Source: Salipiger sp. CCB-MM3
GTDB taxonomy: Bacteria; Pseudomonadota; Alphaproteobacteria; Rhodobacterales; Rhodobacteraceae
Reading direction: 5' to 3'
DNA: 64,000 nt
Assembly: GCF_001687105.1 (NCBI RefSeq)
Contig: NZ_CP014598.1
Location: 124,001 to 188,000, forward strand
Positions 1-64,000 of the stretch are shown here, in pieces (the first letter of the stretch is position 1; every line of letters starts with the position of its first letter). A program made the translations under genes and the position numbers. The notes under the pieces are model-generated. The model was not told where the DNA came from. It did no database searches and saw only the letters and a list, made by a program, of their open reading frames with translations.

Positions 1-193
1 GTTCCATTGCCTCGCTCCAGAAGGAGCAGTCTGGCACCCGTTGCCCGCAGGAACACAATAGCTCTGCAGCATTAAGACGCCAGAGCGCGTGAACCTCGCC
101 GACCCCGCAGACTCTTGGCGCGGAGTTCAGAACCCGCTCAATGACGGTGGAACCGCTACGGCCGGAACCGATGATGTAAATGAGATTGCTCAC
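1..193 (-). CDS. Sulfotransferase family protein, N-terminal part (cut by window edge)
   Basis: The complement reads from a GTG at 193-191 through an open frame of 64 codons to the window edge. The N-terminus is SNLIYIIGSGRSGSTVIERV, which contains the GSGRSGST loop that binds the 5'-phosphosulfate of PAPS in sulfotransferases. A Cys-rich stretch with SCG and PDCSFW follows, as in many bacterial sulfotransferase-3 family proteins. AGGGAG lies about 6 nt before the GTG and supports this start. The product would move a sulfuryl group from PAPS to a sugar, lipid or protein; the acceptor cannot be told from this fragment. Confidence 0.75.
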   Translation of the reverse strand, partial: MSNLIYIIGSGRSGSTVIERVLNSAPRVCGVGEVHALWRLNAAELLCSCGQRVPDCSFWSEAME

Positions 194-445
194 TTAACGC
201 TCCCTGCCGATTGAATTGGTAGAAAGCAGAGCAAGTCGCAATCCGTTCCGCAACCCAAATCCGGCCTGAGAGTGCGCTGCCGCGCGCCACCCGCGATGTT
301 CTTTCACACCTGCGGCAATATCGGGCAAATACAGCATAGACCGCACACCCGAAGCGCCACGGATGTGTTTTTCGGCATCGCTCTACTTAACAGTGAGCAC
401 GCTTATCGGACTCTCTAATCCTACCCAGTCACCCCAGCCGCCGCC

Positions 446-1516
446 TCACTTTGCCTCGGGCATCCCAATGCGGTCGATCTTGCTCACCAACGCGGTCGCC
501 GTGGCCAGTGCGGAAGCGGTGGCCTGCGCCATCTGCGGCAGGATCATCCACTCCAGCGCCCAAGCCGCGCCCGAGCGTTCCTGTTCGTGGATCATCGCCT
601 GATGCATCCCCGACAGCTGCACCGCGTTGAACCGCGCCAGCGTCACCAGCAGTTCGGCGCTCACCGGGTTCTGCTTGTGCGGCATCGCGGAAGAGCCGCC
701 GCCGCCCGAGAGTTTGATCTCGTCCAGCCCCTGCTGCGCCATCAGGCAGATGTCCTGCCCGATCTTGCCCAAGCTTCCGGTGATCAGCGACAGAAGCCCG
801 GCATATTCCGCAACGCCGCCGCGCATCGCGTGCCACGCGCTGTCCGCGCTGGCCAGATCGAGCGCTGCGGCGACGTGATCCACCACCGCCTGCGCGTCGG
901 TGCCAAGCGCCTTGCGGTCGCCCGAGGCACCGCCGATCTGCACCCGCTCGACCCGCGGCGCCAGCTGCGCCAGCCGGTCCAGATGCGCCGCAAGCGGCTG
1001 ATGCCAGGGGCGCAGCCGATCCGAGACGGTGATCTCGGTCGCCGCCTGCATCCGCGTGCGCCCCATCAGCGGCGTCGTGCCGCGGCGCGCGTCAAGCTCG
1101 ATCAGCGCCGCTTCCAGCGTGGCCAACCGCTCTGCCAGCAGCGCGCTGCTCTCCTTGAGGGTCAGCGCCAGCGCGCTGTCCACCACATCCTGCGAGGTCG
1201 CCCCCTTGTGCACCGCCACCGCCAGATCGCAGCCGACGATCTCCTTCAGCTGCGCCACCAGCCGCGGCACCGGCACGCCGTCGCGCGCCATGCCCGCGCG
1301 GATGTCAGACAGATCGATCTTCGCCGCCGCGATCTTTGCCGCCGCCGCCTCGGCCAGCGCCGCATCGGCCCGCCCGCAGGCGCCAAGCGCCCGGCTCCAC
1401 GCCGCCTCGAAGGCCAGCATATGCGCCATCTGCCGGTCCGCAGACCAGATCGCCGCCATCTCGGGGTCGGCAAAGAGCCCGCCCAGCCAAGGGTGATCGA
1501 AAACGCTCGCGCTCAT
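446..1516 (-). CDS. pcaB: 3-carboxy-cis,cis-muconate cycloisomerase
   Basis: This enzyme cyclises beta-carboxymuconate to gamma-carboxymuconolactone, the second step of the protocatechuate branch. The 356-residue protein belongs to the fumarase/adenylosuccinate lyase superfamily. It shows HKGATSQD (about 103-110), GRTRMQAA (152-159) and the superfamily signature SSAMPHKQNP (275-284). The ATG at 1516-1514 is chosen because residues before it (as far as 1615) look like readthrough of the gap after pcaG. The length fits the short alphaproteobacterial form; pseudomonad PcaB is near 450 residues. It is last in the leftward pcaDCHGB order. A GC-rich inverted repeat separates it from pcaG, so it may be transcribed at a lower level. 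Confidence 0.93.
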   Translation of the reverse strand: MSASVFDHPWLGGLFADPEMAAIWSADRQMAHMLAFEAAWSRALGACGRADAALAEAAAAKIAAAKIDLSDIRAGMARDGVPVPRLVAQLKEIVGCDLAVAVHKGATSQDVVDSALALTLKESSALLAERLATLEAALIELDARRGTTPLMGRTRMQAATEITVSDRLRPWHQPLAAHLDRLAQLAPRVERVQIGGASGDRKALGTDAQAVVDHVAAALDLASADSAWHAMRGGVAEYAGLLSLITGSLGKIGQDICLMAQQGLDEIKLSGGGGSSAMPHKQNPVSAELLVTLARFNAVQLSGMHQAMIHEQERSGAAWALEWMILPQMAQATASALATATALVSKIDRIGMPEAK

Positions 1517-1541
1517 AGGTCCTGTCCCTTCACATGCCGAA

Positions 1542-1564
1542 GGGGCGGCCCGCACAGCCGCCCC
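1542..1564 (-). other. Inverted repeat between pcaG and pcaB
   Basis: GGGGCGGC at 1542-1549 and GCCGCCCC at 1557-1564 form a perfect 8-bp stem with a 7-nt loop, between the pcaG stop and the pcaB start. No T-run follows in either direction. An mRNA processing or stability element, or partial attenuation, is more likely than a full terminator. Confidence 0.4.
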
Positions 1565-1589
1565 GTCGCATCGTTCTAATCTCCGCGCC

Positions 1590-2189
1590 TCAGATGTCGA
1601 GGAAGACCGTCTCACCCTCGCCCTGCAGGCGGATGTCGAAACGGTATTTACCCTCGCCGGTCTTCTTGGCGATCAGCGTCTCGACGCGCGGGCGCTGCTC
1701 GATGCGCGCCAAGAGCGGGTCCGAGGCATTGTCTTCGTCTTCGAAGTAGATGCGCGTCTGAAGGCCCATATTGATGCCGCGCGCCACGACCCAGAGCGAG
1801 ATATGCGGCGCGCTCTCCACGCCGCCCCGGCCCTTCACCTTGCCCGGTTTGACCGTGCGCAGGGTGAACTCGCCGGTCTCGGCGTCGGCGGCAAAGCGGC
1901 AATGACCCGAAACCTTGGGGTCCGCACCCTCTTGCCCGGCAAAGACGCCCTTGGCGTCGGGCTGCCAGCTTTCGATCAGCGCGTCGCGCATCGCCCAGCC
2001 GGTGCCGTCATAGACAGAGCCGGTGATCTCGATGATCTCGCCGTCGCAGCCCTCTTCGATGGGGCTGACGCCGATCTCTTCGTCGTAGTAGCCCGCGTTG
2101 CCCGCATAGGTGGGCATCAGACCGATGTGGACGTAGGGGCCAGCGGTCTGCGAGGCGGTTTCCACGAGGGTGTCGAGTTTCTGCACCAT
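1590..2189 (-). CDS. pcaG: Protocatechuate 3,4-dioxygenase, alpha subunit
   Basis: Alpha subunit (199 residues) of the intradiol dioxygenase that opens protocatechuate between C3 and C4. It carries the family start ETASQTAGPYVHIGL and the intradiol core with ALIESWQPDAKG and a C-terminal VETLIAKK. The alpha chain lacks the iron ligands and forms part of the active-site wall and the heteromer. The ATG at 2189 gives the usual N-terminus. A GTG at 2195 overlaps the pcaH stop (GTGA) and is the alternative start. Tight coupling to pcaH suggests matched translation of the two subunits. Confidence 0.95.
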   Translation of the reverse strand: MVQKLDTLVETASQTAGPYVHIGLMPTYAGNAGYYDEEIGVSPIEEGCDGEIIEITGSVYDGTGWAMRDALIESWQPDAKGVFAGQEGADPKVSGHCRFAADAETGEFTLRTVKPGKVKGRGGVESAPHISLWVVARGINMGLQTRIYFEDEDNASDPLLARIEQRPRVETLIAKKTGEGKYRFDIRLQGEGETVFLDI

Positions 2190-2191
2190 GA

Positions 2192-2935
2192 TCACATGCC
2201 CTCCAGCTTGTTCTCGAACATCGACTGACGGCGACCGCGCAGCACGATGTCGAACTTATAGGCGAGGTAGTCGAGCGGGCGCGAATGCGCCAGATCGAGC
2301 GGGGCGACCAGCGCATCAAGCTGGGCGCGGTTCTTGATCGTCGCGGCGATCGGGCAGTGGTCGATCAGCGGATCGCCCTCGAAATACATCTGGGTGATCA
2401 GGCGCTGGCCGAAGCTGTGACCGAAGACCGAGATATGGATGTGCATCGGGCGCCAGTCGTTGCCGCGGTTCGGCCAAGGGTAGGCGCCGGGACGCACGGT
2501 GAGGAACTGGTAATAGCCGTTCTCATCGGTGAGCGTGCGCCCGCAGCCGCCGAAGTTCGGGTCGAGCGGCGCAAGATAGGTGTCCTTCTTGTGGCGGTAG
2601 CGCCCGCCCGCGTTGGCCTGCCAGATCTCGATCAGCGTGTTCGGCACCGGCTTGGCGTTTTCGTCGAGCACCCGGCCATGCATCAGGATGCGCTCGCCGA
2701 CCGCCGGCGCCGCGCCCTTGGTCCAGTTCAGCACGAGGTTGTTGTCGAGCGCGCCCAGCTTGCCGTGGCCGAAGGTCGGGCCGGTCTCTTCCGAGGGCGA
2801 GCTTTCCATCGACAGCAGCGGCAGGTTCGGGGACCGGGTGACGCTGGTCTTATAGCCGGGATCATAGGCCACGGGATGCGCGTCGCGGTTGCGCGGGATC
2901 AGCGGGCCCTTATCTGTGGTGATGAAGTTGCTCAT
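2192..2935 (-). CDS. pcaH: Protocatechuate 3,4-dioxygenase, beta subunit
   Basis: Catalytic, iron-bearing subunit (247 residues). The four non-haem Fe(III) ligands expected for intradiol dioxygenases are visible: Tyr113 (GGRYRHK), Tyr152 (GAYPW), and His165 and His167 (PMHIHIS). The family signature LIEIWQANAGG is at about 101-111. The start codon overlaps the pcaC stop (ATGA), and the pcaG start overlaps or closely follows its stop, so the three are translationally coupled. The substrate is protocatechuate from aromatic breakdown, for example of lignin-derived compounds. Confidence 0.97.
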   Translation of the reverse strand: MSNFITTDKGPLIPRNRDAHPVAYDPGYKTSVTRSPNLPLLSMESSPSEETGPTFGHGKLGALDNNLVLNWTKGAAPAVGERILMHGRVLDENAKPVPNTLIEIWQANAGGRYRHKKDTYLAPLDPNFGGCGRTLTDENGYYQFLTVRPGAYPWPNRGNDWRPMHIHISVFGHSFGQRLITQMYFEGDPLIDHCPIAATIKNRAQLDALVAPLDLAHSRPLDYLAYKFDIVLRGRRQSMFENKLEGM

Positions 2936-3315
2936 TCGGCTGCCGCCTCCATTTCGGCATAGGTCGCCTTGGCCAGTTTCAGCGCGTGGTTGGCGCGCGG
3001 AACCCCGGCGTAGATCGCCACGTGCTGGAAAGCCTCCAGCACGTCCTGCTTACTGGCCCCGGTGCGCGCGGTGGCGCGGATGTGCATCGGGATCTCTTCG
3101 AAGTTGCCGGTCGCCGCCAGCAGCGCCAGCGTCAGCATCGAGCGCTCGCGATGGCTGATCGCGTCAGAACTCCAGACCGTGCCCCATGCGCTGCGGGTGA
3201 TCAGCGTCTGGAACGCCTCGTCGAGCGGCGTCTTGGCGGCCTCGGCGCGGTCCACATGCGCGTCGCCCAGCACCGCGCGGCGGGTCTTCATGCCCTGTTC
3301 GTAAAGCTCGTCCAT
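2932..3315 (-). CDS. pcaC: 4-carboxymuconolactone decarboxylase
   Basis: This 127-residue protein of the CMD/AhpD-like fold decarboxylates gamma-carboxymuconolactone to 3-oxoadipate enol-lactone. Family features are the RSAWGTVWS segment, SHRERSMLTLALLAATG and EIPMHIRATARTG, followed by AFQHVAIYAGVPRAN. It is the stand-alone form, not the PcaL fusion with PcaD found in some actinobacteria. It starts directly after the pcaD stop and overlaps pcaH by 4 bp. Confidence 0.95.
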   Translation of the reverse strand: MDELYEQGMKTRRAVLGDAHVDRAEAAKTPLDEAFQTLITRSAWGTVWSSDAISHRERSMLTLALLAATGNFEEIPMHIRATARTGASKQDVLEAFQHVAIYAGVPRANHALKLAKATYAEMEAAAE

Positions 3316-4098
3316 TCAGGCGGTCCTCCTCAGAAAGTCAGTGATCAGGCGGGCGGTCTCTTCGGGCTGTTCGACGCAGGGGATGTGCCCCGCCCCGTCG
3401 ATCAACGCGAACTCCGCGCCGCAAAGCTCGGCCGTGCCGCGCACCAACTCGGGCGGCGTCGAGCCATCCTCGGCCCCCGCCATCGCCAGCACCGGCAGGC
3501 TCAGCGCGCGGGTGCTCTCGGTCAGATCGGCGCCCGCGATGGCGGCGCAGCAGCCCACGTAGCCCTCGAGCGGGGTGCGCTCGAGCATGTTCTTCCACAG
3601 CGCGAACTGCGGGTCGCTCTCGCGGAAGCCCGGCGTGAACCAGCGCTCAAGAATGGCGTCCGCCAGCGAGGCCACACCGTTTGCGCGAATGCCGTCGATC
3701 CGGGTCTGCCACATCTCGGGCGTGCCGATCTTGGCCGCCGTATCCATCAGCACCAGCGCGCGGATGAGATCCGGGCGCTTGACCGCCAGCCCCTGCCCGA
3801 TGAGCCCGCCGATCGACAGGCCGACAAAGGTGATATCCTTCAGATCGAGCGCCGTGCAGACCGCCTCGGCGTCCGCCACCAGCGTCTCCATCGCATAGGG
3901 CGCTTCGGGCGCATCCGACAGACCATGCCCACGCTTGTCGAAACGCACCACGCGCAGCCCCTCGGGCAGCAGCGGCAGCAGCGCGTCCCAGACCCGCAGG
4001 TCGGTGCCCAGAGAGTTGGCCAGCATCAGCACGCGGCCATCTTTCGGGCCTTCGTCGCGGATGTGCAGGGTCACCCCTGCGGCGTCGATTGTCTGCAT
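3316..4098 (-). CDS. pcaD: 3-oxoadipate enol-lactonase
   Basis: This 260-residue alpha/beta hydrolase converts 3-oxoadipate enol-lactone to 3-oxoadipate. The nucleophile is Ser95 in GLSIGG, the acid Asp211 in GAEDGSTP and the base His238 in GAGHIP. The ATG at 4098-4096 is preceded by GAGGAGG about 5 nt away. A longer frame up to 4179 runs through the promoter and is rejected. It is first in the pcaDCHGB operon and divergent from pcaQ over about 100 bp holding a PcaQ-type site. The later genes pcaI, pcaJ and pcaF are not in the window. Confidence 0.95.
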   Translation of the reverse strand: MQTIDAAGVTLHIRDEGPKDGRVLMLANSLGTDLRVWDALLPLLPEGLRVVRFDKRGHGLSDAPEAPYAMETLVADAEAVCTALDLKDITFVGLSIGGLIGQGLAVKRPDLIRALVLMDTAAKIGTPEMWQTRIDGIRANGVASLADAILERWFTPGFRESDPQFALWKNMLERTPLEGYVGCCAAIAGADLTESTRALSLPVLAMAGAEDGSTPPELVRGTAELCGAEFALIDGAGHIPCVEQPEETARLITDFLRRTA

Positions 4099-4181
4099 GT
4101 GTCCTCCTCGGGCCGGGTCGGGCCTGGCGCTCTTCTGCCATGGCAAACCGCCCGTGAAAAATATAAGTAGAGGCATCACTC

Positions 4182-4197
4182 ATAACTGATGGGTTAT
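4182..4197. promoter_or_regulatory. Probable PcaQ-binding site between pcaD and pcaQ
   Basis: ATAACTGATGGGTTAT is an inverted repeat that differs by two bases from ATAACC-N4-GGTTAA, the site I recall for Sinorhizobium PcaQ. It sits 2 bp before the pcaQ ATG and 84 bp before the pcaD ATG. That suits LysR-type autorepression and activation of the pca operon by pathway intermediates. Confidence 0.7.
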
Positions 4198-4199
4198 AG

Positions 4200-5123
4200 A
4201 TGCTCCACCCTCACCTGCGCATGCGTCACCTTAGGGTGTTTCTCGAGACCGCCCGCCTCGGCAGCCTCAGCGCCGCCGCCGAGGCGCTGCACGTCAGCCA
4301 GCCCGCCGCCTCGAAGACAGTGCGCGAGCTTGAAGAGATCCTGAACGCCCAGCTGTTCGACCGCAGCGGGCGGCGGCTGGCGCTGAGCCGGGCGGGCAAA
4401 ATCTTTCAACAATACGCGGGCACGGCGCTGGCCGATCTCGAACGCGGCGAGCGCCTGCTGCGCGAACTGCCGCAAAACCAGCACAAGCTTGCCGTGGGCG
4501 TGCTGCCCACCGCCGCCACCGGGCTTTTCCCCGACGCCGCCGCGCGCTTTCGCGACAACTACCCTGACTGCACGCTGCGCGTCTCAACCGGGCCGAACTG
4601 GCTGCTGCTGTCGCAATTGCGCGAGGGCGCGCTTGATCTGGTGGTCGGGCGCATGCCCGCCACTGGCACTGGCGAGGGGCTCAGCTTCCGCCAGCTCTAC
4701 TGGGAGCGCGTGGTGCCGGTGATCCGCCCCGGCCATCCGCTTGCCGGGCAGGCTTGGGAGCCGTCGGACCTGATCCGCTTTCCGCTCATGCTGCCGCCCG
4801 CGGGCGCGGTGATTTCGGGCTCGGTGCGGGCGTTCCTGCAATCTCTGGGGCTGGGCGAGCCGGTTCCCGCATATGAGAATGTCTCCCACGCCTTCGGGCG
4901 GCGGGTCGTGGCGCGGTCCGACACCATCTGGTTCATCTCCGCGGGCGTGGTGCGCGCCGAGCTCGACAGCGGCGAGCTGACCGTGCTTCCGGTGCAGAAC
5001 GAACTGCTGGGCGGCCCGGTCGGCATCTCGCTGCGCGACGGAACGCTGCCGGACCCGGCGCTGCAGGGTCTGGTCGACGCGCTCGTCGCCGTGGCCGCAG
5101 AGCATCCGGCGCAGGCGGTGTGA
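4200..5123 (+). CDS. pcaQ: LysR-family regulator of protocatechuate genes
   Basis: LysR-type regulator of 307 residues. The N-terminal winged helix is clear (HLRVFLETARLGSLSAAAEALHVSQPAASK, about 9-38), followed by an effector-binding domain with a conserved GVLPTAATGLFP start. In rhizobia PcaQ activates pcaDCHGB in response to beta-carboxymuconate or gamma-carboxymuconolactone, and the divergent placement here matches. The first codon overlaps the downstream edge of the putative operator. It converges with the hydroxyacid dehydrogenase at 5139. Confidence 0.92.
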   Translation: MLHPHLRMRHLRVFLETARLGSLSAAAEALHVSQPAASKTVRELEEILNAQLFDRSGRRLALSRAGKIFQQYAGTALADLERGERLLRELPQNQHKLAVGVLPTAATGLFPDAAARFRDNYPDCTLRVSTGPNWLLLSQLREGALDLVVGRMPATGTGEGLSFRQLYWERVVPVIRPGHPLAGQAWEPSDLIRFPLMLPPAGAVISGSVRAFLQSLGLGEPVPAYENVSHAFGRRVVARSDTIWFISAGVVRAELDSGELTVLPVQNELLGGPVGISLRDGTLPDPALQGLVDALVAVAAEHPAQAV

Positions 5124-5138
5124 GAGCGCCCTTGCCCC

Positions 5139-6092
5139 CTACCCCGCCGTCGCCAGCGCTTTCATCTCCGGCACCGGGCTCACCAGATCCACGCCGCTGG
5201 TGAAGGCGGCGATATTCTCGCGGATGAGATCGGCGGCCATCTCCTGAACCTCCGGCGCATTGCCCGCCATATGCGGCGTCAGCACCACGTTCTCGAGCGC
5301 GATCAGCGCCTCGGGCACCTCGGGCTCGGTCTCATAGACGTCGAGCCCCGCCCCGGCGATCCCGCCCGACTGCAGCGCCGCGATCAGCGCCTCGGTGTCG
5401 ACCACCGAGCCGCGCCCCACGTTGATCAGATAGCCCTTCGGCCCCAGCGCCTGCAGCACCTCCGCGTTCACCGCGTGCTGCGTCGCCGGACCGCCCGGCA
5501 CGCAGGCGACGAGGTAATCGCAGCGCTCCGCCAGTTCCAGCAGCGAGGGGACATAGGCATAGGGCAGATCGGCTTTCGGCGTGCGGCTGTGGTAGAGCAC
5601 CTCCAGATCGAAGCCCGTCGCGCGCCGCGCCACCGCCGCGCCAATGCCGCCCATGCCGTAAAGGCCGATCTTGCGGCGCGAGAACAGCGGCCGCGGCGTC
5701 TCGCCGTAATTCCACGCGCCAGTGCGGGTCAGACGGTCCTGATGCGGAATCCGCCGCACCACCGAAAGCAGCAGCGCCATCGTGTGATCGGCCACCGCGC
5801 CGGCGTTCACGCCAGCCCCATGCGAGACCTTGATGCCGCGCGCGATCGCCGCCGGAACGTCGATCCCCTCATAGCCGGTGCCGACGCAGCAGATCAGCCC
5901 GAGGTTCGGCAGCGCGTCCATCTCGGGGCCCTTGGCGCCCTTGAACCCGGCGGTGACCAGAACGCGGATTTCCGCGCGCTCTTCCTCGCTCAGATGGCCG
6001 TAGCCTTCGGTGCAATCATGCAGCGTGTAATGCGCCCCCAGCAGAGTGTGATAGGCACGGGTTTTGATGTTGATGGCGACATGCTGCGGCAT
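5139..6092 (-). CDS. D-isomer-specific 2-hydroxyacid dehydrogenase
   Basis: NAD(P)-dependent reductase of 317 residues that interconverts a 2-oxoacid and a D-2-hydroxyacid. The Rossmann motif GMGGIG is at 146-151, and the catalytic Arg227 (NVGRGS), Glu256 (ETEPEVP) and His274 (LTPHMAG) are all present, so it should be active. The substrate is not evident; glyoxylate/hydroxypyruvate reductases and broader D-lactate-type enzymes look alike. The ATG at 6092 has GGAGAG about 8 nt upstream. It lies 131 bp behind the histidine decarboxylase-like gene and reads the same way, so it may be the third gene of that set. An aromatic or imidazole 2-oxoacid substrate is conceivable but unproven. Confidence 0.9.
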   Translation of the reverse strand: MPQHVAINIKTRAYHTLLGAHYTLHDCTEGYGHLSEEERAEIRVLVTAGFKGAKGPEMDALPNLGLICCVGTGYEGIDVPAAIARGIKVSHGAGVNAGAVADHTMALLLSVVRRIPHQDRLTRTGAWNYGETPRPLFSRRKIGLYGMGGIGAAVARRATGFDLEVLYHSRTPKADLPYAYVPSLLELAERCDYLVACVPGGPATQHAVNAEVLQALGPKGYLINVGRGSVVDTEALIAALQSGGIAGAGLDVYETEPEVPEALIALENVVLTPHMAGNAPEVQEMAADLIRENIAAFTSGVDLVSPVPEMKALATAG

Positions 6093-6223
6093 CGGGCGGC
6101 TCTCCGGTCTGGCACCCCGCAGGGCGGGATGGGTCTTCAATCGGCGCCGCCCCTCCCCCGCGCGGCGCAACTCGCGCCCATCTGCGCCGAGCACCGCGGG
6201 GGTTACAAGCGCCGAAGCCCGAA

Positions 6224-7108
6224 CTATCGCCGGTAGCGGCCCGGATAGGGCTCCATCGGCGGTAAATTCAGCGCCGCCTCCCATTCGCCGAGGGTCATAT
6301 CGGCCAGATCGCCCGCGCTGCGCCCCGGCGGGATCGCGGCGGGTGGCAGCGCCACATAGGGCACGCAGGCCAGCGCGCAGCCGACCATGTCCGGGGTGAT
6401 CCGCAGCGTCTTGGTGCCGATGAAGATCTCGCGGTATTTGACGCCCTGATCGGCGCCGCAGCGCAGGATCGACTTGGCAATATTCGCCTCGATGTCCTGC
6501 AGCGGCGCCTCGCCGGTGCTTTCCGTGTCCGACGCATCCTCGATGAAGAGGTTCGCCGTGGTCATCCGGTCCTCGGCGATGGCCAGCGCCAGCGCGCACC
6601 AGATCGTCGTTTCAGCCTTGGGGCGAATGGTCTGGGATTTATTCGCGCAGACCACCATGGCCCCCGGCAACGGCGCGAACCGCCGCTCGTGGCGCGAGCC
6701 GAACAGCCGGTAGGCGGCGTCGAGCAGCGGCTCCATCGGCAGCACCGGCACCTCGGCGCCATCATGGCGCGGCAGCACCATCTTCGGCGCCACACGGCCC
6801 TGCGCCAGATCATCGGCACGGGCAAGGTCATAGCCCCAGACCGCGCCGTTCACGCCGCAAAAGCTCGAGACGGTGATCATGTTGATCTGCCCGATATAGG
6901 CGTCCTCGCATTCCGCCCGGTCGTAAGAAACGATGCCCTCCAGCCCCTCGTCCATATCCGCCGCGACCGTGCCGATCGACAGCTTCAGCGCCGCCACATA
7001 GCCCCAGCCGCTTGATGGGGGATTGCCGTAACCGGCGCAATTGCCCGGAAAAGGGCCGATGGCGTTCTCGGCCACCTCGCGGAAATGCTCACTCATCAGA
7101 TCACTCAC
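6224..7108 (-). CDS. hdcA: Pyruvoyl-dependent histidine decarboxylase proenzyme homologue
   Basis: The 294-residue protein matches, along its length, the Lactobacillus-type histidine decarboxylase proenzyme as I recall it. Key segments are GIVSYDRAE, AYIGQINMITVSSFCGVNG, the VVCANKS loop, LFIEDA and GCALACVPYVALP. In the lactobacillus enzyme the chain cleaves itself between Ser81 and Ser82, and Ser82 becomes the pyruvoyl cofactor; here Ser81-Ser82 fall at the same numbers. The catalytic acid Glu197 corresponds to Glu190 here. The product would be histamine plus CO2, without PLP. The start is GTG at 7108, or ATG at 7096, which has AGGTGAG upstream. The gene begins 7 bp after the transglutaminase-like gene ends. 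This family is best known from Gram-positive bacteria. Another amino acid substrate is possible. Confidence 0.85.
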   Translation of the reverse strand: MSDLMSEHFREVAENAIGPFPGNCAGYGNPPSSGWGYVAALKLSIGTVAADMDEGLEGIVSYDRAECEDAYIGQINMITVSSFCGVNGAVWGYDLARADDLAQGRVAPKMVLPRHDGAEVPVLPMEPLLDAAYRLFGSRHERRFAPLPGAMVVCANKSQTIRPKAETTIWCALALAIAEDRMTTANLFIEDASDTESTGEAPLQDIEANIAKSILRCGADQGVKYREIFIGTKTLRITPDMVGCALACVPYVALPPAAIPPGRSAGDLADMTLGEWEAALNLPPMEPYPGRYRR

Positions 7109-7115
7109 CTATGAA

Positions 7116-8399
7116 TTACTCCCGGTCCAGCCGCAGATGCGCGCGCACCCATGCGCCGGGGTCTCTGGCGCTGCCGCCCGGATCCACAGGCGTGACGATC
7201 AGCATGGCGCCGCCCAGCATCACCCGGTGCGGCGTGTTGTCGATCCCCGCGCTGCGCACCTGCTGCAGATCACCGGGCGCAAAGCCAAGCTCCGCGCAAA
7301 GCTCGGCCAGCGTGGTGCCGGGATGGGCAAAGACGCCGCCCGTCTGCGGCGCAAAGCCAGCGGCCAAAAGCGCGCTGGAGGTGGGGGTGGCGGTGCCGCC
7401 CTTGGGCGTCGTGGGCTCAGCCATGGCAGCCTCGATATCGGCCGGGATCTGCAGCAACCGCCGCTGGGTGAAACGCACCTCGGTGGCGGGATCGTCGATC
7501 ACATGCGGCGCGCAGTCGTGGTAATAGGCGTTGACCAGCGAGGCGCGCAGATTGGTCTCGCTCAGCCAGCTCGCGCCCATGCCCGAGTAATGCCGCGTGC
7601 CAAGCGCATCCATCCCCATGTACATGGCGTTGAGCCCGGTCCAGAACCCTTCGGGCGCCCAATGCAGGTAGTCGTCCTTGTTCTTGAAATAGAGGTAATC
7701 GCCGGGCACCGGCGGCGCGTCGAGCGGCGCCGAGATCATAAAGAGCGTCGCCGGATTGGGCGTTTCCGCCTCACCGATGCGCCACGGCCCGATATACATG
7801 CGCTGCCATTTGGCGGCCATCTCATCAAAGCGCGCCGCACCCAAACCATTCAGCAGCCCCAGATAGACCGCCATCTGAAAGCCCCCGGCACACTCCCCGC
7901 GGAACGGCAGCAGCGCCCCCGTCACCGGCGCCATCGCCTGCGCCGCTGGCGTATCCGGCGCCTGCGCAAACTGCGCCTCGCTTGCCCCGTCGGGACCGAA
8001 AAACTGCCAGAAGCGCGACAAGAGCGCCGGTCCGGCGCTGCCGAGCCGCGGCACCAAATGGATGTCGGGATTGAAGTAATCCACGTCATAGGCGCCGGTG
8101 TTGAAGCGGCTCATCGCCGCGATCGCGGCAAGGCGAAAGCGGATCTCGTCAAGCGCATCCGCAAGGCTGGCAAACGCGTGTCCCCGCGGGGACAGCTGCC
8201 ACGCCTCGACGATCTGCCGCGCCAAGGGCAGCTCGAGCGCGCGGAGCGCCTGCGCGTCGCTGCCGCCGAAAGCCGCCTCGGACTGGCGCGCTGCGGGCAC
8301 CGTCAGATGTTTGACCACCTCGTGCAGGGCGGCCTCGGAATCATCCACCGGCTGGCCGGCGATGGTCAGGCCGTTGAAGGGTGTTTGCGGTATCGTCAC
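7116..8399 (-). CDS. Bacillus Tgl-type transglutaminase homologue with C-terminal extension
   Basis: A GTG at 8399-8397 with AAGGAG 7 nt upstream gives 427 residues. A longer frame to 8549 has no ribosome-binding site and crosses the presumed promoter. Residues about 78-275 align by eye with Bacillus subtilis Tgl, the spore protein-glutamine gamma-glutamyltransferase: SLADALDEIRFRLAAIAA, FRGECAGGFQMAVYLGLL and PGDYLYFKN. Catalytic Cys116 corresponds to Cys170, and its preceding Glu is kept (Glu169). The Glu of WRGEN in Tgl is Leu256 here (WTGLN), and the His is shifted (His270), so the triad is altered. About 150 extra residues follow, ending in a LysM-like stretch. There is no signal peptide. 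It is first in the leftward set with the histidine decarboxylase, whose product type is a known transglutaminase amine donor. Confidence 0.65.
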   Translation of the reverse strand: MTIPQTPFNGLTIAGQPVDDSEAALHEVVKHLTVPAARQSEAAFGGSDAQALRALELPLARQIVEAWQLSPRGHAFASLADALDEIRFRLAAIAAMSRFNTGAYDVDYFNPDIHLVPRLGSAGPALLSRFWQFFGPDGASEAQFAQAPDTPAAQAMAPVTGALLPFRGECAGGFQMAVYLGLLNGLGAARFDEMAAKWQRMYIGPWRIGEAETPNPATLFMISAPLDAPPVPGDYLYFKNKDDYLHWAPEGFWTGLNAMYMGMDALGTRHYSGMGASWLSETNLRASLVNAYYHDCAPHVIDDPATEVRFTQRRLLQIPADIEAAMAEPTTPKGGTATPTSSALLAAGFAPQTGGVFAHPGTTLAELCAELGFAPGDLQQVRSAGIDNTPHRVMLGGAMLIVTPVDPGGSARDPGAWVRAHLRLDRE

Positions 8400-8709
8400 G
8401 CGGCTCTCCTTGCCCCAATTCGTAAGCCAGCCCGACATGCGCAAGTGCCCGCGCTTTGCCCGGATCATCACATCCCGCGCGGAAACTGTTGCAATCATTT
8501 CGGGAAACGCTTGCAATTTCTCTATGTAACGTTGAACGTCCTTCCCCATGGTAAAGACGCATTTTTAGTATCGACTTAATACCCTAGGGTTCTACGGGCT
8601 GCGCAAAACTACCGCAAAAAGTGTATCGCCACCCAGAACCGCAGCAAGGCTAGGCACGACACCAGCTTGCGCCGGGCACCGCCCGCTGGGGACCGGGGGA
8701 GTGACGTAA
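8400..8709. promoter_or_regulatory. Divergent promoter region of the decarboxylase set and SARP regulator
   Basis: This 310-bp gap has no convincing gene. It is less GC-rich than its flanks near 8480-8600. Two direct copies of TTGCAAT (8489-8495 and 8511-8517) start 22 bp apart. A perfect palindrome ACCCTAGGGT lies at 8581-8590. SARP-family regulators bind direct heptamers spaced by whole helical turns, so these are the natural candidate sites for the regulator encoded at 8710. Confidence 0.5.
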
Positions 8710-11700
8710 GTGACGCAGGCCGTGTTGAGGTTGCTTGGGGGCTACGAGTTGCAGCTCGCAGACGGCACGCCTCTGCGGCTCACCTCGCGCAAATCCTTTG
8801 CCCTGCTCGCCATCCTCGCCCAGAGAGCCGACCGCGCCGTGCCGCGTGAAGAGATCGCCACCCTGCTTTGGGGCGACCGGGGCGAAGAACAGGCCCGCGC
8901 CAGCCTTCGGCAAGAGCTTTCGGTGCTGCGCCGCGCCCTGTCGCGCTATGGACTCGAATGCATCGAGGCCAGCAAGGAAGCGGTGCTGCTCGACTCGCGG
9001 CGCATCGAGATCGACACCCAAACCGCCGAGGCGCTGATCGCCAAGGCCACGCCCGCAGCCGCCGCCGAGCTTGCAGAGGTCTATCAGGGCGACTTTCTCT
9101 CCGGGCTCGACATCCGGTCGGAAGCCTTCGAGGACTGGCGCCGCCTCTACCGCGAACAGCTGCGCGACCGGGTGCTCGACACGCTGCATGAGGCGCTGCT
9201 CGACGATCCCGCCGAGCCCGACATCGCCCGCGCCCTGCTGCGCATCGACGAGACCCACGAAGAGGCGCACCGCGCGCTCATGCGGCACTTCTGGCAGACC
9301 GGGCGGCGCGGCGAGGCGCTGCAGCAGTACCAGCGCTGCCTCGACGCGCTGCGCCGCGAGCTCGACGCCGAGCCCGACCCCGACACGATCGATCTCTTCG
9401 AGGAGATCCGCGACACCACCGCCCCACCCGTCACCGGGCGCAGCACCGGCCCGCTGCGCCCCGGCGGCAGCGCCGTCCCCGAGCGGCGGCAACTGACCGT
9501 CGCGGTGCTGGGCTTTGCCCTGCCCGAAGACCTCGACCGCGACCCCGAGAGCCTGTCGGCGCTTCTGGCCGATTTCGCCGCGCATTGCCGCGATCACATC
9601 GGCGCCTATGGCGGCAAGATCATCGATCAGGCCGACGGCCGGATGATCGCGCTGTTTGGCCACCCTCGCGCGCATGAGGCGGATGCCGAGCGCGCGGTGA
9701 TGGCCGCCCTTGGCCTGCTGGAACAGCCCTTTCGCGATGCGCGCCGGCAGGCGCTGGCGCTGCGCGCCGGGCTTGCCATGGGCGAGACGCTGGTCGGTCA
9801 ACAAGGCACCGAGGGCGCGGTGGTCTCGGTCGCCGGGCCTGCGGTGATGACCGCCTCGCGCATCGAACTGCAGGCCGGTCCGGGGGAGACCCGCATCGCC
9901 GGGGCGATGCAGCACGCGCTGCGCGGGCAGTTCCGCCTGTCCCCGGTGGGCGATGCGGTCAGCGGCTCTCAGGTGCAACGAGTGCTGGGCGAAAGCCACC
10001 ATGCAGACCGTTTCTTCATCTCGGGCGCCACCCGGCAGTTGTCTCGGCTCACCGGGCGCGAGGAGGAATTGCACGAGATGCTGCGCCGCTGGCGCGCCGC
10101 GACCGAAGGCGAGACGCAGGTTATCGTGCTGCGCGGCGAGTCCGGCATCGGCAAATCCCGCCTGCTGTCGGACTTCAAGAAACGCGCGCTGACCGACGCG
10201 CCGCGCCTGCTGCAATTCTCCGGCTCGCCGCACCACCAGAAAAGCGTGCTCTTTCCGCTGGTTCAGCACCTGCAAGAGATGCTGGGCTTCGCCGATCTGC
10301 CCGACGACAGCAGCCGCCGCGCCCGCCTTCGGCACTGGCTCGAAAGGCGCCCCGGCCTTGATCTTGGGCAGGTCGAGCAGGTGCTTTCGACGCTTTTGGG
10401 CCTCTCTTCGGTGCCCGACGAGCGGCTGCGCGATCAGGACGCGCTGCTTTCGGCGATCACCGCGCTGCTGCGGCTGGCCGCCACCGAAGGCCGCCCGCTG
10501 CTGCTCATCGTGGAAGACATGCACTGGCTCGATCCCACCTCGCAGCTGCTGCTCGTCCGGCTTGCGCGCGAGCTAGAGGATCTGCCGCTGATGATGCTGG
10601 GCACCTCGCGTCAGGCCGAGGGCGTCGCCGTGCCAAAGCCGCCACGGATGCACAGCATCACGCTCGCCCGGCTCACCCCGCGCGAGGCGACCGCGCTGGT
10701 CCGTGACATCTGCCCCGAGACATGGCCCGAAAGCCGCATCGCCGAGATCGTCGCCCGTTCCGACGGTATCCCGCTTTATCTCGAGGAACTGGTCCACACC
10801 GCCGCCACCGGCGCCGACGGCAGCATCCCCGACAGCCTGCAGGCCTCGCTCACCGCACGGATCGACCGGCTCGACGGCGCGCGGCTGCTGTTGCAGCAGG
10901 CGGCGGTGATCGGACGGGTCTTTGACCGCGAGACGCTGGCCGCCCTCGCCGGACGCCGGGCCGAGGATCTCGACCCCACGCTGCGCGAGTTGCAAAAGCT
11001 TGATCTGGTCTACCGGCTCGGGCGCGCCGCCGACGTGCGCTATGAGTTCAAACACGCGCTGGTGCAGGAGCAGGCGCATCAGACCATTCTTCTGGCCGAG
11101 CGCGCGGCGCTGCACAGCCGCCTTGGCGATATCCTCGCCGCCGCCCCAGTGCCCGTCCCCGCCGAGCGCATCGCCCGGCATTTCGAACAGGGCGGCCGCC
11201 CGCGCGACGCCATCCCGCTGCTGGAAACCGCCGGCAAACAGGCGCTGCGCGTCGCCGCCCATACCGAGGCCGACGCCCATTTCGCGCGCGCCGCAGAGCT
11301 TGCCAGCAGCCTGCCCGCCTCCGAAGACGCCACCGCGCTGGAGCTGAAGCACCTGCTGCTGCGCGGCCCGCAACTGCTGGCCCTGCACGGCTTCGGTGCC
11401 CCCGCGATCGAGGCCAATTACGCCCGCGCCCTGAAGCTCGCCGACAGCACGCGCGAACGCGGTGAACTGGCGCATGTCTACTGGGGTCTATGGAGCTACT
11501 ACGTCGTGCGCGCCGACATCGCCACGGCGACCCGCATCGCCGAAAGCTACCTGACGCTCTGCCGCGAGCTTGGCGATACGGTGGGCGAGGTGGCGGCGAA
11601 TTATGCGCTGGGGGTCACGCAATATTACGCGGGCGACCTGCCCGAGGCGCTCGCCGCCTTCCGCGAGGCCGTCGCGCAGCACCGGCCCGGCCTGCATGAG

Positions 11701-12459
11701 GCGCAGATCGAGCGCTATGGGCTCGACCTTTCGGTCTGCGCCCGCAGTTATGAGTGCTGGCTGCACGCGCTCTGCGCCGCGCCCGAGGCCGCGCGGCAGG
11801 CCAGCGCCGGGGCGATCGCCGCCGCCGAAGCCCATGCGCATGATTTCTCGATGGCCTTCGCCCATGTCTTCACCGGGGTGATGCATCACTTCCTGCAGGC
11901 TCCGGGCCCCGCACTGCATCACGGCCAGATCGCCGAGCGACTCGCCGACCGGCACGGCTATGCGCAATGGCGCGCACAGGCCGAGATGGTGATCGGCTAC
12001 GCCCGCGACCAGCAGGGCGATCCCACCGGCGCGGCGCTGCTGACCAAGGGCACCGAGGCCTATCTGGCCACCGGCGCCCGCCTCGCCCTGCCCTACGCCC
12101 GCGCGTGGCAGGCCGAGATCGCGCTGCGCGGCGGCGACCGCGAGACGGCACAAAGCCTTCTGCAGCAGGCGCGCGAGATCACCGCTGCCAATGGCGAGCT
12201 TTATTTCGAGGCCGAGCTTTTGCGGCTGTCGGCGCGCTGCGGCGGCTATCCAGAACGTCTGCTCACCGGCGCGCTGACGGCCGCCCGCGACTCGGGCGCA
12301 GGGCTTTTGGAACTGCGCGCCGCCCGCGACATGGCCGCGCGTGGATTTGGCGATGCCGCTTTGCGCCGGGCGCTGCACGAACTTCCGGAACAAACAGCCG
12401 CGGGCGAGATCGCCGAAGCACAGCAGATACTGGCGACGCAGGACGCCGCCGAGCCCTAG
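8710..12459 (+). CDS. Large SARP/BTAD regulator with cyclase-like, NTPase and TPR-like parts
   Basis: A GTG start, with GGGGGAG about 8 nt upstream, gives 1249 residues. The N-terminus is an OmpR-like winged helix (LLGGYELQLADGTPLRLTSRKSFALLAILA) followed by a bacterial transcriptional activation domain (to about 240). Residues about 258-420 resemble a class III adenylate/guanylate cyclase domain, but the first metal-site region reads AVLGFALPEDL rather than the usual F-x-D, so catalysis is doubtful. An AAA/STAND-type ATPase follows, with Walker A GESGIGKS (near 477) and Walker B LLLIVEDMHWLD (near 600). From about 800 the chain is helical and TPR-like. Such proteins act as ligand-gated, ATP-dependent activators. 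Its position suggests that it controls the divergent decarboxylase/transglutaminase set. It converges with the MarR gene. Confidence 0.88.
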   Translation: MTQAVLRLLGGYELQLADGTPLRLTSRKSFALLAILAQRADRAVPREEIATLLWGDRGEEQARASLRQELSVLRRALSRYGLECIEASKEAVLLDSRRIEIDTQTAEALIAKATPAAAAELAEVYQGDFLSGLDIRSEAFEDWRRLYREQLRDRVLDTLHEALLDDPAEPDIARALLRIDETHEEAHRALMRHFWQTGRRGEALQQYQRCLDALRRELDAEPDPDTIDLFEEIRDTTAPPVTGRSTGPLRPGGSAVPERRQLTVAVLGFALPEDLDRDPESLSALLADFAAHCRDHIGAYGGKIIDQADGRMIALFGHPRAHEADAERAVMAALGLLEQPFRDARRQALALRAGLAMGETLVGQQGTEGAVVSVAGPAVMTASRIELQAGPGETRIAGAMQHALRGQFRLSPVGDAVSGSQVQRVLGESHHADRFFISGATRQLSRLTGREEELHEMLRRWRAATEGETQVIVLRGESGIGKSRLLSDFKKRALTDAPRLLQFSGSPHHQKSVLFPLVQHLQEMLGFADLPDDSSRRARLRHWLERRPGLDLGQVEQVLSTLLGLSSVPDERLRDQDALLSAITALLRLAATEGRPLLLIVEDMHWLDPTSQLLLVRLARELEDLPLMMLGTSRQAEGVAVPKPPRMHSITLARLTPREATALVRDICPETWPESRIAEIVARSDGIPLYLEELVHTAATGADGSIPDSLQASLTARIDRLDGARLLLQQAAVIGRVFDRETLAALAGRRAEDLDPTLRELQKLDLVYRLGRAADVRYEFKHALVQEQAHQTILLAERAALHSRLGDILAAAPVPVPAERIARHFEQGGRPRDAIPLLETAGKQALRVAAHTEADAHFARAAELASSLPASEDATALELKHLLLRGPQLLALHGFGAPAIEANYARALKLADSTRERGELAHVYWGLWSYYVVRADIATATRIAESYLTLCRELGDTVGEVAANYALGVTQYYAGDLPEALAAFREAVAQHRPGLHEAQIERYGLDLSVCARSYECWLHALCAAPEAARQASAGAIAAAEAHAHDFSMAFAHVFTGVMHHFLQAPGPALHHGQIAERLADRHGYAQWRAQAEMVIGYARDQQGDPTGAALLTKGTEAYLATGARLALPYARAWQAEIALRGGDRETAQSLLQQAREITAANGELYFEAELLRLSARCGGYPERLLTGALTAARDSGAGLLELRAARDMAARGFGDAALRRALHELPEQTAAGEIAEAQQILATQDAAEP

Positions 12460-12483
12460 CCTACGGCCCCGCTAAGTCTGCGC

Positions 12484-12984
12484 TTAGTGGCCTTCCTGAC
12501 GGATGTCGCGGATGGTCAGCACCGGCGAGGCGTCGATCTCATGCGCGTCCAGCATCGCCGCGACCCGCTCGAGCGACGCGACCAGCTGCGCCTGCTCCCA
12601 GTCCTGCAGCCCCTCGAAGCTTTTGACAAAGCGCTGCTGCAGCGCATCGGGCGACTGGCTCACCGCCTCGCGGCCCTTGTCCGAGATCACCACATCGGTC
12701 TGCCGCCGGTCCTTCACCGAGCGCTCGCGCCCAACCATGGCGCGTGCGACCAGCTTGTCGACCAGCGCCGTCACCGTCGCCTGACTGACGCCCATCTGGG
12801 TCGCCAGCGCCTTAGGCGTGGCCGCGCCATGGTCCTTCTTGGCAAGGATCTGCAGCACCCGCAGCTGCGCTGGGGTCAGGCCAGCGGCCTGCGCGAGCTT
12901 GCGCTCGTACAGTTCGGTCGCGCGCAGGATTCGGCGCAGGGCGATCAGGCTCTGATCGGTTCGGTCGGGAACGGGGTCGGACAT
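12484..12984 (-). CDS. ectR: MarR-family regulator, probable ectoine operon repressor
   Basis: MarR-type winged-helix protein of 166 residues. It has the helix-turn-helix MGVSQATVTALVDKLVARAMV and the wing RERSVKDRRQTDVVIS, followed by a long C-terminal helix. EctR (CosR) proteins of this family lie next to ectABC in many halotolerant bacteria and repress it at low salinity. Here it is divergent from ectA over about 215 bp, the usual place. The assignment to ectoine control rests on context. Confidence 0.85.
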   Translation of the reverse strand: MSDPVPDRTDQSLIALRRILRATELYERKLAQAAGLTPAQLRVLQILAKKDHGAATPKALATQMGVSQATVTALVDKLVARAMVGRERSVKDRRQTDVVISDKGREAVSQSPDALQQRFVKSFEGLQDWEQAQLVASLERVAAMLDAHEIDASPVLTIRDIRQEGH

Positions 12985-13199
12985 GGCAATCTTTTGGCAG
13001 CTTTCTGCCGAAGCTTCAATCTACGAAGCACTTGCCAGGGTCATTCGAAAGACTAAGGGGATTTGCTTCATAAAAACTTAGTACTTCAGAGGCTAAATGG
13101 CCTCAAAAGCCGCTATAAGCGTAAAAACTGCTTCGGTGGTTGAAACTTTATCGCTGTTCGATTAGTTAGATTGACGAACGAACCAGAGGACCCTGATCA
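12985..13199. promoter_or_regulatory. ectR-ectA divergent promoter with candidate operator
   Basis: This gap is clearly richer in A and T than its surroundings, as expected for a regulated promoter region. Near ectA, GTTCG (13156-13160) and CGAAC (13175-13179) form an inverted repeat around ATTAGTTAGATTGA. It lies 20 bp upstream of the ectA ATG, where a bound MarR repressor would block transcription. No exact EctR consensus was matched. Confidence 0.4.
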
Positions 13200-13736
13200 A
13201 TGCCGAAAGACATGACACAGCCTGAAACGCGCACTCCCGTGCTGCGTAAGCCCGAAGCAACGGACGGGGCTGCGATCTGGGATCTCGTGCGCGCGTGCAA
13301 GCCGCTGGACGAGAATTCGATGTACTGCAATCTCGTTCAGGCAGAGCACTTCCGCGATACCTGCGTGCTGGCCGAACTCGACGGCGAGCCGGTGGGTTGG
13401 ATTTCGGGTCACATGATCCCGAACCAAGACGCCTTCTTCGTCTGGCAGGTCGCCGTGAGCCCCAAGGCCCGCGGTCTCGGCCTTGGCCGCAAGATGCTGA
13501 CGCATCTGATCGAGCGTGAGGAATGCGCGGACGCAACTGAACTGAAGACGACGATCACCCGCGACAATGATGCGTCGTGGGGGCTGTTCCGCAGCTTCGC
13601 CCGCTCTATCGGCGGCGAGCTTTCGGACGAGCCGCACTACACGCGCGACGAGCACTTCGACGGCATGCACGCGACCGAACACATGGTCACGATCGAACTG
13701 CCGGAAGAGGAAGAGGCGCTGCGCGCCGCGGCCTGA
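13200..13736 (+). CDS. ectA: L-2,4-diaminobutyrate N-gamma-acetyltransferase
   Basis: GNAT-fold acetyltransferase of 178 residues that makes N-gamma-acetyl-2,4-diaminobutyrate from diaminobutyrate and acetyl-CoA, the second step of ectoine synthesis. The acetyl-CoA binding stretch is VAVSPKARGLGLGRKML (about 84-100). AWDLV-like, ENSMYCNLVQAEHFRDTC and VGWISGHMIP are typical EctA segments. AGAGGA lies about 8 nt before the ATG. It is the first gene of ectABC-ask; an ectD hydroxylase gene is not present in the window. Confidence 0.96.
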   Translation: MPKDMTQPETRTPVLRKPEATDGAAIWDLVRACKPLDENSMYCNLVQAEHFRDTCVLAELDGEPVGWISGHMIPNQDAFFVWQVAVSPKARGLGLGRKMLTHLIEREECADATELKTTITRDNDASWGLFRSFARSIGGELSDEPHYTRDEHFDGMHATEHMVTIELPEEEEALRAAA

Positions 13737-13797
13737 TCGCACCCCCTTACATCGCTACATCCTTATCTTTTCAAAGTTCCTAGAAAGGACTTCTGAT

Positions 13798-15087
13798 ATG
13801 CCGAAAGACACGTCTAACGGCCCGACTATTTACGCTCGCCGCGAATCCGAGGCACGTTCCTACTGCCGCTCCTTCCCGGTGAGCTTCACCTCTGCCAAGG
13901 GCTCGGAACTGACCGACGCCAACGGCAAGACCTACATCGACTTTCTGGCTGGCTGTTCCTCGCTGAACTACGGCCACAATGACGCCGACATGAAGGCGGC
14001 TCTGGTCGAGCACATCATGAGCGATGGCATTGCCCATGGCCTTGATATGCACACCGAGACCAAGGAAGCCTTCCTTGAGACCTTCGAGCGCCTGATCCTC
14101 GAGCCGCGTGGCATGGACCACAAGGTGATGATGGTCGGCCCGACCGGCACCAACGCCGTCGAGGCGGCGATGAAGCTCGCCCGCAAGGTCACCGGCCGCA
14201 CCAACATCGTGGCCTTCACCAACGGCTTCCACGGCATGACCGTGGGCGCGCTGGCGGCGACCGGCAACAAGGGCAAGCGCAACGGTGGCGGCATGCCGCT
14301 GCAGGGCGTGACCCATCTGCCCTATGAGGGCGCCTTCGGCCCCGATGTCGATACGCTGAAGCAGATCGAGATGATGCTCGAGAACCCCTCGTCGGGTCTC
14401 GACGCCCCCGCCGCCTTCCTCGTGGAGCCGGTGCAGGGTGAGGGTGGCCTCAACGCCGCCTCCGCCGAATGGCTGCGCGGCATCGCCCGCCTTGCCAAAA
14501 AGCACGGCGCGCTGCTCATCGCAGACGACATTCAGGCGGGCATCGGCCGCACCGGCACATTCTTCTCCTTCGAGGAGATGGGCATCGAGCCGGACCTCAT
14601 TCCGATGGCGAAATCGCTCTCGGGCTTCGGTCTGCCCTTTGCCGCGCTGCTGATGAAGCCGGAGCTGGACGTCTGGAAACCGGCCGAGCACAACGGCACG
14701 TTCCGGGGCAACACCCATGCCTTCGTGACCGCCCGCGTGGCGCTCGAGAAGTTCTGGGCCGATGGCAAGTTCCAAGCGGAACTGGCGACCAAGGCCAAGC
14801 TGATCGAAGACGAGCTGAACACCATCGCCGACATGATCCCCGGCGCGTACCTCAAGGGTCGCGGTCTGATGCGGGGCGTCGACGTCGGCTCGGGCGACCT
14901 GGCCGGTGACATCTGCGCCGAAGCCTTCAAGCGCGGTCTCATCATCGAGACCTCGGGCGCCGACGACGAAGTCGTCAAAGTGCTCGCGCCGCTGACCACC
15001 TCGGAAGAGACCTTCCGCAAGGGCTTCGAGATCCTACGCGACAGCACCGCCGCCTGCCTGAACAACCACAAGATTGCCGCGGAGTAA
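13798..15087 (+). CDS. ectB: L-2,4-diaminobutyrate transaminase
   Basis: Class III PLP aminotransferase of 429 residues that converts aspartate-semialdehyde to 2,4-diaminobutyrate with glutamate as amino donor. The PLP-binding Lys is near residue 272 in PMAKSLSGFGLP, and the LIADDIQAGIGRTG segment supplies the cofactor Asp. The ATG at 13798 follows AAAGGAC and gives the standard N-terminus; in-frame sequence further upstream overlaps ectA and is rejected. About 60 bp separates it from ectA. Confidence 0.96.
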   Translation: MPKDTSNGPTIYARRESEARSYCRSFPVSFTSAKGSELTDANGKTYIDFLAGCSSLNYGHNDADMKAALVEHIMSDGIAHGLDMHTETKEAFLETFERLILEPRGMDHKVMMVGPTGTNAVEAAMKLARKVTGRTNIVAFTNGFHGMTVGALAATGNKGKRNGGGMPLQGVTHLPYEGAFGPDVDTLKQIEMMLENPSSGLDAPAAFLVEPVQGEGGLNAASAEWLRGIARLAKKHGALLIADDIQAGIGRTGTFFSFEEMGIEPDLIPMAKSLSGFGLPFAALLMKPELDVWKPAEHNGTFRGNTHAFVTARVALEKFWADGKFQAELATKAKLIEDELNTIADMIPGAYLKGRGLMRGVDVGSGDLAGDICAEAFKRGLIIETSGADDEVVKVLAPLTTSEETFRKGFEILRDSTAACLNNHKIAAE

Positions 15088-15091
15088 CACC

Positions 15092-15484
15092 ATGATTGTA
15101 CGCGATTTCAACGAACTGAAGAAAACCGACAAGCACATTGCCGACGCGCGCTGGACCTCCACGCGCATGCTGCTGGCAGATGACGGCATGGGCTTTTCGT
15201 TCCACATCACCGTGCTCGAAGCAGGCTCGGAACACACGTTCCACTACAAGCACCACTTCGAAAGCGTCTACTGCATGAAGGGCAAGGGCTCGATCACCGA
15301 TATCGCCACCGGCGAGACCCATGAGATCAAGCCCGGCGTCATGTACGCTCTGAACCTGCACGACAAGCACATCCTGCGTGCGACCGAAGAGCTGCACATG
15401 GCCTGCTGCTTCAACCCGCCCGTCACCGGCACCGAGGTGCACCGCGAAGACGGGTCCTACGCACCGGCTGAGGAGACGGCGTAA
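15092..15484 (+). CDS. ectC: L-ectoine synthase
   Basis: Cupin-fold protein of 130 residues that closes N-gamma-acetyldiaminobutyrate to ectoine, a compatible solute. Cupin motifs are EAGSEHTFHYKHHFESVYCMKG and GVMYALNLHDKHILRA. The N-terminus MIVRDFNELKKTDKHI is typical. GGAG overlaps the ectB stop and serves the ATG at 15092, so translation is coupled. An in-frame ATG at 15074 inside ectB is rejected. Confidence 0.96.
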   Translation: MIVRDFNELKKTDKHIADARWTSTRMLLADDGMGFSFHITVLEAGSEHTFHYKHHFESVYCMKGKGSITDIATGETHEIKPGVMYALNLHDKHILRATEELHMACCFNPPVTGTEVHREDGSYAPAEETA

Positions 15485-15487
15485 GCC

Positions 15488-16912
15488 ATGACCCATACCG
15501 TTGAGAAAATCGGCGGGACGAGCATGTCCCGCCTGAACGAACTGCGCGACACGCTGCTGATCGGCGGCCGCGAGGGCGAAGATCTCTACGGTCGCATCTT
15601 CGTGGTCTCCGCCTTCGGCGGCATCACCGACCTGCTGCTCGAACACAAGAAGTCGGGGCAACCCGGCGTCTACGGGCAGTTCGCCAACGCCCATTCCGGC
15701 CACGGCTGGCACGACGCGCTGACCGAAGTGTCGAAGGCGATGATCGAGGCCCATGAAGCGGTTCTCGATCACCCCGGCGACGTCGAACAGGCGACCGATT
15801 TTGTGCGCAACCGTATCGAAGGCGCGCGCAATTGCCTGATCGACCTGCAGCGGCTGTGCTCCTACGGGCACTTCCAGCTGTCCGAGCATATGTTGCAGAT
15901 CCGCGAGCTGCTGTCGGGCCTCGGCGAGGCGCATTCAGCCTATGTCACCGTGCTGATGCTCCAGCGCGCCGGTGTGAACGCCCGCAACGTCGATCTTTCG
16001 GGATGGCGCGATGATGGCCACTACACCCTCGAAGAGCGCATCACCAAGGCGCTCGAAGGGGTCGATCCGGCCAGCGAAATGCCCATCGTCACCGGCTATG
16101 CCCAGTGCACCGAAGGGCTGATGCGCGAGTTCGACCGTGGCTATTCCGAGGTGACCTTCTCGAAGCTGGCGGCACTGACGTCGGCGCGCGAGGCGATCAT
16201 CCACAAGGAATTCCACCTCAGCTCGGCTGACCCCAAGCTGGTGGGCGCGGAAAATGTCCGCAAGCTGGGCCGCACCAACTACGACGTGGCCGACCAGCTG
16301 TCGAACATGGGCATGGAGGCGATCCACCCCAAGGCGGCGAAAACTCTGCGTCAGGCGCAGGTGCCGCTGCGCGTCACCAACGCGTTCGAGCCGGGCGATC
16401 CGGGCACGCTGATCGACGACCAGCCGGCCGAAGAAGCCGCGGTCGAGATCGTCACCGGCCTCGATATCGTTGCGCTGGAGGTGTTCGAACAGGACATGGT
16501 TGGCGTGAAAGGCTATGACGCCGCGATCCTCGACGTGCTGACCCGTCACGATGTGCGCATCGTGTCGAAAGTGTCGAACGCCAATACGATCACCCACTAT
16601 CTGGACAGCTCGCTGAAGACGATGCGCCGGGTGGAAAAGGATCTGGCGGAGCTCTATCCGCAGGCAAAGATCAGCTCGCGCACGCTTGCGATGGCCTCGG
16701 TCATCGGTCGCGACCTGAAGGGCCTGTCGGTGTTGACCCGCGGCCTGCAGGCGATCGCCGAAGCCGGCTACGAGTCGATCGGCGCCACGCAGGGCCCGCG
16801 CAACGTCGACGTGCAGTACATCCTTGAACGCGACGACCTCGACCCGGTCATCGCCGCGCTGCACGGCGCCTTCGTGACACCGCAGGCGAAGAAGCTGAAA
16901 TCGGCCGCCTGA
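15488..16912 (+). CDS. ask: Ectoine-associated aspartokinase
   Basis: Aspartate kinase of 474 residues that phosphorylates L-aspartate, the entry step to aspartate-semialdehyde. It starts with EKIGGTSMSR, the kinase Lys/Gly motif of the family, and ends in ACT-like regulatory repeats (for example GVKGYDAAILDVLTRHDVRIVSKVSNANTIT). The ask_ect form fused to ectoine operons is a distinct clade, thought to escape the feedback inhibition of housekeeping enzymes. The gene starts 3 bp after ectC and is followed by a strong terminator. Confidence 0.93.
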   Translation: MTHTVEKIGGTSMSRLNELRDTLLIGGREGEDLYGRIFVVSAFGGITDLLLEHKKSGQPGVYGQFANAHSGHGWHDALTEVSKAMIEAHEAVLDHPGDVEQATDFVRNRIEGARNCLIDLQRLCSYGHFQLSEHMLQIRELLSGLGEAHSAYVTVLMLQRAGVNARNVDLSGWRDDGHYTLEERITKALEGVDPASEMPIVTGYAQCTEGLMREFDRGYSEVTFSKLAALTSAREAIIHKEFHLSSADPKLVGAENVRKLGRTNYDVADQLSNMGMEAIHPKAAKTLRQAQVPLRVTNAFEPGDPGTLIDDQPAEEAAVEIVTGLDIVALEVFEQDMVGVKGYDAAILDVLTRHDVRIVSKVSNANTITHYLDSSLKTMRRVEKDLAELYPQAKISSRTLAMASVIGRDLKGLSVLTRGLQAIAEAGYESIGATQGPRNVDVQYILERDDLDPVIAALHGAFVTPQAKKLKSAA

Positions 16913-16949
16913 GCCTGCGCGGTCCGACAGGGACCATTCGACCAACTGA

Positions 16950-16975
16950 GGGCGGCCTTCGGGCTGCCCTTTTTT
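16950..16975 (+). terminator. Rho-independent terminator of the ectoine operon
   Basis: An 8-bp GC stem (16950-16957 with 16962-16969, one G-U pair) closes on a TTCG tetraloop within C-TTCG-G, and six T follow. It lies 37 bp after the ask stop codon. Confidence 0.9.
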
Positions 16976-17043
16976 ACCCCAAGCCCCGACGTCCTCGACC
17001 GTGGCCCCGACCGCGCGCCAGACCGCAAACCAGACCGCGCCCC

Positions 17044-17088
17044 AAGTCTCTTACGAAGAGACTTGCAAAAGTCTTCCAAGACTTTTGC
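17044..17088 (+). repeat. Two adjoining perfect hairpins upstream of nspC
   Basis: AAGTCTCTT-ACG-AAGAGACTT (17044-17064) is followed without a gap by GCAAAAGTCTT-CC-AAGACTTTTGC (17065-17088). Both stems are perfect, and the arms share AAGTCTT. They lie about 125 bp before the nspC start and after the ectoine terminator. Possible roles are a leader attenuator, an operator for a dimeric regulator, or a second terminator. Alternative pairing between the two hairpins is possible because the arms are related. Confidence 0.65.
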
Positions 17089-17214
17089 CGCCGCGCTCCC
17101 ATGCCGTCATCCCCCTGCCATATGCCGCAGGGCATTGTTCTCGCCAGATTTGCACTATAGTGGGACGGGTTCTTGCCGTTTCTTCCCCGTGTTTCGCTGT
17201 CCGGAGGTGACCAG

Positions 17215-18306
17215 ATGCAGACGCCCTATTACCTGATCGACAAGTCGCGGCTGCTGCCCAACATGGAAAAGATCGCGCATCTGCGCGAGACCTCGGGCGC
17301 CAAGGCGCTGCTGGCGCTGAAGTGCTTCGCCACGTGGTCGGTCTTCGACATGATGAGCGAGTATATGGACGGCACCACCTCCTCCTCGCTGTTCGAGGTG
17401 AAGCTGGGCCGGGAAAAATTCCCCGGCGAGACCCACGCCTATTCCGTGGCATGGGCCGATCACGAGATCGACGAGGTTCTGGCAAGCTCCGACAAGGTGA
17501 TCTTCAACACCGCCGCGCAGCTGCAGCGTTTCGAAGAGGTCAGCCGCGGCCACACCCGCGGGCTGCGGGTCAATCCGGGCGTCTCGACCTCGGGCTTCGA
17601 TCTTGCTGACCCCGCCCGCCCCTTCTCGCGCCTCGGCGAGCATGACCCTGCGGATATCGAGCCGGTGCTCGAGCAGGTCAGCGGCTTCATGTTCCACAAC
17701 AACTGCGAGAACGACGATTTCGAGCGCTTCGACAACATGCTCGGCTCCATCGAGCAGCGCTTCGGCCATCTCATCCGCCAGATGAAATGGATCAGCCTCG
17801 GCGGCGGCATCCATTTCACCGGCGAGGGCTACCCGCTCGACCGTCTCGCCGAGCGTCTCAGGCGTTTCGCTGGCGAAAACGAGGTTCAAGTCTATCTTGA
17901 ACCGGGAGAAGCCTCGATCACCAATTCGACCACGCTGGAGGTCACCGTGCTCGACACGCTCTTCAACGACAAGAACCTCGCGATCGTCGACAGCTCGATC
18001 GAGGCGCATATGCTCGACCTGCTGATCTACCGCGAAAGCGCCAAGATGGACGAAAGCGGCGATCAGCCGTGGATGGTCTGCGGCAAATCCTGCCTCGCGG
18101 GCGATATCTTCGGCGAGTTCAACTTCCCCGCCCCGCTCAAACCCGGTGACCGGCTCTCGATCCAGGATGCCGCCGGTTACACGATGGTCAAAAAGAACTG
18201 GTTCAACGGGGTGCAGATGCCCGCCATCGCCATCCGCGAGCTCGACGGCAGCGAGCGGCTGGTGCGCGGCTTCACCTATGAAGACTTCCGCGACGCGCTC
18301 TCCTGA
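17215..18306 (+). CDS. nspC: Carboxynorspermidine decarboxylase
   Basis: PLP-dependent, alanine-racemase-fold decarboxylase of 363 residues that removes CO2 from carboxynorspermidine or carboxyspermidine, giving norspermidine or spermidine. The N-terminus MQTPYYLIDKSRLLPNM and the PLP Lys36 in LLALKCFATW are typical. SLGGGIHFTGEGYP and YLEPGEA are the phosphate and substrate motifs. GGAGGT lies about 7 nt before the ATG at 17215. An upstream in-frame start at 17173 has no such site. It forms a two-gene set with the dehydrogenase that follows. Confidence 0.92.
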   Translation: MQTPYYLIDKSRLLPNMEKIAHLRETSGAKALLALKCFATWSVFDMMSEYMDGTTSSSLFEVKLGREKFPGETHAYSVAWADHEIDEVLASSDKVIFNTAAQLQRFEEVSRGHTRGLRVNPGVSTSGFDLADPARPFSRLGEHDPADIEPVLEQVSGFMFHNNCENDDFERFDNMLGSIEQRFGHLIRQMKWISLGGGIHFTGEGYPLDRLAERLRRFAGENEVQVYLEPGEASITNSTTLEVTVLDTLFNDKNLAIVDSSIEAHMLDLLIYRESAKMDESGDQPWMVCGKSCLAGDIFGEFNFPAPLKPGDRLSIQDAAGYTMVKKNWFNGVQMPAIAIRELDGSERLVRGFTYEDFRDALS

Positions 18307-18347
18307 GCGCCGCGCGGATCAAACGGACAAAATGGAGGTCCTTTGAG

Positions 18348-19583
18348 TTGAAAAAAGACGTTCTCATCATCGGCGCAGGCGGCGTCGCTCAGGTCGTGGC
18401 GCATAAATGCGCTCAGAACAACGATGTGCTTGGCGCGATCCATATCGCCAGCCGGACGCTTTCGAAGTGCGAGGCGATCCTTGAGTCGGTGCGCGAAAAG
18501 GGTGCCATGAAAACCGAGGGCGTTCTTGAGGCTCATCAGGTCGACGCGATGGACAGCGCCGCCGTGGCCGATCTCATCCGCAAGACCGGCGCGCAGATCG
18601 TGATCAACGTGGGCTCGGCCTTCGTCAACATGTATGTGCTCGACGCCTGCATCGAGACCGGCGCCGCCTATATCGACACCGCCATCCACGAAGACCCGGC
18701 GAAGATCTGCGAGACCCCGCCGTGGTACGCCAACTACGAGTGGAAAAAGCGCGACCTCTGCGCAGAAAAAGGCGTCACCGCGATCCTCGGTGCCGGCTTC
18801 GATCCGGGCGTGGTCAACGCCTTCGCGCGTTTCGCCATCGACCAGATGGACGAGGTCAAAAGCATCGACATCGTCGACATCAACGCTGGCAGCCACGGCA
18901 AGTATTTCGCCACGAACTTCGACCCGGAGATCAACTTCCGCGAGTTCACCGGCACCGTCTACTATTGGGAAGACCAGCAGTGGAAGGAAACCTCGATGTT
19001 CGCCTCGGGCCGTGACTGGGATCTGCCCGTCGTCGGCACCCAGCGCGCCTATCAGTCGGGCCACGACGAGGTGCATTCGCTCTCGGCCAACTATCCGCAG
19101 GCCGACGTGCGCTTCTGGATGGGCTTTGGCGAGCATTACATCAACGTCTTCACCGTGCTGCAATCGCTCGGCCTGCTGTCCGAACAGCCGGTAAAAACCG
19201 CCGAAGGCCTCGAAGTGGTGCCGCTCAAAGTGGTCAAGGCCGTGCTGCCCGATCCGTCGTCGCTGGCGCCTGACTACACCGGCAAGACCTGCATCGGCGA
19301 TCTGGTGAAAGGCGTGAAGGACGGCGAAGAGGTCGAGATGTTCGTCTACAATGTCGCCGACCACAAGGACGCCTACAATGAGGTCGGCAGCCAGGGCATT
19401 TCCTACACCGCCGGCGTGCCGCCGGTCGCCGCCGCGATGCTGGTCGCCACCGGTGAGTGGGACGCCAAGACGATGAAGAACGTCGAAGAGCTCGACCCCA
19501 AGCCCTTCTTCACCATCCTCGACGACATCGGCCTGCCGACCCGCGTCAAGGATGCCAAGGGCGACCGCGCCTGGAACGCATAA
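18348..19583 (+). CDS. Carboxynorspermidine dehydrogenase (saccharopine dehydrogenase family)
   Basis: NAD(P)H-dependent reductase of 411 residues that condenses aspartate-semialdehyde with putrescine or diaminopropane to carboxyspermidine or carboxynorspermidine, the step before NspC. The N-terminal nucleotide-binding motif is IIGAGGVAQVVAHKCAQ, and GAGFDPGVVNAFARFA is typical of the family. The start is TTG, with GGAGG 9-10 nt upstream; no better start exists. It competes with the ectoine genes for aspartate-semialdehyde. A terminator follows. Confidence 0.92.
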   Translation: MKKDVLIIGAGGVAQVVAHKCAQNNDVLGAIHIASRTLSKCEAILESVREKGAMKTEGVLEAHQVDAMDSAAVADLIRKTGAQIVINVGSAFVNMYVLDACIETGAAYIDTAIHEDPAKICETPPWYANYEWKKRDLCAEKGVTAILGAGFDPGVVNAFARFAIDQMDEVKSIDIVDINAGSHGKYFATNFDPEINFREFTGTVYYWEDQQWKETSMFASGRDWDLPVVGTQRAYQSGHDEVHSLSANYPQADVRFWMGFGEHYINVFTVLQSLGLLSEQPVKTAEGLEVVPLKVVKAVLPDPSSLAPDYTGKTCIGDLVKGVKDGEEVEMFVYNVADHKDAYNEVGSQGISYTAGVPPVAAAMLVATGEWDAKTMKNVEELDPKPFFTILDDIGLPTRVKDAKGDRAWNA

Positions 19584-19616
19584 GCGTCTGACCAAACAGT
19601 AAAATCCCAAAATTCG

Positions 19617-19648
19617 CGCCCCGGAAGCCAAGCTTTCGGGGCGTTCTT
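19617..19648 (+). terminator. Rho-independent terminator of the nspC-dehydrogenase set
   Basis: A 12-bp stem (19617-19628 with 19632-19643, one G-U pair) has a CAA loop and a T-rich tail. It lies 34 bp after the dehydrogenase stop codon. Confidence 0.88.
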
Positions 19649-19832
19649 CGTTTCAGCCCCAGCCGGCACAACCGCGCCGCCATCCCCGCTTCTTCTCTTT
19701 AAAAATACGCCGGGGGTGAATTGGCCTCCGGCCAAGAGGGGGCAGCGCCCCCTTTCCGCCCCCGGCAATTGCGCCCCAAAGCCCGCTCCGGCACAGTGCG
19801 CCTTCCGAGACCATAGAATAAAGGCCGCCCGC

Positions 19833-21074
19833 ATGAGCCCCGCGTCCCCCTCCCCTGCCCCGCCCGCCGCCGCCGGTCGCTGGCCGATGCTCGCGGTGAT
19901 CTGCCTCGGCGTCGTCGGCGTTCTGACCACATGGTTCTCGGCCACCGCCATCGTGCCCGAGCTGATCACCGAATGGCGCCTCAGCCCGGCGCAGGCGGCT
20001 TGGCTCACCAATGCGGTGCAACTGGGGTTCGTGGTTGGCGCGGTCGGGTCCTCGCTCGTGAACCTGCCGGACATATTGCCGATGAAGCGCCTGATGACCG
20101 CCGCCGCGCTGCTTGCGGCGCTGGCCAATCTGGCGCTGCTGTTCACCGGCCCCAGCGGCGCCATCGCCGCGCGCTTTGTCACCGGCGTCGCGCTGGCCGG
20201 GGTCTACCCCCCTGCCCTCAAGCTCATGGCCACATGGTTCGTGCGGGGGCGCGGTCTGGCGCTCGGCTTTCTGATCGGCGCGCTGACCCTCGGCTCGTCG
20301 ATGCCGCACCTCATCCGCGCCCTGACCGAGGGCATCGACTGGCACAGCGTGGTCTGGGGCACCTCCGGCGCGGCGCTGGTCTCTGCCATCCTGTTCGCGG
20401 GTACCTTACGCGAAGGGCCGCATGGCTTCGGCCGCGCCACCTTCGACCCAAGGCAGTCGCTCGCCGTGTTTACCAACCGTCCACTTCTGCTCGCCAACCT
20501 AGGCTACTTCGGTCACATGTGGGAGCTTTACGCAATGTGGGCATGGTTTCTCGCCTTCGCCGCCGCCGCGCAATCGGGCGGCCTCGCGCCCTTCCCCTTC
20601 GGCACGGCCTCGATGCTCAGCTTCGTGGTGGTCGCCAGCGGCGCGCTCGGCTGCCTGCTCGGCGGCTGGCTGTCGGACCGGATCGGACGTTGCTTCACCT
20701 GCGCCGGGATGATGCTGGTCTCGGGCGGCTGCGCGGCGCTGATCGGCTTTGCCTTCGACGGCCCGCCGCTGCTCTTGGCGCTGCTGGCGCTGGTCTGGGG
20801 CATCAGCGTCATCGGCGACAGCGCGCAATTCTCCGCCGCGGTCACCGAACTGGCCGAGCCGCATTTTGTCGGCACCGCGCTGGCGCTGCAGATGGGCCTC
20901 GGCTTTGCGCTCACCGTCGTGGCGATCTGGCTGCTGCCGCTTTTCGCCGCCGCCATCGGCGGCTGGCAATGGGCCTTCCTCTTCCTGCTGCCCGGTCCGG
21001 TGATCGGCACCGCCGCCATGCTGATCCTGCGCCGCCGTCCCGAAGCGGCGAAGCTGGCCCATGGCGCGCGCTGA
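19833..21074 (+). CDS. Major facilitator superfamily transporter
   Basis: Membrane protein of 413 residues with about 12 predicted hydrophobic helices. The loop after helix 2 is reduced, and GWLSDRIGR (near residue 283) is the loop motif between helices 8 and 9. The ATG at 19833 follows AAAGG and places the first helix (PMLAVICLGVVGVLTTWFSA) near the N-terminus. Earlier in-frame codons run through proline-rich non-coding sequence. The substrate is not evident. Its neighbours (polyamine synthesis on the left, replication genes on the right) give no firm hint. Confidence 0.82.
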   Translation: MSPASPSPAPPAAAGRWPMLAVICLGVVGVLTTWFSATAIVPELITEWRLSPAQAAWLTNAVQLGFVVGAVGSSLVNLPDILPMKRLMTAAALLAALANLALLFTGPSGAIAARFVTGVALAGVYPPALKLMATWFVRGRGLALGFLIGALTLGSSMPHLIRALTEGIDWHSVVWGTSGAALVSAILFAGTLREGPHGFGRATFDPRQSLAVFTNRPLLLANLGYFGHMWELYAMWAWFLAFAAAAQSGGLAPFPFGTASMLSFVVVASGALGCLLGGWLSDRIGRCFTCAGMMLVSGGCAALIGFAFDGPPLLLALLALVWGISVIGDSAQFSAAVTELAEPHFVGTALALQMGLGFALTVVAIWLLPLFAAAIGGWQWAFLFLLPGPVIGTAAMLILRRRPEAAKLAHGAR

Positions 21075-21098
21075 GGCCCCTCGGGCTGACCGCCGTGG

Positions 21099-22298
21099 TC
21101 AGCCCTTTTCGCTCTCAGCCTCGATATCCTCGAAGGCACCGGGCGACAGCTCTTCCCAGAACGCCACGATCGCCTCGGCATTCAGCGCCGACATCCAGCC
21201 ATGGCGCTCGAAATCGTCGCGCGCCGCGCCCGACAGCCGCCCCATGAACAAAAGCTTGTCCGCATCCCGCTGCGTCGGTTTGCGGCTCGCGGCCAGATCG
21301 CGGATGCGCTCCAGCCGCCGCGCGCGCAGCGTTGACGGTTTCGGAGGGTTTCGCCGCGAAACCTCCGCCGCGCCGTAATCCTCGCGCAGCGCCTTGGTGA
21401 GATAACCCACCGCGTTCTTCACGCCTTCGCGGCCGGTCACGAAATCCAGCTTCTCGGCCACATATTTCTCGCCATGCTCGCCCAGCCACTGCCGCGCCAG
21501 CCGGTCCGAAACGCCAAGCTCGCGCAGCTGCGCATAGAGGTCCGAGTTTCGCAGCCCCTCGCCATCGTCGAGATCGAGGATCGCCAGCTGCGGGTTCTCG
21601 GAGATCAGAAAGCGGATGTCGGTCACCGTCCGGCCCATCTTGCGGGTCTCCGGGGTCAGCATGATGTTCGAGGTCTTGTTCACCTCGGCCACCGCGGGCT
21701 TGATGATCTTAGCGTTAAGCTGCTTGTAGACCTCGTAATAGGGACTGTCCGAGACCCCCATGAGCCGCCGGAACAGATCGAGCGACCACCAGCCGGTGGA
21801 GCCTGTGCGCACGAAACGGTAGCAGTTCTCGTAAAGCGCCAGCGCGTGGCCCGATGTGAAGCGGCGCTGGATGTTCAGGTTGATCAGCGCAAAGACCTTT
21901 GGATCGTGCAGCTTCTCGGCCAGCGCCGGGGAATAGGCGTACTCGCAGATGCCGCCCTTGAGCTTGGCGTAGCTGAGCAGCGAGCTGACGCCCCATTCCT
22001 GCTGACCCTTCTCGTCGAGCATGTCCCATTCCGCCACCGTCTCGGCGAGCCCGCGCAGAGACTGTTTCAGCGTCTCCATGTCGTTCGAATTGTAGCCGAT
22101 CATCAGGCACAGCGTGCGCGCGTCGATCTGGTGACGACTCTGCGAGGTCAGCGTGTCGTAAGCGTTAAGCAGCAGCACGTTCGACAGCTTGCGCTGCAAC
22201 AGCGTCAGCTTGCCCGAGACGTGGATCGCCGCCACGTGTTTCTTGACCGCGCCGCGGCGCAGGGGGCCGCTCAGCCGCTCGCGGGGAATGTCGTCCAT
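21099..22298 (-). CDS. Plasmid/chromid replication initiator (Rep_3-like)
   Basis: Initiator protein of 399 residues with the two winged-helix arrangement of Rep_3 proteins: KLTLLQRKLSNVLLLNAYD (about 30-48), then SGHALALYENCYRFVRTG and LFRRLMGVSDSPYYEVYKQLNAKIIKPAVAEVN. The C-terminus is an extra charged region of about 130 residues. The gene reads away from parAB across a 589-bp region with tandem iterons, which it would bind to start replication. Similar initiators define compatibility groups of roseobacter plasmids; I cannot name the group. A palindrome inside the coding sequence is listed separately. Confidence 0.88.
   Translation of the reverse strand: MDDIPRERLSGPLRRGAVKKHVAAIHVSGKLTLLQRKLSNVLLLNAYDTLTSQSRHQIDARTLCLMIGYNSNDMETLKQSLRGLAETVAEWDMLDEKGQQEWGVSSLLSYAKLKGGICEYAYSPALAEKLHDPKVFALINLNIQRRFTSGHALALYENCYRFVRTGSTGWWSLDLFRRLMGVSDSPYYEVYKQLNAKIIKPAVAEVNKTSNIMLTPETRKMGRTVTDIRFLISENPQLAILDLDDGEGLRNSDLYAQLRELGVSDRLARQWLGEHGEKYVAEKLDFVTGREGVKNAVGYLTKALREDYGAAEVSRRNPPKPSTLRARRLERIRDLAASRKPTQRDADKLLFMGRLSGAARDDFERHGWMSALNAEAIVAFWEELSPGAFEDIEAESEKG
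21343..21366. repeat. Intragenic palindrome, copy 1 (inside the rep gene)
   Basis: GAGG-G-TTTCGC-C-GCGAAA-CCTC type palindrome within the rep coding region. In the protein it encodes part of EVSRRNPPKPS. The same palindrome core occurs in parA and flhA. Confidence 0.75.
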
Positions 22299-22887
22299 TC
22301 TGCTCTCGCTTTCCGGGCCGTCGGGCCCCAGTGTCGATCCTCAAGGCTCCGGGCGCGTGGAGGCGAGTCGCCATGGTCCGGTTGCAGCTATGATCGGCCA
22401 AAAGGTATCCACGGGCAAGTGGCTCTCTGGCACCTCAGGGCAATCCCGGAAACGGGCACCCATGGTTTTGACGGGGTGAGGAAAGGTATCCATTTGCAGG
22501 ATCCCTCGGATCCGGCGGCGGGCAGGGCGAGTCCGATTCGTGGCGAAAAGACCCTAAGACGGGGAAAATCGACACTGATTAAGGCTCTGGGACTCGGGAA
22601 CCCGAGAATCGGGGCCCTTGATCCCGGAAATGGGTGCCTTTGGTCCCGGAATCGGATGCCCTTTAACCCGGACGCAGGCACCCTAAGACCCGTAAGTGAC
22701 TGTAAATACGTATTTTCTACAGCGTAAAGATTCAAAAGAAGATCCAAATACTCTCAAACATCTGGTGCCGATGTGCCAGAATGATCCATATTTAGAGGAC
22801 TTAGGGTCTCAAGCTGGTTAACTTCGCCCAACCCATGTGCCATAGTTTCGTGGATATCGCGGCAAACAGCGAACGTGGTGAGGCGAC
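22299..22887. other. Probable replication origin with iterons between rep and parA
   Basis: No gene is seen here. Four tandem 22-bp units lie at 22601-22622, 22623-22644, 22645-22666 and 22667-22688. Each begins CCCG(G/A)(A/G) and carries G(C/G)(C/A)C(C/T)TT-like sequence in its second half. A fifth, separate unit is at 22445-22466. The first tandem unit forms CTCGGG-AA-CCCGAG with the bases before it (22593-22606). AAAGGTATCCA occurs twice (22401-22411 and 22482-22492). AAATACGTATTT (22704-22715) is a perfect palindrome, followed by an A/T-rich stretch to about 22800 that could melt first. Confidence 0.75.
22601..22688. repeat. Four tandem 22-bp iterons
   Basis: Four imperfect units are joined head to tail, each exactly 22 bp, with CCCGGA-type starts and a GCCCTT-like core. 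The spacing of two helical turns places every unit on the same DNA face, as in Rep-binding iterons. Confidence 0.8.
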
Positions 22888-24291
22888 ATGGCACATAAAC
22901 CGGGCAGTTCCCCGAAGGCTGATCTTCCCCCTTATTTCAATATCGACCCGGCGGAGGCGGCTGCCAAGCTCTCTGATCCGATCGACACCGCGCGTTTTGC
23001 GAAGGCCGCCGCCTTTGCCATGCGCGGGCGCGACGATCTGGCCCGGCGCGGCTATGCCCCCGATGGCGCCAAGCGTCTGCGGCGGTTCTCCACATGGGAA
23101 GTCTGCCGCTACCTGATCCCGGTGAACGCCGCGCATCTGCGCCGCGTGCTGCGCCAGAACCCGGACCTGCCGCAGGGCGAAGGCGAGGGCGGTTCGAAGT
23201 GGTTCACCCTCGAAGAGGTGCTGCGGCTGCGCGACCATTTCGCCGAGGAAGGTGCCAAGGACCGCGAGTATCGCGCGTGGCGTCCCGAGGGACAGCCCGC
23301 CAAGGTGGTCTCTGTGGCCAACTTCAAAGGCGGTGTCGGCAAGACCTCGACCTGCGCGCATCTGGCGATGTCGGCGGCGCTTGATGGCTACAAGGTGCTG
23401 GTGATCGATCTCGACAGCCAAGGCTCGATGACCTCGATCATGGGCGGCAAGGTCGAGGACGAATGGCAGACCGTGTTCCCCATGCTGGCGCGCGATTACG
23501 CGCAACACCTGCAGCAAGAGAACAAGGTACGCGAGGCCTCGGGCCAGAAACCTTTCCCCTTTGATGAGACACTGACCGCAGCGTTAGAGGTTTCGCCGCG
23601 AAACCTCGTGCAGAAAACCCACTGGCCAAACATCGACCTCATTGGCGCGCAGTTGAACCTTTACTGGGCGGAGTTTCAGGTGCCGGTGTGGCGCATGCAG
23701 ATGCTGAGCTGGCCGCTGTGGGATGCGCTGACCAATGCCCTGCAGGACGGCGGGATGCTGGATGAGTATGACATTATCCTGCTCGATACGCCGCCGGCGC
23801 TTGGCTATCTGACGATCAATGCGCTGTCGGCGGCGGACATCCTGCTGGTGCCGCTGGGGGCGAGCTTTCTGGAGTTCGACTCCACCGGGCGCTTCTTTGA
23901 CATGATCTACTCGACCTTCGCCTCGATCGAAGAGGGCGAGAACCGGGTGCGGCGGCAGGGCGGCCTGCCGGAGATGCGCTTTGAATGGGACGCGGTGCGG
24001 GCGCTGGTCACGCGGTTCGACGCGGCGCAGCAGACCGATCTGGCGAATGTGATCCAAGCCTATTTCGGGGATTTCATGACCACCTACCGGCAGGAATTGA
24101 CGGCAATGGTGGGGCAGGCGGGCGAGCAGGTCTCTGGCATCTACGAGACCGATTACCGCGACTTCAACCGTGACACCTATGTGCGCGGGCGCGAGACCTT
24201 CGACCGGACCTGGGCCGAGGTGAAGGAAGTGATCCTCGGCACCTGGTGGCGGGACGTGCAGATGGAAAATGCTGAACGGGAGGCAATCTGA
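22888..24291 (+). CDS. parA: ParA-family partition ATPase
   Basis: Partition ATPase of 467 residues. The deviant Walker A is NFKGGVGKTS (about 147-156), followed by the Asp-rich VIDLDSQGSMTS and DIILLDTPPALGYL (Walker B). The long N-terminus holds a MerR/HTH-like stretch (RRFSTWEVCRYL) typical of large plasmid ParA proteins that bind their own promoter. The stop overlaps the parB start (ATGA). It is divergent from the initiator gene. Confidence 0.92.
   Translation: MAHKPGSSPKADLPPYFNIDPAEAAAKLSDPIDTARFAKAAAFAMRGRDDLARRGYAPDGAKRLRRFSTWEVCRYLIPVNAAHLRRVLRQNPDLPQGEGEGGSKWFTLEEVLRLRDHFAEEGAKDREYRAWRPEGQPAKVVSVANFKGGVGKTSTCAHLAMSAALDGYKVLVIDLDSQGSMTSIMGGKVEDEWQTVFPMLARDYAQHLQQENKVREASGQKPFPFDETLTAALEVSPRNLVQKTHWPNIDLIGAQLNLYWAEFQVPVWRMQMLSWPLWDALTNALQDGGMLDEYDIILLDTPPALGYLTINALSAADILLVPLGASFLEFDSTGRFFDMIYSTFASIEEGENRVRRQGGLPEMRFEWDAVRALVTRFDAAQQTDLANVIQAYFGDFMTTYRQELTAMVGQAGEQVSGIYETDYRDFNRDTYVRGRETFDRTWAEVKEVILGTWWRDVQMENAEREAI
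23587..23607. repeat. Intragenic palindrome, copy 2 (inside parA)
   Basis: GAGGTTTCGC-C-GCGAAACCTC is a perfect 10+10 bp palindrome around one central C. It encodes EVSPRN in ParA. It is the best-preserved of three copies in the window. Confidence 0.8.
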
Positions 24292-25379
24292 TGGCCAAGA
24301 GACGCAAGCTCGAAGCGCCTTCGGCAGAGGACCTGAGCCGCTACGAAGAGGAGTTTCGCCGCGAGACCGCCGGGCGCGGGCCGCTCTCGGCGCCGATCGC
24401 GCAGGTGGCCGCCGAGGCCGCGACGCTGCATGATCCGCGCCCGCCCGAGCGCCGCGCCGAGGATGCCAAGGACCGGGTGGATGCCGAGCGGATGCGCGAC
24501 GCCGAAGGGCGTGGGCTGCTCATGCTGGAGCTGGCGGTGGAGGACATCAACGCCGACGCGCTGGTGCGCGACCGGGTGGTGCTGGACGTCGAGGAGATGG
24601 AGGAACTGAAGGCCTCGATCGCCAAGGGCGGGCTGCGGCTGCCGGTGGAGGTGTTTGCCACGCCCGATGATGCGCAGGGCTTCGGCTATGGGCTGCTGTC
24701 GGGCTACCGCCGTCTGAAGGCGGTGCGCGATCTTTACGCGCTCACCAAGGATGCGCGCTACGCCAAGATCAAGGCGGTGATCCGCGATCCGGAGGCGATG
24801 GGCGGCACCTTTGCGGCGATGATCGAAGAGAACGAGATCCGCGCCAACCTGAGCCATTACGAGCGCGGGCGCATCGCGGTGATCGCGGCGCAGCAGGGGG
24901 CCTTCGTCAATGCCGAGGAGGCGGTGAACGCGCTCTTTCCCATGGCCTCGAAGGCGAAGCGCTCGAAGATCCGCTCGTTCGCGCTGATCTTCGAAGAGCT
25001 GGGCGACATGCTGACCTTCCCCGATCTGCTCAAGGAGAAGGACGGGCTGCGCATCGCCGCGGCGCTGCGCGACGGCGCCGAGGTACGGCTGCGCGAGGCG
25101 CTGGCCGAGAAGGTGCCGGAGACGCCCGCCGAGGAGGCCGAGCAGATCGCCGCGGCGCTGGACGGGTTGGAGCGGAAGCTGGACCCGGCCCGGGGCGGAC
25201 GTCCGAAGAAGGCGGCCAAACCGGCGCCCGCCAAGGCGCTGTCGTCGGGGCTGACGCTGCAACTGGGCGAAGACACGCAGGGCTGGTACATCCGCGTCGG
25301 CGGCAAGCGGGTCGGGCGCGAGCTGATGGAGGCGGCGATGTTCGAGCTGGAGCGGCTGCTGGAGGCGCCGGGGAAGTAG
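24291..25379 (+). CDS. parB: ParB-family partition protein
   Basis: Centromere-binding protein of 362 residues. The ParB/Spo0J core includes LKASIAKGGLRLPVEVF, GYGLLSGYRRLKAVRDLY and MIEENEIRANLSHYERGRIAV, the CTPase-fold box. A helix-turn-helix region and a charged C-terminal dimerisation part follow. Its first codon overlaps the parA stop. Candidate parS-like inverted repeats lie just downstream. Confidence 0.92.
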   Translation: MAKRRKLEAPSAEDLSRYEEEFRRETAGRGPLSAPIAQVAAEAATLHDPRPPERRAEDAKDRVDAERMRDAEGRGLLMLELAVEDINADALVRDRVVLDVEEMEELKASIAKGGLRLPVEVFATPDDAQGFGYGLLSGYRRLKAVRDLYALTKDARYAKIKAVIRDPEAMGGTFAAMIEENEIRANLSHYERGRIAVIAAQQGAFVNAEEAVNALFPMASKAKRSKIRSFALIFEELGDMLTFPDLLKEKDGLRIAAALRDGAEVRLREALAEKVPETPAEEAEQIAAALDGLERKLDPARGGRPKKAAKPAPAKALSSGLTLQLGEDTQGWYIRVGGKRVGRELMEAAMFELERLLEAPGK

Positions 25380-25386
25380 CGGGGGT

Positions 25387-25458
25387 TTAGAGTTAGAAGC
25401 GAACTCTAAGCTAATGATTTAATTATCTAATCCCCGGCCGAGGGGCTCTCAACCGGGG
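25387..25458. repeat. Inverted repeats after parB (candidate centromere or terminators)
   Basis: TTAGAGTT (25387-25394) and AACTCTAA (25402-25409) form a perfect 8-bp repeat. CCCCGG (25432-25437) and CCGGGG (25453-25458) form a second. A/T-rich sequence lies between them. They separate parB from the convergent antiporter gene, and either a termination or a ParB-binding role would fit. Confidence 0.4.
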
Positions 25459-25465
25459 AAATCGA

Positions 25466-28087
25466 TCATCCTTTGGCTGCCTCGTCTGCCTTGACGGCCT
25501 CGGGCTTGGCCTCGGCGTCCTGCGCGTTTGCCTCAGGCTCAGGAGTGGGCTTGAGATCGGGTTTGGCGAGCGCCTTGGCGACCTCGGGGGCTTCGCCGAG
25601 GATGTCATTGAGGTCGAGCCCGCGGCGGGTGGCGCTGTCGCGCACCGCTTCGCGCAGCCGGGCGCTGCGTTTGAGCAGGCGCTTGAAGCGGGTCTCATCC
25701 AGTTCGAGCAGGGTCGAGGGGGTGATCGCCACCAGCTCCGAGCGGCGGCGGCGCGGCATGAGCAGCGCCAGCTGGCCGCACATATCGCCGCGGCCCAAGC
25801 GATAGGTGTGCCCGGCGACGCGCTGTTCGACCGCGCCCGAGGCGATGAAATAGACGCTGCGCGCGGTGCTGTCGCGGCGGCTGATCACATCGCCGGGGGC
25901 GACGTAGCGGGTGCGCAGGCCGCGGGCGAGGGGGCGGATTTCCTTTTCCTCGAGATCGGCAAAGAGCGGGAAGCGGCGCACCAGTTCGGCGCGCTGCACC
26001 GACAGATCGAGCGGCGGGCGCTCGTCGGCCTGCGCGCGGCGGCGGGCGAGGTCTTGGCTGAGCGCGGTATAAAGCTCGTCTCCGATCAGCCCGTCTTCGT
26101 GCATCGTGTCGTATTCGCCCTCTTCGAGGCGCAGCGCGGTGCGGCGGATGAAGCGGCGTTCCAGTTCCTCGGCATAGCCCGGATACTGCAGGCGCAGACC
26201 CTCGAGCGCGCGTTCGGTGGCCTCGCGGCGGCGGGTCAGCAGATCGCGCAGCAACTCGGCGACGCGGCGGCCATGAATGCGGCGGATGCGCCCGTCGATG
26301 AAGCCTTCGAGATCGCGCAGGATCTGCCGTTTCGACAGCAAGAGGTCGAAACGGTCGGCGGTGAGCCGGGCGAGGGGGCCGGAGATATGCAGGCGGTTGT
26401 GGGCAAAGAGCGCCGCGCGGAAGACGTTGCCGTAGCGCACATTGGCCTTGGCCGCGCGCTGGTAGCCGACGCGACCATCGCTGCGCGCGCCTTCGATCAG
26501 CCGGTCGCAATCGGACAGCGCCTTTTGCGCGAGCCGCAGCGAGATGGTGCGTTCGCGGATGCCAACGGTGGTGGCGTCGCGCTCGGCGCCGCCAAGCGCG
26601 ATGAGGCCCAGCGTGACGCGGTCGCGGTCTTGGATCTCGTCGCCTTCCTCGGCGGTCTTCACCGCGGCGTCGAGGCGCTTGCCGAAACGTTTCGCCTCGG
26701 AGCGGACGATCTCGCGGTCGAGGCCGTAGGTGTCTGTGGTCGTCGAGACCTGCTCGCGCACGGTTTGCAGGGCGACGGCGACCACCTGATTGCTGAGCGC
26801 CTGATCAAGCGGGCCGAGGCGGTCGAGGCCGAGCTTCTTGATCACCCATGTGAGCGTGGTGCCCTGCACCAGCAGCGTCCAGAGGGTGAAGCCGGTGGCG
26901 AGGATGCCGACGACGCGTTTCACCTCGATCGGCACGCGGAAGCTTTCGGTCACCGCGAGCGCCAGCGCGAGAGTCAGCGCGCCGCGCAGCCCGCCCCAGA
27001 GGATCGCGACGCGGTAAGGCCGCTCGATCCGTGGCGAGAGCCGCAACATGCGCAGGATCGGCAGCAGCCCCGAGAGGATCGCGCCCCGCGCGGCGATGGC
27101 GGCGGCGGTGACCACGAGGATCAGGAGGAAATCGCCAAAGTGCACGTCCTCGAGCAGCCGTGGGATCAGCAGCGCGGCGAGGATAAAGATCAGCGCCCCG
27201 GCCCAATGCGAGAGGATGTCCCAGACGTCGTTGAGATTGGCCCAAGCGGTGGGAGGGATCTTGCCCGGGCCAACGAGGTTGAGGGTGATCCCGGCGGTGA
27301 CAACGGCGATGACGCCGGACGCGCCAAAGAGTTGCTCGGCGCCGATATAGGCCAGATAGGGCAGGGCGATAGAGACCGAAAGCTGCGCCTTTTCATAGCG
27401 CGCCAGCAGCGCCATGGCGCCGATCGCGCCCTGCGCCACCAGCCAGCCAGCCAGCGCGCCGCCGCCCAGAAGCATGGGAAACTGTGCCAGCGCGCCGCCG
27501 AGCGTGGGGTCGGGCACGCCCTCCATCACGAAGCCCATGAAGAGGCTGAAAAGCGCGATGGCGGCGGCGTCGTTGAGCAGGCTTTCGCCTTCGATGATCC
27601 GAACGAGCCGGCGTGGCGCGGCGATCGAGCGGAAGATGCTGACCACCGCCGAAGGGTCGGTGGTCGAGACAATGGCACCCACGAGGAAACAGGCGGCCAG
27701 CGGCAGCGAGCTTGTCCACGACAGCGCAAAGCCGACAAACACCGTGGCGGCGACCACCGCGACGATGGCGAGCACAAGGATCGGCACCCAATCGTCGAGC
27801 ATCCGCCTGAGGTTCATGCCCAAGGTCGCCTGAAACAGCAGTGTTGGCAGGAAGACATAGAGGAAGACGTTGGATCTTATCGGGAAATTTATGATCGCCG
27901 CGGCCACGGGATTGAGCGCATCGGTCAGATCGGTGCGCAGAAAGAAGATCGCCGCCGCGCCGATGAGCGTGCCCAAGAGCGCGAGGATCGCGCTGTAGGG
28001 CAGGCGGAGACGGGCCGCCAGCGGCTCGGCCGCGGCGATGACGAGAAAGAGCGACGCGATGACCGCGGTGACAAGAACGACATCCAT
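25466..28087 (-). CDS. CPA1-type Na+(K+)/H+ antiporter with cyclic-nucleotide-binding domain
   Basis: Membrane protein of 873 residues. The N-terminal half has about 12 hydrophobic helices and the CPA1 core FLVGAIVSTTDPSAVVSIFRS and GESLLNDAAAIALFSLF (near 130-180), the expected ion-binding acidic residues. A long cytosolic part follows, and a CAP_ED domain (FPLFADLEEKEIRPLARGLR, then GDVISRRDSTARSVYFIASG). The Ala/Glu/Lys-rich tail is low complexity. The arrangement recalls NhaP/SOS1-type exchangers regulated by a bound ligand. The ATG at 28087 follows GAGG. It likely serves sodium or pH homeostasis, which fits a halotolerant host. Confidence 0.88.
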   Translation of the reverse strand: MDVVLVTAVIASLFLVIAAAEPLAARLRLPYSAILALLGTLIGAAAIFFLRTDLTDALNPVAAAIINFPIRSNVFLYVFLPTLLFQATLGMNLRRMLDDWVPILVLAIVAVVAATVFVGFALSWTSSLPLAACFLVGAIVSTTDPSAVVSIFRSIAAPRRLVRIIEGESLLNDAAAIALFSLFMGFVMEGVPDPTLGGALAQFPMLLGGGALAGWLVAQGAIGAMALLARYEKAQLSVSIALPYLAYIGAEQLFGASGVIAVVTAGITLNLVGPGKIPPTAWANLNDVWDILSHWAGALIFILAALLIPRLLEDVHFGDFLLILVVTAAAIAARGAILSGLLPILRMLRLSPRIERPYRVAILWGGLRGALTLALALAVTESFRVPIEVKRVVGILATGFTLWTLLVQGTTLTWVIKKLGLDRLGPLDQALSNQVVAVALQTVREQVSTTTDTYGLDREIVRSEAKRFGKRLDAAVKTAEEGDEIQDRDRVTLGLIALGGAERDATTVGIRERTISLRLAQKALSDCDRLIEGARSDGRVGYQRAAKANVRYGNVFRAALFAHNRLHISGPLARLTADRFDLLLSKRQILRDLEGFIDGRIRRIHGRRVAELLRDLLTRRREATERALEGLRLQYPGYAEELERRFIRRTALRLEEGEYDTMHEDGLIGDELYTALSQDLARRRAQADERPPLDLSVQRAELVRRFPLFADLEEKEIRPLARGLRTRYVAPGDVISRRDSTARSVYFIASGAVEQRVAGHTYRLGRGDMCGQLALLMPRRRRSELVAITPSTLLELDETRFKRLLKRSARLREAVRDSATRRGLDLNDILGEAPEVAKALAKPDLKPTPEPEANAQDAEAKPEAVKADEAAKG

Positions 28088-28325
28088 GCGCCTCAGATAG
28101 ACCGAGTTTGACGCTGGGAGAACTGGCGATTGGCAAAAATCTTCGTGGGGTGGCGCGCGCGGGCCGGACAAGTGGTTGGGCAGGGGGTTGGGTTTCAGCC
28201 TCGATATCGGGCGGATGGGGGCGCTTTGCGGCTCGGGTCGCCGTTGGTTCTTGAGAACTGGGGTCTGCGGCTGTATCTGCGGGGCCAAATGGGGGGCGGA
28301 CGCGGATTCTACAATGAGGCATGAC

Positions 28326-29423
28326 ATGCAATTGGATCGCAGACATTTCATTGGCGCGGGTGCTGCGCTGACCCTGACGGCGCTGCTGCCGCGCGGCGCC
28401 TTTGCCGCCTTCTCGCCGAAGCCCGCCGACTGGCGCCGCTTTGCGCTGACCACCAAGATCGACATCCCTGCGGACGGCAAGCCGGTGCAGGCGTGGATCC
28501 CCGTGCCTTCGGTCAACGAAGAGGGATGGATGCGGGCCGAGGCGCCGGCGTTCAGCGGCAATGCCGACAGCGCCGAGCTGAAGACCGATGCCGAGAGCGG
28601 TGCGAAATACGTGCACGCGGTGTGGTCCTCGGGTCAGGCGCAGGCCGAGTTGGAGATCACCGCCGAGGTCGAGACCCGCGACCGGTTTGTCGATCTGGGC
28701 GAACCGGGGCAGGGGGCGAGCCTTTCGGACGAAGAGCGCGCGCTCTACACCGCGCCGACGCGGCTCATCCCCACCGACGGCATCGTCAAGGCGACCTCGG
28801 ACATGATCACCGAGAACATGAGCGGCGATCTGCAGAAGGCGCGGGCGATCTATGAATGGGTTGTCGAGAGCACCGAGCGCAACCCCGAGACCCGCGGCTG
28901 CGGCATCGGCGATGTGGCCTCGATGCTGGAGATGGGCGATCTGACCGGCAAATGCGCCGACCTCAACGCGCTTTACGTCGGGCTGGCGCGCGCCGCGGGC
29001 CTGCCTGCGCGCGATGTCTATGGTCTGCGCGTGGCGCCGTCGAAATTCGGCTACAAGAGCCTTGGCGCCAGTTCCGAGAACGTCAGCAAGGCGCAGCACT
29101 GCCGCGCCGAAGTGTTCCTTGAGGACTATGGCTGGGTCGCGGTCGATCCGGCGGATGTGCGCAAGGTGATGCTGGAAGAGCCGCCGAAGAACCTCGACCT
29201 CGACGATCCCAAGGTGCGCGCCGTGCGTGCGGGGCTGTTCGGGTCGTGGGAAGGCAATTGGGTCGGCTATAACTTCGCCCATGACGTGGCGCTGCCCGGC
29301 TCGGAGCGCGACAGCGTCGGCTTCCTGATGTACCCGCAGGCCGAGATTGACGGCGTGGAGCAGGACGAGCTGGACCCGTCGAGCTTTGCCTATGAGATCA
29401 CCGTGCGTGAGGAGGGTGCCTGA
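28326..29423 (+). CDS. Tat-exported transglutaminase-like protein
   Basis: Protein of 365 residues. A twin-arginine signal (DRRHFIGAGAALTLTALLPR, cleavage near AFA) sends it folded to the periplasm. The transglutaminase-core fold is visible with Cys210 (GKCADLNALYVGLARAAGLP), His258 (AQHCRAEVFLED) and Asp274 (VDPADV), a complete triad. Such proteins usually act as peptidases or amidases rather than cross-linkers. GAGG lies 6 nt before the ATG at 28326; an in-frame ATG at 28314 has no such site. The gap before it (28088-28325) has no gene. The target is unknown. Confidence 0.87.
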   Translation: MQLDRRHFIGAGAALTLTALLPRGAFAAFSPKPADWRRFALTTKIDIPADGKPVQAWIPVPSVNEEGWMRAEAPAFSGNADSAELKTDAESGAKYVHAVWSSGQAQAELEITAEVETRDRFVDLGEPGQGASLSDEERALYTAPTRLIPTDGIVKATSDMITENMSGDLQKARAIYEWVVESTERNPETRGCGIGDVASMLEMGDLTGKCADLNALYVGLARAAGLPARDVYGLRVAPSKFGYKSLGASSENVSKAQHCRAEVFLEDYGWVAVDPADVRKVMLEEPPKNLDLDDPKVRAVRAGLFGSWEGNWVGYNFAHDVALPGSERDSVGFLMYPQAEIDGVEQDELDPSSFAYEITVREEGA

Positions 29424-29478
29424 GTGTGAGGGTAGGTTTGGGCGGCCCATGCATGCAGGCCGCCCGAATTTGACCCGA

Positions 29479-31710
29479 TCAGAAGATCAGAAGACCGTGG
29501 TCCTGAAGTGCGTCGAAGCCGTCGGCGTCGAGATGCTTCAGCAGGGCGATATCTGTCAGCCCGTCCTCTTGGGTCTGCACAGCGACCTCAAGACCACGCC
29601 CCGTTTCGGTTACCACGAGGTCGCTGTAGCTGATGTCCAGCGCCGAGAAATCGAGACGATCCCCTTCGGCTTCGCGCCGGAAGACAACGGTGTCGACGCC
29701 GCCATCTGGTGTGAACACAAAGACATCGGCCCCGGCTCCACCCCAGAGCGTGTCATCACCATCGTAGCCGGTAAGGGTGTCATCTCCGGAAGTCCCGAAC
29801 AGTTGCGAGTCCTGTCCCGGCGCGTCTGCGACCAATTCACCCCTGTTGGGTTCAGCCGCCGAGGCCTCAGTAACGGTCACCAAACTGTCGGACTCGCTCG
29901 AAACAAGGTTCAGGGATTGTATGCCTCCGGCTCCTGCATCGATGCTCTGGTTTGACGTGTAGTCGAGGACGACTTCTGCTTCGAGCGTCTCGTTCCCCTC
30001 GATCACATCTGCCCCGAGGTGATCGGAGAGAAACTGTTCGGTGCTGAGCGAACTGTCGGATTCAAAGAGGCGGATGTGCCGGGTGGTAAAGTCGCCTTTG
30101 GGCGTGTCTCCGTCATGGACGATGAAGTCGATCTCGTCGCCTACCGAAACCTCAAGGGCACGCACCACAATCGCGAAGTCGCCGGTCACTGTCTGGGTGG
30201 AGAGTGTCTCGCCGTTCAGCCGGACCTCGACGATTATCCCGTCGACGCTGTTCTCAGAGACCGACCAACTGCCGACGATATCGATCGGGCCATCGCTTTC
30301 GGCAGTGAATTTTTCAAGCGTGGCGCGATCGTTCGTTCCTTGGTTGCCGAAGGCGGCCGGGGCCATCGTGTCTGCCGTCATAAAGAAGGGCCGAGACCAG
30401 TTGTTGCCGAGATAAGGGTTCCAGCTTTCGGACATATATGTCTGACCTTCGAGCACCTGAAGGGCGATCTCGGTTTCGGTGCCATTGACCACCTTGAGCA
30501 GGTGATAGCTCCACGGACCTTCTGGATCGGACGCGAGGTCCCAATCGTAGAAGCTGTCAGTGATCAAAGCGCCTGGGCCTTCGACGGGGGTCACCGAAAG
30601 GTCGGAGCCTTGCACATAGACAGGGGTATCTCCGATGCGATCTGGAGCATCGATGATCGCGCCCCCAGCATCACGGATGACAAGATTGGTGCCTGAAAAC
30701 GAGATGTCCTGAGCCGAGCCCCAGACTAGCCAAGTGCCATTTCCGAAATCATAGGCTTCGATGCCGGGGCCAAGGTCGAGAGCGACGGAGTCTTGTGCGC
30801 CTGCGAGTATGGATTCAACAAAGCGGAACCCATCCAGCATCTCGTTTTCGGTGGTCGGTTTGTCGTAAAGGCCCATGTCGGGGGAGCCGCTCCAGTCTTC
30901 ATCGAGAAGTGCGTACCAAGACGCTTCTGTCACGCCATTGGCCGACATGACAGCGACGGCCTTTGCGAGATAGGAAGCGTTCGAAAGCGGATCATCAGTC
31001 ACCGCGCTGCGCCCAAACTCGGTGATCACGATGCTCGGCTGTTGCTCTTCGAGGAGCGTGGCCAGTATCGAGTTCAGATGGGCGAGCGCCACCCCCAGTT
31101 CAGACGGTTCAAGACCGTAGGGGTGAATGTCCAGCGAATCCATGTATTCGAAAGCGCCGGCGTCGATGAGTGCCTTTACATAACCTGTCGCGACAGAGTG
31201 CAGGGCTCCACCACCGATTTCGACATCGGGGTAGCTCTCGGAGACCGTGTCCGAAACGCCCTTGAGAATTTCGGTGTAGATCGCAGCCCGTTCGGGGATG
31301 GACCGGGTGGTCGCGGCGCCGCTGGTGAAACGCCCGTCCAATCCATTGAACTCGTTTCCGATGACGATGCGCTTTATTTCGGGAAATTCGGCGAGCAATG
31401 CCTCTACGAAACGCGCGAACGCGGCGATGCCTTCTTCCGAGGTAACCGTCTCACCATCGTCGTACAGCGGGTTTCCATGGGGCATCAGGGTTAGCGTGAT
31501 GTCGAGGTCATACCCGTCGACCAAAGGCATGTAGCTGGTGCGAAAATCGGAGAAGTCATAAACGCCCGGCTCTGTCTCGATCAGCCGCCAGCTCACGCCG
31601 TCGCGGATCCCTGTCGCTCCGCTGTCGTCAACGAGTTCTAGGAGTTGCTCGGCTTTCAATTCGCCGTAGTCCTGACCTTGCCCGAAATGGGTCGCGACAC
31701 TCAAATCCAT
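29479..31710 (-). CDS. Secreted clan-A glycoside hydrolase with RTX repeats
   Basis: Protein of 743 residues. Residues about 1-300 look like a (beta/alpha)8 barrel of clan GH-A, near GH39/PslG types, with the acid/base Glu120 (VIGNEFNG) and the nucleophile Glu231 (VITEFGRS). A middle beta-rich part follows, including a carbohydrate-binding-like segment (DIVGSWSVSENSVDGIIVEVRLNG, about 475-530). Near the C-terminus are RTX nonapeptides (LFGTSGDDTLTGYDGDDTL, WGGAGADVF), which bind Ca2+ and point to type I secretion without an N-terminal signal. AGGGG precedes the ATG. The role is probably trimming or releasing the exopolysaccharide made by the neighbouring genes. Confidence 0.8.
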   Translation of the reverse strand: MDLSVATHFGQGQDYGELKAEQLLELVDDSGATGIRDGVSWRLIETEPGVYDFSDFRTSYMPLVDGYDLDITLTLMPHGNPLYDDGETVTSEEGIAAFARFVEALLAEFPEIKRIVIGNEFNGLDGRFTSGAATTRSIPERAAIYTEILKGVSDTVSESYPDVEIGGGALHSVATGYVKALIDAGAFEYMDSLDIHPYGLEPSELGVALAHLNSILATLLEEQQPSIVITEFGRSAVTDDPLSNASYLAKAVAVMSANGVTEASWYALLDEDWSGSPDMGLYDKPTTENEMLDGFRFVESILAGAQDSVALDLGPGIEAYDFGNGTWLVWGSAQDISFSGTNLVIRDAGGAIIDAPDRIGDTPVYVQGSDLSVTPVEGPGALITDSFYDWDLASDPEGPWSYHLLKVVNGTETEIALQVLEGQTYMSESWNPYLGNNWSRPFFMTADTMAPAAFGNQGTNDRATLEKFTAESDGPIDIVGSWSVSENSVDGIIVEVRLNGETLSTQTVTGDFAIVVRALEVSVGDEIDFIVHDGDTPKGDFTTRHIRLFESDSSLSTEQFLSDHLGADVIEGNETLEAEVVLDYTSNQSIDAGAGGIQSLNLVSSESDSLVTVTEASAAEPNRGELVADAPGQDSQLFGTSGDDTLTGYDGDDTLWGGAGADVFVFTPDGGVDTVVFRREAEGDRLDFSALDISYSDLVVTETGRGLEVAVQTQEDGLTDIALLKHLDADGFDALQDHGLLIF

Positions 31711-32047
31711 CCGTTTCCCCTTTTACCGACTTCTGTCGTTTGTCTGCCCGTTCTTCTCGAGAGGAGGCTCTTGGCACCTCCGCTTGCGGAACTTGCCAGG
31801 CACCTTTTGTGCACTTGGCAGGCATGAGAGATTTGAATGGTCGGAATGTGGCTCGTTTGAGCCAGCGATGGGGCGATTGGGCTGATGTCGCGTGTTCGAC
31901 ACGGTGACCAAGTTAAATGGCCTCGAAATCCAGCACTCGCAGGATTTGTTTGCCCCGACGCTGCATCGCAGCACGTTAAAGATTGCTTAACGTCTGATCG
32001 CTCTACATCTTAAAGCTGAGGGTGTTCCACGCGTTTTGGAGCGCAGT
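31711..32047. promoter_or_regulatory. Divergent promoter region of hydrolase and glycosyltransferase genes
   Basis: No gene is seen in these 337 bp. ACGTTAA (31973-31979) and TTAACGT (31987-31993) form a perfect 7-bp inverted repeat with a 7-bp spacer, 55 bp before the glycosyltransferase ATG. This is a typical size for a dimeric regulator site such as a LuxR- or LysR-type operator. Confidence 0.5.
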
Positions 32048-33178
32048 ATGAAAGACTTTGAAATTGACGTTCAGGATGGCCGCCGTGTTGCGATCATCCA
32101 TTATTGGCTGGTTGGAATGCGTGGCGGCGAGAAGGTCATAGAGGCCCTCTGCCGGATGTTCCCCGACGCAGATATCTACACGCATGTGGCGGACCCGTCG
32201 AAGCTCTCGGCGGTGCTGACAAAGCACCGTATCGTGGAGACACGTATCGGTCGTCTGCCGCTCGCCAAGAAGCTTTACCAGAAGTATCTGCCGTTGATGC
32301 CGCGCGCGCTCGAGGAGATTGATCTGTCGGGCTATGACCTCGTGATCTCGTCGGAGTCGGGCCCGGCCAAGGGGGTGATCGCGCCGCCGGATGCGCCGCA
32401 TCTGTGCTACTGTCATTCGCCCATGCGCTACCTGTGGGACCAATATCACGTGTATCGCGGCGGCGCGGGGCTGATGACGCGGCTGATGATGCCGCAACTG
32501 GCGCACGGGTTGCGCAACTGGGATGTGAATAGTGCCGCACGAGTGGATGGCTTCGCCGCCAACTCAAACTTCGTCGCCAGCCGGATCCGAAAGTACTGGC
32601 GCCGCGAGTCGGATGTTGTCGCGCCGCCAGTGGCAATCGAAGATTTCTCGCCCGTGCCAAAGGACGAGCTTGGGGATTTCTACCTTTGGTGCGGTGAACT
32701 TGCGCCCTACAAGCGGCCCGATCTCGCGATCGAGGCGTTTCGTCGGCTCGACCTGCCGCTGGTGGTCATCGGCGGTCCAGATGACGCGGTGAACAAGCTG
32801 AAGGCGAAGGCGGGACCCAAGACCACCTTCCTCGGAAAAGCGCCCTTCAGCGTGCTCAAGGACCATATGGCACGCTGCAAGGCGCTGGTATTCCCCGGTG
32901 AGGAAGATTTCGGCATCGTGCCGGTGGAAGTGATGGCCTCGGGCCGCCCGGTCATCGCGTACGGGCGGGGCGGAGCGCTCGATTCGGTCGTCGACGGGCT
33001 CACGGGGCTGTTCTTTGAGGAGCAGAGCGTTGATGCGCTGGTTGACTCTGTGGAACGGTTCGAGCGGTCAGGGCTGGCCGACGCTGGGCCGCGTGCCTGC
33101 GTCGCTCGGGCACAGGATTTCTCCGAAGTGAAGTTCCGTGCTGGAATCGCCTCGAGCCTGGCGCGGATCGGGGGCTGA
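32048..33178 (+). CDS. Glycosyltransferase, GT4-like
   Basis: GT-B fold glycosyltransferase of 376 residues. The N-terminal half holds HYWLVGMRGGEKVIEAL and LCYCHSPMRYLWDQY. The C-terminal sugar-nucleotide domain has GELAPYKRPDLAIEAF and the retaining-enzyme motif PGEEDFGIVPVEVMASGRPVIA (about 283-304), equivalent to the E-x7-E motif. It adds a sugar, often mannose, to the lipid-linked exopolysaccharide repeat on the cytosolic face. GGAG lies 7 nt before the ATG at 32048; a TTG at 32036 is the weaker option. Confidence 0.88.
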   Translation: MKDFEIDVQDGRRVAIIHYWLVGMRGGEKVIEALCRMFPDADIYTHVADPSKLSAVLTKHRIVETRIGRLPLAKKLYQKYLPLMPRALEEIDLSGYDLVISSESGPAKGVIAPPDAPHLCYCHSPMRYLWDQYHVYRGGAGLMTRLMMPQLAHGLRNWDVNSAARVDGFAANSNFVASRIRKYWRRESDVVAPPVAIEDFSPVPKDELGDFYLWCGELAPYKRPDLAIEAFRRLDLPLVVIGGPDDAVNKLKAKAGPKTTFLGKAPFSVLKDHMARCKALVFPGEEDFGIVPVEVMASGRPVIAYGRGGALDSVVDGLTGLFFEEQSVDALVDSVERFERSGLADAGPRACVARAQDFSEVKFRAGIASSLARIGG

Positions 33179-33429
33179 ATCAGGGCAAATTCAGGCTTTC
33201 GCGTGACGCTGCACCCTACATTTTGGCGGGGTTGCGGCGTCTTTTCGCGTGCATGATCACCTTAGAAAGAAACAGATTTTTGAAGTTTCGCGAGATCTGC
33301 CTGAAACTCTTGCGGTCCCTCAGATCATGAGCTTCTTTCTTACATGTTCAGGCTGCTGAGAATTGGCGCGCTGCGCGGAGCATGCGATATCAGACGGGAC
33401 TAATTTACGGTGTCAGAAGGGATCATTTA

Positions 33430-34863
33430 ATGCAGACGATTACTCCTGTTATTCTGTGCGGTGGATCGGGAACTCGGCTCTGGCCGGTGTCCCGCAAGAG
33501 TTTTCCGAAGCAGTTCGCGCGTCTGATCGATGATGAAAGCCTGTTCCAAGCGACCGCGGCGCGGTTCGCGGGATCCGGGCGCTTCGAAAAGCCGGTGATC
33601 GTGACGAACTCGGACTTCCGCTTTGTGGTGACGGAGCAGCTTTCGGCTGTTGGAATCGATCCCGGTGCCGTGCTGATCGAACCCGAAGGGCGCAACACGG
33701 CGCCAGCTGTTCTGGCGGCGGCCTTGCATCTGCATGCCAAGGATCCGGATGCGGCCATGCTCGTAGCACCCTCGGATCACCGCATGCCCGACGGGGCGGC
33801 CTTTCGGGCGGCGCTGGAAAAGGGCATTCCGGCGATCGAGAAGGGGAAATTCGTTCTCTTCGGTATCTCGCCGGACCGGCCAGAGACCGGGTACGGATAT
33901 CTTGAGCTCGACTCCAATGGCGGCGACTGTGTGCCGCTCAAGCGCTTCGTCGAAAAGCCCGACGCCGAAACCGCGGCGAAAATGCTGGCGCAAGGCAACT
34001 TCCTGTGGAACGCGGGCATTTTCCTCTTCCGCGTGAAAGACATTCTGGCCGCCTTCGACAAATTCGCCAGCCAGTTGGTGCCGCCGGTGAGCGCGGCGGT
34101 GCGCGATGCAGAGGTCGATCTTGGCTTCCTTCGGCTGGCGCCGGGCCCGTGGAGCGAGGCCGAGGACATCTCGGTCGACTACGCGGTGATGGAAAAATCC
34201 GACGCGCTGGAGGTGGTGCCCTTCGACGGCGGTTGGTCCGATCTTGGCGGTTGGGACGCGATCTGGCGCGAGATGGAGCAGGACGAGACGGGCGTTGTGG
34301 CCAACAAGGGCGCGACGGCGATCGACTGCGAGAACTCGATCCTGCGCTCGGATTCCGACGCGGTGGAACTTGTGGGCATCGGGCTCAAGGATGTGGTCGC
34401 CGTGGCGATGAACGACGCGGTGCTGGTGGCGTCCAAGGATCGCGCGCAGGACGTGAAGCTGGCGGTCAGCGCGCTGAAGGAAAAGGGCTCGAAGCAGGCT
34501 GTCGAGTTTCCGATGGACCACCGCCCTTGGGGCTGGTTCGAGAGCCTCGTGGTCGGCAGCCGCTTTCAGGTGAAGCGCATCCATGTGCATCCGGGGGCGG
34601 CGCTGTCGCTGCAGAGCCACTTCCACCGCTCCGAACATTGGATCGTCGTGGAAGGGACCGCGCGTGTCACCGTGGACGACGAGGTGAAGCTGGTGACCGA
34701 GAACGAGAGCGTCTACATCCCGCTTGGCGCGGTGCACCGGATGGAAAACCCCGGCAAGATGCCGATGGTGCTGATCGAGGTGCAGACGGGCTCTTACGTT
34801 GGAGAGGACGACATCGTGCGTTACGAGGACGTTTATTCACGCGGTCAGGGCGCCAAGGGCTGA
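33430..34863 (+). CDS. manC: Mannose-1-phosphate guanylyltransferase / mannose-6-phosphate isomerase
   Basis: Two-domain enzyme of 477 residues. The nucleotidyltransferase motif GGSGTRLWPVSRKSFPKQF (about 11-29) and RFVEKPD carry out GDP-mannose formation from mannose-1-phosphate and GTP. The C-terminal cupin with QSHFHRSEHWIVVEGTARV is the type II phosphomannose isomerase part. AAGGGAT precedes the ATG at 33430. Together with the phosphomannomutase that follows, it supplies GDP-mannose or derived sugars for the exopolysaccharide. Confidence 0.95.
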   Translation: MQTITPVILCGGSGTRLWPVSRKSFPKQFARLIDDESLFQATAARFAGSGRFEKPVIVTNSDFRFVVTEQLSAVGIDPGAVLIEPEGRNTAPAVLAAALHLHAKDPDAAMLVAPSDHRMPDGAAFRAALEKGIPAIEKGKFVLFGISPDRPETGYGYLELDSNGGDCVPLKRFVEKPDAETAAKMLAQGNFLWNAGIFLFRVKDILAAFDKFASQLVPPVSAAVRDAEVDLGFLRLAPGPWSEAEDISVDYAVMEKSDALEVVPFDGGWSDLGGWDAIWREMEQDETGVVANKGATAIDCENSILRSDSDAVELVGIGLKDVVAVAMNDAVLVASKDRAQDVKLAVSALKEKGSKQAVEFPMDHRPWGWFESLVVGSRFQVKRIHVHPGAALSLQSHFHRSEHWIVVEGTARVTVDDEVKLVTENESVYIPLGAVHRMENPGKMPMVLIEVQTGSYVGEDDIVRYEDVYSRGQGAKG

Positions 34864-34939
34864 GCTTTGCCGGCCCCGAGCGCGCCACGGCGCGCGTGTC
34901 CGGGGCTGGCAATTGAAGATCAAGAAGGAGGGCCTTTCG

Positions 34940-36328
34940 ATGGCACCAAAATTCGGAACGAGTGGCCTGCGCGGCCTTGTGGTTGAGCTGACGCCGGATC
35001 TCGTGGCGGATCACGTGCGGGCCTTCGTTGCAGCCTGCGACCACGGCGGAAAGATCTGCGTCGGGCAGGACCTGCGGCCCTCGAGCCCACGGATCGCCGG
35101 GGACATTATTGCGGCCGCTCGTGCTGAGGGTGTCACTGTGGTGGATTGCGGCGCTCTGCCGACGCCTGCGCTCGCGCTGGCGGCGCTGGAAGCCGGTGCA
35201 GGGGCGATCATGGTAACTGGGAGCCATATTCCTGCCGATCGCAACGGCCTGAAATTCTATGTCCGCAAGGGCGAGATCACCAAGGATGACGAAGTGGCGA
35301 TCAGCGCCGCGCTTGGCCGTCCGGCGGGCAGCGGGAATGGTGCTCTCGAAACTGACGCAGGTGCTGCGGGTCGCTTTATCGATCGCTACGTTGGGGCGCT
35401 TGGCATGGGGGCGCTTGGCACGGGGGCGCTGACGGGGCGCCGGATCGGTCTTTATGCGCATTCGGCGGTTGGTCGGGACGACCTTGCGGCGATGCTGACC
35501 GGGCTTGGTGCCGAGGTGATCGAACTCGGCCGCTCGGAAATGTTCATTCCCGTCGACACCGAAGCCGTTGATCCCGAGACCCGCGCGCAGATCCGCGACT
35601 GGGTGCTTGAGCACAATCTGGACGGGCTGGTCTCGACCGATGGCGACAGCGACCGACCGCTCTTGGCTGATGAGACGGGCACCATCGTTCCGGGGGATAT
35701 CATGGGCCAGATCACCGCCGAGGCGCTTGGGGCCGAGGCGGTGGTGACTCCGATCTCCTCGAACTCGGGGGTCACCCGCAAGGGCTTTGGCAAGGTGCTG
35801 ACGACCCGCATCGGCTCGCCCTATGTCATCGCCGGTATGGAAGAGCTTGGCGGCAAGGTGGTGGGCTATGAGGCCAATGGCGGCTTCCTTCTGGGCTTCG
35901 CAGCTGAAGGGCCGACGGGGATTCTAAACGCGCTGCCGACACGCGACTGCATGCTGCCTCTGATCATGACGCTGATCGCGGCGGGGGAGGGGACCGTCTC
36001 GGAACGCGTAGCGCAGGAGCCGCCAGTGGTGACCTTGGCCGACCGTCTGCAAGAAGTGCCGCAGGAGGCGTCGCAGCCGTTCGTCGCGAAACTGCGCGAC
36101 GCGCGCAATGCACGGGCCGACTTTCTTGCCCGTTTCGGGGCCGAAGAGGCGGGCTGCGATCTGACCGACGGTGTGCGCGTGACACTGGCGGATGGACGCA
36201 TCGTGCACGTCCGCCCCTCGGGCAATGCGCCCGAGCTGCGGCTCTATGTCGAGGCGATGGACAAGGCCGGGGCTGAAGGGCTGATGCAAACCGGTCTGAT
36301 GGAACTGCGCAAGGCAGTTCTCGGCTGA
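34940..36328 (+). CDS. Phosphomannomutase / phosphoglucomutase family protein
   Basis: Alpha-D-phosphohexomutase of 462 residues that interconverts hexose 6- and 1-phosphates. The phosphoserine loop reads VTGSHIPADRNGLKFY (about 91-106) in place of the common TASHNP, the metal loop is STDGDSDRPL, and EANGGFLLG and RPSGNAPELRLYVE complete the sugar and phosphate sites. AAGGAGG lies 7 nt before the ATG at 34940. It follows manC by 76 bp in the same direction, so mannose-6-phosphate is the likely substrate. Confidence 0.92.
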   Translation: MAPKFGTSGLRGLVVELTPDLVADHVRAFVAACDHGGKICVGQDLRPSSPRIAGDIIAAARAEGVTVVDCGALPTPALALAALEAGAGAIMVTGSHIPADRNGLKFYVRKGEITKDDEVAISAALGRPAGSGNGALETDAGAAGRFIDRYVGALGMGALGTGALTGRRIGLYAHSAVGRDDLAAMLTGLGAEVIELGRSEMFIPVDTEAVDPETRAQIRDWVLEHNLDGLVSTDGDSDRPLLADETGTIVPGDIMGQITAEALGAEAVVTPISSNSGVTRKGFGKVLTTRIGSPYVIAGMEELGGKVVGYEANGGFLLGFAAEGPTGILNALPTRDCMLPLIMTLIAAGEGTVSERVAQEPPVVTLADRLQEVPQEASQPFVAKLRDARNARADFLARFGAEEAGCDLTDGVRVTLADGRIVHVRPSGNAPELRLYVEAMDKAGAEGLMQTGLMELRKAVLG

Positions 36329-36480
36329 AGGCGATCGCGCCGGTCAGCCCGATTGTCGGGCTGATCACCGCGATGTGCCCGTGAACTGGGCAACTGCGGG
36401 CGATTAGGGTTGCGGGTGAGAGAACCTTGTCCGCATCATGAACGCATAGAATTGGCAGCAGAGATCAGGATCGGGGTGCC

Positions 36481-37710
36481 ATGAAGATGATTAATCTTGT
36501 TCGCTGCTTTGGATTTGCTGCAGCACTCTGCATGGCGAGTGGTTTTGCCGCGCCGCTTTTGGCGGATCCTTACCGTCTTGTTCCCGGCGATACCATCGAG
36601 CTACGCCACAGCGGCTTGAGCGAGCCTGAAACCCTTGCGGTGGATTCCGATGGTCAGCTGCGTATTCCCGATGTCGGCGGTGTCGATGTTGAAGGTCTAA
36701 CGCTTGACGATGCCGAGGACACCGTGGCCGCCGCACTTGAGCGTGAGGGGCTGTTTATCGCGCCGTTGGTCAGCATCGCGATGGCGAGCTACGCGCCGAT
36801 CATCATCGCTGGCGACGTCGCTTCGCCGGGACGCTACGATTTTGCGCCGGGGATGACGATCGCCACGGCGCTTGCTGTTGCTGGCGGTAGCCAGTCGAGC
36901 GGCATCACCCGTTTGGAAATCCTCCGCGCGCGTTCGGAGTCCGAGGGCCAACTTGAGGCGCTCAACCTCGACATCGCGGCGGCAGCGGTGCGCATCGCTC
37001 GGCTCGAAGCGGCGCTTGCGGACAAGGAGGAAGTGACGCTTCCGGACCAGTTGCGCCGGCTGATCCCGGCGCCGGACCGGGTTTCGCTGGACGAGCTTCT
37101 GACGCGCGAGCACGAACTTCTGGTAACGGAAAACGAGCGCGCGCGTGAGCTGCTGACTTTCTGGGACAACGAGATCGAGACCGTCGGACAGCAGCGTGAA
37201 CTCTACGCGCAGCGCATCGAGGTGCAGAAAGAGATTGTCGAGACCACCGCGCAGGCGCTGGAGGATTCGCGCAGCTTGCAGGAGCGGGGGTTGCAGACCT
37301 CGACGCGACTGGCTGCGGCGCAGCAGAGTTCCGCGGAGGCGCGGTCTCAGATGCTTGCCATGGAATCGGCCCAGATCGACGCAACGCAGGCCATCGCCAG
37401 CGCGCAGCGCGACCGGACCCGTTTCCTTGCTGACGAGCGGTCGCAAAACCTCAGCGACCTTCAGACCAGCCGGGTGAATCTCGACGATCTAAAGATCAGC
37501 TATGCCCGCGCGGTTCGGCAGCTTGCCCTGCTCAGCGACGGCAGTTCGGGGGCGCTGCTGCCCTCCGATGCGGTCGACGTGAGCTTCGAAATTAGCAGCA
37601 CGCGCGCCGAACGAGAGATCGAAGGGAGGGTCACGCAAGGCACACGCCTGCTGCCAGGTGACACCATCGTTGTTGAGGTAACAGCTTTGGCGTTGGACGA
37701 GCCGAGCTGA
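36481..37710 (+). CDS. Polysaccharide export protein, Wza/ExoF-like with SLBB domain
   Basis: Protein of 409 residues with a cleavable signal peptide (hydrophobic 8-24, ending near PLLADPYR). The polysaccharide export domain starts DPYRLVPGDTIELRHSGLSEPETLAVDSDGQ, and an SLBB-like segment IIAGDVASPGRYDFAPGMTI follows. A long coiled coil fills about 160-360, and a second short beta region with LLPGDTIVVEV ends it. The coiled coil resembles ExoF of rhizobia rather than the compact Wza. It would form the periplasmic/outer-membrane conduit with the Wzc-like kinase. Confidence 0.85.
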   Translation: MKMINLVRCFGFAAALCMASGFAAPLLADPYRLVPGDTIELRHSGLSEPETLAVDSDGQLRIPDVGGVDVEGLTLDDAEDTVAAALEREGLFIAPLVSIAMASYAPIIIAGDVASPGRYDFAPGMTIATALAVAGGSQSSGITRLEILRARSESEGQLEALNLDIAAAAVRIARLEAALADKEEVTLPDQLRRLIPAPDRVSLDELLTREHELLVTENERARELLTFWDNEIETVGQQRELYAQRIEVQKEIVETTAQALEDSRSLQERGLQTSTRLAAAQQSSAEARSQMLAMESAQIDATQAIASAQRDRTRFLADERSQNLSDLQTSRVNLDDLKISYARAVRQLALLSDGSSGALLPSDAVDVSFEISSTRAEREIEGRVTQGTRLLPGDTIVVEVTALALDEPS

Positions 37711-37714
37711 CCGC

Positions 37715-37954
37715 TCAGGTCTCTTGGCCTTCACGGAGGGCTGCGGGCGCTAAAGCGCCTAGCAACAGCGCACCCGTGACTGCCGCGCCGATCAGGCTAT
37801 AGGCGGGTAGGGACATCGTAAGCGGCATGCCGAGGCGGATGACCAGCCAGATCGTGGCGACCAGCGCGAAAGGGACCGAAAGCAGAGCTGCGGCGTAGCC
37901 GAGAGATGCGGCGGCAGGAGGGGTGCCGGCGACGCGGGTTTCGGACGAATCTAT
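37715..37954 (-). CDS. Small two-helix membrane protein with a non-standard (ATA) start
   Basis: Reading the complement from 37954 gives 79 residues, IDSSETRVAGTPPAAASLGY and onward, with two hydrophobic segments (AAALLSVPFALVATIWLVI and YSLIGAAVTGALLLGALAP) and a TGA stop. GGGAGGG lies 8 nt before the first codon, which is ATA; no ATG, GTG or TTG occurs in frame between the upstream TAA and the first helix. The gene either uses a rare ATA start or lost its ATG by one base change. Small two-helix proteins are common in exopolysaccharide loci. No specific function is known. Confidence 0.5.
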   Translation of the reverse strand: MDSSETRVAGTPPAAASLGYAAALLSVPFALVATIWLVIRLGMPLTMSLPAYSLIGAAVTGALLLGALAPAALREGQET

Positions 37955-38219
37955 GGCGTTTCCCTCCCAAGGTGCATTTCTTCGGAATTATCCGATGCGT
38001 TTCTGTCCGCTGCCGATCCGCAGAAGTCGTGCGCCCAGCCCCACCTGCCGGGCAACTCGAATCGAAACAGTGATGCATGAAATACCCAGAATGTTTCCAT
38101 TAAGGAACCAAAAGCGGTGGTTCTGACGTAGGGGAATTTTCCGACCGAGCGGCGAGTTGTCGGCGTTCTGAGAGGCCGCGCGCCCGTGCCGCAGTCGTTA
38201 AGTCTCTTGGTCTCGGGGC

Positions 38220-39356
38220 TTAGACAGTGCCATTTGCCGGTGCCGTGCTGCTCTGCCCGGCGCTAGTGCGCGGTAGGTCGGACAATATGCCCGCCAGCTT
38301 TTCGGCCGCAGCGCGCCATGTGAATTGCTGCACGCGAATGCGACCGGCCTCGGACAGCCGTGTGCGTCTTTCAGTGTTGGCGCAAAGGTCTTCCATTGCC
38401 GCCGTCCATCCGTCGCGATCTGAGGGATCAAGCGAGATGGTCGCGTCGCCGCAGACCTCGGGAATGGCGCCGCCGGTCGAGGCGATTACCGGGCAGCCGC
38501 AGAACATCGCCTCGGCGGGCGGTAGGCCAAAGCCTTCGGTCAGCGATGGAAAGACCAGCGCCGCGGCGTTGTCGTAAAGCGCGCGCAACTCGGCATCGCT
38601 GACTCGGCCCAGAAGCCGCACGTCGTCGGACGCGGTGATGCCGTTGTCGCTGAAGATTGCCGCGTTTCCGCCACCGGCGATCACCAGCGGGACCGAGCGG
38701 TCTTTTCGGGCGCGCGCGGCAGCAACCAGCATCGCAAGGTTCTTGTGCGGGGCGAGGCTGCCGAGTGCCAGAAGATAGCGGCCGGAGGTCAGCCCGTGGC
38801 GTTTAATAGTGGTGTCGTCGGGTTTGATCCTGAGAATATGGTCGGCTCCGTTGGGGATCACCCGAGCCTTGCCCGGCGGCACGACGCCGAAACGCTCTAG
38901 CTCGGACTTCGAGTGTTCGGACACCGTGAGCACGACTTGTGCGGTGCGGCCAAGACGGGGCTGCATCGCGTTGTACCAGAGCCGGAAAGGCTTTGAGTAA
39001 GACTCCGGCTGGCGGAACACTTGAGCGTCGTGGATCATCACAATCTGGCGCTTCCGCAGAACGGGGCCGGTGTTGCACAGGCTTAGCATCCAGTCGTCGG
39101 GCCGGGTCCGAGCGAGGTAGAACTGTTCCCAAGCATGGCCTTTCAATGAGGATTTCGGTGCCTCGAGCGCATCCGTCACCGCCTTTGGTCGCTCTTCGGG
39201 CAAGACAATATCGCCCTGAGGACGGAGCCCGTGAAACGCATCGAAGCCAGGCGGTAGCCCAAGGTCCACGAGGGCACCTACCAGTTGCTCGGCAACACGG
39301 TCGACGCCGGTCGGAGCGCGCATGAGAAAACGAGCATTGAGGAGAAGTCCGGTCAT
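38220..39356 (-). CDS. Glycosyltransferase, GT4-like
   Basis: GT-B fold glycosyltransferase of 378 residues. It has VMIHDAQVFRQPESYSK, TVSEHSKSELERFGV, ALGSLAPHKNLAMLVAAA and the motif FPSLTEGFGLPPAEAMFCGCPVIAS (about 283-307) with its two acidic residues. It is a clear relative of the protein encoded at 43370 (shared HDA-VF--PESY segment). AAGGG lies near the ATG. It likely transfers one sugar in the exopolysaccharide repeat. Confidence 0.9.
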   Translation of the reverse strand: MTGLLLNARFLMRAPTGVDRVAEQLVGALVDLGLPPGFDAFHGLRPQGDIVLPEERPKAVTDALEAPKSSLKGHAWEQFYLARTRPDDWMLSLCNTGPVLRKRQIVMIHDAQVFRQPESYSKPFRLWYNAMQPRLGRTAQVVLTVSEHSKSELERFGVVPPGKARVIPNGADHILRIKPDDTTIKRHGLTSGRYLLALGSLAPHKNLAMLVAAARARKDRSVPLVIAGGGNAAIFSDNGITASDDVRLLGRVSDAELRALYDNAAALVFPSLTEGFGLPPAEAMFCGCPVIASTGGAIPEVCGDATISLDPSDRDGWTAAMEDLCANTERRTRLSEAGRIRVQQFTWRAAAEKLAGILSDLPRTSAGQSSTAPANGTV

Positions 39357-39545
39357 ATGGGCCCTTTATAGTAGCTGGCAAGTGCTTTGAGGAACGGGAG
39401 CTTTTCGTTCCACAGACTGCGCTTTTCCGGGGGGCGGGGGAACTGAAGTCTTTGCAAAGGGCAGCGCAGGGGCTTGCCACGCTGTTCGTCGGTCTTGTGG
39501 AGATGCCGCGTCTCAATGGGAGGATGCGCATTGGGCTTTTGCTCG

Positions 39546-41273
39546 TTATTGCAAAGCATTATCTTGAATCGCATCCCGCACCCGTACCCGTAGCAAGCTG
39601 CGGTCGCCCGCGGCGGACTGGTTCGGATCGATAGAGATCGTCACGGTCTGGCCGTCGAGGAGGTGGATGGGTCCGAACTCTAGCGTCTCGGCACCGCTGG
39701 CGAGCTTACGCTCGAGCGTGCCGTCTTCGGCCACGACGCTGACACCGAGCCCATCTGAACTAATTTCGTGAACACCAAGCTCGACATCTACCATCACCGA
39801 GCCGTCGGTCTGGGCATGATAAACATGCGAGAGTTCAAGCTTGCCGCCAAGCACGACGGACCTTGGCGAAAGAGCGAACCGCGGCGCCTCGGCATTGCAC
39901 AGGTAAGGCCGCCACGGCGTGTGCGGCTTCTCCTGACCCGGGCAGGTACCAAGTGGCAGAATTTCGTCGTCGCGGCGCAGGAACCGGTCGAAGCCGCCGG
40001 TCGAGCCGGTCATTGCATCTTCGCCTGCTGGTGGCCGAACGAATTGATCGAAGCTGTCGGCTAGAACATGGTGCGGCCCCAGCTCGAGATCCGTGGCGAG
40101 ATCGATTGGAGCACCGTCGCTCTGCAGAAGAAGAACACTGTCGCGCGAGAGCGAAAGCTCTGCGCCCTCGCGCTCGCTGAGGTCCGGTTCGAGGGCGGTG
40201 ATCGCGGGATTTAGAAGCTTGGCGCTGCGCGGTGCACCCCAGACGACCGCGAGCGTCTCGCCGAAGGTGCAGCCATAGGTAAACGGATCGGGGCGGAAGA
40301 CCTCGGTTGGTTGGCCGGAGACGACACGACCAGCAAGCTCGATCGCGCGCCCCGTGGGCGTCAGCTTCAGGTCGGGACCAAAAACCGGAACGTAATTGTC
40401 GCCGCGCACTTCGAGGGGATACCAGACCGCCCGACGCACATTCGCAGCAGCCATCATGCACATGTGTTTCCAGAAAAAACTCGGGGCACCGTCGACATCC
40501 GTCGTGCCGAACTCGGTTATCTCGATATCGAGCCCCCGCATCTTGGGATGGCGGCGGAGCACTTCGAGTTCGTCCGGAATTTGTTCTGGTCTTGAGGTAT
40601 ATGGGTGCAGTGACACCGCGTCGATGTAATCTGCCCCGCCCGCGTCGAGCACTTCCCATATATAGCCAGCAGCCACCGAATGGGCTGACACGCCGAGGAT
40701 GCGACGGTCTGCCATGGTGGGCTGTGCGTCAATGGCTGCGAGGTGGCGCACGTGTAGGTGGGCACGCTCTAGCGGCGACATCTCCTTGGCAGGCCCTTTG
40801 ACGAAGGACGTGGAGTTGAACTCATTGCCGATTTGGAATGTTTCGATCTCTGGAAATTTCGCGGCCATCTCACCGACGAAGGCCGCGAAAGAGGCAATTC
40901 CGGCATCGGTGACCACCGTGTCCCCGCCCTCGAAAAGTTTGTTTCCGGGATAGACCGTGAGTGAGCCGATACGCTCCTGGCGGCTCAGCGCAGTTGTGGC
41001 AAGCAGCGACGGATCATTCCACACGTAAGCGCCGGGTTGCCGTTCGACCCGACCCCAGACCACGCCTGTGCGCAAGGAACGAAGATCGAAATCATTGATG
41101 CGCTTGAGGAGCTTGCGGTACATTCCCGCCTGGAAATGCGCGTTCGTTCCTAGAGTCGGTGCAGTTTCGCCAGATGCCGGGAGAGCGTAGAGGGCCGGAA
41201 GGATGGTCAGGACCAGATACACAACGAACTTGGTCCGCCGAGATAGGTTATATATGCTGAAAAATGCATTCAT
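39546..41273 (-). CDS. Exported clan-A glycoside hydrolase (PslG-like)
   Basis: Protein of 575 residues with an N-terminal hydrophobic segment (FVVYLVLTILPALYALPASG), either a signal peptide or an anchor. The barrel domain has the acid/base Glu151 (QIGNEFNS) and the nucleophile Glu254 (ITEFGTTD), and it aligns with the hydrolase at 29479 around both residues. It lacks RTX repeats; the last 150 residues are beta-rich. The ATG at 41273 is chosen because it starts the hydrophobic segment after a short basic stretch; in-frame sequence to 41354 is unlikely to be coding. PslG-type enzymes cut the polymer in the periplasm during export. Confidence 0.8.
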   Translation of the reverse strand: MNAFFSIYNLSRRTKFVVYLVLTILPALYALPASGETAPTLGTNAHFQAGMYRKLLKRINDFDLRSLRTGVVWGRVERQPGAYVWNDPSLLATTALSRQERIGSLTVYPGNKLFEGGDTVVTDAGIASFAAFVGEMAAKFPEIETFQIGNEFNSTSFVKGPAKEMSPLERAHLHVRHLAAIDAQPTMADRRILGVSAHSVAAGYIWEVLDAGGADYIDAVSLHPYTSRPEQIPDELEVLRRHPKMRGLDIEITEFGTTDVDGAPSFFWKHMCMMAAANVRRAVWYPLEVRGDNYVPVFGPDLKLTPTGRAIELAGRVVSGQPTEVFRPDPFTYGCTFGETLAVVWGAPRSAKLLNPAITALEPDLSEREGAELSLSRDSVLLLQSDGAPIDLATDLELGPHHVLADSFDQFVRPPAGEDAMTGSTGGFDRFLRRDDEILPLGTCPGQEKPHTPWRPYLCNAEAPRFALSPRSVVLGGKLELSHVYHAQTDGSVMVDVELGVHEISSDGLGVSVVAEDGTLERKLASGAETLEFGPIHLLDGQTVTISIDPNQSAAGDRSLLRVRVRDAIQDNALQ

Positions 41274-41726
41274 ACATGAGCTCTTGGCGGTGCAAAACTC
41301 TGACAGTTGCGCCGGGCAGGTGTTCTGCCCAAACGGACCCAGATAACCAAACAACGCTCAAACTGTGTCGGTAATTCTTGAGAATCTGCCGGGTAGGTCG
41401 GCCAGAAACAATTGCCTGGTCAAAATTCTTGCATGCTCTTCGGCTGAACACAGGAAAACCCCGGCTGGGCCGTTCACTTCGCTACTGATCGCGCGGTCGG
41501 ACGTGGAGCGTAAGTGGGGAGCGTTTTCCGCTAGATGTACCAGGTTCGTACAAGCGGGGTGCGAGTGAGCCCTTCCGGCAGCATGTCTTCCGGGGCGGTG
41601 CAAGAAAAAACAGCACAGTTTTAATAACCAGATTTCCACGAGCCATGCCGCACCGCAGAACCTTTTCCTGGTAGGCGCGCCCCTATAGCATCGTACCAAC
41701 TTCTCTCGTGTAGTCACTGAGACGGC
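41274..41726. promoter_or_regulatory. Long divergent gap between hydrolase and polymerase-like genes
   Basis: No gene is seen in these 453 bp. The region must carry promoters for both directions. GGGCAG-GTGTT-CTGCCC (41314-41330) is the only clear short inverted repeat found. No operator matching the ACGTTAA site near 31973 was seen. Confidence 0.4.
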
Positions 41727-43178
41727 ATGCAAATCGTTTCCACTTCACCCTTTGCTTTGATCATCTTCGCGGCCATTCTCTGGGTGGGACCGCTCCGGGG
41801 AATTCCTATCCTCTTCGCGGCGATGCCGTTTTACGCTGCTGCAGCGTTCAACGCCCCGGGCCTCGGGTCGGTGAGCTTGGGAGATATCGCTCTCATCGCG
41901 ATGTGGCTCTCATTCTTCCTGCGCACTGCAGCCGTGCCGCGCGCTTTGGGCATGCTGCGACCGGGGCTGCCTGGATTTCCCTTGATGATGCTGATGGTGG
42001 TGGCAGGGGTTGGCGCGATCTTTCTGCCACGTATTTTCATGGGGCAGACCGAGGTTTTTGCTATCGGCCGGGCGAACGGTCATGCTGCTATCCTGCTGAA
42101 GCCGCTTGCGCCGTCGGGTGCCAACATTGGTCAGTTCCTACGTCTCTTGCTTGTTGCATCGGCCATGCCACTTCTCGCAGCAATTCTTGCAAGGTCGGGG
42201 GACACTGAGATCGTGATGAAGGCAGTTATCGTGGCAACGGTCGTCCATCTCGTGATATCGGCGCTAGATCTCATCAGTAATGGTCTAGGGTTTCCGGAAC
42301 TCTTGGAGTTCATCCGGACCAGTAATTACGAGATGCTCGATAATCAGCGTATGATGAACATTCGTCGAATGATCGGCGGATTTCCAGAACCCTCGGCCTA
42401 CGCGTATTATACCTCTGGTCTCTACGGATTTTGGTTCGCGCTTTGGTTCCGCGACCAGACCTCAAGGCTTCGTATTGCAATGGTGGTGTTGACTGGGCTG
42501 GCCCTGCTGCGTTCCCTTTCGACGGCGGGGATGGTCAATTTCGTAGTGTTTAGCGGGCTCTTTCTCGTGTGGCACATGCGCGCCGCTGCGCGTGAGCGCA
42601 AGGGGATTACAGCCTACATCCTGCTGACCATGTTTGTGCCATTCGCGGTCGGTGTAACGGTTGTGATATTCAACTTCGTGCCCGCGATCCCGGACTTCAT
42701 CGATACGCTCGTTTTCAACAAGATGGACAGCAGTTCCGGCGAGGAACGCATGTCGTGGAACGTGCAGGCGATGCAGAATTTCCGCGACAGCTACGGCCTC
42801 GGGTTGGGCATCGGCAGTGTGCGCGCCTCCAGCTGGATTATGGCCAACCTCGGCAACTTGGGCATTGCGGGGATAGCTTTGCAAGCATGGTTCCTACTGT
42901 CTCTTCTGACGATGGGGCGCACGCTGCGTAGCCTAGACACGAAGATCAACGAGGTCACGAGCGCACTGAAGGCTTGTTGCGTTGCGATTTTGCTGCAGGC
43001 TTTGGTCTTGAAGACTTTTCCCAGTCTGGACCTCCAATTCTACGCGGTGTCGGGGATGATTGCTGGGCTCCTGATTTACCAGCGTCGGCTCTATGCAGGA
43101 GTGAAGCGCGCGGATGCTCTGGTTCGCTACCGCCATGATGGGATGACACTGGGTTACGCGAGCAGAGTGAATGCATGA
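41727..43178 (+). CDS. O-antigen ligase/polymerase-like membrane protein
   Basis: Protein of 483 residues with about 10-12 hydrophobic helices. A larger polar stretch around 190-235 contains RRMIGGFPEPSAYAYY, resembling the periplasmic loop and Pro-Glu-Pro-Ser motif of Wzy/O-antigen ligase-like proteins. SYGLGLGIGSVRASSW (near 350) is the second family segment. In this setting a Wzy-type role, joining lipid-linked repeats in the periplasm, is most likely. The start ATG has only a weak ribosome-binding site. Confidence 0.78.
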   Translation: MQIVSTSPFALIIFAAILWVGPLRGIPILFAAMPFYAAAAFNAPGLGSVSLGDIALIAMWLSFFLRTAAVPRALGMLRPGLPGFPLMMLMVVAGVGAIFLPRIFMGQTEVFAIGRANGHAAILLKPLAPSGANIGQFLRLLLVASAMPLLAAILARSGDTEIVMKAVIVATVVHLVISALDLISNGLGFPELLEFIRTSNYEMLDNQRMMNIRRMIGGFPEPSAYAYYTSGLYGFWFALWFRDQTSRLRIAMVVLTGLALLRSLSTAGMVNFVVFSGLFLVWHMRAAARERKGITAYILLTMFVPFAVGVTVVIFNFVPAIPDFIDTLVFNKMDSSSGEERMSWNVQAMQNFRDSYGLGLGIGSVRASSWIMANLGNLGIAGIALQAWFLLSLLTMGRTLRSLDTKINEVTSALKACCVAILLQALVLKTFPSLDLQFYAVSGMIAGLLIYQRRLYAGVKRADALVRYRHDGMTLGYASRVNA

Positions 43179-43190
43179 TTACTTTTCTCG

Positions 43191-43379
43191 ATGCCAAAGT
43201 GCAGCTGGCCGGGCTTCGTTGTGATGGAGGGAAAACGGATCGGCTGGTCTCATTTATGGGGTTCGATTCTGCCCAATCTCATCATCCTCGCGGCCACCCT
43301 TCTTGGGGTGTTGCTTTCACTGATTGCAGCGTCGGTGGCCGACAAATTTAAGGTTTCGGGAGTTCTTGGATGGCGGTGA
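43191..43379 (+). CDS. Possible small single-helix membrane protein
   Basis: A 62-codon frame (or 51 from the ATG at 43224) encodes one strong hydrophobic helix, SILPNLIILAATLLGVLLSL, followed by a basic tail. It ends inside the start of the next glycosyltransferase gene (10-bp overlap). Neither start has a good ribosome-binding site, so this may be chance. It is listed because small membrane subunits are common in such loci. Confidence 0.35.
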   Translation: MPKCSWPGFVVMEGKRIGWSHLWGSILPNLIILAATLLGVLLSLIAASVADKFKVSGVLGWR

Positions 43380-44452
43380 CGGCGAAGAAGCGGAGGCTGG
43401 TGGTCAATGGGCGGTTCCTTGGTGGTCCAGAGACAGCCGTTAACGCGGTGGCGCGCGAACTTACCGCTGCGCTGGCGAAGGTCGAGGGGAACTGGGACGT
43501 GAAAGTGCTGGTTCCGCCGGCTCTGATTGGAGCTGGGGATGGTTCGGCAGTGGAACCCTATGGTACGCGTGACGGCATCCTGTGGGAGCAAATGGATCTG
43601 CCGCGGGCCCGGCGTGATGCTGTTGTCGCGGGTTTCTTCAACACTGTGCCGCTGCGCGGACAGGGGTACGTGACGATGCTGCATGATGCGCATGTGTTCA
43701 CCACCCCGGAATCCTACGGCAAGGCGACCGGCACATGGCGTCGGCTTCTGTCGCGTCGCGCTGCGAGCCCGCGAAACTACATTCTCACGGTGTCGCAGCA
43801 TTCCAAGGACGAGTTGCTGCGTCTTGGGCTTGGCACGGAAGATCGGATGGGCGTGGTGCCGAACGGTCTTGGTGAGGTGGGGCGGGTGCGGCCCGATCAC
43901 GCAATTCTCGGGCGCCTCGGGCTCGGACAAGGGAGCTATTGCATTGCGCTGGCGAACTTGCTGCCGCACAAGAACATCCCGCTGTTGCTCAAAGCTTTTG
44001 CCGATCCTGCACTTGCTGATCTGAAGCTCGTACTGATCGGCAAGGCGGGCGCGGAGGCATTTGCCGAAGCAGGATATCCGCCGGGCGAAAACGTGGTGTT
44101 TCCTGGCTTCGTCAGCGACGCGGAGCTTGCCGCGCTTTACTCGGAGGCGCTGGCAGTATGCGTTCCGTCGACGGAAGAAGGCTTTGGCCTTCCGGCGCTC
44201 GAAGGCATGGCGCATGGCGCACCTGCGCTGGTGGCCGATCGCGGTGCTTTGCCGGAAGTCGTTGGTGAAGCGGGTGTCATGCTACCCGCAAACGACCCAG
44301 GCGCCTGGGTTGCTGCGATCAGCGGGCTCGCATCCGCGCCCGGGCGCCGCGCCACCCTCTCCGAGGCGGGCCGGGCGCGGGCCTCGATTTTCACATGGGA
44401 GAATGCGGCCCATGCAGCCCTCGGCCATCTTGATCGCTGGTTTCCGGCCTGA
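43370..44452 (+). CDS. Glycosyltransferase, GT4-like
   Basis: GT-B fold glycosyltransferase of 360 residues. It has LVVNGRFLGGPETAVNAVAREL, TMLHDAHVFTTPESYGK, ALANLLPHKNIPLLLKAF and the retaining motif PSTEEGFGLPALEGMAHGAPALVA (about 266-289). It is a paralogue of the protein encoded at 38220. GGGAG lies 8 nt before the ATG. It converges with the flippase gene 6 bp away. Confidence 0.9.
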   Translation: MAVTAKKRRLVVNGRFLGGPETAVNAVARELTAALAKVEGNWDVKVLVPPALIGAGDGSAVEPYGTRDGILWEQMDLPRARRDAVVAGFFNTVPLRGQGYVTMLHDAHVFTTPESYGKATGTWRRLLSRRAASPRNYILTVSQHSKDELLRLGLGTEDRMGVVPNGLGEVGRVRPDHAILGRLGLGQGSYCIALANLLPHKNIPLLLKAFADPALADLKLVLIGKAGAEAFAEAGYPPGENVVFPGFVSDAELAALYSEALAVCVPSTEEGFGLPALEGMAHGAPALVADRGALPEVVGEAGVMLPANDPGAWVAAISGLASAPGRRATLSEAGRARASIFTWENAAHAALGHLDRWFPA

Positions 44453-44458
44453 GGTGGA

Positions 44459-45904
44459 TCACTCGAAGATCCGGATGTCGAACACCTTAAGGTAGACTGC
44501 GACGGCCATGGTGACCGCGGCCAGCACGAGCGCGACGACGATCCCGCTGATCATCAGCAGCAACTTGCCCGTAACCAAAGCGGAGAGCGTGGTCCAGGCG
44601 AGCCAGAGCGCAATCGCGAAGGCTGCGATAAGGCCGAGTGCTGCAGCGGTGCGGCGCAGGGCGGCTCCGACCTCGACCTTGCCGTAGCGCTTGATCGCGT
44701 AGATGGCGGTGGCGGAACTGAGTATCACGACCACAGCCTGCGCTGAGGCGAGCGCGGTATAGCCCATCGACGAGAAGATCGCGATGGCGGCGATCATCGC
44801 GGTCGTCCAGATCAGGTTGAAATACATGCTGATGCGCGTGGTGCCACGCGCGGCAAACACCGGATCGATCAGTTGCGCTCCCGACAAGCCGGCGGCGCGG
44901 ATCGCGAGCGCCTGAAGGGCTCCGACCGCAGCGAGGTACTCGGGCCGGAACAAGGTCTCGATGACCGAGGCGCCGAGAATGATCAGCATCACTGCGACGA
45001 GGCCCGACAGGAAGACATTTCCGGAAAGAAACCTCTCAAGTTCGATTTCGAGCGGTTTTTTGGTTCTTCCGGCTTCGCCAAAGCGCTTGATGGCAAAACT
45101 GCGCATAGGTTGCGCGACGATGTCCACGGATGCCATCGCAAGGCGGTTGGCGAAGCGGTAGAGGCCGGACTCTGCGGTTGTGAAGAGGTAGGCGAGGATC
45201 AGGTCCGTGCCGAAAGTCGAGAAGAAGCTCAGAAAGCGAGAACCATAAAGGCCGGCTGCAAAGGATAGGCCCTGCCGCGCGAGCGTTCCGTCGAAACGTA
45301 GCCGGGGCCATATGGGAACGCTCCAGCCAAAGAGGACCAGGCCAATCGTGAGGCGGATGGCGCGGTAGACGATCAGCCCGTAAAGCGATTGCCAGAGCGC
45401 GAGGACTGCACATCCGGCCAGCACGCCGCCGATGTTTACCACGAGCATGATGAGAAAGTAGCGCTTCATCAGACCGGCACGCGTGAGCGCCGCTGCGGCC
45501 CAGCCGTTCATCGAGGCGAACGGCTGCATTATGCCGAAGAAGCGCAGAACCATTGCAAGGTCCGGGGCATCGAAGAAATCGGCGATCGGCTCAGCGAAGA
45601 TGAACAACAACGCTCCGCCGAAGGTGCCGATTCCGGCCATGATCCAAAACAGAGTTGAGAGCAGAGTTTCATCGTCCGCGTCTGAATTGACGACGAAGTG
45701 AAAGAAGCCCGTGTAGATCAGCATGACCACGAATTCATCGAAAACGATGGCCAACGTGTAGGTGCCGTAAGATGCCGCGCTCAGGAAGCCTGCAGCGAGC
45801 AATGTGATAAGAAACGAAGCGATCTGTTGGGATGTCATTCCCATGACAGAGATCAGAGCATTGACCCCGCTACGCTTGGAACTCGACGTGTTGTCACCTG
45901 ACAT
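44459..45904 (-). CDS. Polysaccharide flippase, Wzx/MATE type
   Basis: Membrane protein of 481 residues with about 12-14 hydrophobic helices and the layout of the polysaccharide transporter (PST) family. Segments such as VMGMTSQQIASFLITLLAAGFLSAASYGTYTLA and GLYRFANRLAMASVDIVAQPMRSF match this group. It would flip the undecaprenyl-linked repeat unit to the periplasm for the polymerase. It is divergent from the Wzc-like gene over an A/T-rich gap. Confidence 0.85.
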   Translation of the reverse strand: MSGDNTSSSKRSGVNALISVMGMTSQQIASFLITLLAAGFLSAASYGTYTLAIVFDEFVVMLIYTGFFHFVVNSDADDETLLSTLFWIMAGIGTFGGALLFIFAEPIADFFDAPDLAMVLRFFGIMQPFASMNGWAAAALTRAGLMKRYFLIMLVVNIGGVLAGCAVLALWQSLYGLIVYRAIRLTIGLVLFGWSVPIWPRLRFDGTLARQGLSFAAGLYGSRFLSFFSTFGTDLILAYLFTTAESGLYRFANRLAMASVDIVAQPMRSFAIKRFGEAGRTKKPLEIELERFLSGNVFLSGLVAVMLIILGASVIETLFRPEYLAAVGALQALAIRAAGLSGAQLIDPVFAARGTTRISMYFNLIWTTAMIAAIAIFSSMGYTALASAQAVVVILSSATAIYAIKRYGKVEVGAALRRTAAALGLIAAFAIALWLAWTTLSALVTGKLLLMISGIVVALVLAAVTMAVAVYLKVFDIRIFE

Positions 45905-46100
45905 AAACGACCGGACGCCTTAATTTTGGGCATGCAAATTTATTATATTTGAGTGACATCGTGGAGAGTGCTCCTGAACGCATGTTATTAAAGCATTACT
46001 CGGCGGGTTGCTGGCGATGCAACGGTGAACGTGTGCGGCAAGGCTTGCGAATTTCCTCAAGCGTGAAATTGTAGCTTTAGCGATTTGAGAGGGCGAATTT
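45905..46100. promoter_or_regulatory. A/T-rich divergent promoter between flippase and tyrosine kinase genes
   Basis: This 196-bp gap is markedly A/T-rich near 45925-45955 and 45985-46000, unlike its coding flanks. GAGAGGG before the ATG at 46101 serves translation of the kinase. No clear inverted repeat was found. Confidence 0.4.
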
Positions 46101-48323
46101 ATGAATGGTGGTAACCAGAGCCGCATCATGCGGCCTGTCGAAGTCAATCGCGTTCACGAGGATTCTTTGGTTCAAGAACTGCGCCCTCCAGTCCCGGAGG
46201 ACCAGGTCGATGTGTCCGGATTGATCCGCGCGCTCTGGCGCCGCAAGTGGATGATCTTCGCCAGCACTCTGGCATGCGCTCTCGTTTTCCTGTTGCTGAC
46301 GTCGAGCCGCACATCTCTCTACACGACCAACAGCACTTTGATGCTGGATGCGCGCCAGCAGCAAATCCTCACGTCGCGCGAACAGGTCGTTTCCGATCTT
46401 CAGCTCAACAATGCGATCCTCGATAGCGAGGTTGCCGTGTTGCGTTCCGGCGCGCTTCTGCGGCGAGTGGTCGACCAGATCGGCATCGACAGGTTTGATG
46501 GCATCGACCCGGCTCTCCGAGAGCCGAGCATGCTGGCGAAATTGATTTGGAAGGTGCAATCAGCGCTCTCGAGCCCAGAGACCACCGTCTCCGAAGAGGC
46601 GCCGCTGGTGTCCCCGGAACAACGCCGGATGAACCGGATCGTTGCCGCATTGCGCTCCGGTATCTACATCGGACGGCAGGGCGACTCTTATGTGATGGAC
46701 GTTTCTGTCACGACGCCGGACCCCGAGCTGTCGGCGCTGGTCGCGAACGGGATCGCTAATACTTACATCGACATGCAGGTTGGCGAGCGCAAGCGGGTCG
46801 CCGAGAGCGCCACAGAATGGCTCACTCAGCAGGTCCAAGATCGCGGTAAGGAAGTCGCCGACGCCGAGGCCGCCGTTGAGCAATACAAACAAGAACAGCT
46901 CGAGAATGTCGGTGCGTCTCTGGAGGTGATCGAGCAGCAGTTGGCAGAGCTCAATCAGCAACTGGCAAGCACCCGTTCAGCCAAAGCGACGGAGCAGGCG
47001 CGCTTGCAGCAGCTCGAGGCGATGGTTGTCTCGCAGGGTGCTATGGCCGCCGCCGAAACGCAAAGTTCCGAATACCTTATGTCGCTCCGAGCTTCGCGGG
47101 ACGACCTTCTCCGCGAGGACGCGAGGTTGGCCACAACTTTCGGTCCGAGCCATCCGGACCGGCGCAAAATCGCCTCGGACCTTTCCGGCATAGATCAATC
47201 CATATCGCGCGAAGTCGAGAATATTGCGCAGGGCTATCGAAACGGTATCGAGGTGCTCGAGGGCAGCGAAGCATCGCTCCAGCAGGACGTCGCTGAGCTA
47301 GAACAGCGCCTGTCGGGGCTCGCAGCGTCTTCGTTGCAATTGCGCCAGCTCGAACGCGAGGCTGATGCCAAGCGTGAGACATATCAGGAATTGCTCGCTC
47401 GTCTTGGCGAGACGCGGGCGCAGGCTGAAATTCAGCGGGCTGAGGCCAAGCTCGTCAATGAGGCTCTTATCCCCCTTGGTCCCTCGGCCCCGCGTCCCAT
47501 GCTTATGACTGCCTTCGGCGCAACCCTCGGCCTGACCGTAAGCCTCATTGTGGCGCTGCTTCTTGAGCTAGTTTCGGCAGGTTTCCGTAGTGGAGCCGAG
47601 CTCGCGCGCGCAACAAATCTGCCGGTGCTCGCGACGCTTCCCCGGACCAAGCTGCGCCGACCGCGCAACGTTTTGCGTCTGTTCGAAAAAGACCCCCATT
47701 CGCAGCTCGCCGAGCGGGTCCGACAGTTGCGCACCCTTTTGCGCACGGGCACCCCGATGGATGGGGAGGGACGTAGCCTTCTGCTCATGTCTTCGGTCCC
47801 CAATGAGGGCAAGACGACCTGCGCAATTGCGCTAGCGGATTTCTATGCCCGCTCTGGGGTGTCGACGATCCTACTGGATCTGGACACGCGCCGGGGCCTG
47901 CTCTCAAGGGAGTTGGAAGTCGAAGGCGGAGAGCTGGGTGAGCATCTCGGTGGCGCGAAGGGCCTAGAAGAGGTGATCGCCAAGCCTGACTCCCTGCGCT
48001 TCCACGTGCTCGGTCTCGGACAGCGTGGCGATATGTGGGCTGACTCCCTGTCCGAGCGGCAGATCGCCGCGATCATCCAGCGGCTCAAACAAAGCTATGA
48101 TATGGTGATCGTCGACGCCCCGCCGGTGCTTGCGGTATCGGACGGTTTGTCTATCGCGATGGTGGCGGATGATTTGCTGTACCTCGTGCGTTGGAAAAAG
48201 ACGAAGCGCAGCGCCGTAACTCAGGGCCTCGCAACGCTCAAGAGTCTGGGGATCGAGCCGAGCGGGCTGGTTCTGTCGATGGCAGACGTCGACAGCATAG
48301 GTGAAAGCTACGCCTACAAGTGA
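46101..48323 (+). CDS. Wzc/ExoP-like polysaccharide co-polymerase and tyrosine autokinase
   Basis: Inner-membrane protein of 740 residues. The first helix (WMIFASTLACALVFLLL, about 50-66) starts the Wzz domain, a long periplasmic coiled coil follows, then a GNVR-like stretch and the second helix (MTAFGATLGLTVSLIVALLLELV, near 465-490). The kinase has Walker A SSVPNEGKTTCAIA, Walker A' ILLDLDTRRG and Walker B MVIVDAPPVLAVSD. The chain ends GESYAYK with only two tyrosines, whereas this family usually ends in a longer Tyr cluster. Its TGA stop is the first base triplet of an IS3-type terminal repeat, so the natural tail has probably been cut off. It controls chain length and export. Confidence 0.88.
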   Translation: MNGGNQSRIMRPVEVNRVHEDSLVQELRPPVPEDQVDVSGLIRALWRRKWMIFASTLACALVFLLLTSSRTSLYTTNSTLMLDARQQQILTSREQVVSDLQLNNAILDSEVAVLRSGALLRRVVDQIGIDRFDGIDPALREPSMLAKLIWKVQSALSSPETTVSEEAPLVSPEQRRMNRIVAALRSGIYIGRQGDSYVMDVSVTTPDPELSALVANGIANTYIDMQVGERKRVAESATEWLTQQVQDRGKEVADAEAAVEQYKQEQLENVGASLEVIEQQLAELNQQLASTRSAKATEQARLQQLEAMVVSQGAMAAAETQSSEYLMSLRASRDDLLREDARLATTFGPSHPDRRKIASDLSGIDQSISREVENIAQGYRNGIEVLEGSEASLQQDVAELEQRLSGLAASSLQLRQLEREADAKRETYQELLARLGETRAQAEIQRAEAKLVNEALIPLGPSAPRPMLMTAFGATLGLTVSLIVALLLELVSAGFRSGAELARATNLPVLATLPRTKLRRPRNVLRLFEKDPHSQLAERVRQLRTLLRTGTPMDGEGRSLLLMSSVPNEGKTTCAIALADFYARSGVSTILLDLDTRRGLLSRELEVEGGELGEHLGGAKGLEEVIAKPDSLRFHVLGLGQRGDMWADSLSERQIAAIIQRLKQSYDMVIVDAPPVLAVSDGLSIAMVADDLLYLVRWKKTKRSAVTQGLATLKSLGIEPSGLVLSMADVDSIGESYAYK

Positions 48324-48541
48324 GCTGCTCCCCCTGAAAAGTCCGCGGTTTGAGGTTAGCCTGTTCTTTTAACAAGAAGACAGACGATGCCGAAGCCGTT
48401 TCAGCGAAGAGCAGATCATTGGCATCCTGAAGGATGCACCAAGCCAGCGTAGGCGCCAAAGAGCTCTGCCGTAAGCACGGCATAAGCGATGGAACATTCT
48501 ACAAGTGGCGCTCGAAGTGTGGCGGCATGGAAGTGCCCACG
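48321..48541 (+). mobile_element. IS3-family remnant, left end and broken orfA
   Basis: TGAGCTGCTCCCCCTGAAAA at 48321 matches the orfA-side terminal repeat of the intact IS3 element at 50102-51339 in outline (TGAGC...CCCC...TGAA...GTCC). It is followed at the right distance by an orfA remnant. The rest of the element is missing. The insertion lies against the wzc-like stop codon. Confidence 0.65.
48387..48541 (+). pseudogene. IS3 orfA remnant, frameshifted and truncated
   Basis: One frame reads RFSEEQIIGILKDA and a second continues ASVGAKELCRKHGISDGTFYKWRSKCGGMEV, the standard helix-turn-helix start of IS3 OrfA proteins. A single-base shift separates the two near 48435. After GGMEV (near 48537) the similarity stops. 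It cannot make an active transposase. Confidence 0.75.
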
Positions 48542-48558
48542 AAACCGGCAGTAGGCCA
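48537..48558. repeat. IS3-type terminal repeat, left copy flanking the sulfotransferase
   Basis: CCACGAAACCGGCAGTAGG at 48537-48555 matches 18 of 19 bases of the complement of 49613-49631, the outer end of the decayed IS3 copy on the other side of the sulfotransferase gene. The outer ends of both face the gene. Confidence 0.6.
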
Positions 48559-48803
48559 TAACAGGAAAATTTTTTCTAAAAGCGAGCATAAGATCGCTAA
48601 GATCGAACGCGAAAAAGCGTCGCGCCTTGACCTAGTGGTCAGTCGCGCCGCATCCTTCTTAAGGTTCTCGTTAACTGATGAAGTTTCCAATATTTGCGAG
48701 ATGTTTCGCATATTTTGAATTTTTCTTCCGCAGTTCGTCCCAACTGTGTCTGGCATGGATGCCTTATATCTAGTAAACGTCAAGCATTTGGGAATATTAA
48801 AAT

Positions 48804-49577
48804 ATGAAGAAATATCTCAAGACCATTTCCGGCCGAGGGGCGGCAAAATTTCTTCCTCAATGCCGCTATCGCAACTGCATACTCATCCTTGCACATATGC
48901 GGTGCGGCTCCACCGCGCTGTCGAACATCCTTTGTTCTCGCGCGGAAGTCCGTGGCTATGGAGAAGCACACATCCGTTATGACGGACGTGACGCCCTCGG
49001 CCGTCTTGTGGTTAATCAGACTTTGCGCAGTGGCAGAAGCCTCGGTGCTCTTTATCTATTCGACAAGATCCTTCACAGCCGGTACGATGAGGATGCTCCA
49101 GCCGAATTTTTTGACGCGCGAGCCATCTTCGTCGCGCGTAGTCCGAAGCCTGCGATCCGCTCAATACGCAAGCTTTTCGCCGGGCTAGGTAATCGGGAAT
49201 ACGAAACAGACACAGATGCCGCGGAGTATTACCTCGAGCGCTTAAATAGGTTGATGGTTCTTTGGCAAAAGTTTCCGGCTCACCGCAGGATCGGGCTTAC
49301 ACATTTAGATCTCCTGAGCGATCCTCAGGCGCAGCTTAATCGGATCTCCGCGCGTCTTGAGATTCATCCCCGGCTCGAGAACCACTACGTCAGCGTCGCT
49401 GCCTCACGTAAAGGTGGAGGAGGAGATCCGACTACAAGCGGTCGCTACACGCGGATCGAGCCACAAGAAGGAACTATGCTGAGCGCTGACAGGATAGTGT
49501 TGAACATCGCTCCGGAGTTGGAGATAGCGGTCGAAGAAGCCTATGCGCGCTTCGTGCACTTGACTTCGGATGCATAA
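48804..49577 (+). CDS. Sulfotransferase family protein
   Basis: Protein of 257 residues with the PAPS-binding loop ILAHMRCGSTALSNIL (about 29-44) and a 3'-phosphate segment AIFVARSPKPAIRSIRKLF. It belongs to the broad sulfotransferase-3 type found in exopolysaccharide loci of marine bacteria, where it can sulfate the polymer. The start ATG lacks a ribosome-binding site. Base composition is less GC-rich than in neighbouring genes, and the gene sits between two copies of one IS terminal repeat, so recent acquisition is likely. Confidence 0.82.
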   Translation: MKKYLKTISGRGAAKFLPQCRYRNCILILAHMRCGSTALSNILCSRAEVRGYGEAHIRYDGRDALGRLVVNQTLRSGRSLGALYLFDKILHSRYDEDAPAEFFDARAIFVARSPKPAIRSIRKLFAGLGNREYETDTDAAEYYLERLNRLMVLWQKFPAHRRIGLTHLDLLSDPQAQLNRISARLEIHPRLENHYVSVAASRKGGGGDPTTSGRYTRIEPQEGTMLSADRIVLNIAPELEIAVEEAYARFVHLTSDA

Positions 49578-49609
49578 CGTTCGGCATCTGGTACCTGAAA
49601 AGGGCTTTT

Positions 49610-50101
49610 TGTCCTGCTGCCGGTTTCGTGGACAGTGGGTTAGGTTTACATAGCGCGGGCCTCGAGCGCCACCGGACTTAGATAGCCCAACTTCGAATGT
49701 CGGCGTCTCGGGTTGTATAAGCATTCGATGTAGTTAAAGACGTCAGCCCGAGCGGCGCTACGTGTGCGGTAGATCTTGCGCGCGGTCCATTCGGTCTTGA
49801 GAGAAGAGAAGAAACTCTCCATGGCCGAATTGTCCCAGACGTTTCCAGCTCTGCTCATCCACTGCCCGGCAGGCGCATGCGGAGCATGCTGCCGAGTGAG
49901 GAGCAGGTGATCTCATGGTCGAGCAACAGGTGCTGGAACTGCTCACTCGTGTATTGCGAACCTTGGTCCGAATGATGAAGCAACTCGTCGGCCTTGCCGC
50001 GGCGCTAGACGACCATCATCAGTGCGTCCATGACCAATGTGGCATCGCGATCCGCTCTCATTGACCACCCCACCACGCGTCGGGAGAACAGGTCCAGCAC
50101 G
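49610..50101 (-). mobile_element. IS3-family remnant, orfB end, cut by the intact IS3 element
   Basis: The outer end at 49610 reads TGTCCTGCTGCCGGTTTCGT into the element, the usual form of an IS3 end. It carries the 3' part of orfB, and its other half is missing where the IS element beginning at 50102 starts. Confidence 0.65.
49646..50100 (-). pseudogene. IS3 orfB transposase remnant with stop and frameshift
   Basis: The complement reads VLDLFSRRVVGWSMRADRDA, LVMDALMMVV, an in-frame TAG, then RRGKADELLHHSDQGSQYTS (with the second catalytic Asp). After a frameshift comes SRAGNVWDNSAMESFFSSLK (with the catalytic Glu) and the usual YNPRRRHSKLGYLSPV end. The 5' third is absent. It is inactive. 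Confidence 0.8.
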
Positions 50102-50135
50102 TGAGCTGACCCCATCGAGTGGTCCGGGTTAAATG

Positions 50136-50960
50136 CTAATGCATGGTCGGCCTTCGATCTATGGGGATGAAGGTCTCCGGTGCCGGTGTCCGATATCCAA
50201 GAGCGCTATGCGGCCGAGCGGTGTTGTAGTGCTTTCGCCATTGTTCGATGAGGATTTGCGCCTCCCTCAACGAGTAGAAGACCTCGCCATTCAGCAACTC
50301 GTCCCGGAAGCGCGCATTGAAGCTCTCGCAGTAGCCGTTCTCCCAGGGTGACCCCGGCTCGATGTAGGCGGTCTTCGCCCCCACCAGCTCGATCCAGTCG
50401 CGCACCTTCTGCGCGATGAACTCCGGGCCGTTGTCGGACCGGATGAACCGCGGCGGGCCGCGCTGGATGAAAAGGTCCGTCAGCGCGTCCAGGACATCGG
50501 TGGAGTTCAGTCGCCTGTCGACACGGATCATTAACGCCTCCCGCGTATATTCATCGAGGATGTTGAGCGTCCGGTAAGCCCGGCCGTCGCTGGTCCGGTC
50601 CTGCACGAAGTCGTAGGACCAGACGTGGTTGGGGTGCTCGGGCTTCAGCCGCACGCAAGAGCCGTCGTTCAGCCAGAGCCTGCCGCGCTTCTTCTGCTTG
50701 TGTGGGACCTTGAGCCCTTCGCGCCGCCAAATGCGCGCCACCCGCTTATGGTTCACCTGCCAGCCGGCACGCCGCAGCAGCACGGCGACCCGGCGGTAAC
50801 CGTAGCGGCCATATTCCCGGGCCAGTTCGATGACGTCGGCGGTCAGCCGCGCCTCGTCTTCCCGGCCCTGGGGCGGCTTGCGCTGCGTGGAGCGGTGTTG
50901 GCCGAGCACCCGGCAGGCCCGGCGTTCGGAGATGCCGAGTGTCTGGCGCACATGCTCCAC
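50136..50960 (-). CDS. IS3 transposase OrfB (DDE integrase domain)
   Basis: Transposase part of 274 residues from its own ATG, also reached as an OrfAB fusion by frameshifting. The catalytic residues are Asp in VWSYDFVQD, Asp in RSDNGPEF and Glu in NGYCESFNARFRDEL. An HTH_21-like segment (YGRYGYRRVAVLLRRAGW) precedes them. All conserved parts are present, so it should be active. In-frame codons before the ATG continue back to the orfA overlap. Confidence 0.93.
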   Translation of the reverse strand: MEHVRQTLGISERRACRVLGQHRSTQRKPPQGREDEARLTADVIELAREYGRYGYRRVAVLLRRAGWQVNHKRVARIWRREGLKVPHKQKKRGRLWLNDGSCVRLKPEHPNHVWSYDFVQDRTSDGRAYRTLNILDEYTREALMIRVDRRLNSTDVLDALTDLFIQRGPPRFIRSDNGPEFIAQKVRDWIELVGAKTAYIEPGSPWENGYCESFNARFRDELLNGEVFYSLREAQILIEQWRKHYNTARPHSALGYRTPAPETFIPIDRRPTMH

Positions 50961-50983
50961 GCATTCGCGGCGGCGCGAAGGGC

Positions 50984-51262
50984 TTAGAAGTTTCCCTGGG
51001 CAGCCTCGGTCAGGATCAGCTTCTCGAGCGTCAGGTCAGATACCGCCCGCCGCAGCCTCAGGTTCTCCTTCTCGAGTTCCTTCAGCCGCGACAACTGTGC
51101 CCGGTTCATCCCACCATACTGCTTCCGCCACCGGTAAAAGGTATGCTGCGATATCCCGATCTGCCGCACCGCATCGGCCATCGACAGGCCCTGGCCATGC
51201 AACACCTCGACCTGACGCAGCTTGGTGACAATGTCTTCCGGCTTCTCACGCTTTCCAGCCAT
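50984..51262 (-). CDS. IS3 transposase OrfA (helix-turn-helix)
   Basis: DNA-binding protein of 92 residues with a helix-turn-helix (GLSMADAVRQIGISQHTFYRWRKQYGGM) and a leucine-zipper-like stretch (LSRLKELEKENLRLRRAVSDLTLEKLIL). AGGAGG lies 7 nt before the ATG. The last codons contain the heptamer G-GGA-AAC, after which a -1 shift enters orfB. Confidence 0.93.
   Translation of the reverse strand: MAGKREKPEDIVTKLRQVEVLHGQGLSMADAVRQIGISQHTFYRWRKQYGGMNRAQLSRLKELEKENLRLRRAVSDLTLEKLILTEAAQGNF
50990..50996 (-). other. Programmed -1 frameshift heptamer of the IS3 element
   Basis: On the complement G-GGA-AAC, read in the OrfA frame, fits the X-XXY-YYZ rule for -1 slippage. After slippage the frame runs without a stop into OrfB. 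The OrfA stop TAA follows two codons later. Confidence 0.7.
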
Positions 51263-51339
51263 TCCGTAGTCCTCCTGTTCGCCGAAATCCTATCGGATTT
51301 CAGGCTTCGTGGGTGGACCACTTCAAAGGGGCTGGCTCA

Positions 51340-51619
51340 CCTCATGGAAGCGCGGATGCAGAAGATGGGCCGCCGCGAGTACGTGCAGGTGTTGCGCCTT
51401 CTCGAGACCTTCGAACTCGCCGACGTGCATGCCGCGGTGAAGAAAGCGCTGAACCTGGGGGCGGTCGGCTTCGACGCTGTCAAACACCTCGTGCTGTGCC
51501 ACGTCGAGAGGCGCCCCCCGAAGCTTGATCTCGACGTCTATCCCTATCTGCCGCGGGCCAACGTGGGGACCACCTCGGCGGCGAGCTACATGTCCCTGTT
51601 GTCGGGAGATGCGGCATGA
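51340..51619 (+). pseudogene. istA: IstA transposase, C-terminal fragment
   Basis: The last ~92 codons of an IstA protein remain (LMEARMQKMGRREYVQVLRL, then FDAVKHLVLCHVERRPPKLD). The catalytic domain is missing. Its stop overlaps the istB start (ATGA), the normal IS21 layout. Confidence 0.85.
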
Positions 51620-52380
51620 CCGGTGCTCCGCAGATCTTGCTGGCTCATCACCTGAAGACGCTGAAGCTCCCGACCTTCTTGCGGGAGCATGAGAAGCTGG
51701 CGCGCCAATGTGCAGCCGAGGGCCTGGACCACGTCCAGTTCCTCGCCCGACTGGTCGAACTGGAACTGATCGACCGCGAGGGACGGATGATCGAACGCCG
51801 GATCAAGGCTGCAAAGTTCCCCGCCAAGAAGAGCCTGGACAGCTTCGACTTCAAGGCGATCCCGAAGCTCAACAAGATGCAGGTACTGGACCTCGCCCGT
51901 TGCGAATGGATCGAGCGGCGCGAAAACGTCATTGCGCTCGGACCGAGTGGCACGGGCAAGACGCATGTTGCTCTGGGGCTGGGACTGGCCGCTTGTCAGA
52001 AAGGAATGTCGGTCAGCTTCACTACGGCCGCGGCACTGGTCAACGAGTTGATGGAAGCCCGCGACGAGCGCCGCCTCCTGCGGCTCCAGAAGCAGCTGGC
52101 CTCGGTCAAACTGCTCATCATCGATGAGCTGGGCTTCGTGCCTCTGTCAAAGACCGGCGCCGAGCTACTCTTCGAGATGATCTCGCAACGCTACGAGCGG
52201 GGCGCCACGCTCATCACCAGCAACCTGCCGTTCGACGAATGGACCGAGACCTTCGGAACAGAGCGGCTGACCGGCGCTCTGCTCGACCGCCTGACCCACC
52301 ACGTCAACATCCTCGAGATGAATGGCGAGAGCTACAGGCTCGCGCAAAGTCGGGCCCGAAACGCCGGCCAGACCCCATAG
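51616..52380 (+). CDS. istB: IS21 helper ATPase IstB
   Basis: AAA+ ATPase of 254 residues related to DnaC. It has Walker A GPSGTGKTH (about 111-119), Walker B LLIIDELGFV and a sensor segment TLITSNLPFDEW. It stimulates IstA and selects target DNA. The frame is complete, but its partner is truncated here. Confidence 0.93.
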   Translation: MTGAPQILLAHHLKTLKLPTFLREHEKLARQCAAEGLDHVQFLARLVELELIDREGRMIERRIKAAKFPAKKSLDSFDFKAIPKLNKMQVLDLARCEWIERRENVIALGPSGTGKTHVALGLGLAACQKGMSVSFTTAAALVNELMEARDERRLLRLQKQLASVKLLIIDELGFVPLSKTGAELLFEMISQRYERGATLITSNLPFDEWTETFGTERLTGALLDRLTHHVNILEMNGESYRLAQSRARNAGQTP

Positions 52381-52391
52381 AAAACCGCAAC

Positions 52392-52444
52392 GCGCGCTTG
52401 AGCCCGCCGGGAGGGCGTAGCCCGAGCGGCGGGCTCAAGCGCGC
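52392..52444 (+). repeat. Perfect 18-bp inverted repeat after istB
   Basis: GCGCGCTTGAGCCCGCCG (52392-52409) pairs exactly with 52427-52444. The 17-nt loop itself contains GGGC-GTA-GCCC. It is part of the IS21 3' region and may end istB transcription or block readthrough into the element. Confidence 0.75.
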
Positions 52445-52501
52445 AAGAAAGTGGCCTGCTTTTGCGCCGCCCCGTGGCCGGTTTTTGCTCCGCCGTTGAC
52501 A

Positions 52502-52972
52502 CCCGTGAGCCAGATGCAAGCCCGGAAACCCTAAGGACGGCCGAGGGCGTGTCGGGAAGCACACGTCTACAAGTGATGCAGTGTCGGCGGAGCGAATCCT
52601 TCACTTCAAGTGAGCACCGGGCAGTCCGCTTCAAAACTTGTGCAAACTTTGCGCAGCCAAAGGTGAACGGCGCGTGTTTATTCTGCATTGCAGAAAATAT
52701 CTGGCGTGTCACGTAGCCTTGACGGTCGGCATGTGGTGTACTGGTTTAGAAAGTATGAAGATTTAACGAGAAACTCGGCTCGCGTTAACAATCTGAGAGA
52801 TGCAGGCAGTGCTGCCTGCGGGCGCGGCATTTAAATAGTTCAGTAAGTAAAAAATAAATCGACCCTTCGGGCAGGTGAGAAATTCAGTGTCGGCTAGTCC
52901 CCTCCTCCGGCCGGTGCACACGATCGGCCGTTAGATTAGCGGCGCCACCGATTTGACTCTTAGGATTTTGCG
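52502..52972. other. Gap between the IS21 end and exoY
   Basis: No gene is recognised in these 471 bp. The segment is more A/T-rich from about 52740 on and should hold the exoY promoter. TTAACG (52763-52768) and CGTTAA (52783-52788) form an inverted repeat with 14 bp between. The half-site matches that of the operator-like repeat near 31973, in the opposite arrangement. Confidence 0.4.
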
Positions 52973-53647
<675 letters not shown>

Positions 53648-53714
53648 GCCGGTGTGGCCCGTTCGTTAATTCACGGGCACCTTAACTCAGACTAGCAACA
53701 AACACGGTGGGTGG

Positions 53715-54620
53715 ATGAAAATTGCGGTAGTCGTTTGCTCGGTCGGACGTCCTGACTCGCTTGAGCAGACCATTCCCTGGATTTCCCGTCAGACCAAGAA
53801 AGCGAGCCAAATCCTCTTGGTGGTAACGCGACCCGAGGACCTTCCCTCCCAGAAGGTGCTCGAATCCGCAGAGCCAGCCGTCGAAGTGATCTTTTCTGAG
53901 AAAGGCCTGCCGCGCCAGCGCAACCGAGGTCTCGACGCGGTCCAAGGGCGCTGCGACGCGGTGTTCTTTATCGATGATGACTACCTCCCGACGCGAGATG
54001 CGATTGCCGGGATTGAGCGCGCATTTTCGGACTTCCCGAAAGCCTCTGGTATCACAGGTGATCTGATCGCCGATGGTATCCATGGCGCCGGAATTCCTTT
54101 CGACGAGGCGGCGCAGCTGGTCGAAAGGTTCGAGGCCACGCAAATCAAGAATGCCGCCGCCCCACGTGCTTTGAAGCGCAATCTCGTGGGCCTTTACGGT
54201 TGCAACATGGCCTATCGCTCCGCTTTGATCGGTGATGTGCGTTTCGATGAACGTCTGCCGCTCTATGGCTGGCAGGAGGATGTGGACTTTGCGAGCCGCC
54301 TGCCCGGCGAGAAGCTGAAGACCGATGCGCTGGTCGGCGTGCATCTCGGGGCGAAATCAGGTCGCGAGACCAGCGGTGACCTGCTTGGGTACAGTCAGGT
54401 CGCCAACGTCGCCTATCTCATGAAAAAGGGCTCGATTCCCAAGAGGTTCGGGCTTGAACTCATCCTTCGGAACATGGCGGCAAACCACGTGAAGATGTTT
54501 CGCCCCGAGCCTTGGATTGATCGCAAGGCACGGGTGAGGGGCAACTGGATGGCGGTTGCGGATCTGCTCAAGAGACGCTCGGCGCCCGAACGCATCCTTG
54601 ATCTGCGGCGAGCCGACTAG
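53715..54620 (+). CDS. Glycosyltransferase family 2 protein
   Basis: GT-A fold glycosyltransferase of 301 residues. The N-terminus MKIAVVVCSVGRPDSLEQTI, KGLPRQRNRGLDAV and the metal-binding FFIDDDYLP (about 89-97) are clear. WQEDVDFASRL supplies the catalytic acidic residues. It has no membrane helices. It probably adds a sugar after ExoY. It converges with fliI 9 bp away, the border of the exopolysaccharide region. Confidence 0.88.
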   Translation: MKIAVVVCSVGRPDSLEQTIPWISRQTKKASQILLVVTRPEDLPSQKVLESAEPAVEVIFSEKGLPRQRNRGLDAVQGRCDAVFFIDDDYLPTRDAIAGIERAFSDFPKASGITGDLIADGIHGAGIPFDEAAQLVERFEATQIKNAAAPRALKRNLVGLYGCNMAYRSALIGDVRFDERLPLYGWQEDVDFASRLPGEKLKTDALVGVHLGAKSGRETSGDLLGYSQVANVAYLMKKGSIPKRFGLELILRNMAANHVKMFRPEPWIDRKARVRGNWMAVADLLKRRSAPERILDLRRAD

Positions 54621-54629
54621 GGCGCAACT

Positions 54630-55970
54630 CTACCCCACCACGATTCCCGCGTCGCTCAGTGCGCCGTGCAGGCGGGCGAAGGTTTCTGAGCTTTCCATCG
54701 CCTCGTGTTTGCGCTGGCTGAGCAGCGCGTCCAGCGGCTCGGCGAGGGCGATGGCGGTGTCGACCTCTTCGTCGCTGCCATGCCGATACGCGCCGATGCG
54801 GATCAATTCTTCCATATCGGCATAGCGCGCGGCGGCGCGGCGGGCGGTGCGGTAGATCGCGTATTCGTCCTCGTTGTGGCAATCGGGCAGCATCCGCGAG
54901 ATCGAGCGCAGCAGGTTCACCGCCGGGAAGCGGCCCTGTTCGGCAATCTTGCGGTCGAGCACGATATGCCCGTCCATGATGCCGCGCACCGCGTCGGCGA
55001 TCGGGTCTTCCATGTCGCCGCCATCGACCAGCACCGTATAAAGCGCGGTGATGTCCCCGGCGCTGCCCGAGCCCGGGCCCGCGCGCTCCATCATCCGCGG
55101 CAGTTCCGCGAAAGTGGTGGGCGGGTAGCCCTTGGAGGTCGGCGGCTCGCCCCCGGCAAGGCCGATCTCGCGCTGCGCCATGGCGAAACGGGTCACGCTG
55201 TCGAGCAGCAGCAGCACCTGCTTGCCCTGATCGCGGAAATGCTCGGCCACGGCGGTGGCAGTCCAGGCGGCCTGACGGCGCATCAGCGGCGGCTCGTCAC
55301 CGGTAGAGACCACGACCACCGAGCGCGCCATGCCTTCCTCGCCAAGATCCTCCTGCAGAAAGTCCTGCACCTCGCGGCCCCGCTCGCCGACGAGGCCGAC
55401 AACGATCACATCCGCCTGCGCGCCGCGCGCCAGCATCGCCATCATCGTCGATTTGCCGACGCCGGATCCGGCAAAGACCCCCATGCGCTGGCCGCGGCAC
55501 AGGGGGGTGAAGACGTCCATCACCTTGACCTTGGTGTTGAGCCGCTCGCCAACGCGGCGGCGCTCAAAGGCGGGGGGCGGGGCGGCGCGGATCTTGCGCG
55601 GGGCGTCACCCTCGGGCAGGCGGCCCTTGCCGTCGAGCGGCTGTCCGAGGGCGTTCACCACCCGGCCGATCCATGCATCATCGGGGCGAATCTCGGCGGC
55701 ACTGTGCGAGACCTGCACCGGATCGCCAGTGCGCACCCCGTCCCAGCTGCCGAAGGGCAAAAGCCGCGTGCCCTGCGAGTCGATGCCCACGACCTCGGCC
55801 AAAACCGGCCCTTCGCGGCCCTGCACGAGGCAATGCGCGCCAATGCCGACGGCGCGTTCGAGCCCCGACACGGTAAGGACAAGCCCCAGCGCAGAGGTCA
55901 CCTGCCCGGAAATGCTTGACCTTTCAATGGTCCGTGTAAGACTTGATAGCTCCGAAAACGCCGTGTGCAT
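54630..55970 (-). CDS. fliI: Flagellar export ATPase
   Basis: F1-beta-like ATPase of 446 residues that drives the flagellar type III export apparatus. Walker A is AGSGVGKS (167-174), the Walker B segment is QVLLLLDSVTRFAMAQRE, and GYPPTTFAELPRMMERAG is the family signature. The ATG at 55970 has only a weak ribosome-binding site. It is divergent from flgB across 67 bp, so one region drives both directions. Confidence 0.95.
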   Translation of the reverse strand: MHTAFSELSSLTRTIERSSISGQVTSALGLVLTVSGLERAVGIGAHCLVQGREGPVLAEVVGIDSQGTRLLPFGSWDGVRTGDPVQVSHSAAEIRPDDAWIGRVVNALGQPLDGKGRLPEGDAPRKIRAAPPPAFERRRVGERLNTKVKVMDVFTPLCRGQRMGVFAGSGVGKSTMMAMLARGAQADVIVVGLVGERGREVQDFLQEDLGEEGMARSVVVVSTGDEPPLMRRQAAWTATAVAEHFRDQGKQVLLLLDSVTRFAMAQREIGLAGGEPPTSKGYPPTTFAELPRMMERAGPGSGSAGDITALYTVLVDGGDMEDPIADAVRGIMDGHIVLDRKIAEQGRFPAVNLLRSISRMLPDCHNEDEYAIYRTARRAAARYADMEELIRIGAYRHGSDEEVDTAIALAEPLDALLSQRKHEAMESSETFARLHGALSDAGIVVG

Positions 55971-56037
55971 GGCTACTATCCATTGATCAGTTCGTTTTAT
56001 TCATGCTATCCTTGTTTCAACCAAAAGGGAACTCTTC

Positions 56038-56439
56038 ATGAAACTTGGTGGAATGTCCTTTTTCCAGCTCGCTTCGGACCGCATGACGTGGCTCGGGGCG
56101 CGGCAGACTGTGATTTCTGAAAACATCGCCAACGCCGACACGCCGAATTACAAAGCGCGTGAGGTCAATGACTTCGCCGAGGCTCTGGAAGGGCAGCGCA
56201 GCTTCAACGGGCTCGACACCACCGATTCCCAGCACATCCGCAACACCACCACCGCGCCTGATGGCGTGCGGATCGAGCGTGACGAGACCGCGTGGGAAGG
56301 CAGCCTCGACGGCAACACCGTGTCGGTCGAGCAGCAGACCATCAAGGCCGCCGAAGTGGCGGGCAATTACCGGCTTGCGGCCGAGCTTTACCGCAAGGGC
56401 AACAGCCTGCTGACCATCGCGGTCACGGGCATTCGCTGA
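56038..56439 (+). CDS. flgB: Flagellar basal-body rod protein FlgB
   Basis: Proximal rod protein of 133 residues. SENIANADTPNYKAREVNDF near the N-terminus is the rod signature, and the C-terminal helix YRLAAELYRKGNSLLTIAVTGIR packs into the rod. AAAAGGGA precedes the ATG. It is the first gene of the rightward flagellar operon that runs to flhB. Confidence 0.95.
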   Translation: MKLGGMSFFQLASDRMTWLGARQTVISENIANADTPNYKAREVNDFAEALEGQRSFNGLDTTDSQHIRNTTTAPDGVRIERDETAWEGSLDGNTVSVEQQTIKAAEVAGNYRLAAELYRKGNSLLTIAVTGIR

Positions 56440-56450
56440 GAGGGGCCGTC

Positions 56451-56861
56451 ATGGATCCGCTGAAATCCATTCTCAACGTCGCGGCCAGCGGCATGCGTGC
56501 GCAGGGCGAGCGGCTGAAGGTCGTGTCGGAAAACGTGGCCAACGCCAGTTCCACCGCCAACGAGCCGGGCGGCGATCCCTACCGCCGCAAGGTCATCTCC
56601 TTCGAAGAGATGGTCGACCGCGAAAGCGGCGCGTCGATGGTGAACGTCTCGGACGTCACCCGCGACGATGCCGATTTCGAACTGCGTTACGACCCCGCGC
56701 ACCCTTCGGCCAACGAGGATGGCTTTGTGAAGGTGTCGAACGTGAAGACCATTCTCGAACTGGCCAACATGCGCGAAGCCTCGCGCAGCTATCAGGCCAA
56801 CCTCAACATGTTTGAAACCGGGCGCACCATGCGGACCCAGCTTCTCGATCTGCTGAAATAG
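56451..56861 (+). CDS. flgC: Flagellar basal-body rod protein FlgC
   Basis: Proximal rod protein of 136 residues. It has the rod motif VVSENVANASSTANEPGG and the C-terminal FlgC ending REASRSYQANLNMFETGRTM. AGAGGGG lies before the ATG at 56451, 11 bp after flgB. In-frame sequence upstream overlaps flgB and is rejected. Confidence 0.95.
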   Translation: MDPLKSILNVAASGMRAQGERLKVVSENVANASSTANEPGGDPYRRKVISFEEMVDRESGASMVNVSDVTRDDADFELRYDPAHPSANEDGFVKVSNVKTILELANMREASRSYQANLNMFETGRTMRTQLLDLLK

Positions 56862-56872
56862 GACTCCCAAGA

Positions 56873-57202
56873 ATGGCGGAACCCTCGTCGCTCCTTTCGC
56901 TGAACTCTGCCAGCGGGGCCTACCGGGCCTCGCGCGACATGGTTGCCGAAAAGACGCCCCCGATCGTCCCCGAACAGAATGAGGGGCCGAGCTTTTCCGA
57001 GATGGTCGCAAAGGCCGGCGCCGAGACCGTGCAGACCATGCGCGAGGCCGAGGCCACGGCACAGACCGGGCTGCGCGGCGGGGCCGACACGCAACAGGTG
57101 GTGCTGGCCACGCTGGAGCTGGAATCGACGGTGAAGGTCGCCGTCTCGGTGCGCGACAAGCTGGTCGAGGCCTATCAGGAAATCATGCGGATGCCGGTCT
57201 GA
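56873..57202 (+). CDS. fliE: Flagellar hook-basal body protein FliE
   Basis: MS-ring/rod junction protein of 109 residues. PSFSEMVAKAGAETVQTMRE and the C-terminus AVSVRDKLVEAYQEIMRMPV match the FliE family. It lies between flgC and fliQ, the usual alphaproteobacterial order. Confidence 0.93.
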   Translation: MAEPSSLLSLNSASGAYRASRDMVAEKTPPIVPEQNEGPSFSEMVAKAGAETVQTMREAEATAQTGLRGGADTQQVVLATLELESTVKVAVSVRDKLVEAYQEIMRMPV

Positions 57203-57220
57203 TCCGGCAGTGGGGGCGCG

Positions 57221-57490
57221 GTGACAGAAAGCGATACGCACACGATCCTGTCGGAGGCGTTCCTGACCGTGCTCTACGCGTCCGGCCCGATCATGGCGAT
57301 CGCGCTGGTCATCGGCCTCGTGGTCGCCTTCTTTCAGGCGCTGACACAAGTGCAGGAAATGACGCTGACCTTCGTGCCGAAGATCGTGTCGATCTTTCTG
57401 GGCCTGCTGGTGCTGATCCCCTTCATGTACGCCATGGTCAAACAGTTCTCGGACACGGTGTTCGACCTCATCGTCAGCGGGGGGCTGTGA
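57221..57490 (+). CDS. fliQ: Flagellar export gate protein FliQ
   Basis: Export-gate membrane protein of 89 residues with two helices (ASGPIMAIALVIGLVVAFFQALTQVQEMTL and IFLGLLVLIPFMYAMVKQF). It starts with GTG. Its stop overlaps the next gene by one to four bases. FliP is not in the window. Confidence 0.95.
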   Translation: MTESDTHTILSEAFLTVLYASGPIMAIALVIGLVVAFFQALTQVQEMTLTFVPKIVSIFLGLLVLIPFMYAMVKQFSDTVFDLIVSGGL

Positions 57491-58302
57491 TGCGCCGTCT
57501 GGTGGATGTGCTTTTGGGGGCCGGGCTGGTGCTGCTGCTTGTGGCGCCGGGAGCCCGCGCCGACTGGAGCGATTTCTACCGCCCGACAGAGCGCGCCGCC
57601 GCGCCCGCGCCGGTTTTGCGCGGCGCCATTGATCCCAGCGGCGTCTGCATCCGCGAGATCCTGCGCGCGCAGTTGCGCCACCAGATCCCCGGCAACCTGC
57701 TTTTGGGCATCGGCCTGCAAGAGGCGGGGATGATGCATGAGGGCGAGCTGACGATCTGGCCGTGGACCGCCAATGCCGATGGCGACGGGCGCTATTTCGA
57801 CAGCCCCGAGACGGCGGCCAGCTGGGTGCGTGCGCGCCGTGGCGCGGGCGTCACCTCGATCGACCTTGGTTGCATGCAAGTGAATCTGCGCTGGCACCCC
57901 GACGCCTTCGCCTCCTACGAGCAGGGCTTCGATCCGGCGCAGAACGTCGACTATGCGGCGCGGCTGCTGGTCTCGCTCTACGAGCAGACCGGCGACTGGA
58001 TCGAGGCGGCGGGCCGCTATCATTCGGCCACCCCCGAATATAAAGACCTCTACCTCTCGCGGTTGCGCCAGAACGTCGAGATCGCCAATGAGCGGCTCGA
58101 TATCTTCCGCGCGCTCGCCTCGGCAGAGGGCGGCCCCCTCGCCGCGCCGGTGACCGTCGCCACCACGCAGCCGCTGCCCGAGGGGCATTTCTGGACCTCC
58201 TCGATCACCACCCGCTCTGGCGCCGCCGCCGAGGGCGCACGCTCGCTCTTCGGGCGCGAGGTGATGCAGCCCGTGCTTCCCGCCTTCCGAAAGATGTTCT
58301 GA
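57490..58302 (+). CDS. Exported lytic transglycosylase of the flagellar operon
   Basis: Protein of 270 residues with a signal peptide (LVDVLLGAGLVLLLVAPGARA). The SLT-type domain has the catalytic Glu78 in GIGLQEAGM, then IWPWTANADGDGRYF and SIDLGCMQVNLRWHP, and AGRYHSATPEYKDLYLSRL near its end. Its place in the export operon suggests that it opens peptidoglycan for the rod, like SltF of Rhodobacter. ATG at 57490 or GTG at 57487; the end overlaps flhA. Confidence 0.88.
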   Translation: MRRLVDVLLGAGLVLLLVAPGARADWSDFYRPTERAAAPAPVLRGAIDPSGVCIREILRAQLRHQIPGNLLLGIGLQEAGMMHEGELTIWPWTANADGDGRYFDSPETAASWVRARRGAGVTSIDLGCMQVNLRWHPDAFASYEQGFDPAQNVDYAARLLVSLYEQTGDWIEAAGRYHSATPEYKDLYLSRLRQNVEIANERLDIFRALASAEGGPLAAPVTVATTQPLPEGHFWTSSITTRSGAAAEGARSLFGREVMQPVLPAFRKMF

Positions 58303-60404
58303 TGGCCCTGACCGATCCCTTCACCGCCACGCAGAAAAAGAGCAGCAACCTGCTGGGCAAGGGCATGGCCAACCGCGACGTGGCTTTCGCCATCGGCGTG
58401 ACGCTGATGCTGGCGGTGCTCTTCGTGCCGCTGCCGCCGGTGATCCTCGATTTCGGCCTCGCGGTGTCGCTGTCGGTCTCGGTGCTGATCCTGATGGTCG
58501 CGCTTTGGATTCCCAAGCCATTGGAATTCAACTCTTTTCCAACGCTTTTGCTGGTCGTCACCATGCTGCGGCTGTCGCTCAACGTCGCCTCGACCCGGCT
58601 GATCCTCTCCGAAGGCCACACCGGCCCCAGCGCCGCGGGCGGGGTGATCGAGGGTTTCTCGCGCTTCATCGTGGGCGGCAATTTCATCATCGGCATCGTG
58701 GTCTTTGCCATCCTCGTGGTGATCAACTTCGTGGTGATCACCAAGGGCTCGACCCGGATCGCCGAAGTCTCCGCCCGCTTCTCGCTGGACTCGATGCCCG
58801 GCAAGCAGATGGCCATTGACGCCGACCTCGGTGCCGGGCTGATCGACGAAGAGCAGGCGCGCAGCCGCCGCAAGGAACTGGAGGACGAGAGCGGGTTCTT
58901 CGGGGCGATGGACGGTGCTTCCAAGTTTGTGCGCGGCGATGCGGTGGCGGGGATCATCATCACCATCATCAACGTCATCGGCGGCATTTTGATCGGCGTC
59001 GCGCAGCACGGGCTGTCGCTCTCGGAGGCGGCCAATTTCTACACGGTGCTGACCATCGGTGACGGGCTGGTGACGCAGGTTCCGGCGCTGGTGGTCTCGC
59101 TGGCGGCGGGTCTGATCGTCACCAAGGGCGGCACCGAAGGCGCGGCGAACGAGGCGGTTCTGGGTCAGCTCTCGAAGTTCCCGAAGGCGCTTTTCATGGC
59201 CTCTGCGCTGCTTTTTGGCATCGGGCTGCTGCCCGGCTTTCCGGCGCTGGTCTTCACCGCGCTGGCGGGGCTGATGATTGGGCTTGGCATTCTGGTGCAG
59301 CGTGGCGCGGAAGAGGCCGCAAGGACCGCCGCCCGCGAAGAGGTGGCGCGGCAGAAGGCCGAGGCCGCACCCGCCGAAGACAACATCAAAGAGACCCTGA
59401 AGCTCGACAGTCTGCGGCTCGATCTGGGGCAGGCGCTGGTGCCGCTGATCTCCAGCCCCGATGCGGCTCTGGCGGGCAAGATCAAGAGCCTGCGCGGCCT
59501 CTTCGCGCGCGAGTTCGGCTTTGTGCTGCCGACCGTGCGCATCAAGGACGAGCCGATGCTGCCCTCGCAGAGCTATGGCATCATGGTGCAGGGCGTCGAA
59601 GTGGCCCGCGGCGAGGTGCGTCCGGCGGGCATGATGGTGGTCAATCCCGGCAACTGCGGCCTGAAGGGCGAGAAGGGCAAAGACCCGACCTTTGGCCTCG
59701 AGGCGCTGTGGGTCGATCCGCAGACCGCCAAGACCGCCGAGGGCATGGGGCTGACGGTGGTCGATCCGGAAAGCGTGATCATCACCCATCTGACCGAGGT
59801 GGTGAAGGAGCATCTGCCCGAACTGATGACCTATGGCGCCACACAGGAACTGATCGAGGGGCTCGACCGCGAGTATCAGAAGCTGGCCAAGGACATCCCC
59901 GGCAACGCGCCGATGGTGCTGATCCAGCAGGTGCTGCAGGGGCTGCTCGCCGAGAGGGTTTCGGCGCGAAACCTCCCGCTGATCATCGAAGCCATCGCCG
60001 ACGCCAAGCGCAGCACCAACAGCGTCACGCAGATCATCGAGCAGGTGCGCCGCCGCCTCGCCAACCAGATCTGCAAGTCGATGATGGATGGCTCGGGCTT
60101 TATCTCGGTGATCACCATGGGCCCGGCATGGGAGAAGGAATTCCTCGAGGCGCTGCGGGTCAGCGGCGACGAGCGCAACTTCGTCATGTCGCCGCAGCGG
60201 GTGCAGGATTTCGTCCTGCAGGCCCGCCGCGAGATCCAGCAGTTCGCCGAGCGCGACGAGTGGCCCGCGCTGCTGGTCAGCCCCGAGGTGCGCAGCTTCG
60301 TGCGTTCAATGCTGGAGCGGGTCAGCCCGATGACCACGGTGCTGTCGCACAATGAGATTCACCGCAAGGCGGCGCTGCGCACCGTCGCCACCATCGGCAA
60401 ATAG
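58302..60404 (+). CDS. flhA: Flagellar export protein FlhA
   Basis: Export-gate protein of 700 residues with about eight N-terminal helices and a large cytosolic domain that binds chaperone-substrate complexes. The FHIPEP signature RIAEVSARFSLDSMPGKQMA is at about 154-173. DEVFV-type ends are replaced by the usual alphaproteobacterial C-terminus. One base overlaps the transglycosylase gene, and fliR follows directly. Confidence 0.96.
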   Translation: MALTDPFTATQKKSSNLLGKGMANRDVAFAIGVTLMLAVLFVPLPPVILDFGLAVSLSVSVLILMVALWIPKPLEFNSFPTLLLVVTMLRLSLNVASTRLILSEGHTGPSAAGGVIEGFSRFIVGGNFIIGIVVFAILVVINFVVITKGSTRIAEVSARFSLDSMPGKQMAIDADLGAGLIDEEQARSRRKELEDESGFFGAMDGASKFVRGDAVAGIIITIINVIGGILIGVAQHGLSLSEAANFYTVLTIGDGLVTQVPALVVSLAAGLIVTKGGTEGAANEAVLGQLSKFPKALFMASALLFGIGLLPGFPALVFTALAGLMIGLGILVQRGAEEAARTAAREEVARQKAEAAPAEDNIKETLKLDSLRLDLGQALVPLISSPDAALAGKIKSLRGLFAREFGFVLPTVRIKDEPMLPSQSYGIMVQGVEVARGEVRPAGMMVVNPGNCGLKGEKGKDPTFGLEALWVDPQTAKTAEGMGLTVVDPESVIITHLTEVVKEHLPELMTYGATQELIEGLDREYQKLAKDIPGNAPMVLIQQVLQGLLAERVSARNLPLIIEAIADAKRSTNSVTQIIEQVRRRLANQICKSMMDGSGFISVITMGPAWEKEFLEALRVSGDERNFVMSPQRVQDFVLQARREIQQFAERDEWPALLVSPEVRSFVRSMLERVSPMTTVLSHNEIHRKAALRTVATIGK
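59954..59975. repeat. Intragenic palindrome, copy 3 (inside flhA)
   Basis: GAGGGTTTCG-GCG-CGAAACCTC type palindrome. It encodes ERVSARN in FlhA. It shares its arms and the VS-x-RN coding phase with the copies in rep and parA. Confidence 0.7.
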
Positions 60405-61160
60405 ATGAACCTCTCGGCGTTCCTCACCGCCGAGTTTCTCGGTGTGGCGCTGGTCTTCGCTCGGATCGGCGGCATCATCATGTTCGTGCCCGGCTTCGGC
60501 GAGGCGCTGTTTCCGGCCCGCCACCGGCTGGCCATGGCGCTGGTGCTGTCGCTGGCGCTTTACCCGCTGACGCCACTGGGACCGGTGGATTTCGAGAACC
60601 CCGCCGCCTTCCTTGCGACCATGGCGATCGAGTTGACGCTGGGCGTCTGGATCGGGGTCACCGCGCGCATCCTGCTGACCGGGCTGCAGTTCGCGGGCTA
60701 TCAGATCGGCATGATCTCGGGGCTCGCCAACGCGTTCTCGCCCAGCCTTGGCTCGTTCGAGGGCGCCAACCTCGTCTCCTCGGCGCTGATGATGGCGGCT
60801 GTGGCGGTCATCTTCGCCACCGATATGCACCATATGATCATCGGCGCGATGGTGATGAGCTATGAGGTGTTCCCGCCGGGGCAGATCCTGACCGGCGATC
60901 TGGCGCAGCAGATGGTCAAGGCGGTGAGCCAGAGCTTTTACATGGGGCTGTCGATTGCCGCGCCGTTCTTTGTCATGGGGCTGCTGCTCAACCTCGCCAT
61001 GGGCCTGACCGCGCGGATGATGCCGACGTTGCCGGTGTTCTTCGTGGCGGGCTCGGTGCTGATCGTGTCAGGGCTCTTAGTGCTGGTCATGGCGACGCCG
61101 ATGATGCTGCGCGAGTTCGCCGACGAGTTTGCCGCATGGCTCGGCCTGCTGGTGTTCTGA
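60405..61160 (+). CDS. fliR: Flagellar export gate protein FliR
   Basis: Membrane protein of 251 residues with about six helices. ARIGGIIMFVPGFGEALFPARHRLAMAL and FAGYQIGMISGLANAFSPSLGS are family segments. It begins directly after the flhA stop, so translation is coupled. It forms the export gate with FliP and FliQ. Confidence 0.95.
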   Translation: MNLSAFLTAEFLGVALVFARIGGIIMFVPGFGEALFPARHRLAMALVLSLALYPLTPLGPVDFENPAAFLATMAIELTLGVWIGVTARILLTGLQFAGYQIGMISGLANAFSPSLGSFEGANLVSSALMMAAVAVIFATDMHHMIIGAMVMSYEVFPPGQILTGDLAQQMVKAVSQSFYMGLSIAAPFFVMGLLLNLAMGLTARMMPTLPVFFVAGSVLIVSGLLVLVMATPMMLREFADEFAAWLGLLVF

Positions 61161-61173
61161 GGGGGCGCTGGAG

Positions 61174-62298
61174 ATGGCCGAAGACGAGGATAAGGACAGC
61201 AAGACCGAAGAGCCGACAGAGCGAAAGCTTCGACAGGCGCGCGAGAAGGGCGACGTTCCCAGCTCCAAGGAGGTTGGCAATGTGACCGGGGTGCTGTCGC
61301 TCTTTGCGGTGACGGCCTTTGTTCTGCCCAGTGTTTCGGCTCCGCTCTCGGGCATTCTGCGCGGGGTGTTCGAGACCGCCGGTCAGGTGCATGTGGGCGA
61401 GGGCGTGGCTGGCATCCGCGATCTGGGCGGCGTCACTTGGGGCGTGCTGCGCGGCGTCGGGGTGCTGCTTGCGCCGCTGATGGCGCTGATGGTTCTGGGG
61501 GCGCTGGCCGGGGCGGTGCTGCAGGGCGACGTGGTTGTGGCCGCCGAGCGCATCAAGCCGAAACTGTCGAAAATCTCGCCCATCAGCGGATTTAAGAAAA
61601 TCTTTTCGACCAGCGCGATGGTAGAGTTCCTCAAGAGCATCGTGAAGGTGCTGGTGGTCGCGACGATCGGGCTTTGGATCACCTATAAGATGGTGCGCGA
61701 GATTTGGCAGGCGCAGGGCATTCTGCCCGGCGTGGTGACCGAACTGGCGCGGCAGGCCGCCTCGCAGATGCTGCTTGTGGTGCTGGCGCTGCTGGTGGTG
61801 ATCGCGGTGGCGGATGTGTTCTGGAAGCGGTTCGATCACCGGCGCAAACAGCGCATGTCGTTGCAGGAGATCAAGGACGAGACCAAGGACACCGAGGGCG
61901 ATCCGCAGATCCGTGGCAAGCGCGCGCAATTGCGCCGCGAGCGGGCCAAGCAGCGCATCGCGCAGTCCGTGCCGCGCGCCACGGTGGTGCTGACCAACCC
62001 GACCCATTACGCGGTGGCGCTGAAATACGAGAGCGGCGTCGACATGGCCCCGGTCTGCGTGGCCAAAGGGGCCGATCTCATGGCGGCGCGGATCCGTCAG
62101 CTGGCGCGCGAGTCAGAGGTGCCGATCATCGAGAACAAGCCGTTGGCGCGCGCGCTGCACGATGTGGCCGAACTCGACAAGCCAATCCCCGTGCAGCACT
62201 GGGAAGCGGTGGCCGCGATCATCGGCTACGTCATGGACATGCAGCGCAACATCAAGCGGCCGATGCCCGAAGGATCGAGTCTTCGGGAAGAAGACTGA
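61174..62298 (+). CDS. flhB: Flagellar export switch protein FlhB
   Basis: Protein of 374 residues with the polar start EDKDSKTEEPTERKLRQARE, four membrane helices and a cytosolic domain that cleaves itself at Asn275-Pro276 in TNPTHYAVAL. The cleavage switches export from rod-hook to filament substrates. The ATG at 61174 is chosen; earlier in-frame codons overlap fliR. It is the last gene of this operon in the window. Confidence 0.95.
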   Translation: MAEDEDKDSKTEEPTERKLRQAREKGDVPSSKEVGNVTGVLSLFAVTAFVLPSVSAPLSGILRGVFETAGQVHVGEGVAGIRDLGGVTWGVLRGVGVLLAPLMALMVLGALAGAVLQGDVVVAAERIKPKLSKISPISGFKKIFSTSAMVEFLKSIVKVLVVATIGLWITYKMVREIWQAQGILPGVVTELARQAASQMLLVVLALLVVIAVADVFWKRFDHRRKQRMSLQEIKDETKDTEGDPQIRGKRAQLRRERAKQRIAQSVPRATVVLTNPTHYAVALKYESGVDMAPVCVAKGADLMAARIRQLARESEVPIIENKPLARALHDVAELDKPIPVQHWEAVAAIIGYVMDMQRNIKRPMPEGSSLREED

Positions 62299-62500
62299 CG
62301 CATCGGCCAGGGTTCCTCCTCTCGTCGTGGGCGCCACCGGCAGATGGTCGCGCAAACATCCTGCGCAGCGTGGAAATCCTGCAAGAACCGGGGTAGGGCA
62401 AAGGCGTCTGCCGCCTGCCCCATGCTGCGGCACCGCGACTGTAGACCTTTGTATGCAGAACGGCTAAACGGAGCCAGACCTCCAGGAAAGGCATTGCATT

Positions 62501-64000
62501 ATGGCTGAGAACAACACGCCTGACATCGTTTACACCAAGGTCGATGAAGCGCCCGAGCTTGCCTCGGCCTCGCTGCTTCCGATCATCCGCAGCTTTGCCG
62601 CCGCCGCTGGCGTCTCGATCGGCACCAAAGACATCTCGCTGGCGGGCCGCATCCTTGCGACCTTCCCCGAGGCGCTGACCGACGCGCAGCGCCAGTCGGA
62701 CGATCTGGCGTGGCTCGGCGACTGGGTGAAGACCCCCGAAGCGAACGTCATCAAGCTGCCGAACATCTCGGCCTCGGTGCCGCAGCTGGTGGCCGCGGTG
62801 AAGGAACTGCAGGCGCAGGGCTACGCGCTGCCCGACTACCCCTATGAGGCGACCACCGACGAAGAGAAGGCGGTTCAGGCCAAATACGACGGCATCAAGG
62901 GCTCGGCCGTGAACCCGGTGCTGCGCGAGGGCAACTCGGACCGCCGCGCCGCCGCCGCCGTGAAGAAATTCGCGCAGAACAACCCGCACCGCATGGGCGA
63001 ATGGACCTCCTCCAGCAAGACCCGCGTCGCTTCGATGTCGGGCGGCGACTTCTTCTCGAACGAAGTGTCGGCGACCCTCAACAAAGCCGCGACCGCGAAG
63101 ATCGTGCTGGAAACCGCTGCGGGCGAGACCGTCCTGAAAGAGGGCGTCTCCTACCCGGCAGGCACCGTGGTCGACGCCACCTACATGAGCGCCGCCAAGC
63201 TTGATGCCTTCCTCGAGGACGAGATCAAGAAGACCAAGGACGAGGGCACGCTCTTCTCGCTGCACATGAAGGCGACGATGATGAAGGTCTCGGACCCGAT
63301 CATCTTTGGCCACGCGGTGAAAGCATGGCTCAAGCCCGTGTTCGAGAAATACGGCGACGAGATGAAGGCGCTTGGCGTCAATCCGAACTCGGGCCTCGGC
63401 GACCTGCTGGAGCGCGTGAAGGACAACGCCGAGATCGTGGCGGCCATCGACGAAGTGCGCGCCGCGCGTCCGCCGATGTACATGGTGAACTCCGACAAGG
63501 GCATCACCAACCTGCACGTGCCGTCCGACGTGATCATCGACGCCTCGATGCCCGCGCTCATCCGCGCCGGCGGCAAGGGCTGGGGTCCGGACGGCAATGA
63601 GGGTGACACCAACTGCGTGATCCCCGACAACTCCTACGCGCCGGTCTATGACGCGGCGATCGAGTTCTTCAAAGCCAACGGCAAGCTGAACCCGGCCACC
63701 GCAGGCACCGTGCAGAACCTTGGCCTGATGGCGCAGAAGGCGGAAGAATACGGCTCGCACCCGACCACTTTCGAGATCCCCGAGGCGGGCACCGTCAAGA
63801 TGATCCTCGACGATGGCACCGTGCTGCATTCGCATGACGTGGCCGCAGGGGACATCTGGCGTTCGGCTTCGGCCCGCAAGGCGCCGATCGAAGACTGGGT
63901 GAACCTTGCCATCGAGCGTCAGAAGGCGACCGGCTACCGCTCGATCTTCTGGCTCGACGCGAGCCGCGCCCATGATGCGCAGCTGATCGAGTATGTGAAG
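62501..64000 (+). CDS. icd: NADP-dependent isocitrate dehydrogenase, monomeric type (cut by window edge)
   Basis: The open frame runs from ATG 62501 to the window edge (500 codons; the family is about 740 residues). [58 protein letters not shown] and [20 protein letters not shown] are typical of monomeric IDH, which differs from the dimeric Icd. It makes 2-oxoglutarate and NADPH in the TCA cycle. AGGAAAG lies about 12 nt before the ATG. The 202 bp between flhB and this gene hold no other gene. Confidence 0.95.

Follow-up and report, generated by a model that had tools for sequence, protein, structure and literature searches.

A histidine decarboxylase gene, a gene for a Tgl-fold enzyme and a PimR-type regulator form a conserved gene unit in alphaproteobacteria that may attach histamine to proteins

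Why should the gene of a pyruvoyl-type histidine decarboxylase lie next to that of a Tgl-like enzyme, with the gene of a 1249-residue regulator pointing away from both? This arrangement is found in Salipiger sp. CCB-MM3, in a 64,000-nucleotide stretch of contig NZ_CP014598.1 (positions 124,001 to 188,000, forward strand) that is here called the window. The three genes are as the first-pass annotation described them, their coordinates, strands and Pfam domains having been confirmed: a predicted histidine decarboxylase proenzyme (HDC; 6224–7108, minus strand), a predicted Tgl-fold enzyme (TGL; 7116–8399, minus strand) separated from it by a gap of 7 bp (7109–7115), and the divergent regulator (8710–12459, plus strand). 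In animals, proteins are known to be monoaminylated with amines drawn from general metabolism. The presence of HDC and TGL behind a dedicated switch suggests that in some marine bacteria histamine is made for attachment to proteins. The reading pursued here, which we hold tentatively, is that of a switched amine-attachment unit: in response to a signal, histamine would be made and passed to the side chains of glutamine residues.

By family membership HDC belongs to PF02329 and is not a TIGR00541 equivalog. It comprises 294 residues from the GTG at 7108, or alternatively 290 from the ATG at 7096, the shorter form being that of P0001 in the protein search. It matches PDB entries 1hq6 and 1pya and exceeds the gathering score of PF02329 (E 9.4e-71, 238.8 bits against a cut-off of 25), while with the NCBIfam histidine decarboxylase equivalog it scores 227.7 bits, below the curated cut-off of 346.65. 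Like HdcA of Lactobacillus 30a and L. reuteri (PF02329, TIGR00541) it has full-length homology, a Ser-Ser cleavage site and the catalytic residues, and unlike HdcA it falls below the equivalog cut-off and into a clade of its own. Alignment to the solved enzyme bore out the expected places of Ser81-Ser82 and Glu190: the aligned Lactobacillus 30a chains flank the Ser81/Ser82 junction on both sides, and Glu190 pairs with the Glu of the F-V-E-D motif. Ser82, Asp63, Lys157 and Glu190 are present in all of 34 HDC sequences and Ser81 in 33 of them, and Tyr62 and Glu66 are also conserved. We take Tyr62, Asp63 and Glu66 to lie around the substrate and catalytic site; Glu66 and Glu197 are reportedly named in the title of one earlier work. 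HDC would cleave itself between Ser81 and Ser82, giving rise to the pyruvoyl group, and would turn histidine into histamine in the cytoplasm. It is improbable that HDC acts on an amino acid other than histidine and so supplies a different amine, which may or may not feed TGL. This would be in line with the score below the equivalog cut-off and with an identity of only about 35 to 40% to characterised or plasmid-borne HDCs, and is countered by the retention of Tyr62, Asp63 and Glu66, as far as their presumed role goes.

The first-pass view that pyruvoyl HDCs are known mainly from Gram-positive bacteria did not stand. The protein search returned 863 relatives of HDC, and among the 120 listed are Planctomycetes, Acidobacteria, a Deltaproteobacterium and several Rhodobacterales; genes of the family are also carried on Rhizobium and Methylocystis plasmids (about 39% identity). 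The record of one relative, P0065, attributes it to the green alga Derbesia sp. WEST4838.

TGL, of 427 residues, is a PF20085 protein and is not counted as a Bacillus-type Tgl because Glu187 is missing. Its start is placed at the GTG at 8399, ahead of which lies a putative Shine-Dalgarno-like AAGGAG (8406–8411, minus strand), whereas the longest open reading frame runs to 8549. The match to PF20085 exceeds the gathering score (E 1.5e-9, 38 bits against 23.7), and the score with NF002869, the NCBIfam Tgl equivalog, is 21 bits, below the curated cut-off of 307. The Tgl fold is predicted by a structural model. The dyad Glu169-Cys170, equivalent to Glu115-Cys116 of Bacillus Tgl in alignment with the PDB chains, is found in all 25 rows of an alignment of relatives (A1). 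At the position of Glu187 TGL has Leu256, and the rows of A1 have Leu (20 of 25) or Glu (5 of 25); in a comparison of the window with loci of the genome scan described below, Leu occurs in the window, L008, L010, L012, and L014 and Glu in L015–L020. According to the available part of PMC6490927 the E187A mutant of Bacillus Tgl retains about 60% activity, with Glu115 substituting, and Leu256 is therefore compatible with function. His270, a positional guess for His200 of Tgl, is invariant in A1 and missing at that column in L014, L019, and L020, and the PDB alignments end before it. Compared with the spore-coat Tgl of Bacillus subtilis (PF20085; PDB 4p8i and 4pa5; Geobacillus 7c9j), which has about 245 residues and is 19% identical, TGL differs not only in the Leu at Glu187 but also in an extra C-terminal part of about 85 residues (341–427), in its place beside a SARP/STAND regulator and HDC, and in a host that is no spore former. 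Structure comparison of residues 341–427 gave only low-Z rows (4.0 and below) and no clear match. A viral origin of TGL was discarded, as 15 stretches in viral contigs fit a peptide pattern and none encodes a TGL relative, and so was spread on plasmids, there being no match in the plasmid collection.

If TGL transfers histamine to glutamine side chains, the chemistry would be analogous to that of mammalian transglutaminase 2, which puts histamine on protein glutamine (PMC3743044, in the part available). TGL is not homologous to that enzyme by any search made here, and, unlike in mammals, amine maker and transferase would share one unit.

The regulator had been labelled SARP/STAND. Its domains and its length were confirmed, and PimR-type is the better name, as it combines SARP, guanylate-cyclase-like and AAA parts. 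Pfam (Trans_reg_C, BTAD, Guanylate_cyc, AAA_16) and alignments place a winged helix at residues 21–80, BTAD at 94–234, a degenerate guanylate-cyclase-like domain at 279–415 and a STAND-type AAA_16 domain with Walker A and B at 446–629, followed by a long C-terminal part. An active nucleotide cyclase was rejected and the domain taken as degenerate, since the metal-binding Asp pattern is absent from the aligned sequences. The genome of the window holds a single copy of the full-length regulator. The PimR class of Streptomyces (PimR, SanG, PolR, PteR) is defined by SARP, guanylate-cyclase-like and AAA ATPase parts in one chain, PimR itself having the domain order seen here, and has heptamer direct repeats with 4-bp spacers, the SARP type of operator, in a divergent intergenic region (PMC3367932, partial text). 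In five loci (L008, L010–L013) the regulator is 1008–1024 residues long, has no SARP part and is encoded on the TGL strand, upstream of TGL, and the STAND part may therefore also act otherwise than by DNA binding. The Roseibium relatives without a SARP part depart from the PimR class, as do the heptamer (TTTTGCG-like rather than CGGCAAG), the alphaproteobacterial host and the TGL-HDC target. In the window, the regulator would sense a cue through its STAND part, and its SARP part would bind heptamer repeats in the divergent promoter and thereby switch on TGL and HDC. A defence system was also considered and rejected: PADLOC matched neither HDC nor TGL, and the regulator only weakly, to a cyclase domain (PycC, E 2.5e-4).

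Judged from sequence, the unit of the window appears to share the operator trait of the PimR class. A candidate SARP-type operator, TTTTGCG-gtag-TTTTGCG, a direct heptamer repeat with a period of 11 bp, lies at 8602–8619 facing TGL-HDC (minus strand), and 7 bp past the second heptamer follows a candidate -10 element, TAGAAC (8589–8594, minus strand). Similar repeats, TTTTGCG-N4-TTTTGCG with period 11, are found in the intergenic regions between regulator and TGL. When the motif was built with one region left out, nine of ten units had a held-out region that outscored all but 0–5 of 1000 shuffles, the exception being L009 (72 of 1000 as high); this test is only partly independent, as the motif seeds were chosen by eye from the tested regions. 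A motif-free test covered 12 loci, leaving out the sister loci L002 and L007 as well as L008 and L010–L014. Period-11 heptamer repeats with at least 6 of 7 matches occurred in 9 of the 12; at 16 other periods the number of such loci ranged from 0 to 3, and none of 500 shuffled sets reached nine loci (mean 1.7, highest 7); the best repeat differs from the motif in some loci (e.g., L009, L033, L006). A degenerate operator pattern has its only exact match in the 5.5-Mb genome of the window at 8602–8619. Over seven genomes it matched 14 times, five of these in TGL promoters, against 6 times for a reversed control pattern; genomes G199 and G201 gave no match, their operator variants not fitting the pattern. 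The TTTTGCG motif was not significant in the distant TGL loci L015–L018 (700, 272, 63, and 19 of 1000 shuffles as high) or in the Roseibium regions (37 to 717 of 1000). L015 and L016 have another period-11 repeat, which is TCTGACG-like.

The first-pass annotation had proposed that related genomes be searched for a conserved neighbourhood of the three genes, the lack of which would have told against its interpretation; such a neighbourhood was found. Scanning genomes with a TGL profile yielded 20 loci (L001–L020). In 18 of these (L001–L018) TGL has a relative of the regulator beside it, and TGL lies at a contig end in the other two (L019, L020); with the window and L033, from the second genome of the family survey, regulator and TGL are side by side in 20 of 22 loci. 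HDC comes next after TGL in ten of them (window, L033, L001–L007, L009), and in all ten the three genes have the same relative strands; among these L001/L002 and L006/L007 are near copies. The regulator of L003 is split in two open reading frames. Apart from the sister pairs, the flanks shared by the ten loci amount to a LamG gene (L004, L033) and one short open reading frame (L005, L009), and genes further downstream are, by eye, seemingly common to L004 and L033. Among the matches listed, 11 contigs, matched by size alone, appear common to the HDC and TGL protein lists, which fits linkage. Agreement of distance matrices was not used as main support for the unit, coevolution on this basis having been set aside: r was 0.78 to 0.89 with the sister pairs and only 0.40 to 0.55 without them (168 to 533 of 5000 permutations as high). 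L006 (JANQQD010000043.1), filed as an Anaerolineae MAG, is probably misbinned; its HDC shares 98% identity with the HDC of the alphaproteobacterial MAG L007.

The two enzymes also tend to occur together when their genes are apart. In the survey of the window's family (394 genomes) TGL and HDC are each present in two, the same two; another survey found HDC in 1 of 195 relatives. A class survey of 385 genomes found HDC in three, namely that of the window, G616, which has TGL (its coordinates coincide with those in the genome of L007), and G755, which lacks TGL. Within the Roseibium-containing genus (that of G206; 45 genomes) HDC is present in 11, one copy being a fragment with stops, and TGL in nine; all nine TGL genomes carry HDC, unlinked in seven. 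The hypergeometric values for co-occurrence (1.3e-5, and 6e-8 or 1e-8) exaggerate the association, as related genomes are not independent, and there may have been only two gains.

It is unlikely, to a slightly greater degree than a small-molecule pathway taken up below, that TGL cross-links or deamidates proteins alone and that HDC is merely co-regulated with it for some other end, e.g., to lower free histidine, to give a histamine signal or to cap cross-links with histamine. Gln-Lys cross-linking is the known role of Tgl (PMC6490927, as far as the available text goes), and Bacillus Tgl cross-links the spore coat. TGL and regulator occur without HDC in L014–L018, the distant TGLs L015–L018 lying beside a regulator, and no HDC was found in any of the seven genomes of L014–L020, several of which are MAGs, so TGL does not always need HDC. 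On the other hand, HDC is present in 14 of the 21 genomes of the window and L001–L020, and these are all 14 of the window and L001–L013 (in L008 and L010–L013 away from TGL); together with the nine of nine in the Roseibium-containing genus, this would be unexpected of an incidental partner.

In the HDC tree, where long branches are noted, the ten linked HDCs group in a single clade (100/99). The unlinked Roseibium HDCs sampled, five in number and all of a distant HDC lineage, group separately together with L. reuteri (100/100). It is conceivable, if somewhat more doubtful than the amine-attachment reading itself, that this is a dedicated bacterial histaminylation system, a single switched unit passed between marine alphaproteobacteria in which two unrelated HDC lineages were recruited to the same TGL. 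Histamine attachment has points against it in Leu256 at the position of Glu187, the HDC score below the TIGR00541 cut-off, TGL loci without HDC, HDC without TGL (G526, G755), the loss of His270 in some distant TGLs and the lack of a conserved acceptor gene. If true, amine maker, transferase and switch in one unit would show monoaminylation in bacteria and would offer a simple genetic system for studying it, with a role for Tgl-type enzymes outside spore formers and a transferase possibly evolved for a small aromatic amine. Literature searches (HDC with transglutaminase in alphaproteobacteria, Tgl in Rhodobacteraceae, and joint terms) showed no such unit among the papers listed, most subscription papers lying outside their coverage.

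The acid response that the first-pass annotation had offered as an alternative found no support in the genes seen. Here HDC would use up protons and TGL would be a glutaminase-like deamidase releasing ammonia. Lactobacillus hdc clusters do pair HDC with a histidine/histamine antiporter (PMC5313534, partial text), and the antiporter is seen in L065 together with HdcB and hisS; unlike there, none of the three adjoins HDC in the present unit, no antiporter or HdcB being recognised within it, and HdcB, a maturation protein, was found in 0 of 15 genomes in a search without positive control. Neither a Tgl fold nor a SARP operator would be anticipated in an acid response, and we consider such a proton-consuming stress system very improbable, more so than a different HDC substrate.

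No acceptor or substrate gene is conserved across the unit loci, and no shared small open reading frame (peptide precursor) was seen by eye downstream of HDC in seven regions. A giant protein of about 2000–2100 residues with four LamG_3 stretches is encoded downstream of HDC in L004 (10397–16690) and L033 (10929 to the end; in full in L062, 1929–8177), with a SARP-like period-11 repeat ahead of the gene in L004 and L033. It was rejected as a general acceptor, being of full length in 2 of 31 genomes, with weak single-domain matches in three more, and absent from the genome of the window. Period-11 repeats also follow HDC in L009 and L053. Candidate second repeats downstream of HDC with a period-11 match of at least 6 of 7 occur in 5 of 7 regions and are of another sequence in L005.

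These downstream genes bear on a further alternative, which we regard as rather unlikely: that the unit belongs to a small-molecule pathway in which TGL forms a histamine amide on a peptide or metabolite, the regulator is the pathway activator and the product is an exported compound rather than a modified protein. PimR-type regulators govern antibiotic and polyene clusters in Streptomyces (PMC3367932, in its available part), the SARP-like repeat in L004 and L033 stands ahead of a further unit, and Asn_synthase-like and glycosyltransferase proteins are encoded downstream in G415. Such a pathway is at odds with the lack of any biosynthetic gene common to the ten loci beyond the three, or adjoining the unit of the window, and with no transporter being recognised inside the unit.

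Several neighbouring genes may be recorded for themselves. In L009 two genes for proteins without Pfam match, of 405 and 817 residues (10303–11520 and 11588–14041), come after HDC, and period-11 repeats precede the first of them. In L053 (10926–11218; G197 C197) an operator-like TTTTACG-tatt-TTTTACG lies past the end of HDC and ahead of a putative 81-residue, Cys-containing open reading frame, and the contig of L003 ends in the same 18 bases. Genes close to HDC in Roseibium marinum encode a protein with a weak resemblance, under the cut-off, to MakCD/PixA models (L002, 13421–13942) and a phage-collar-domain protein (L001, 10996–11583). Downstream of the LamG gene in L062 (10839–15174) are genes for Asn_synthase-like, glycosyltransferase and Cys-rich CHDLG proteins; L061 has a counterpart of the CHDLG protein, one neighbour of which gives a weak match to PT-HINT. 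In the window itself, EctA and further open reading frames lie beyond the regulator (13200–19631); they resemble an ectoine cluster and polyamine genes. On the far side of HDC, a PcaQ-like LysR regulator (4200–5123) scores just under its NCBIfam cut-off, and the open reading frames beside it (446–4179) are presumably protocatechuate genes.
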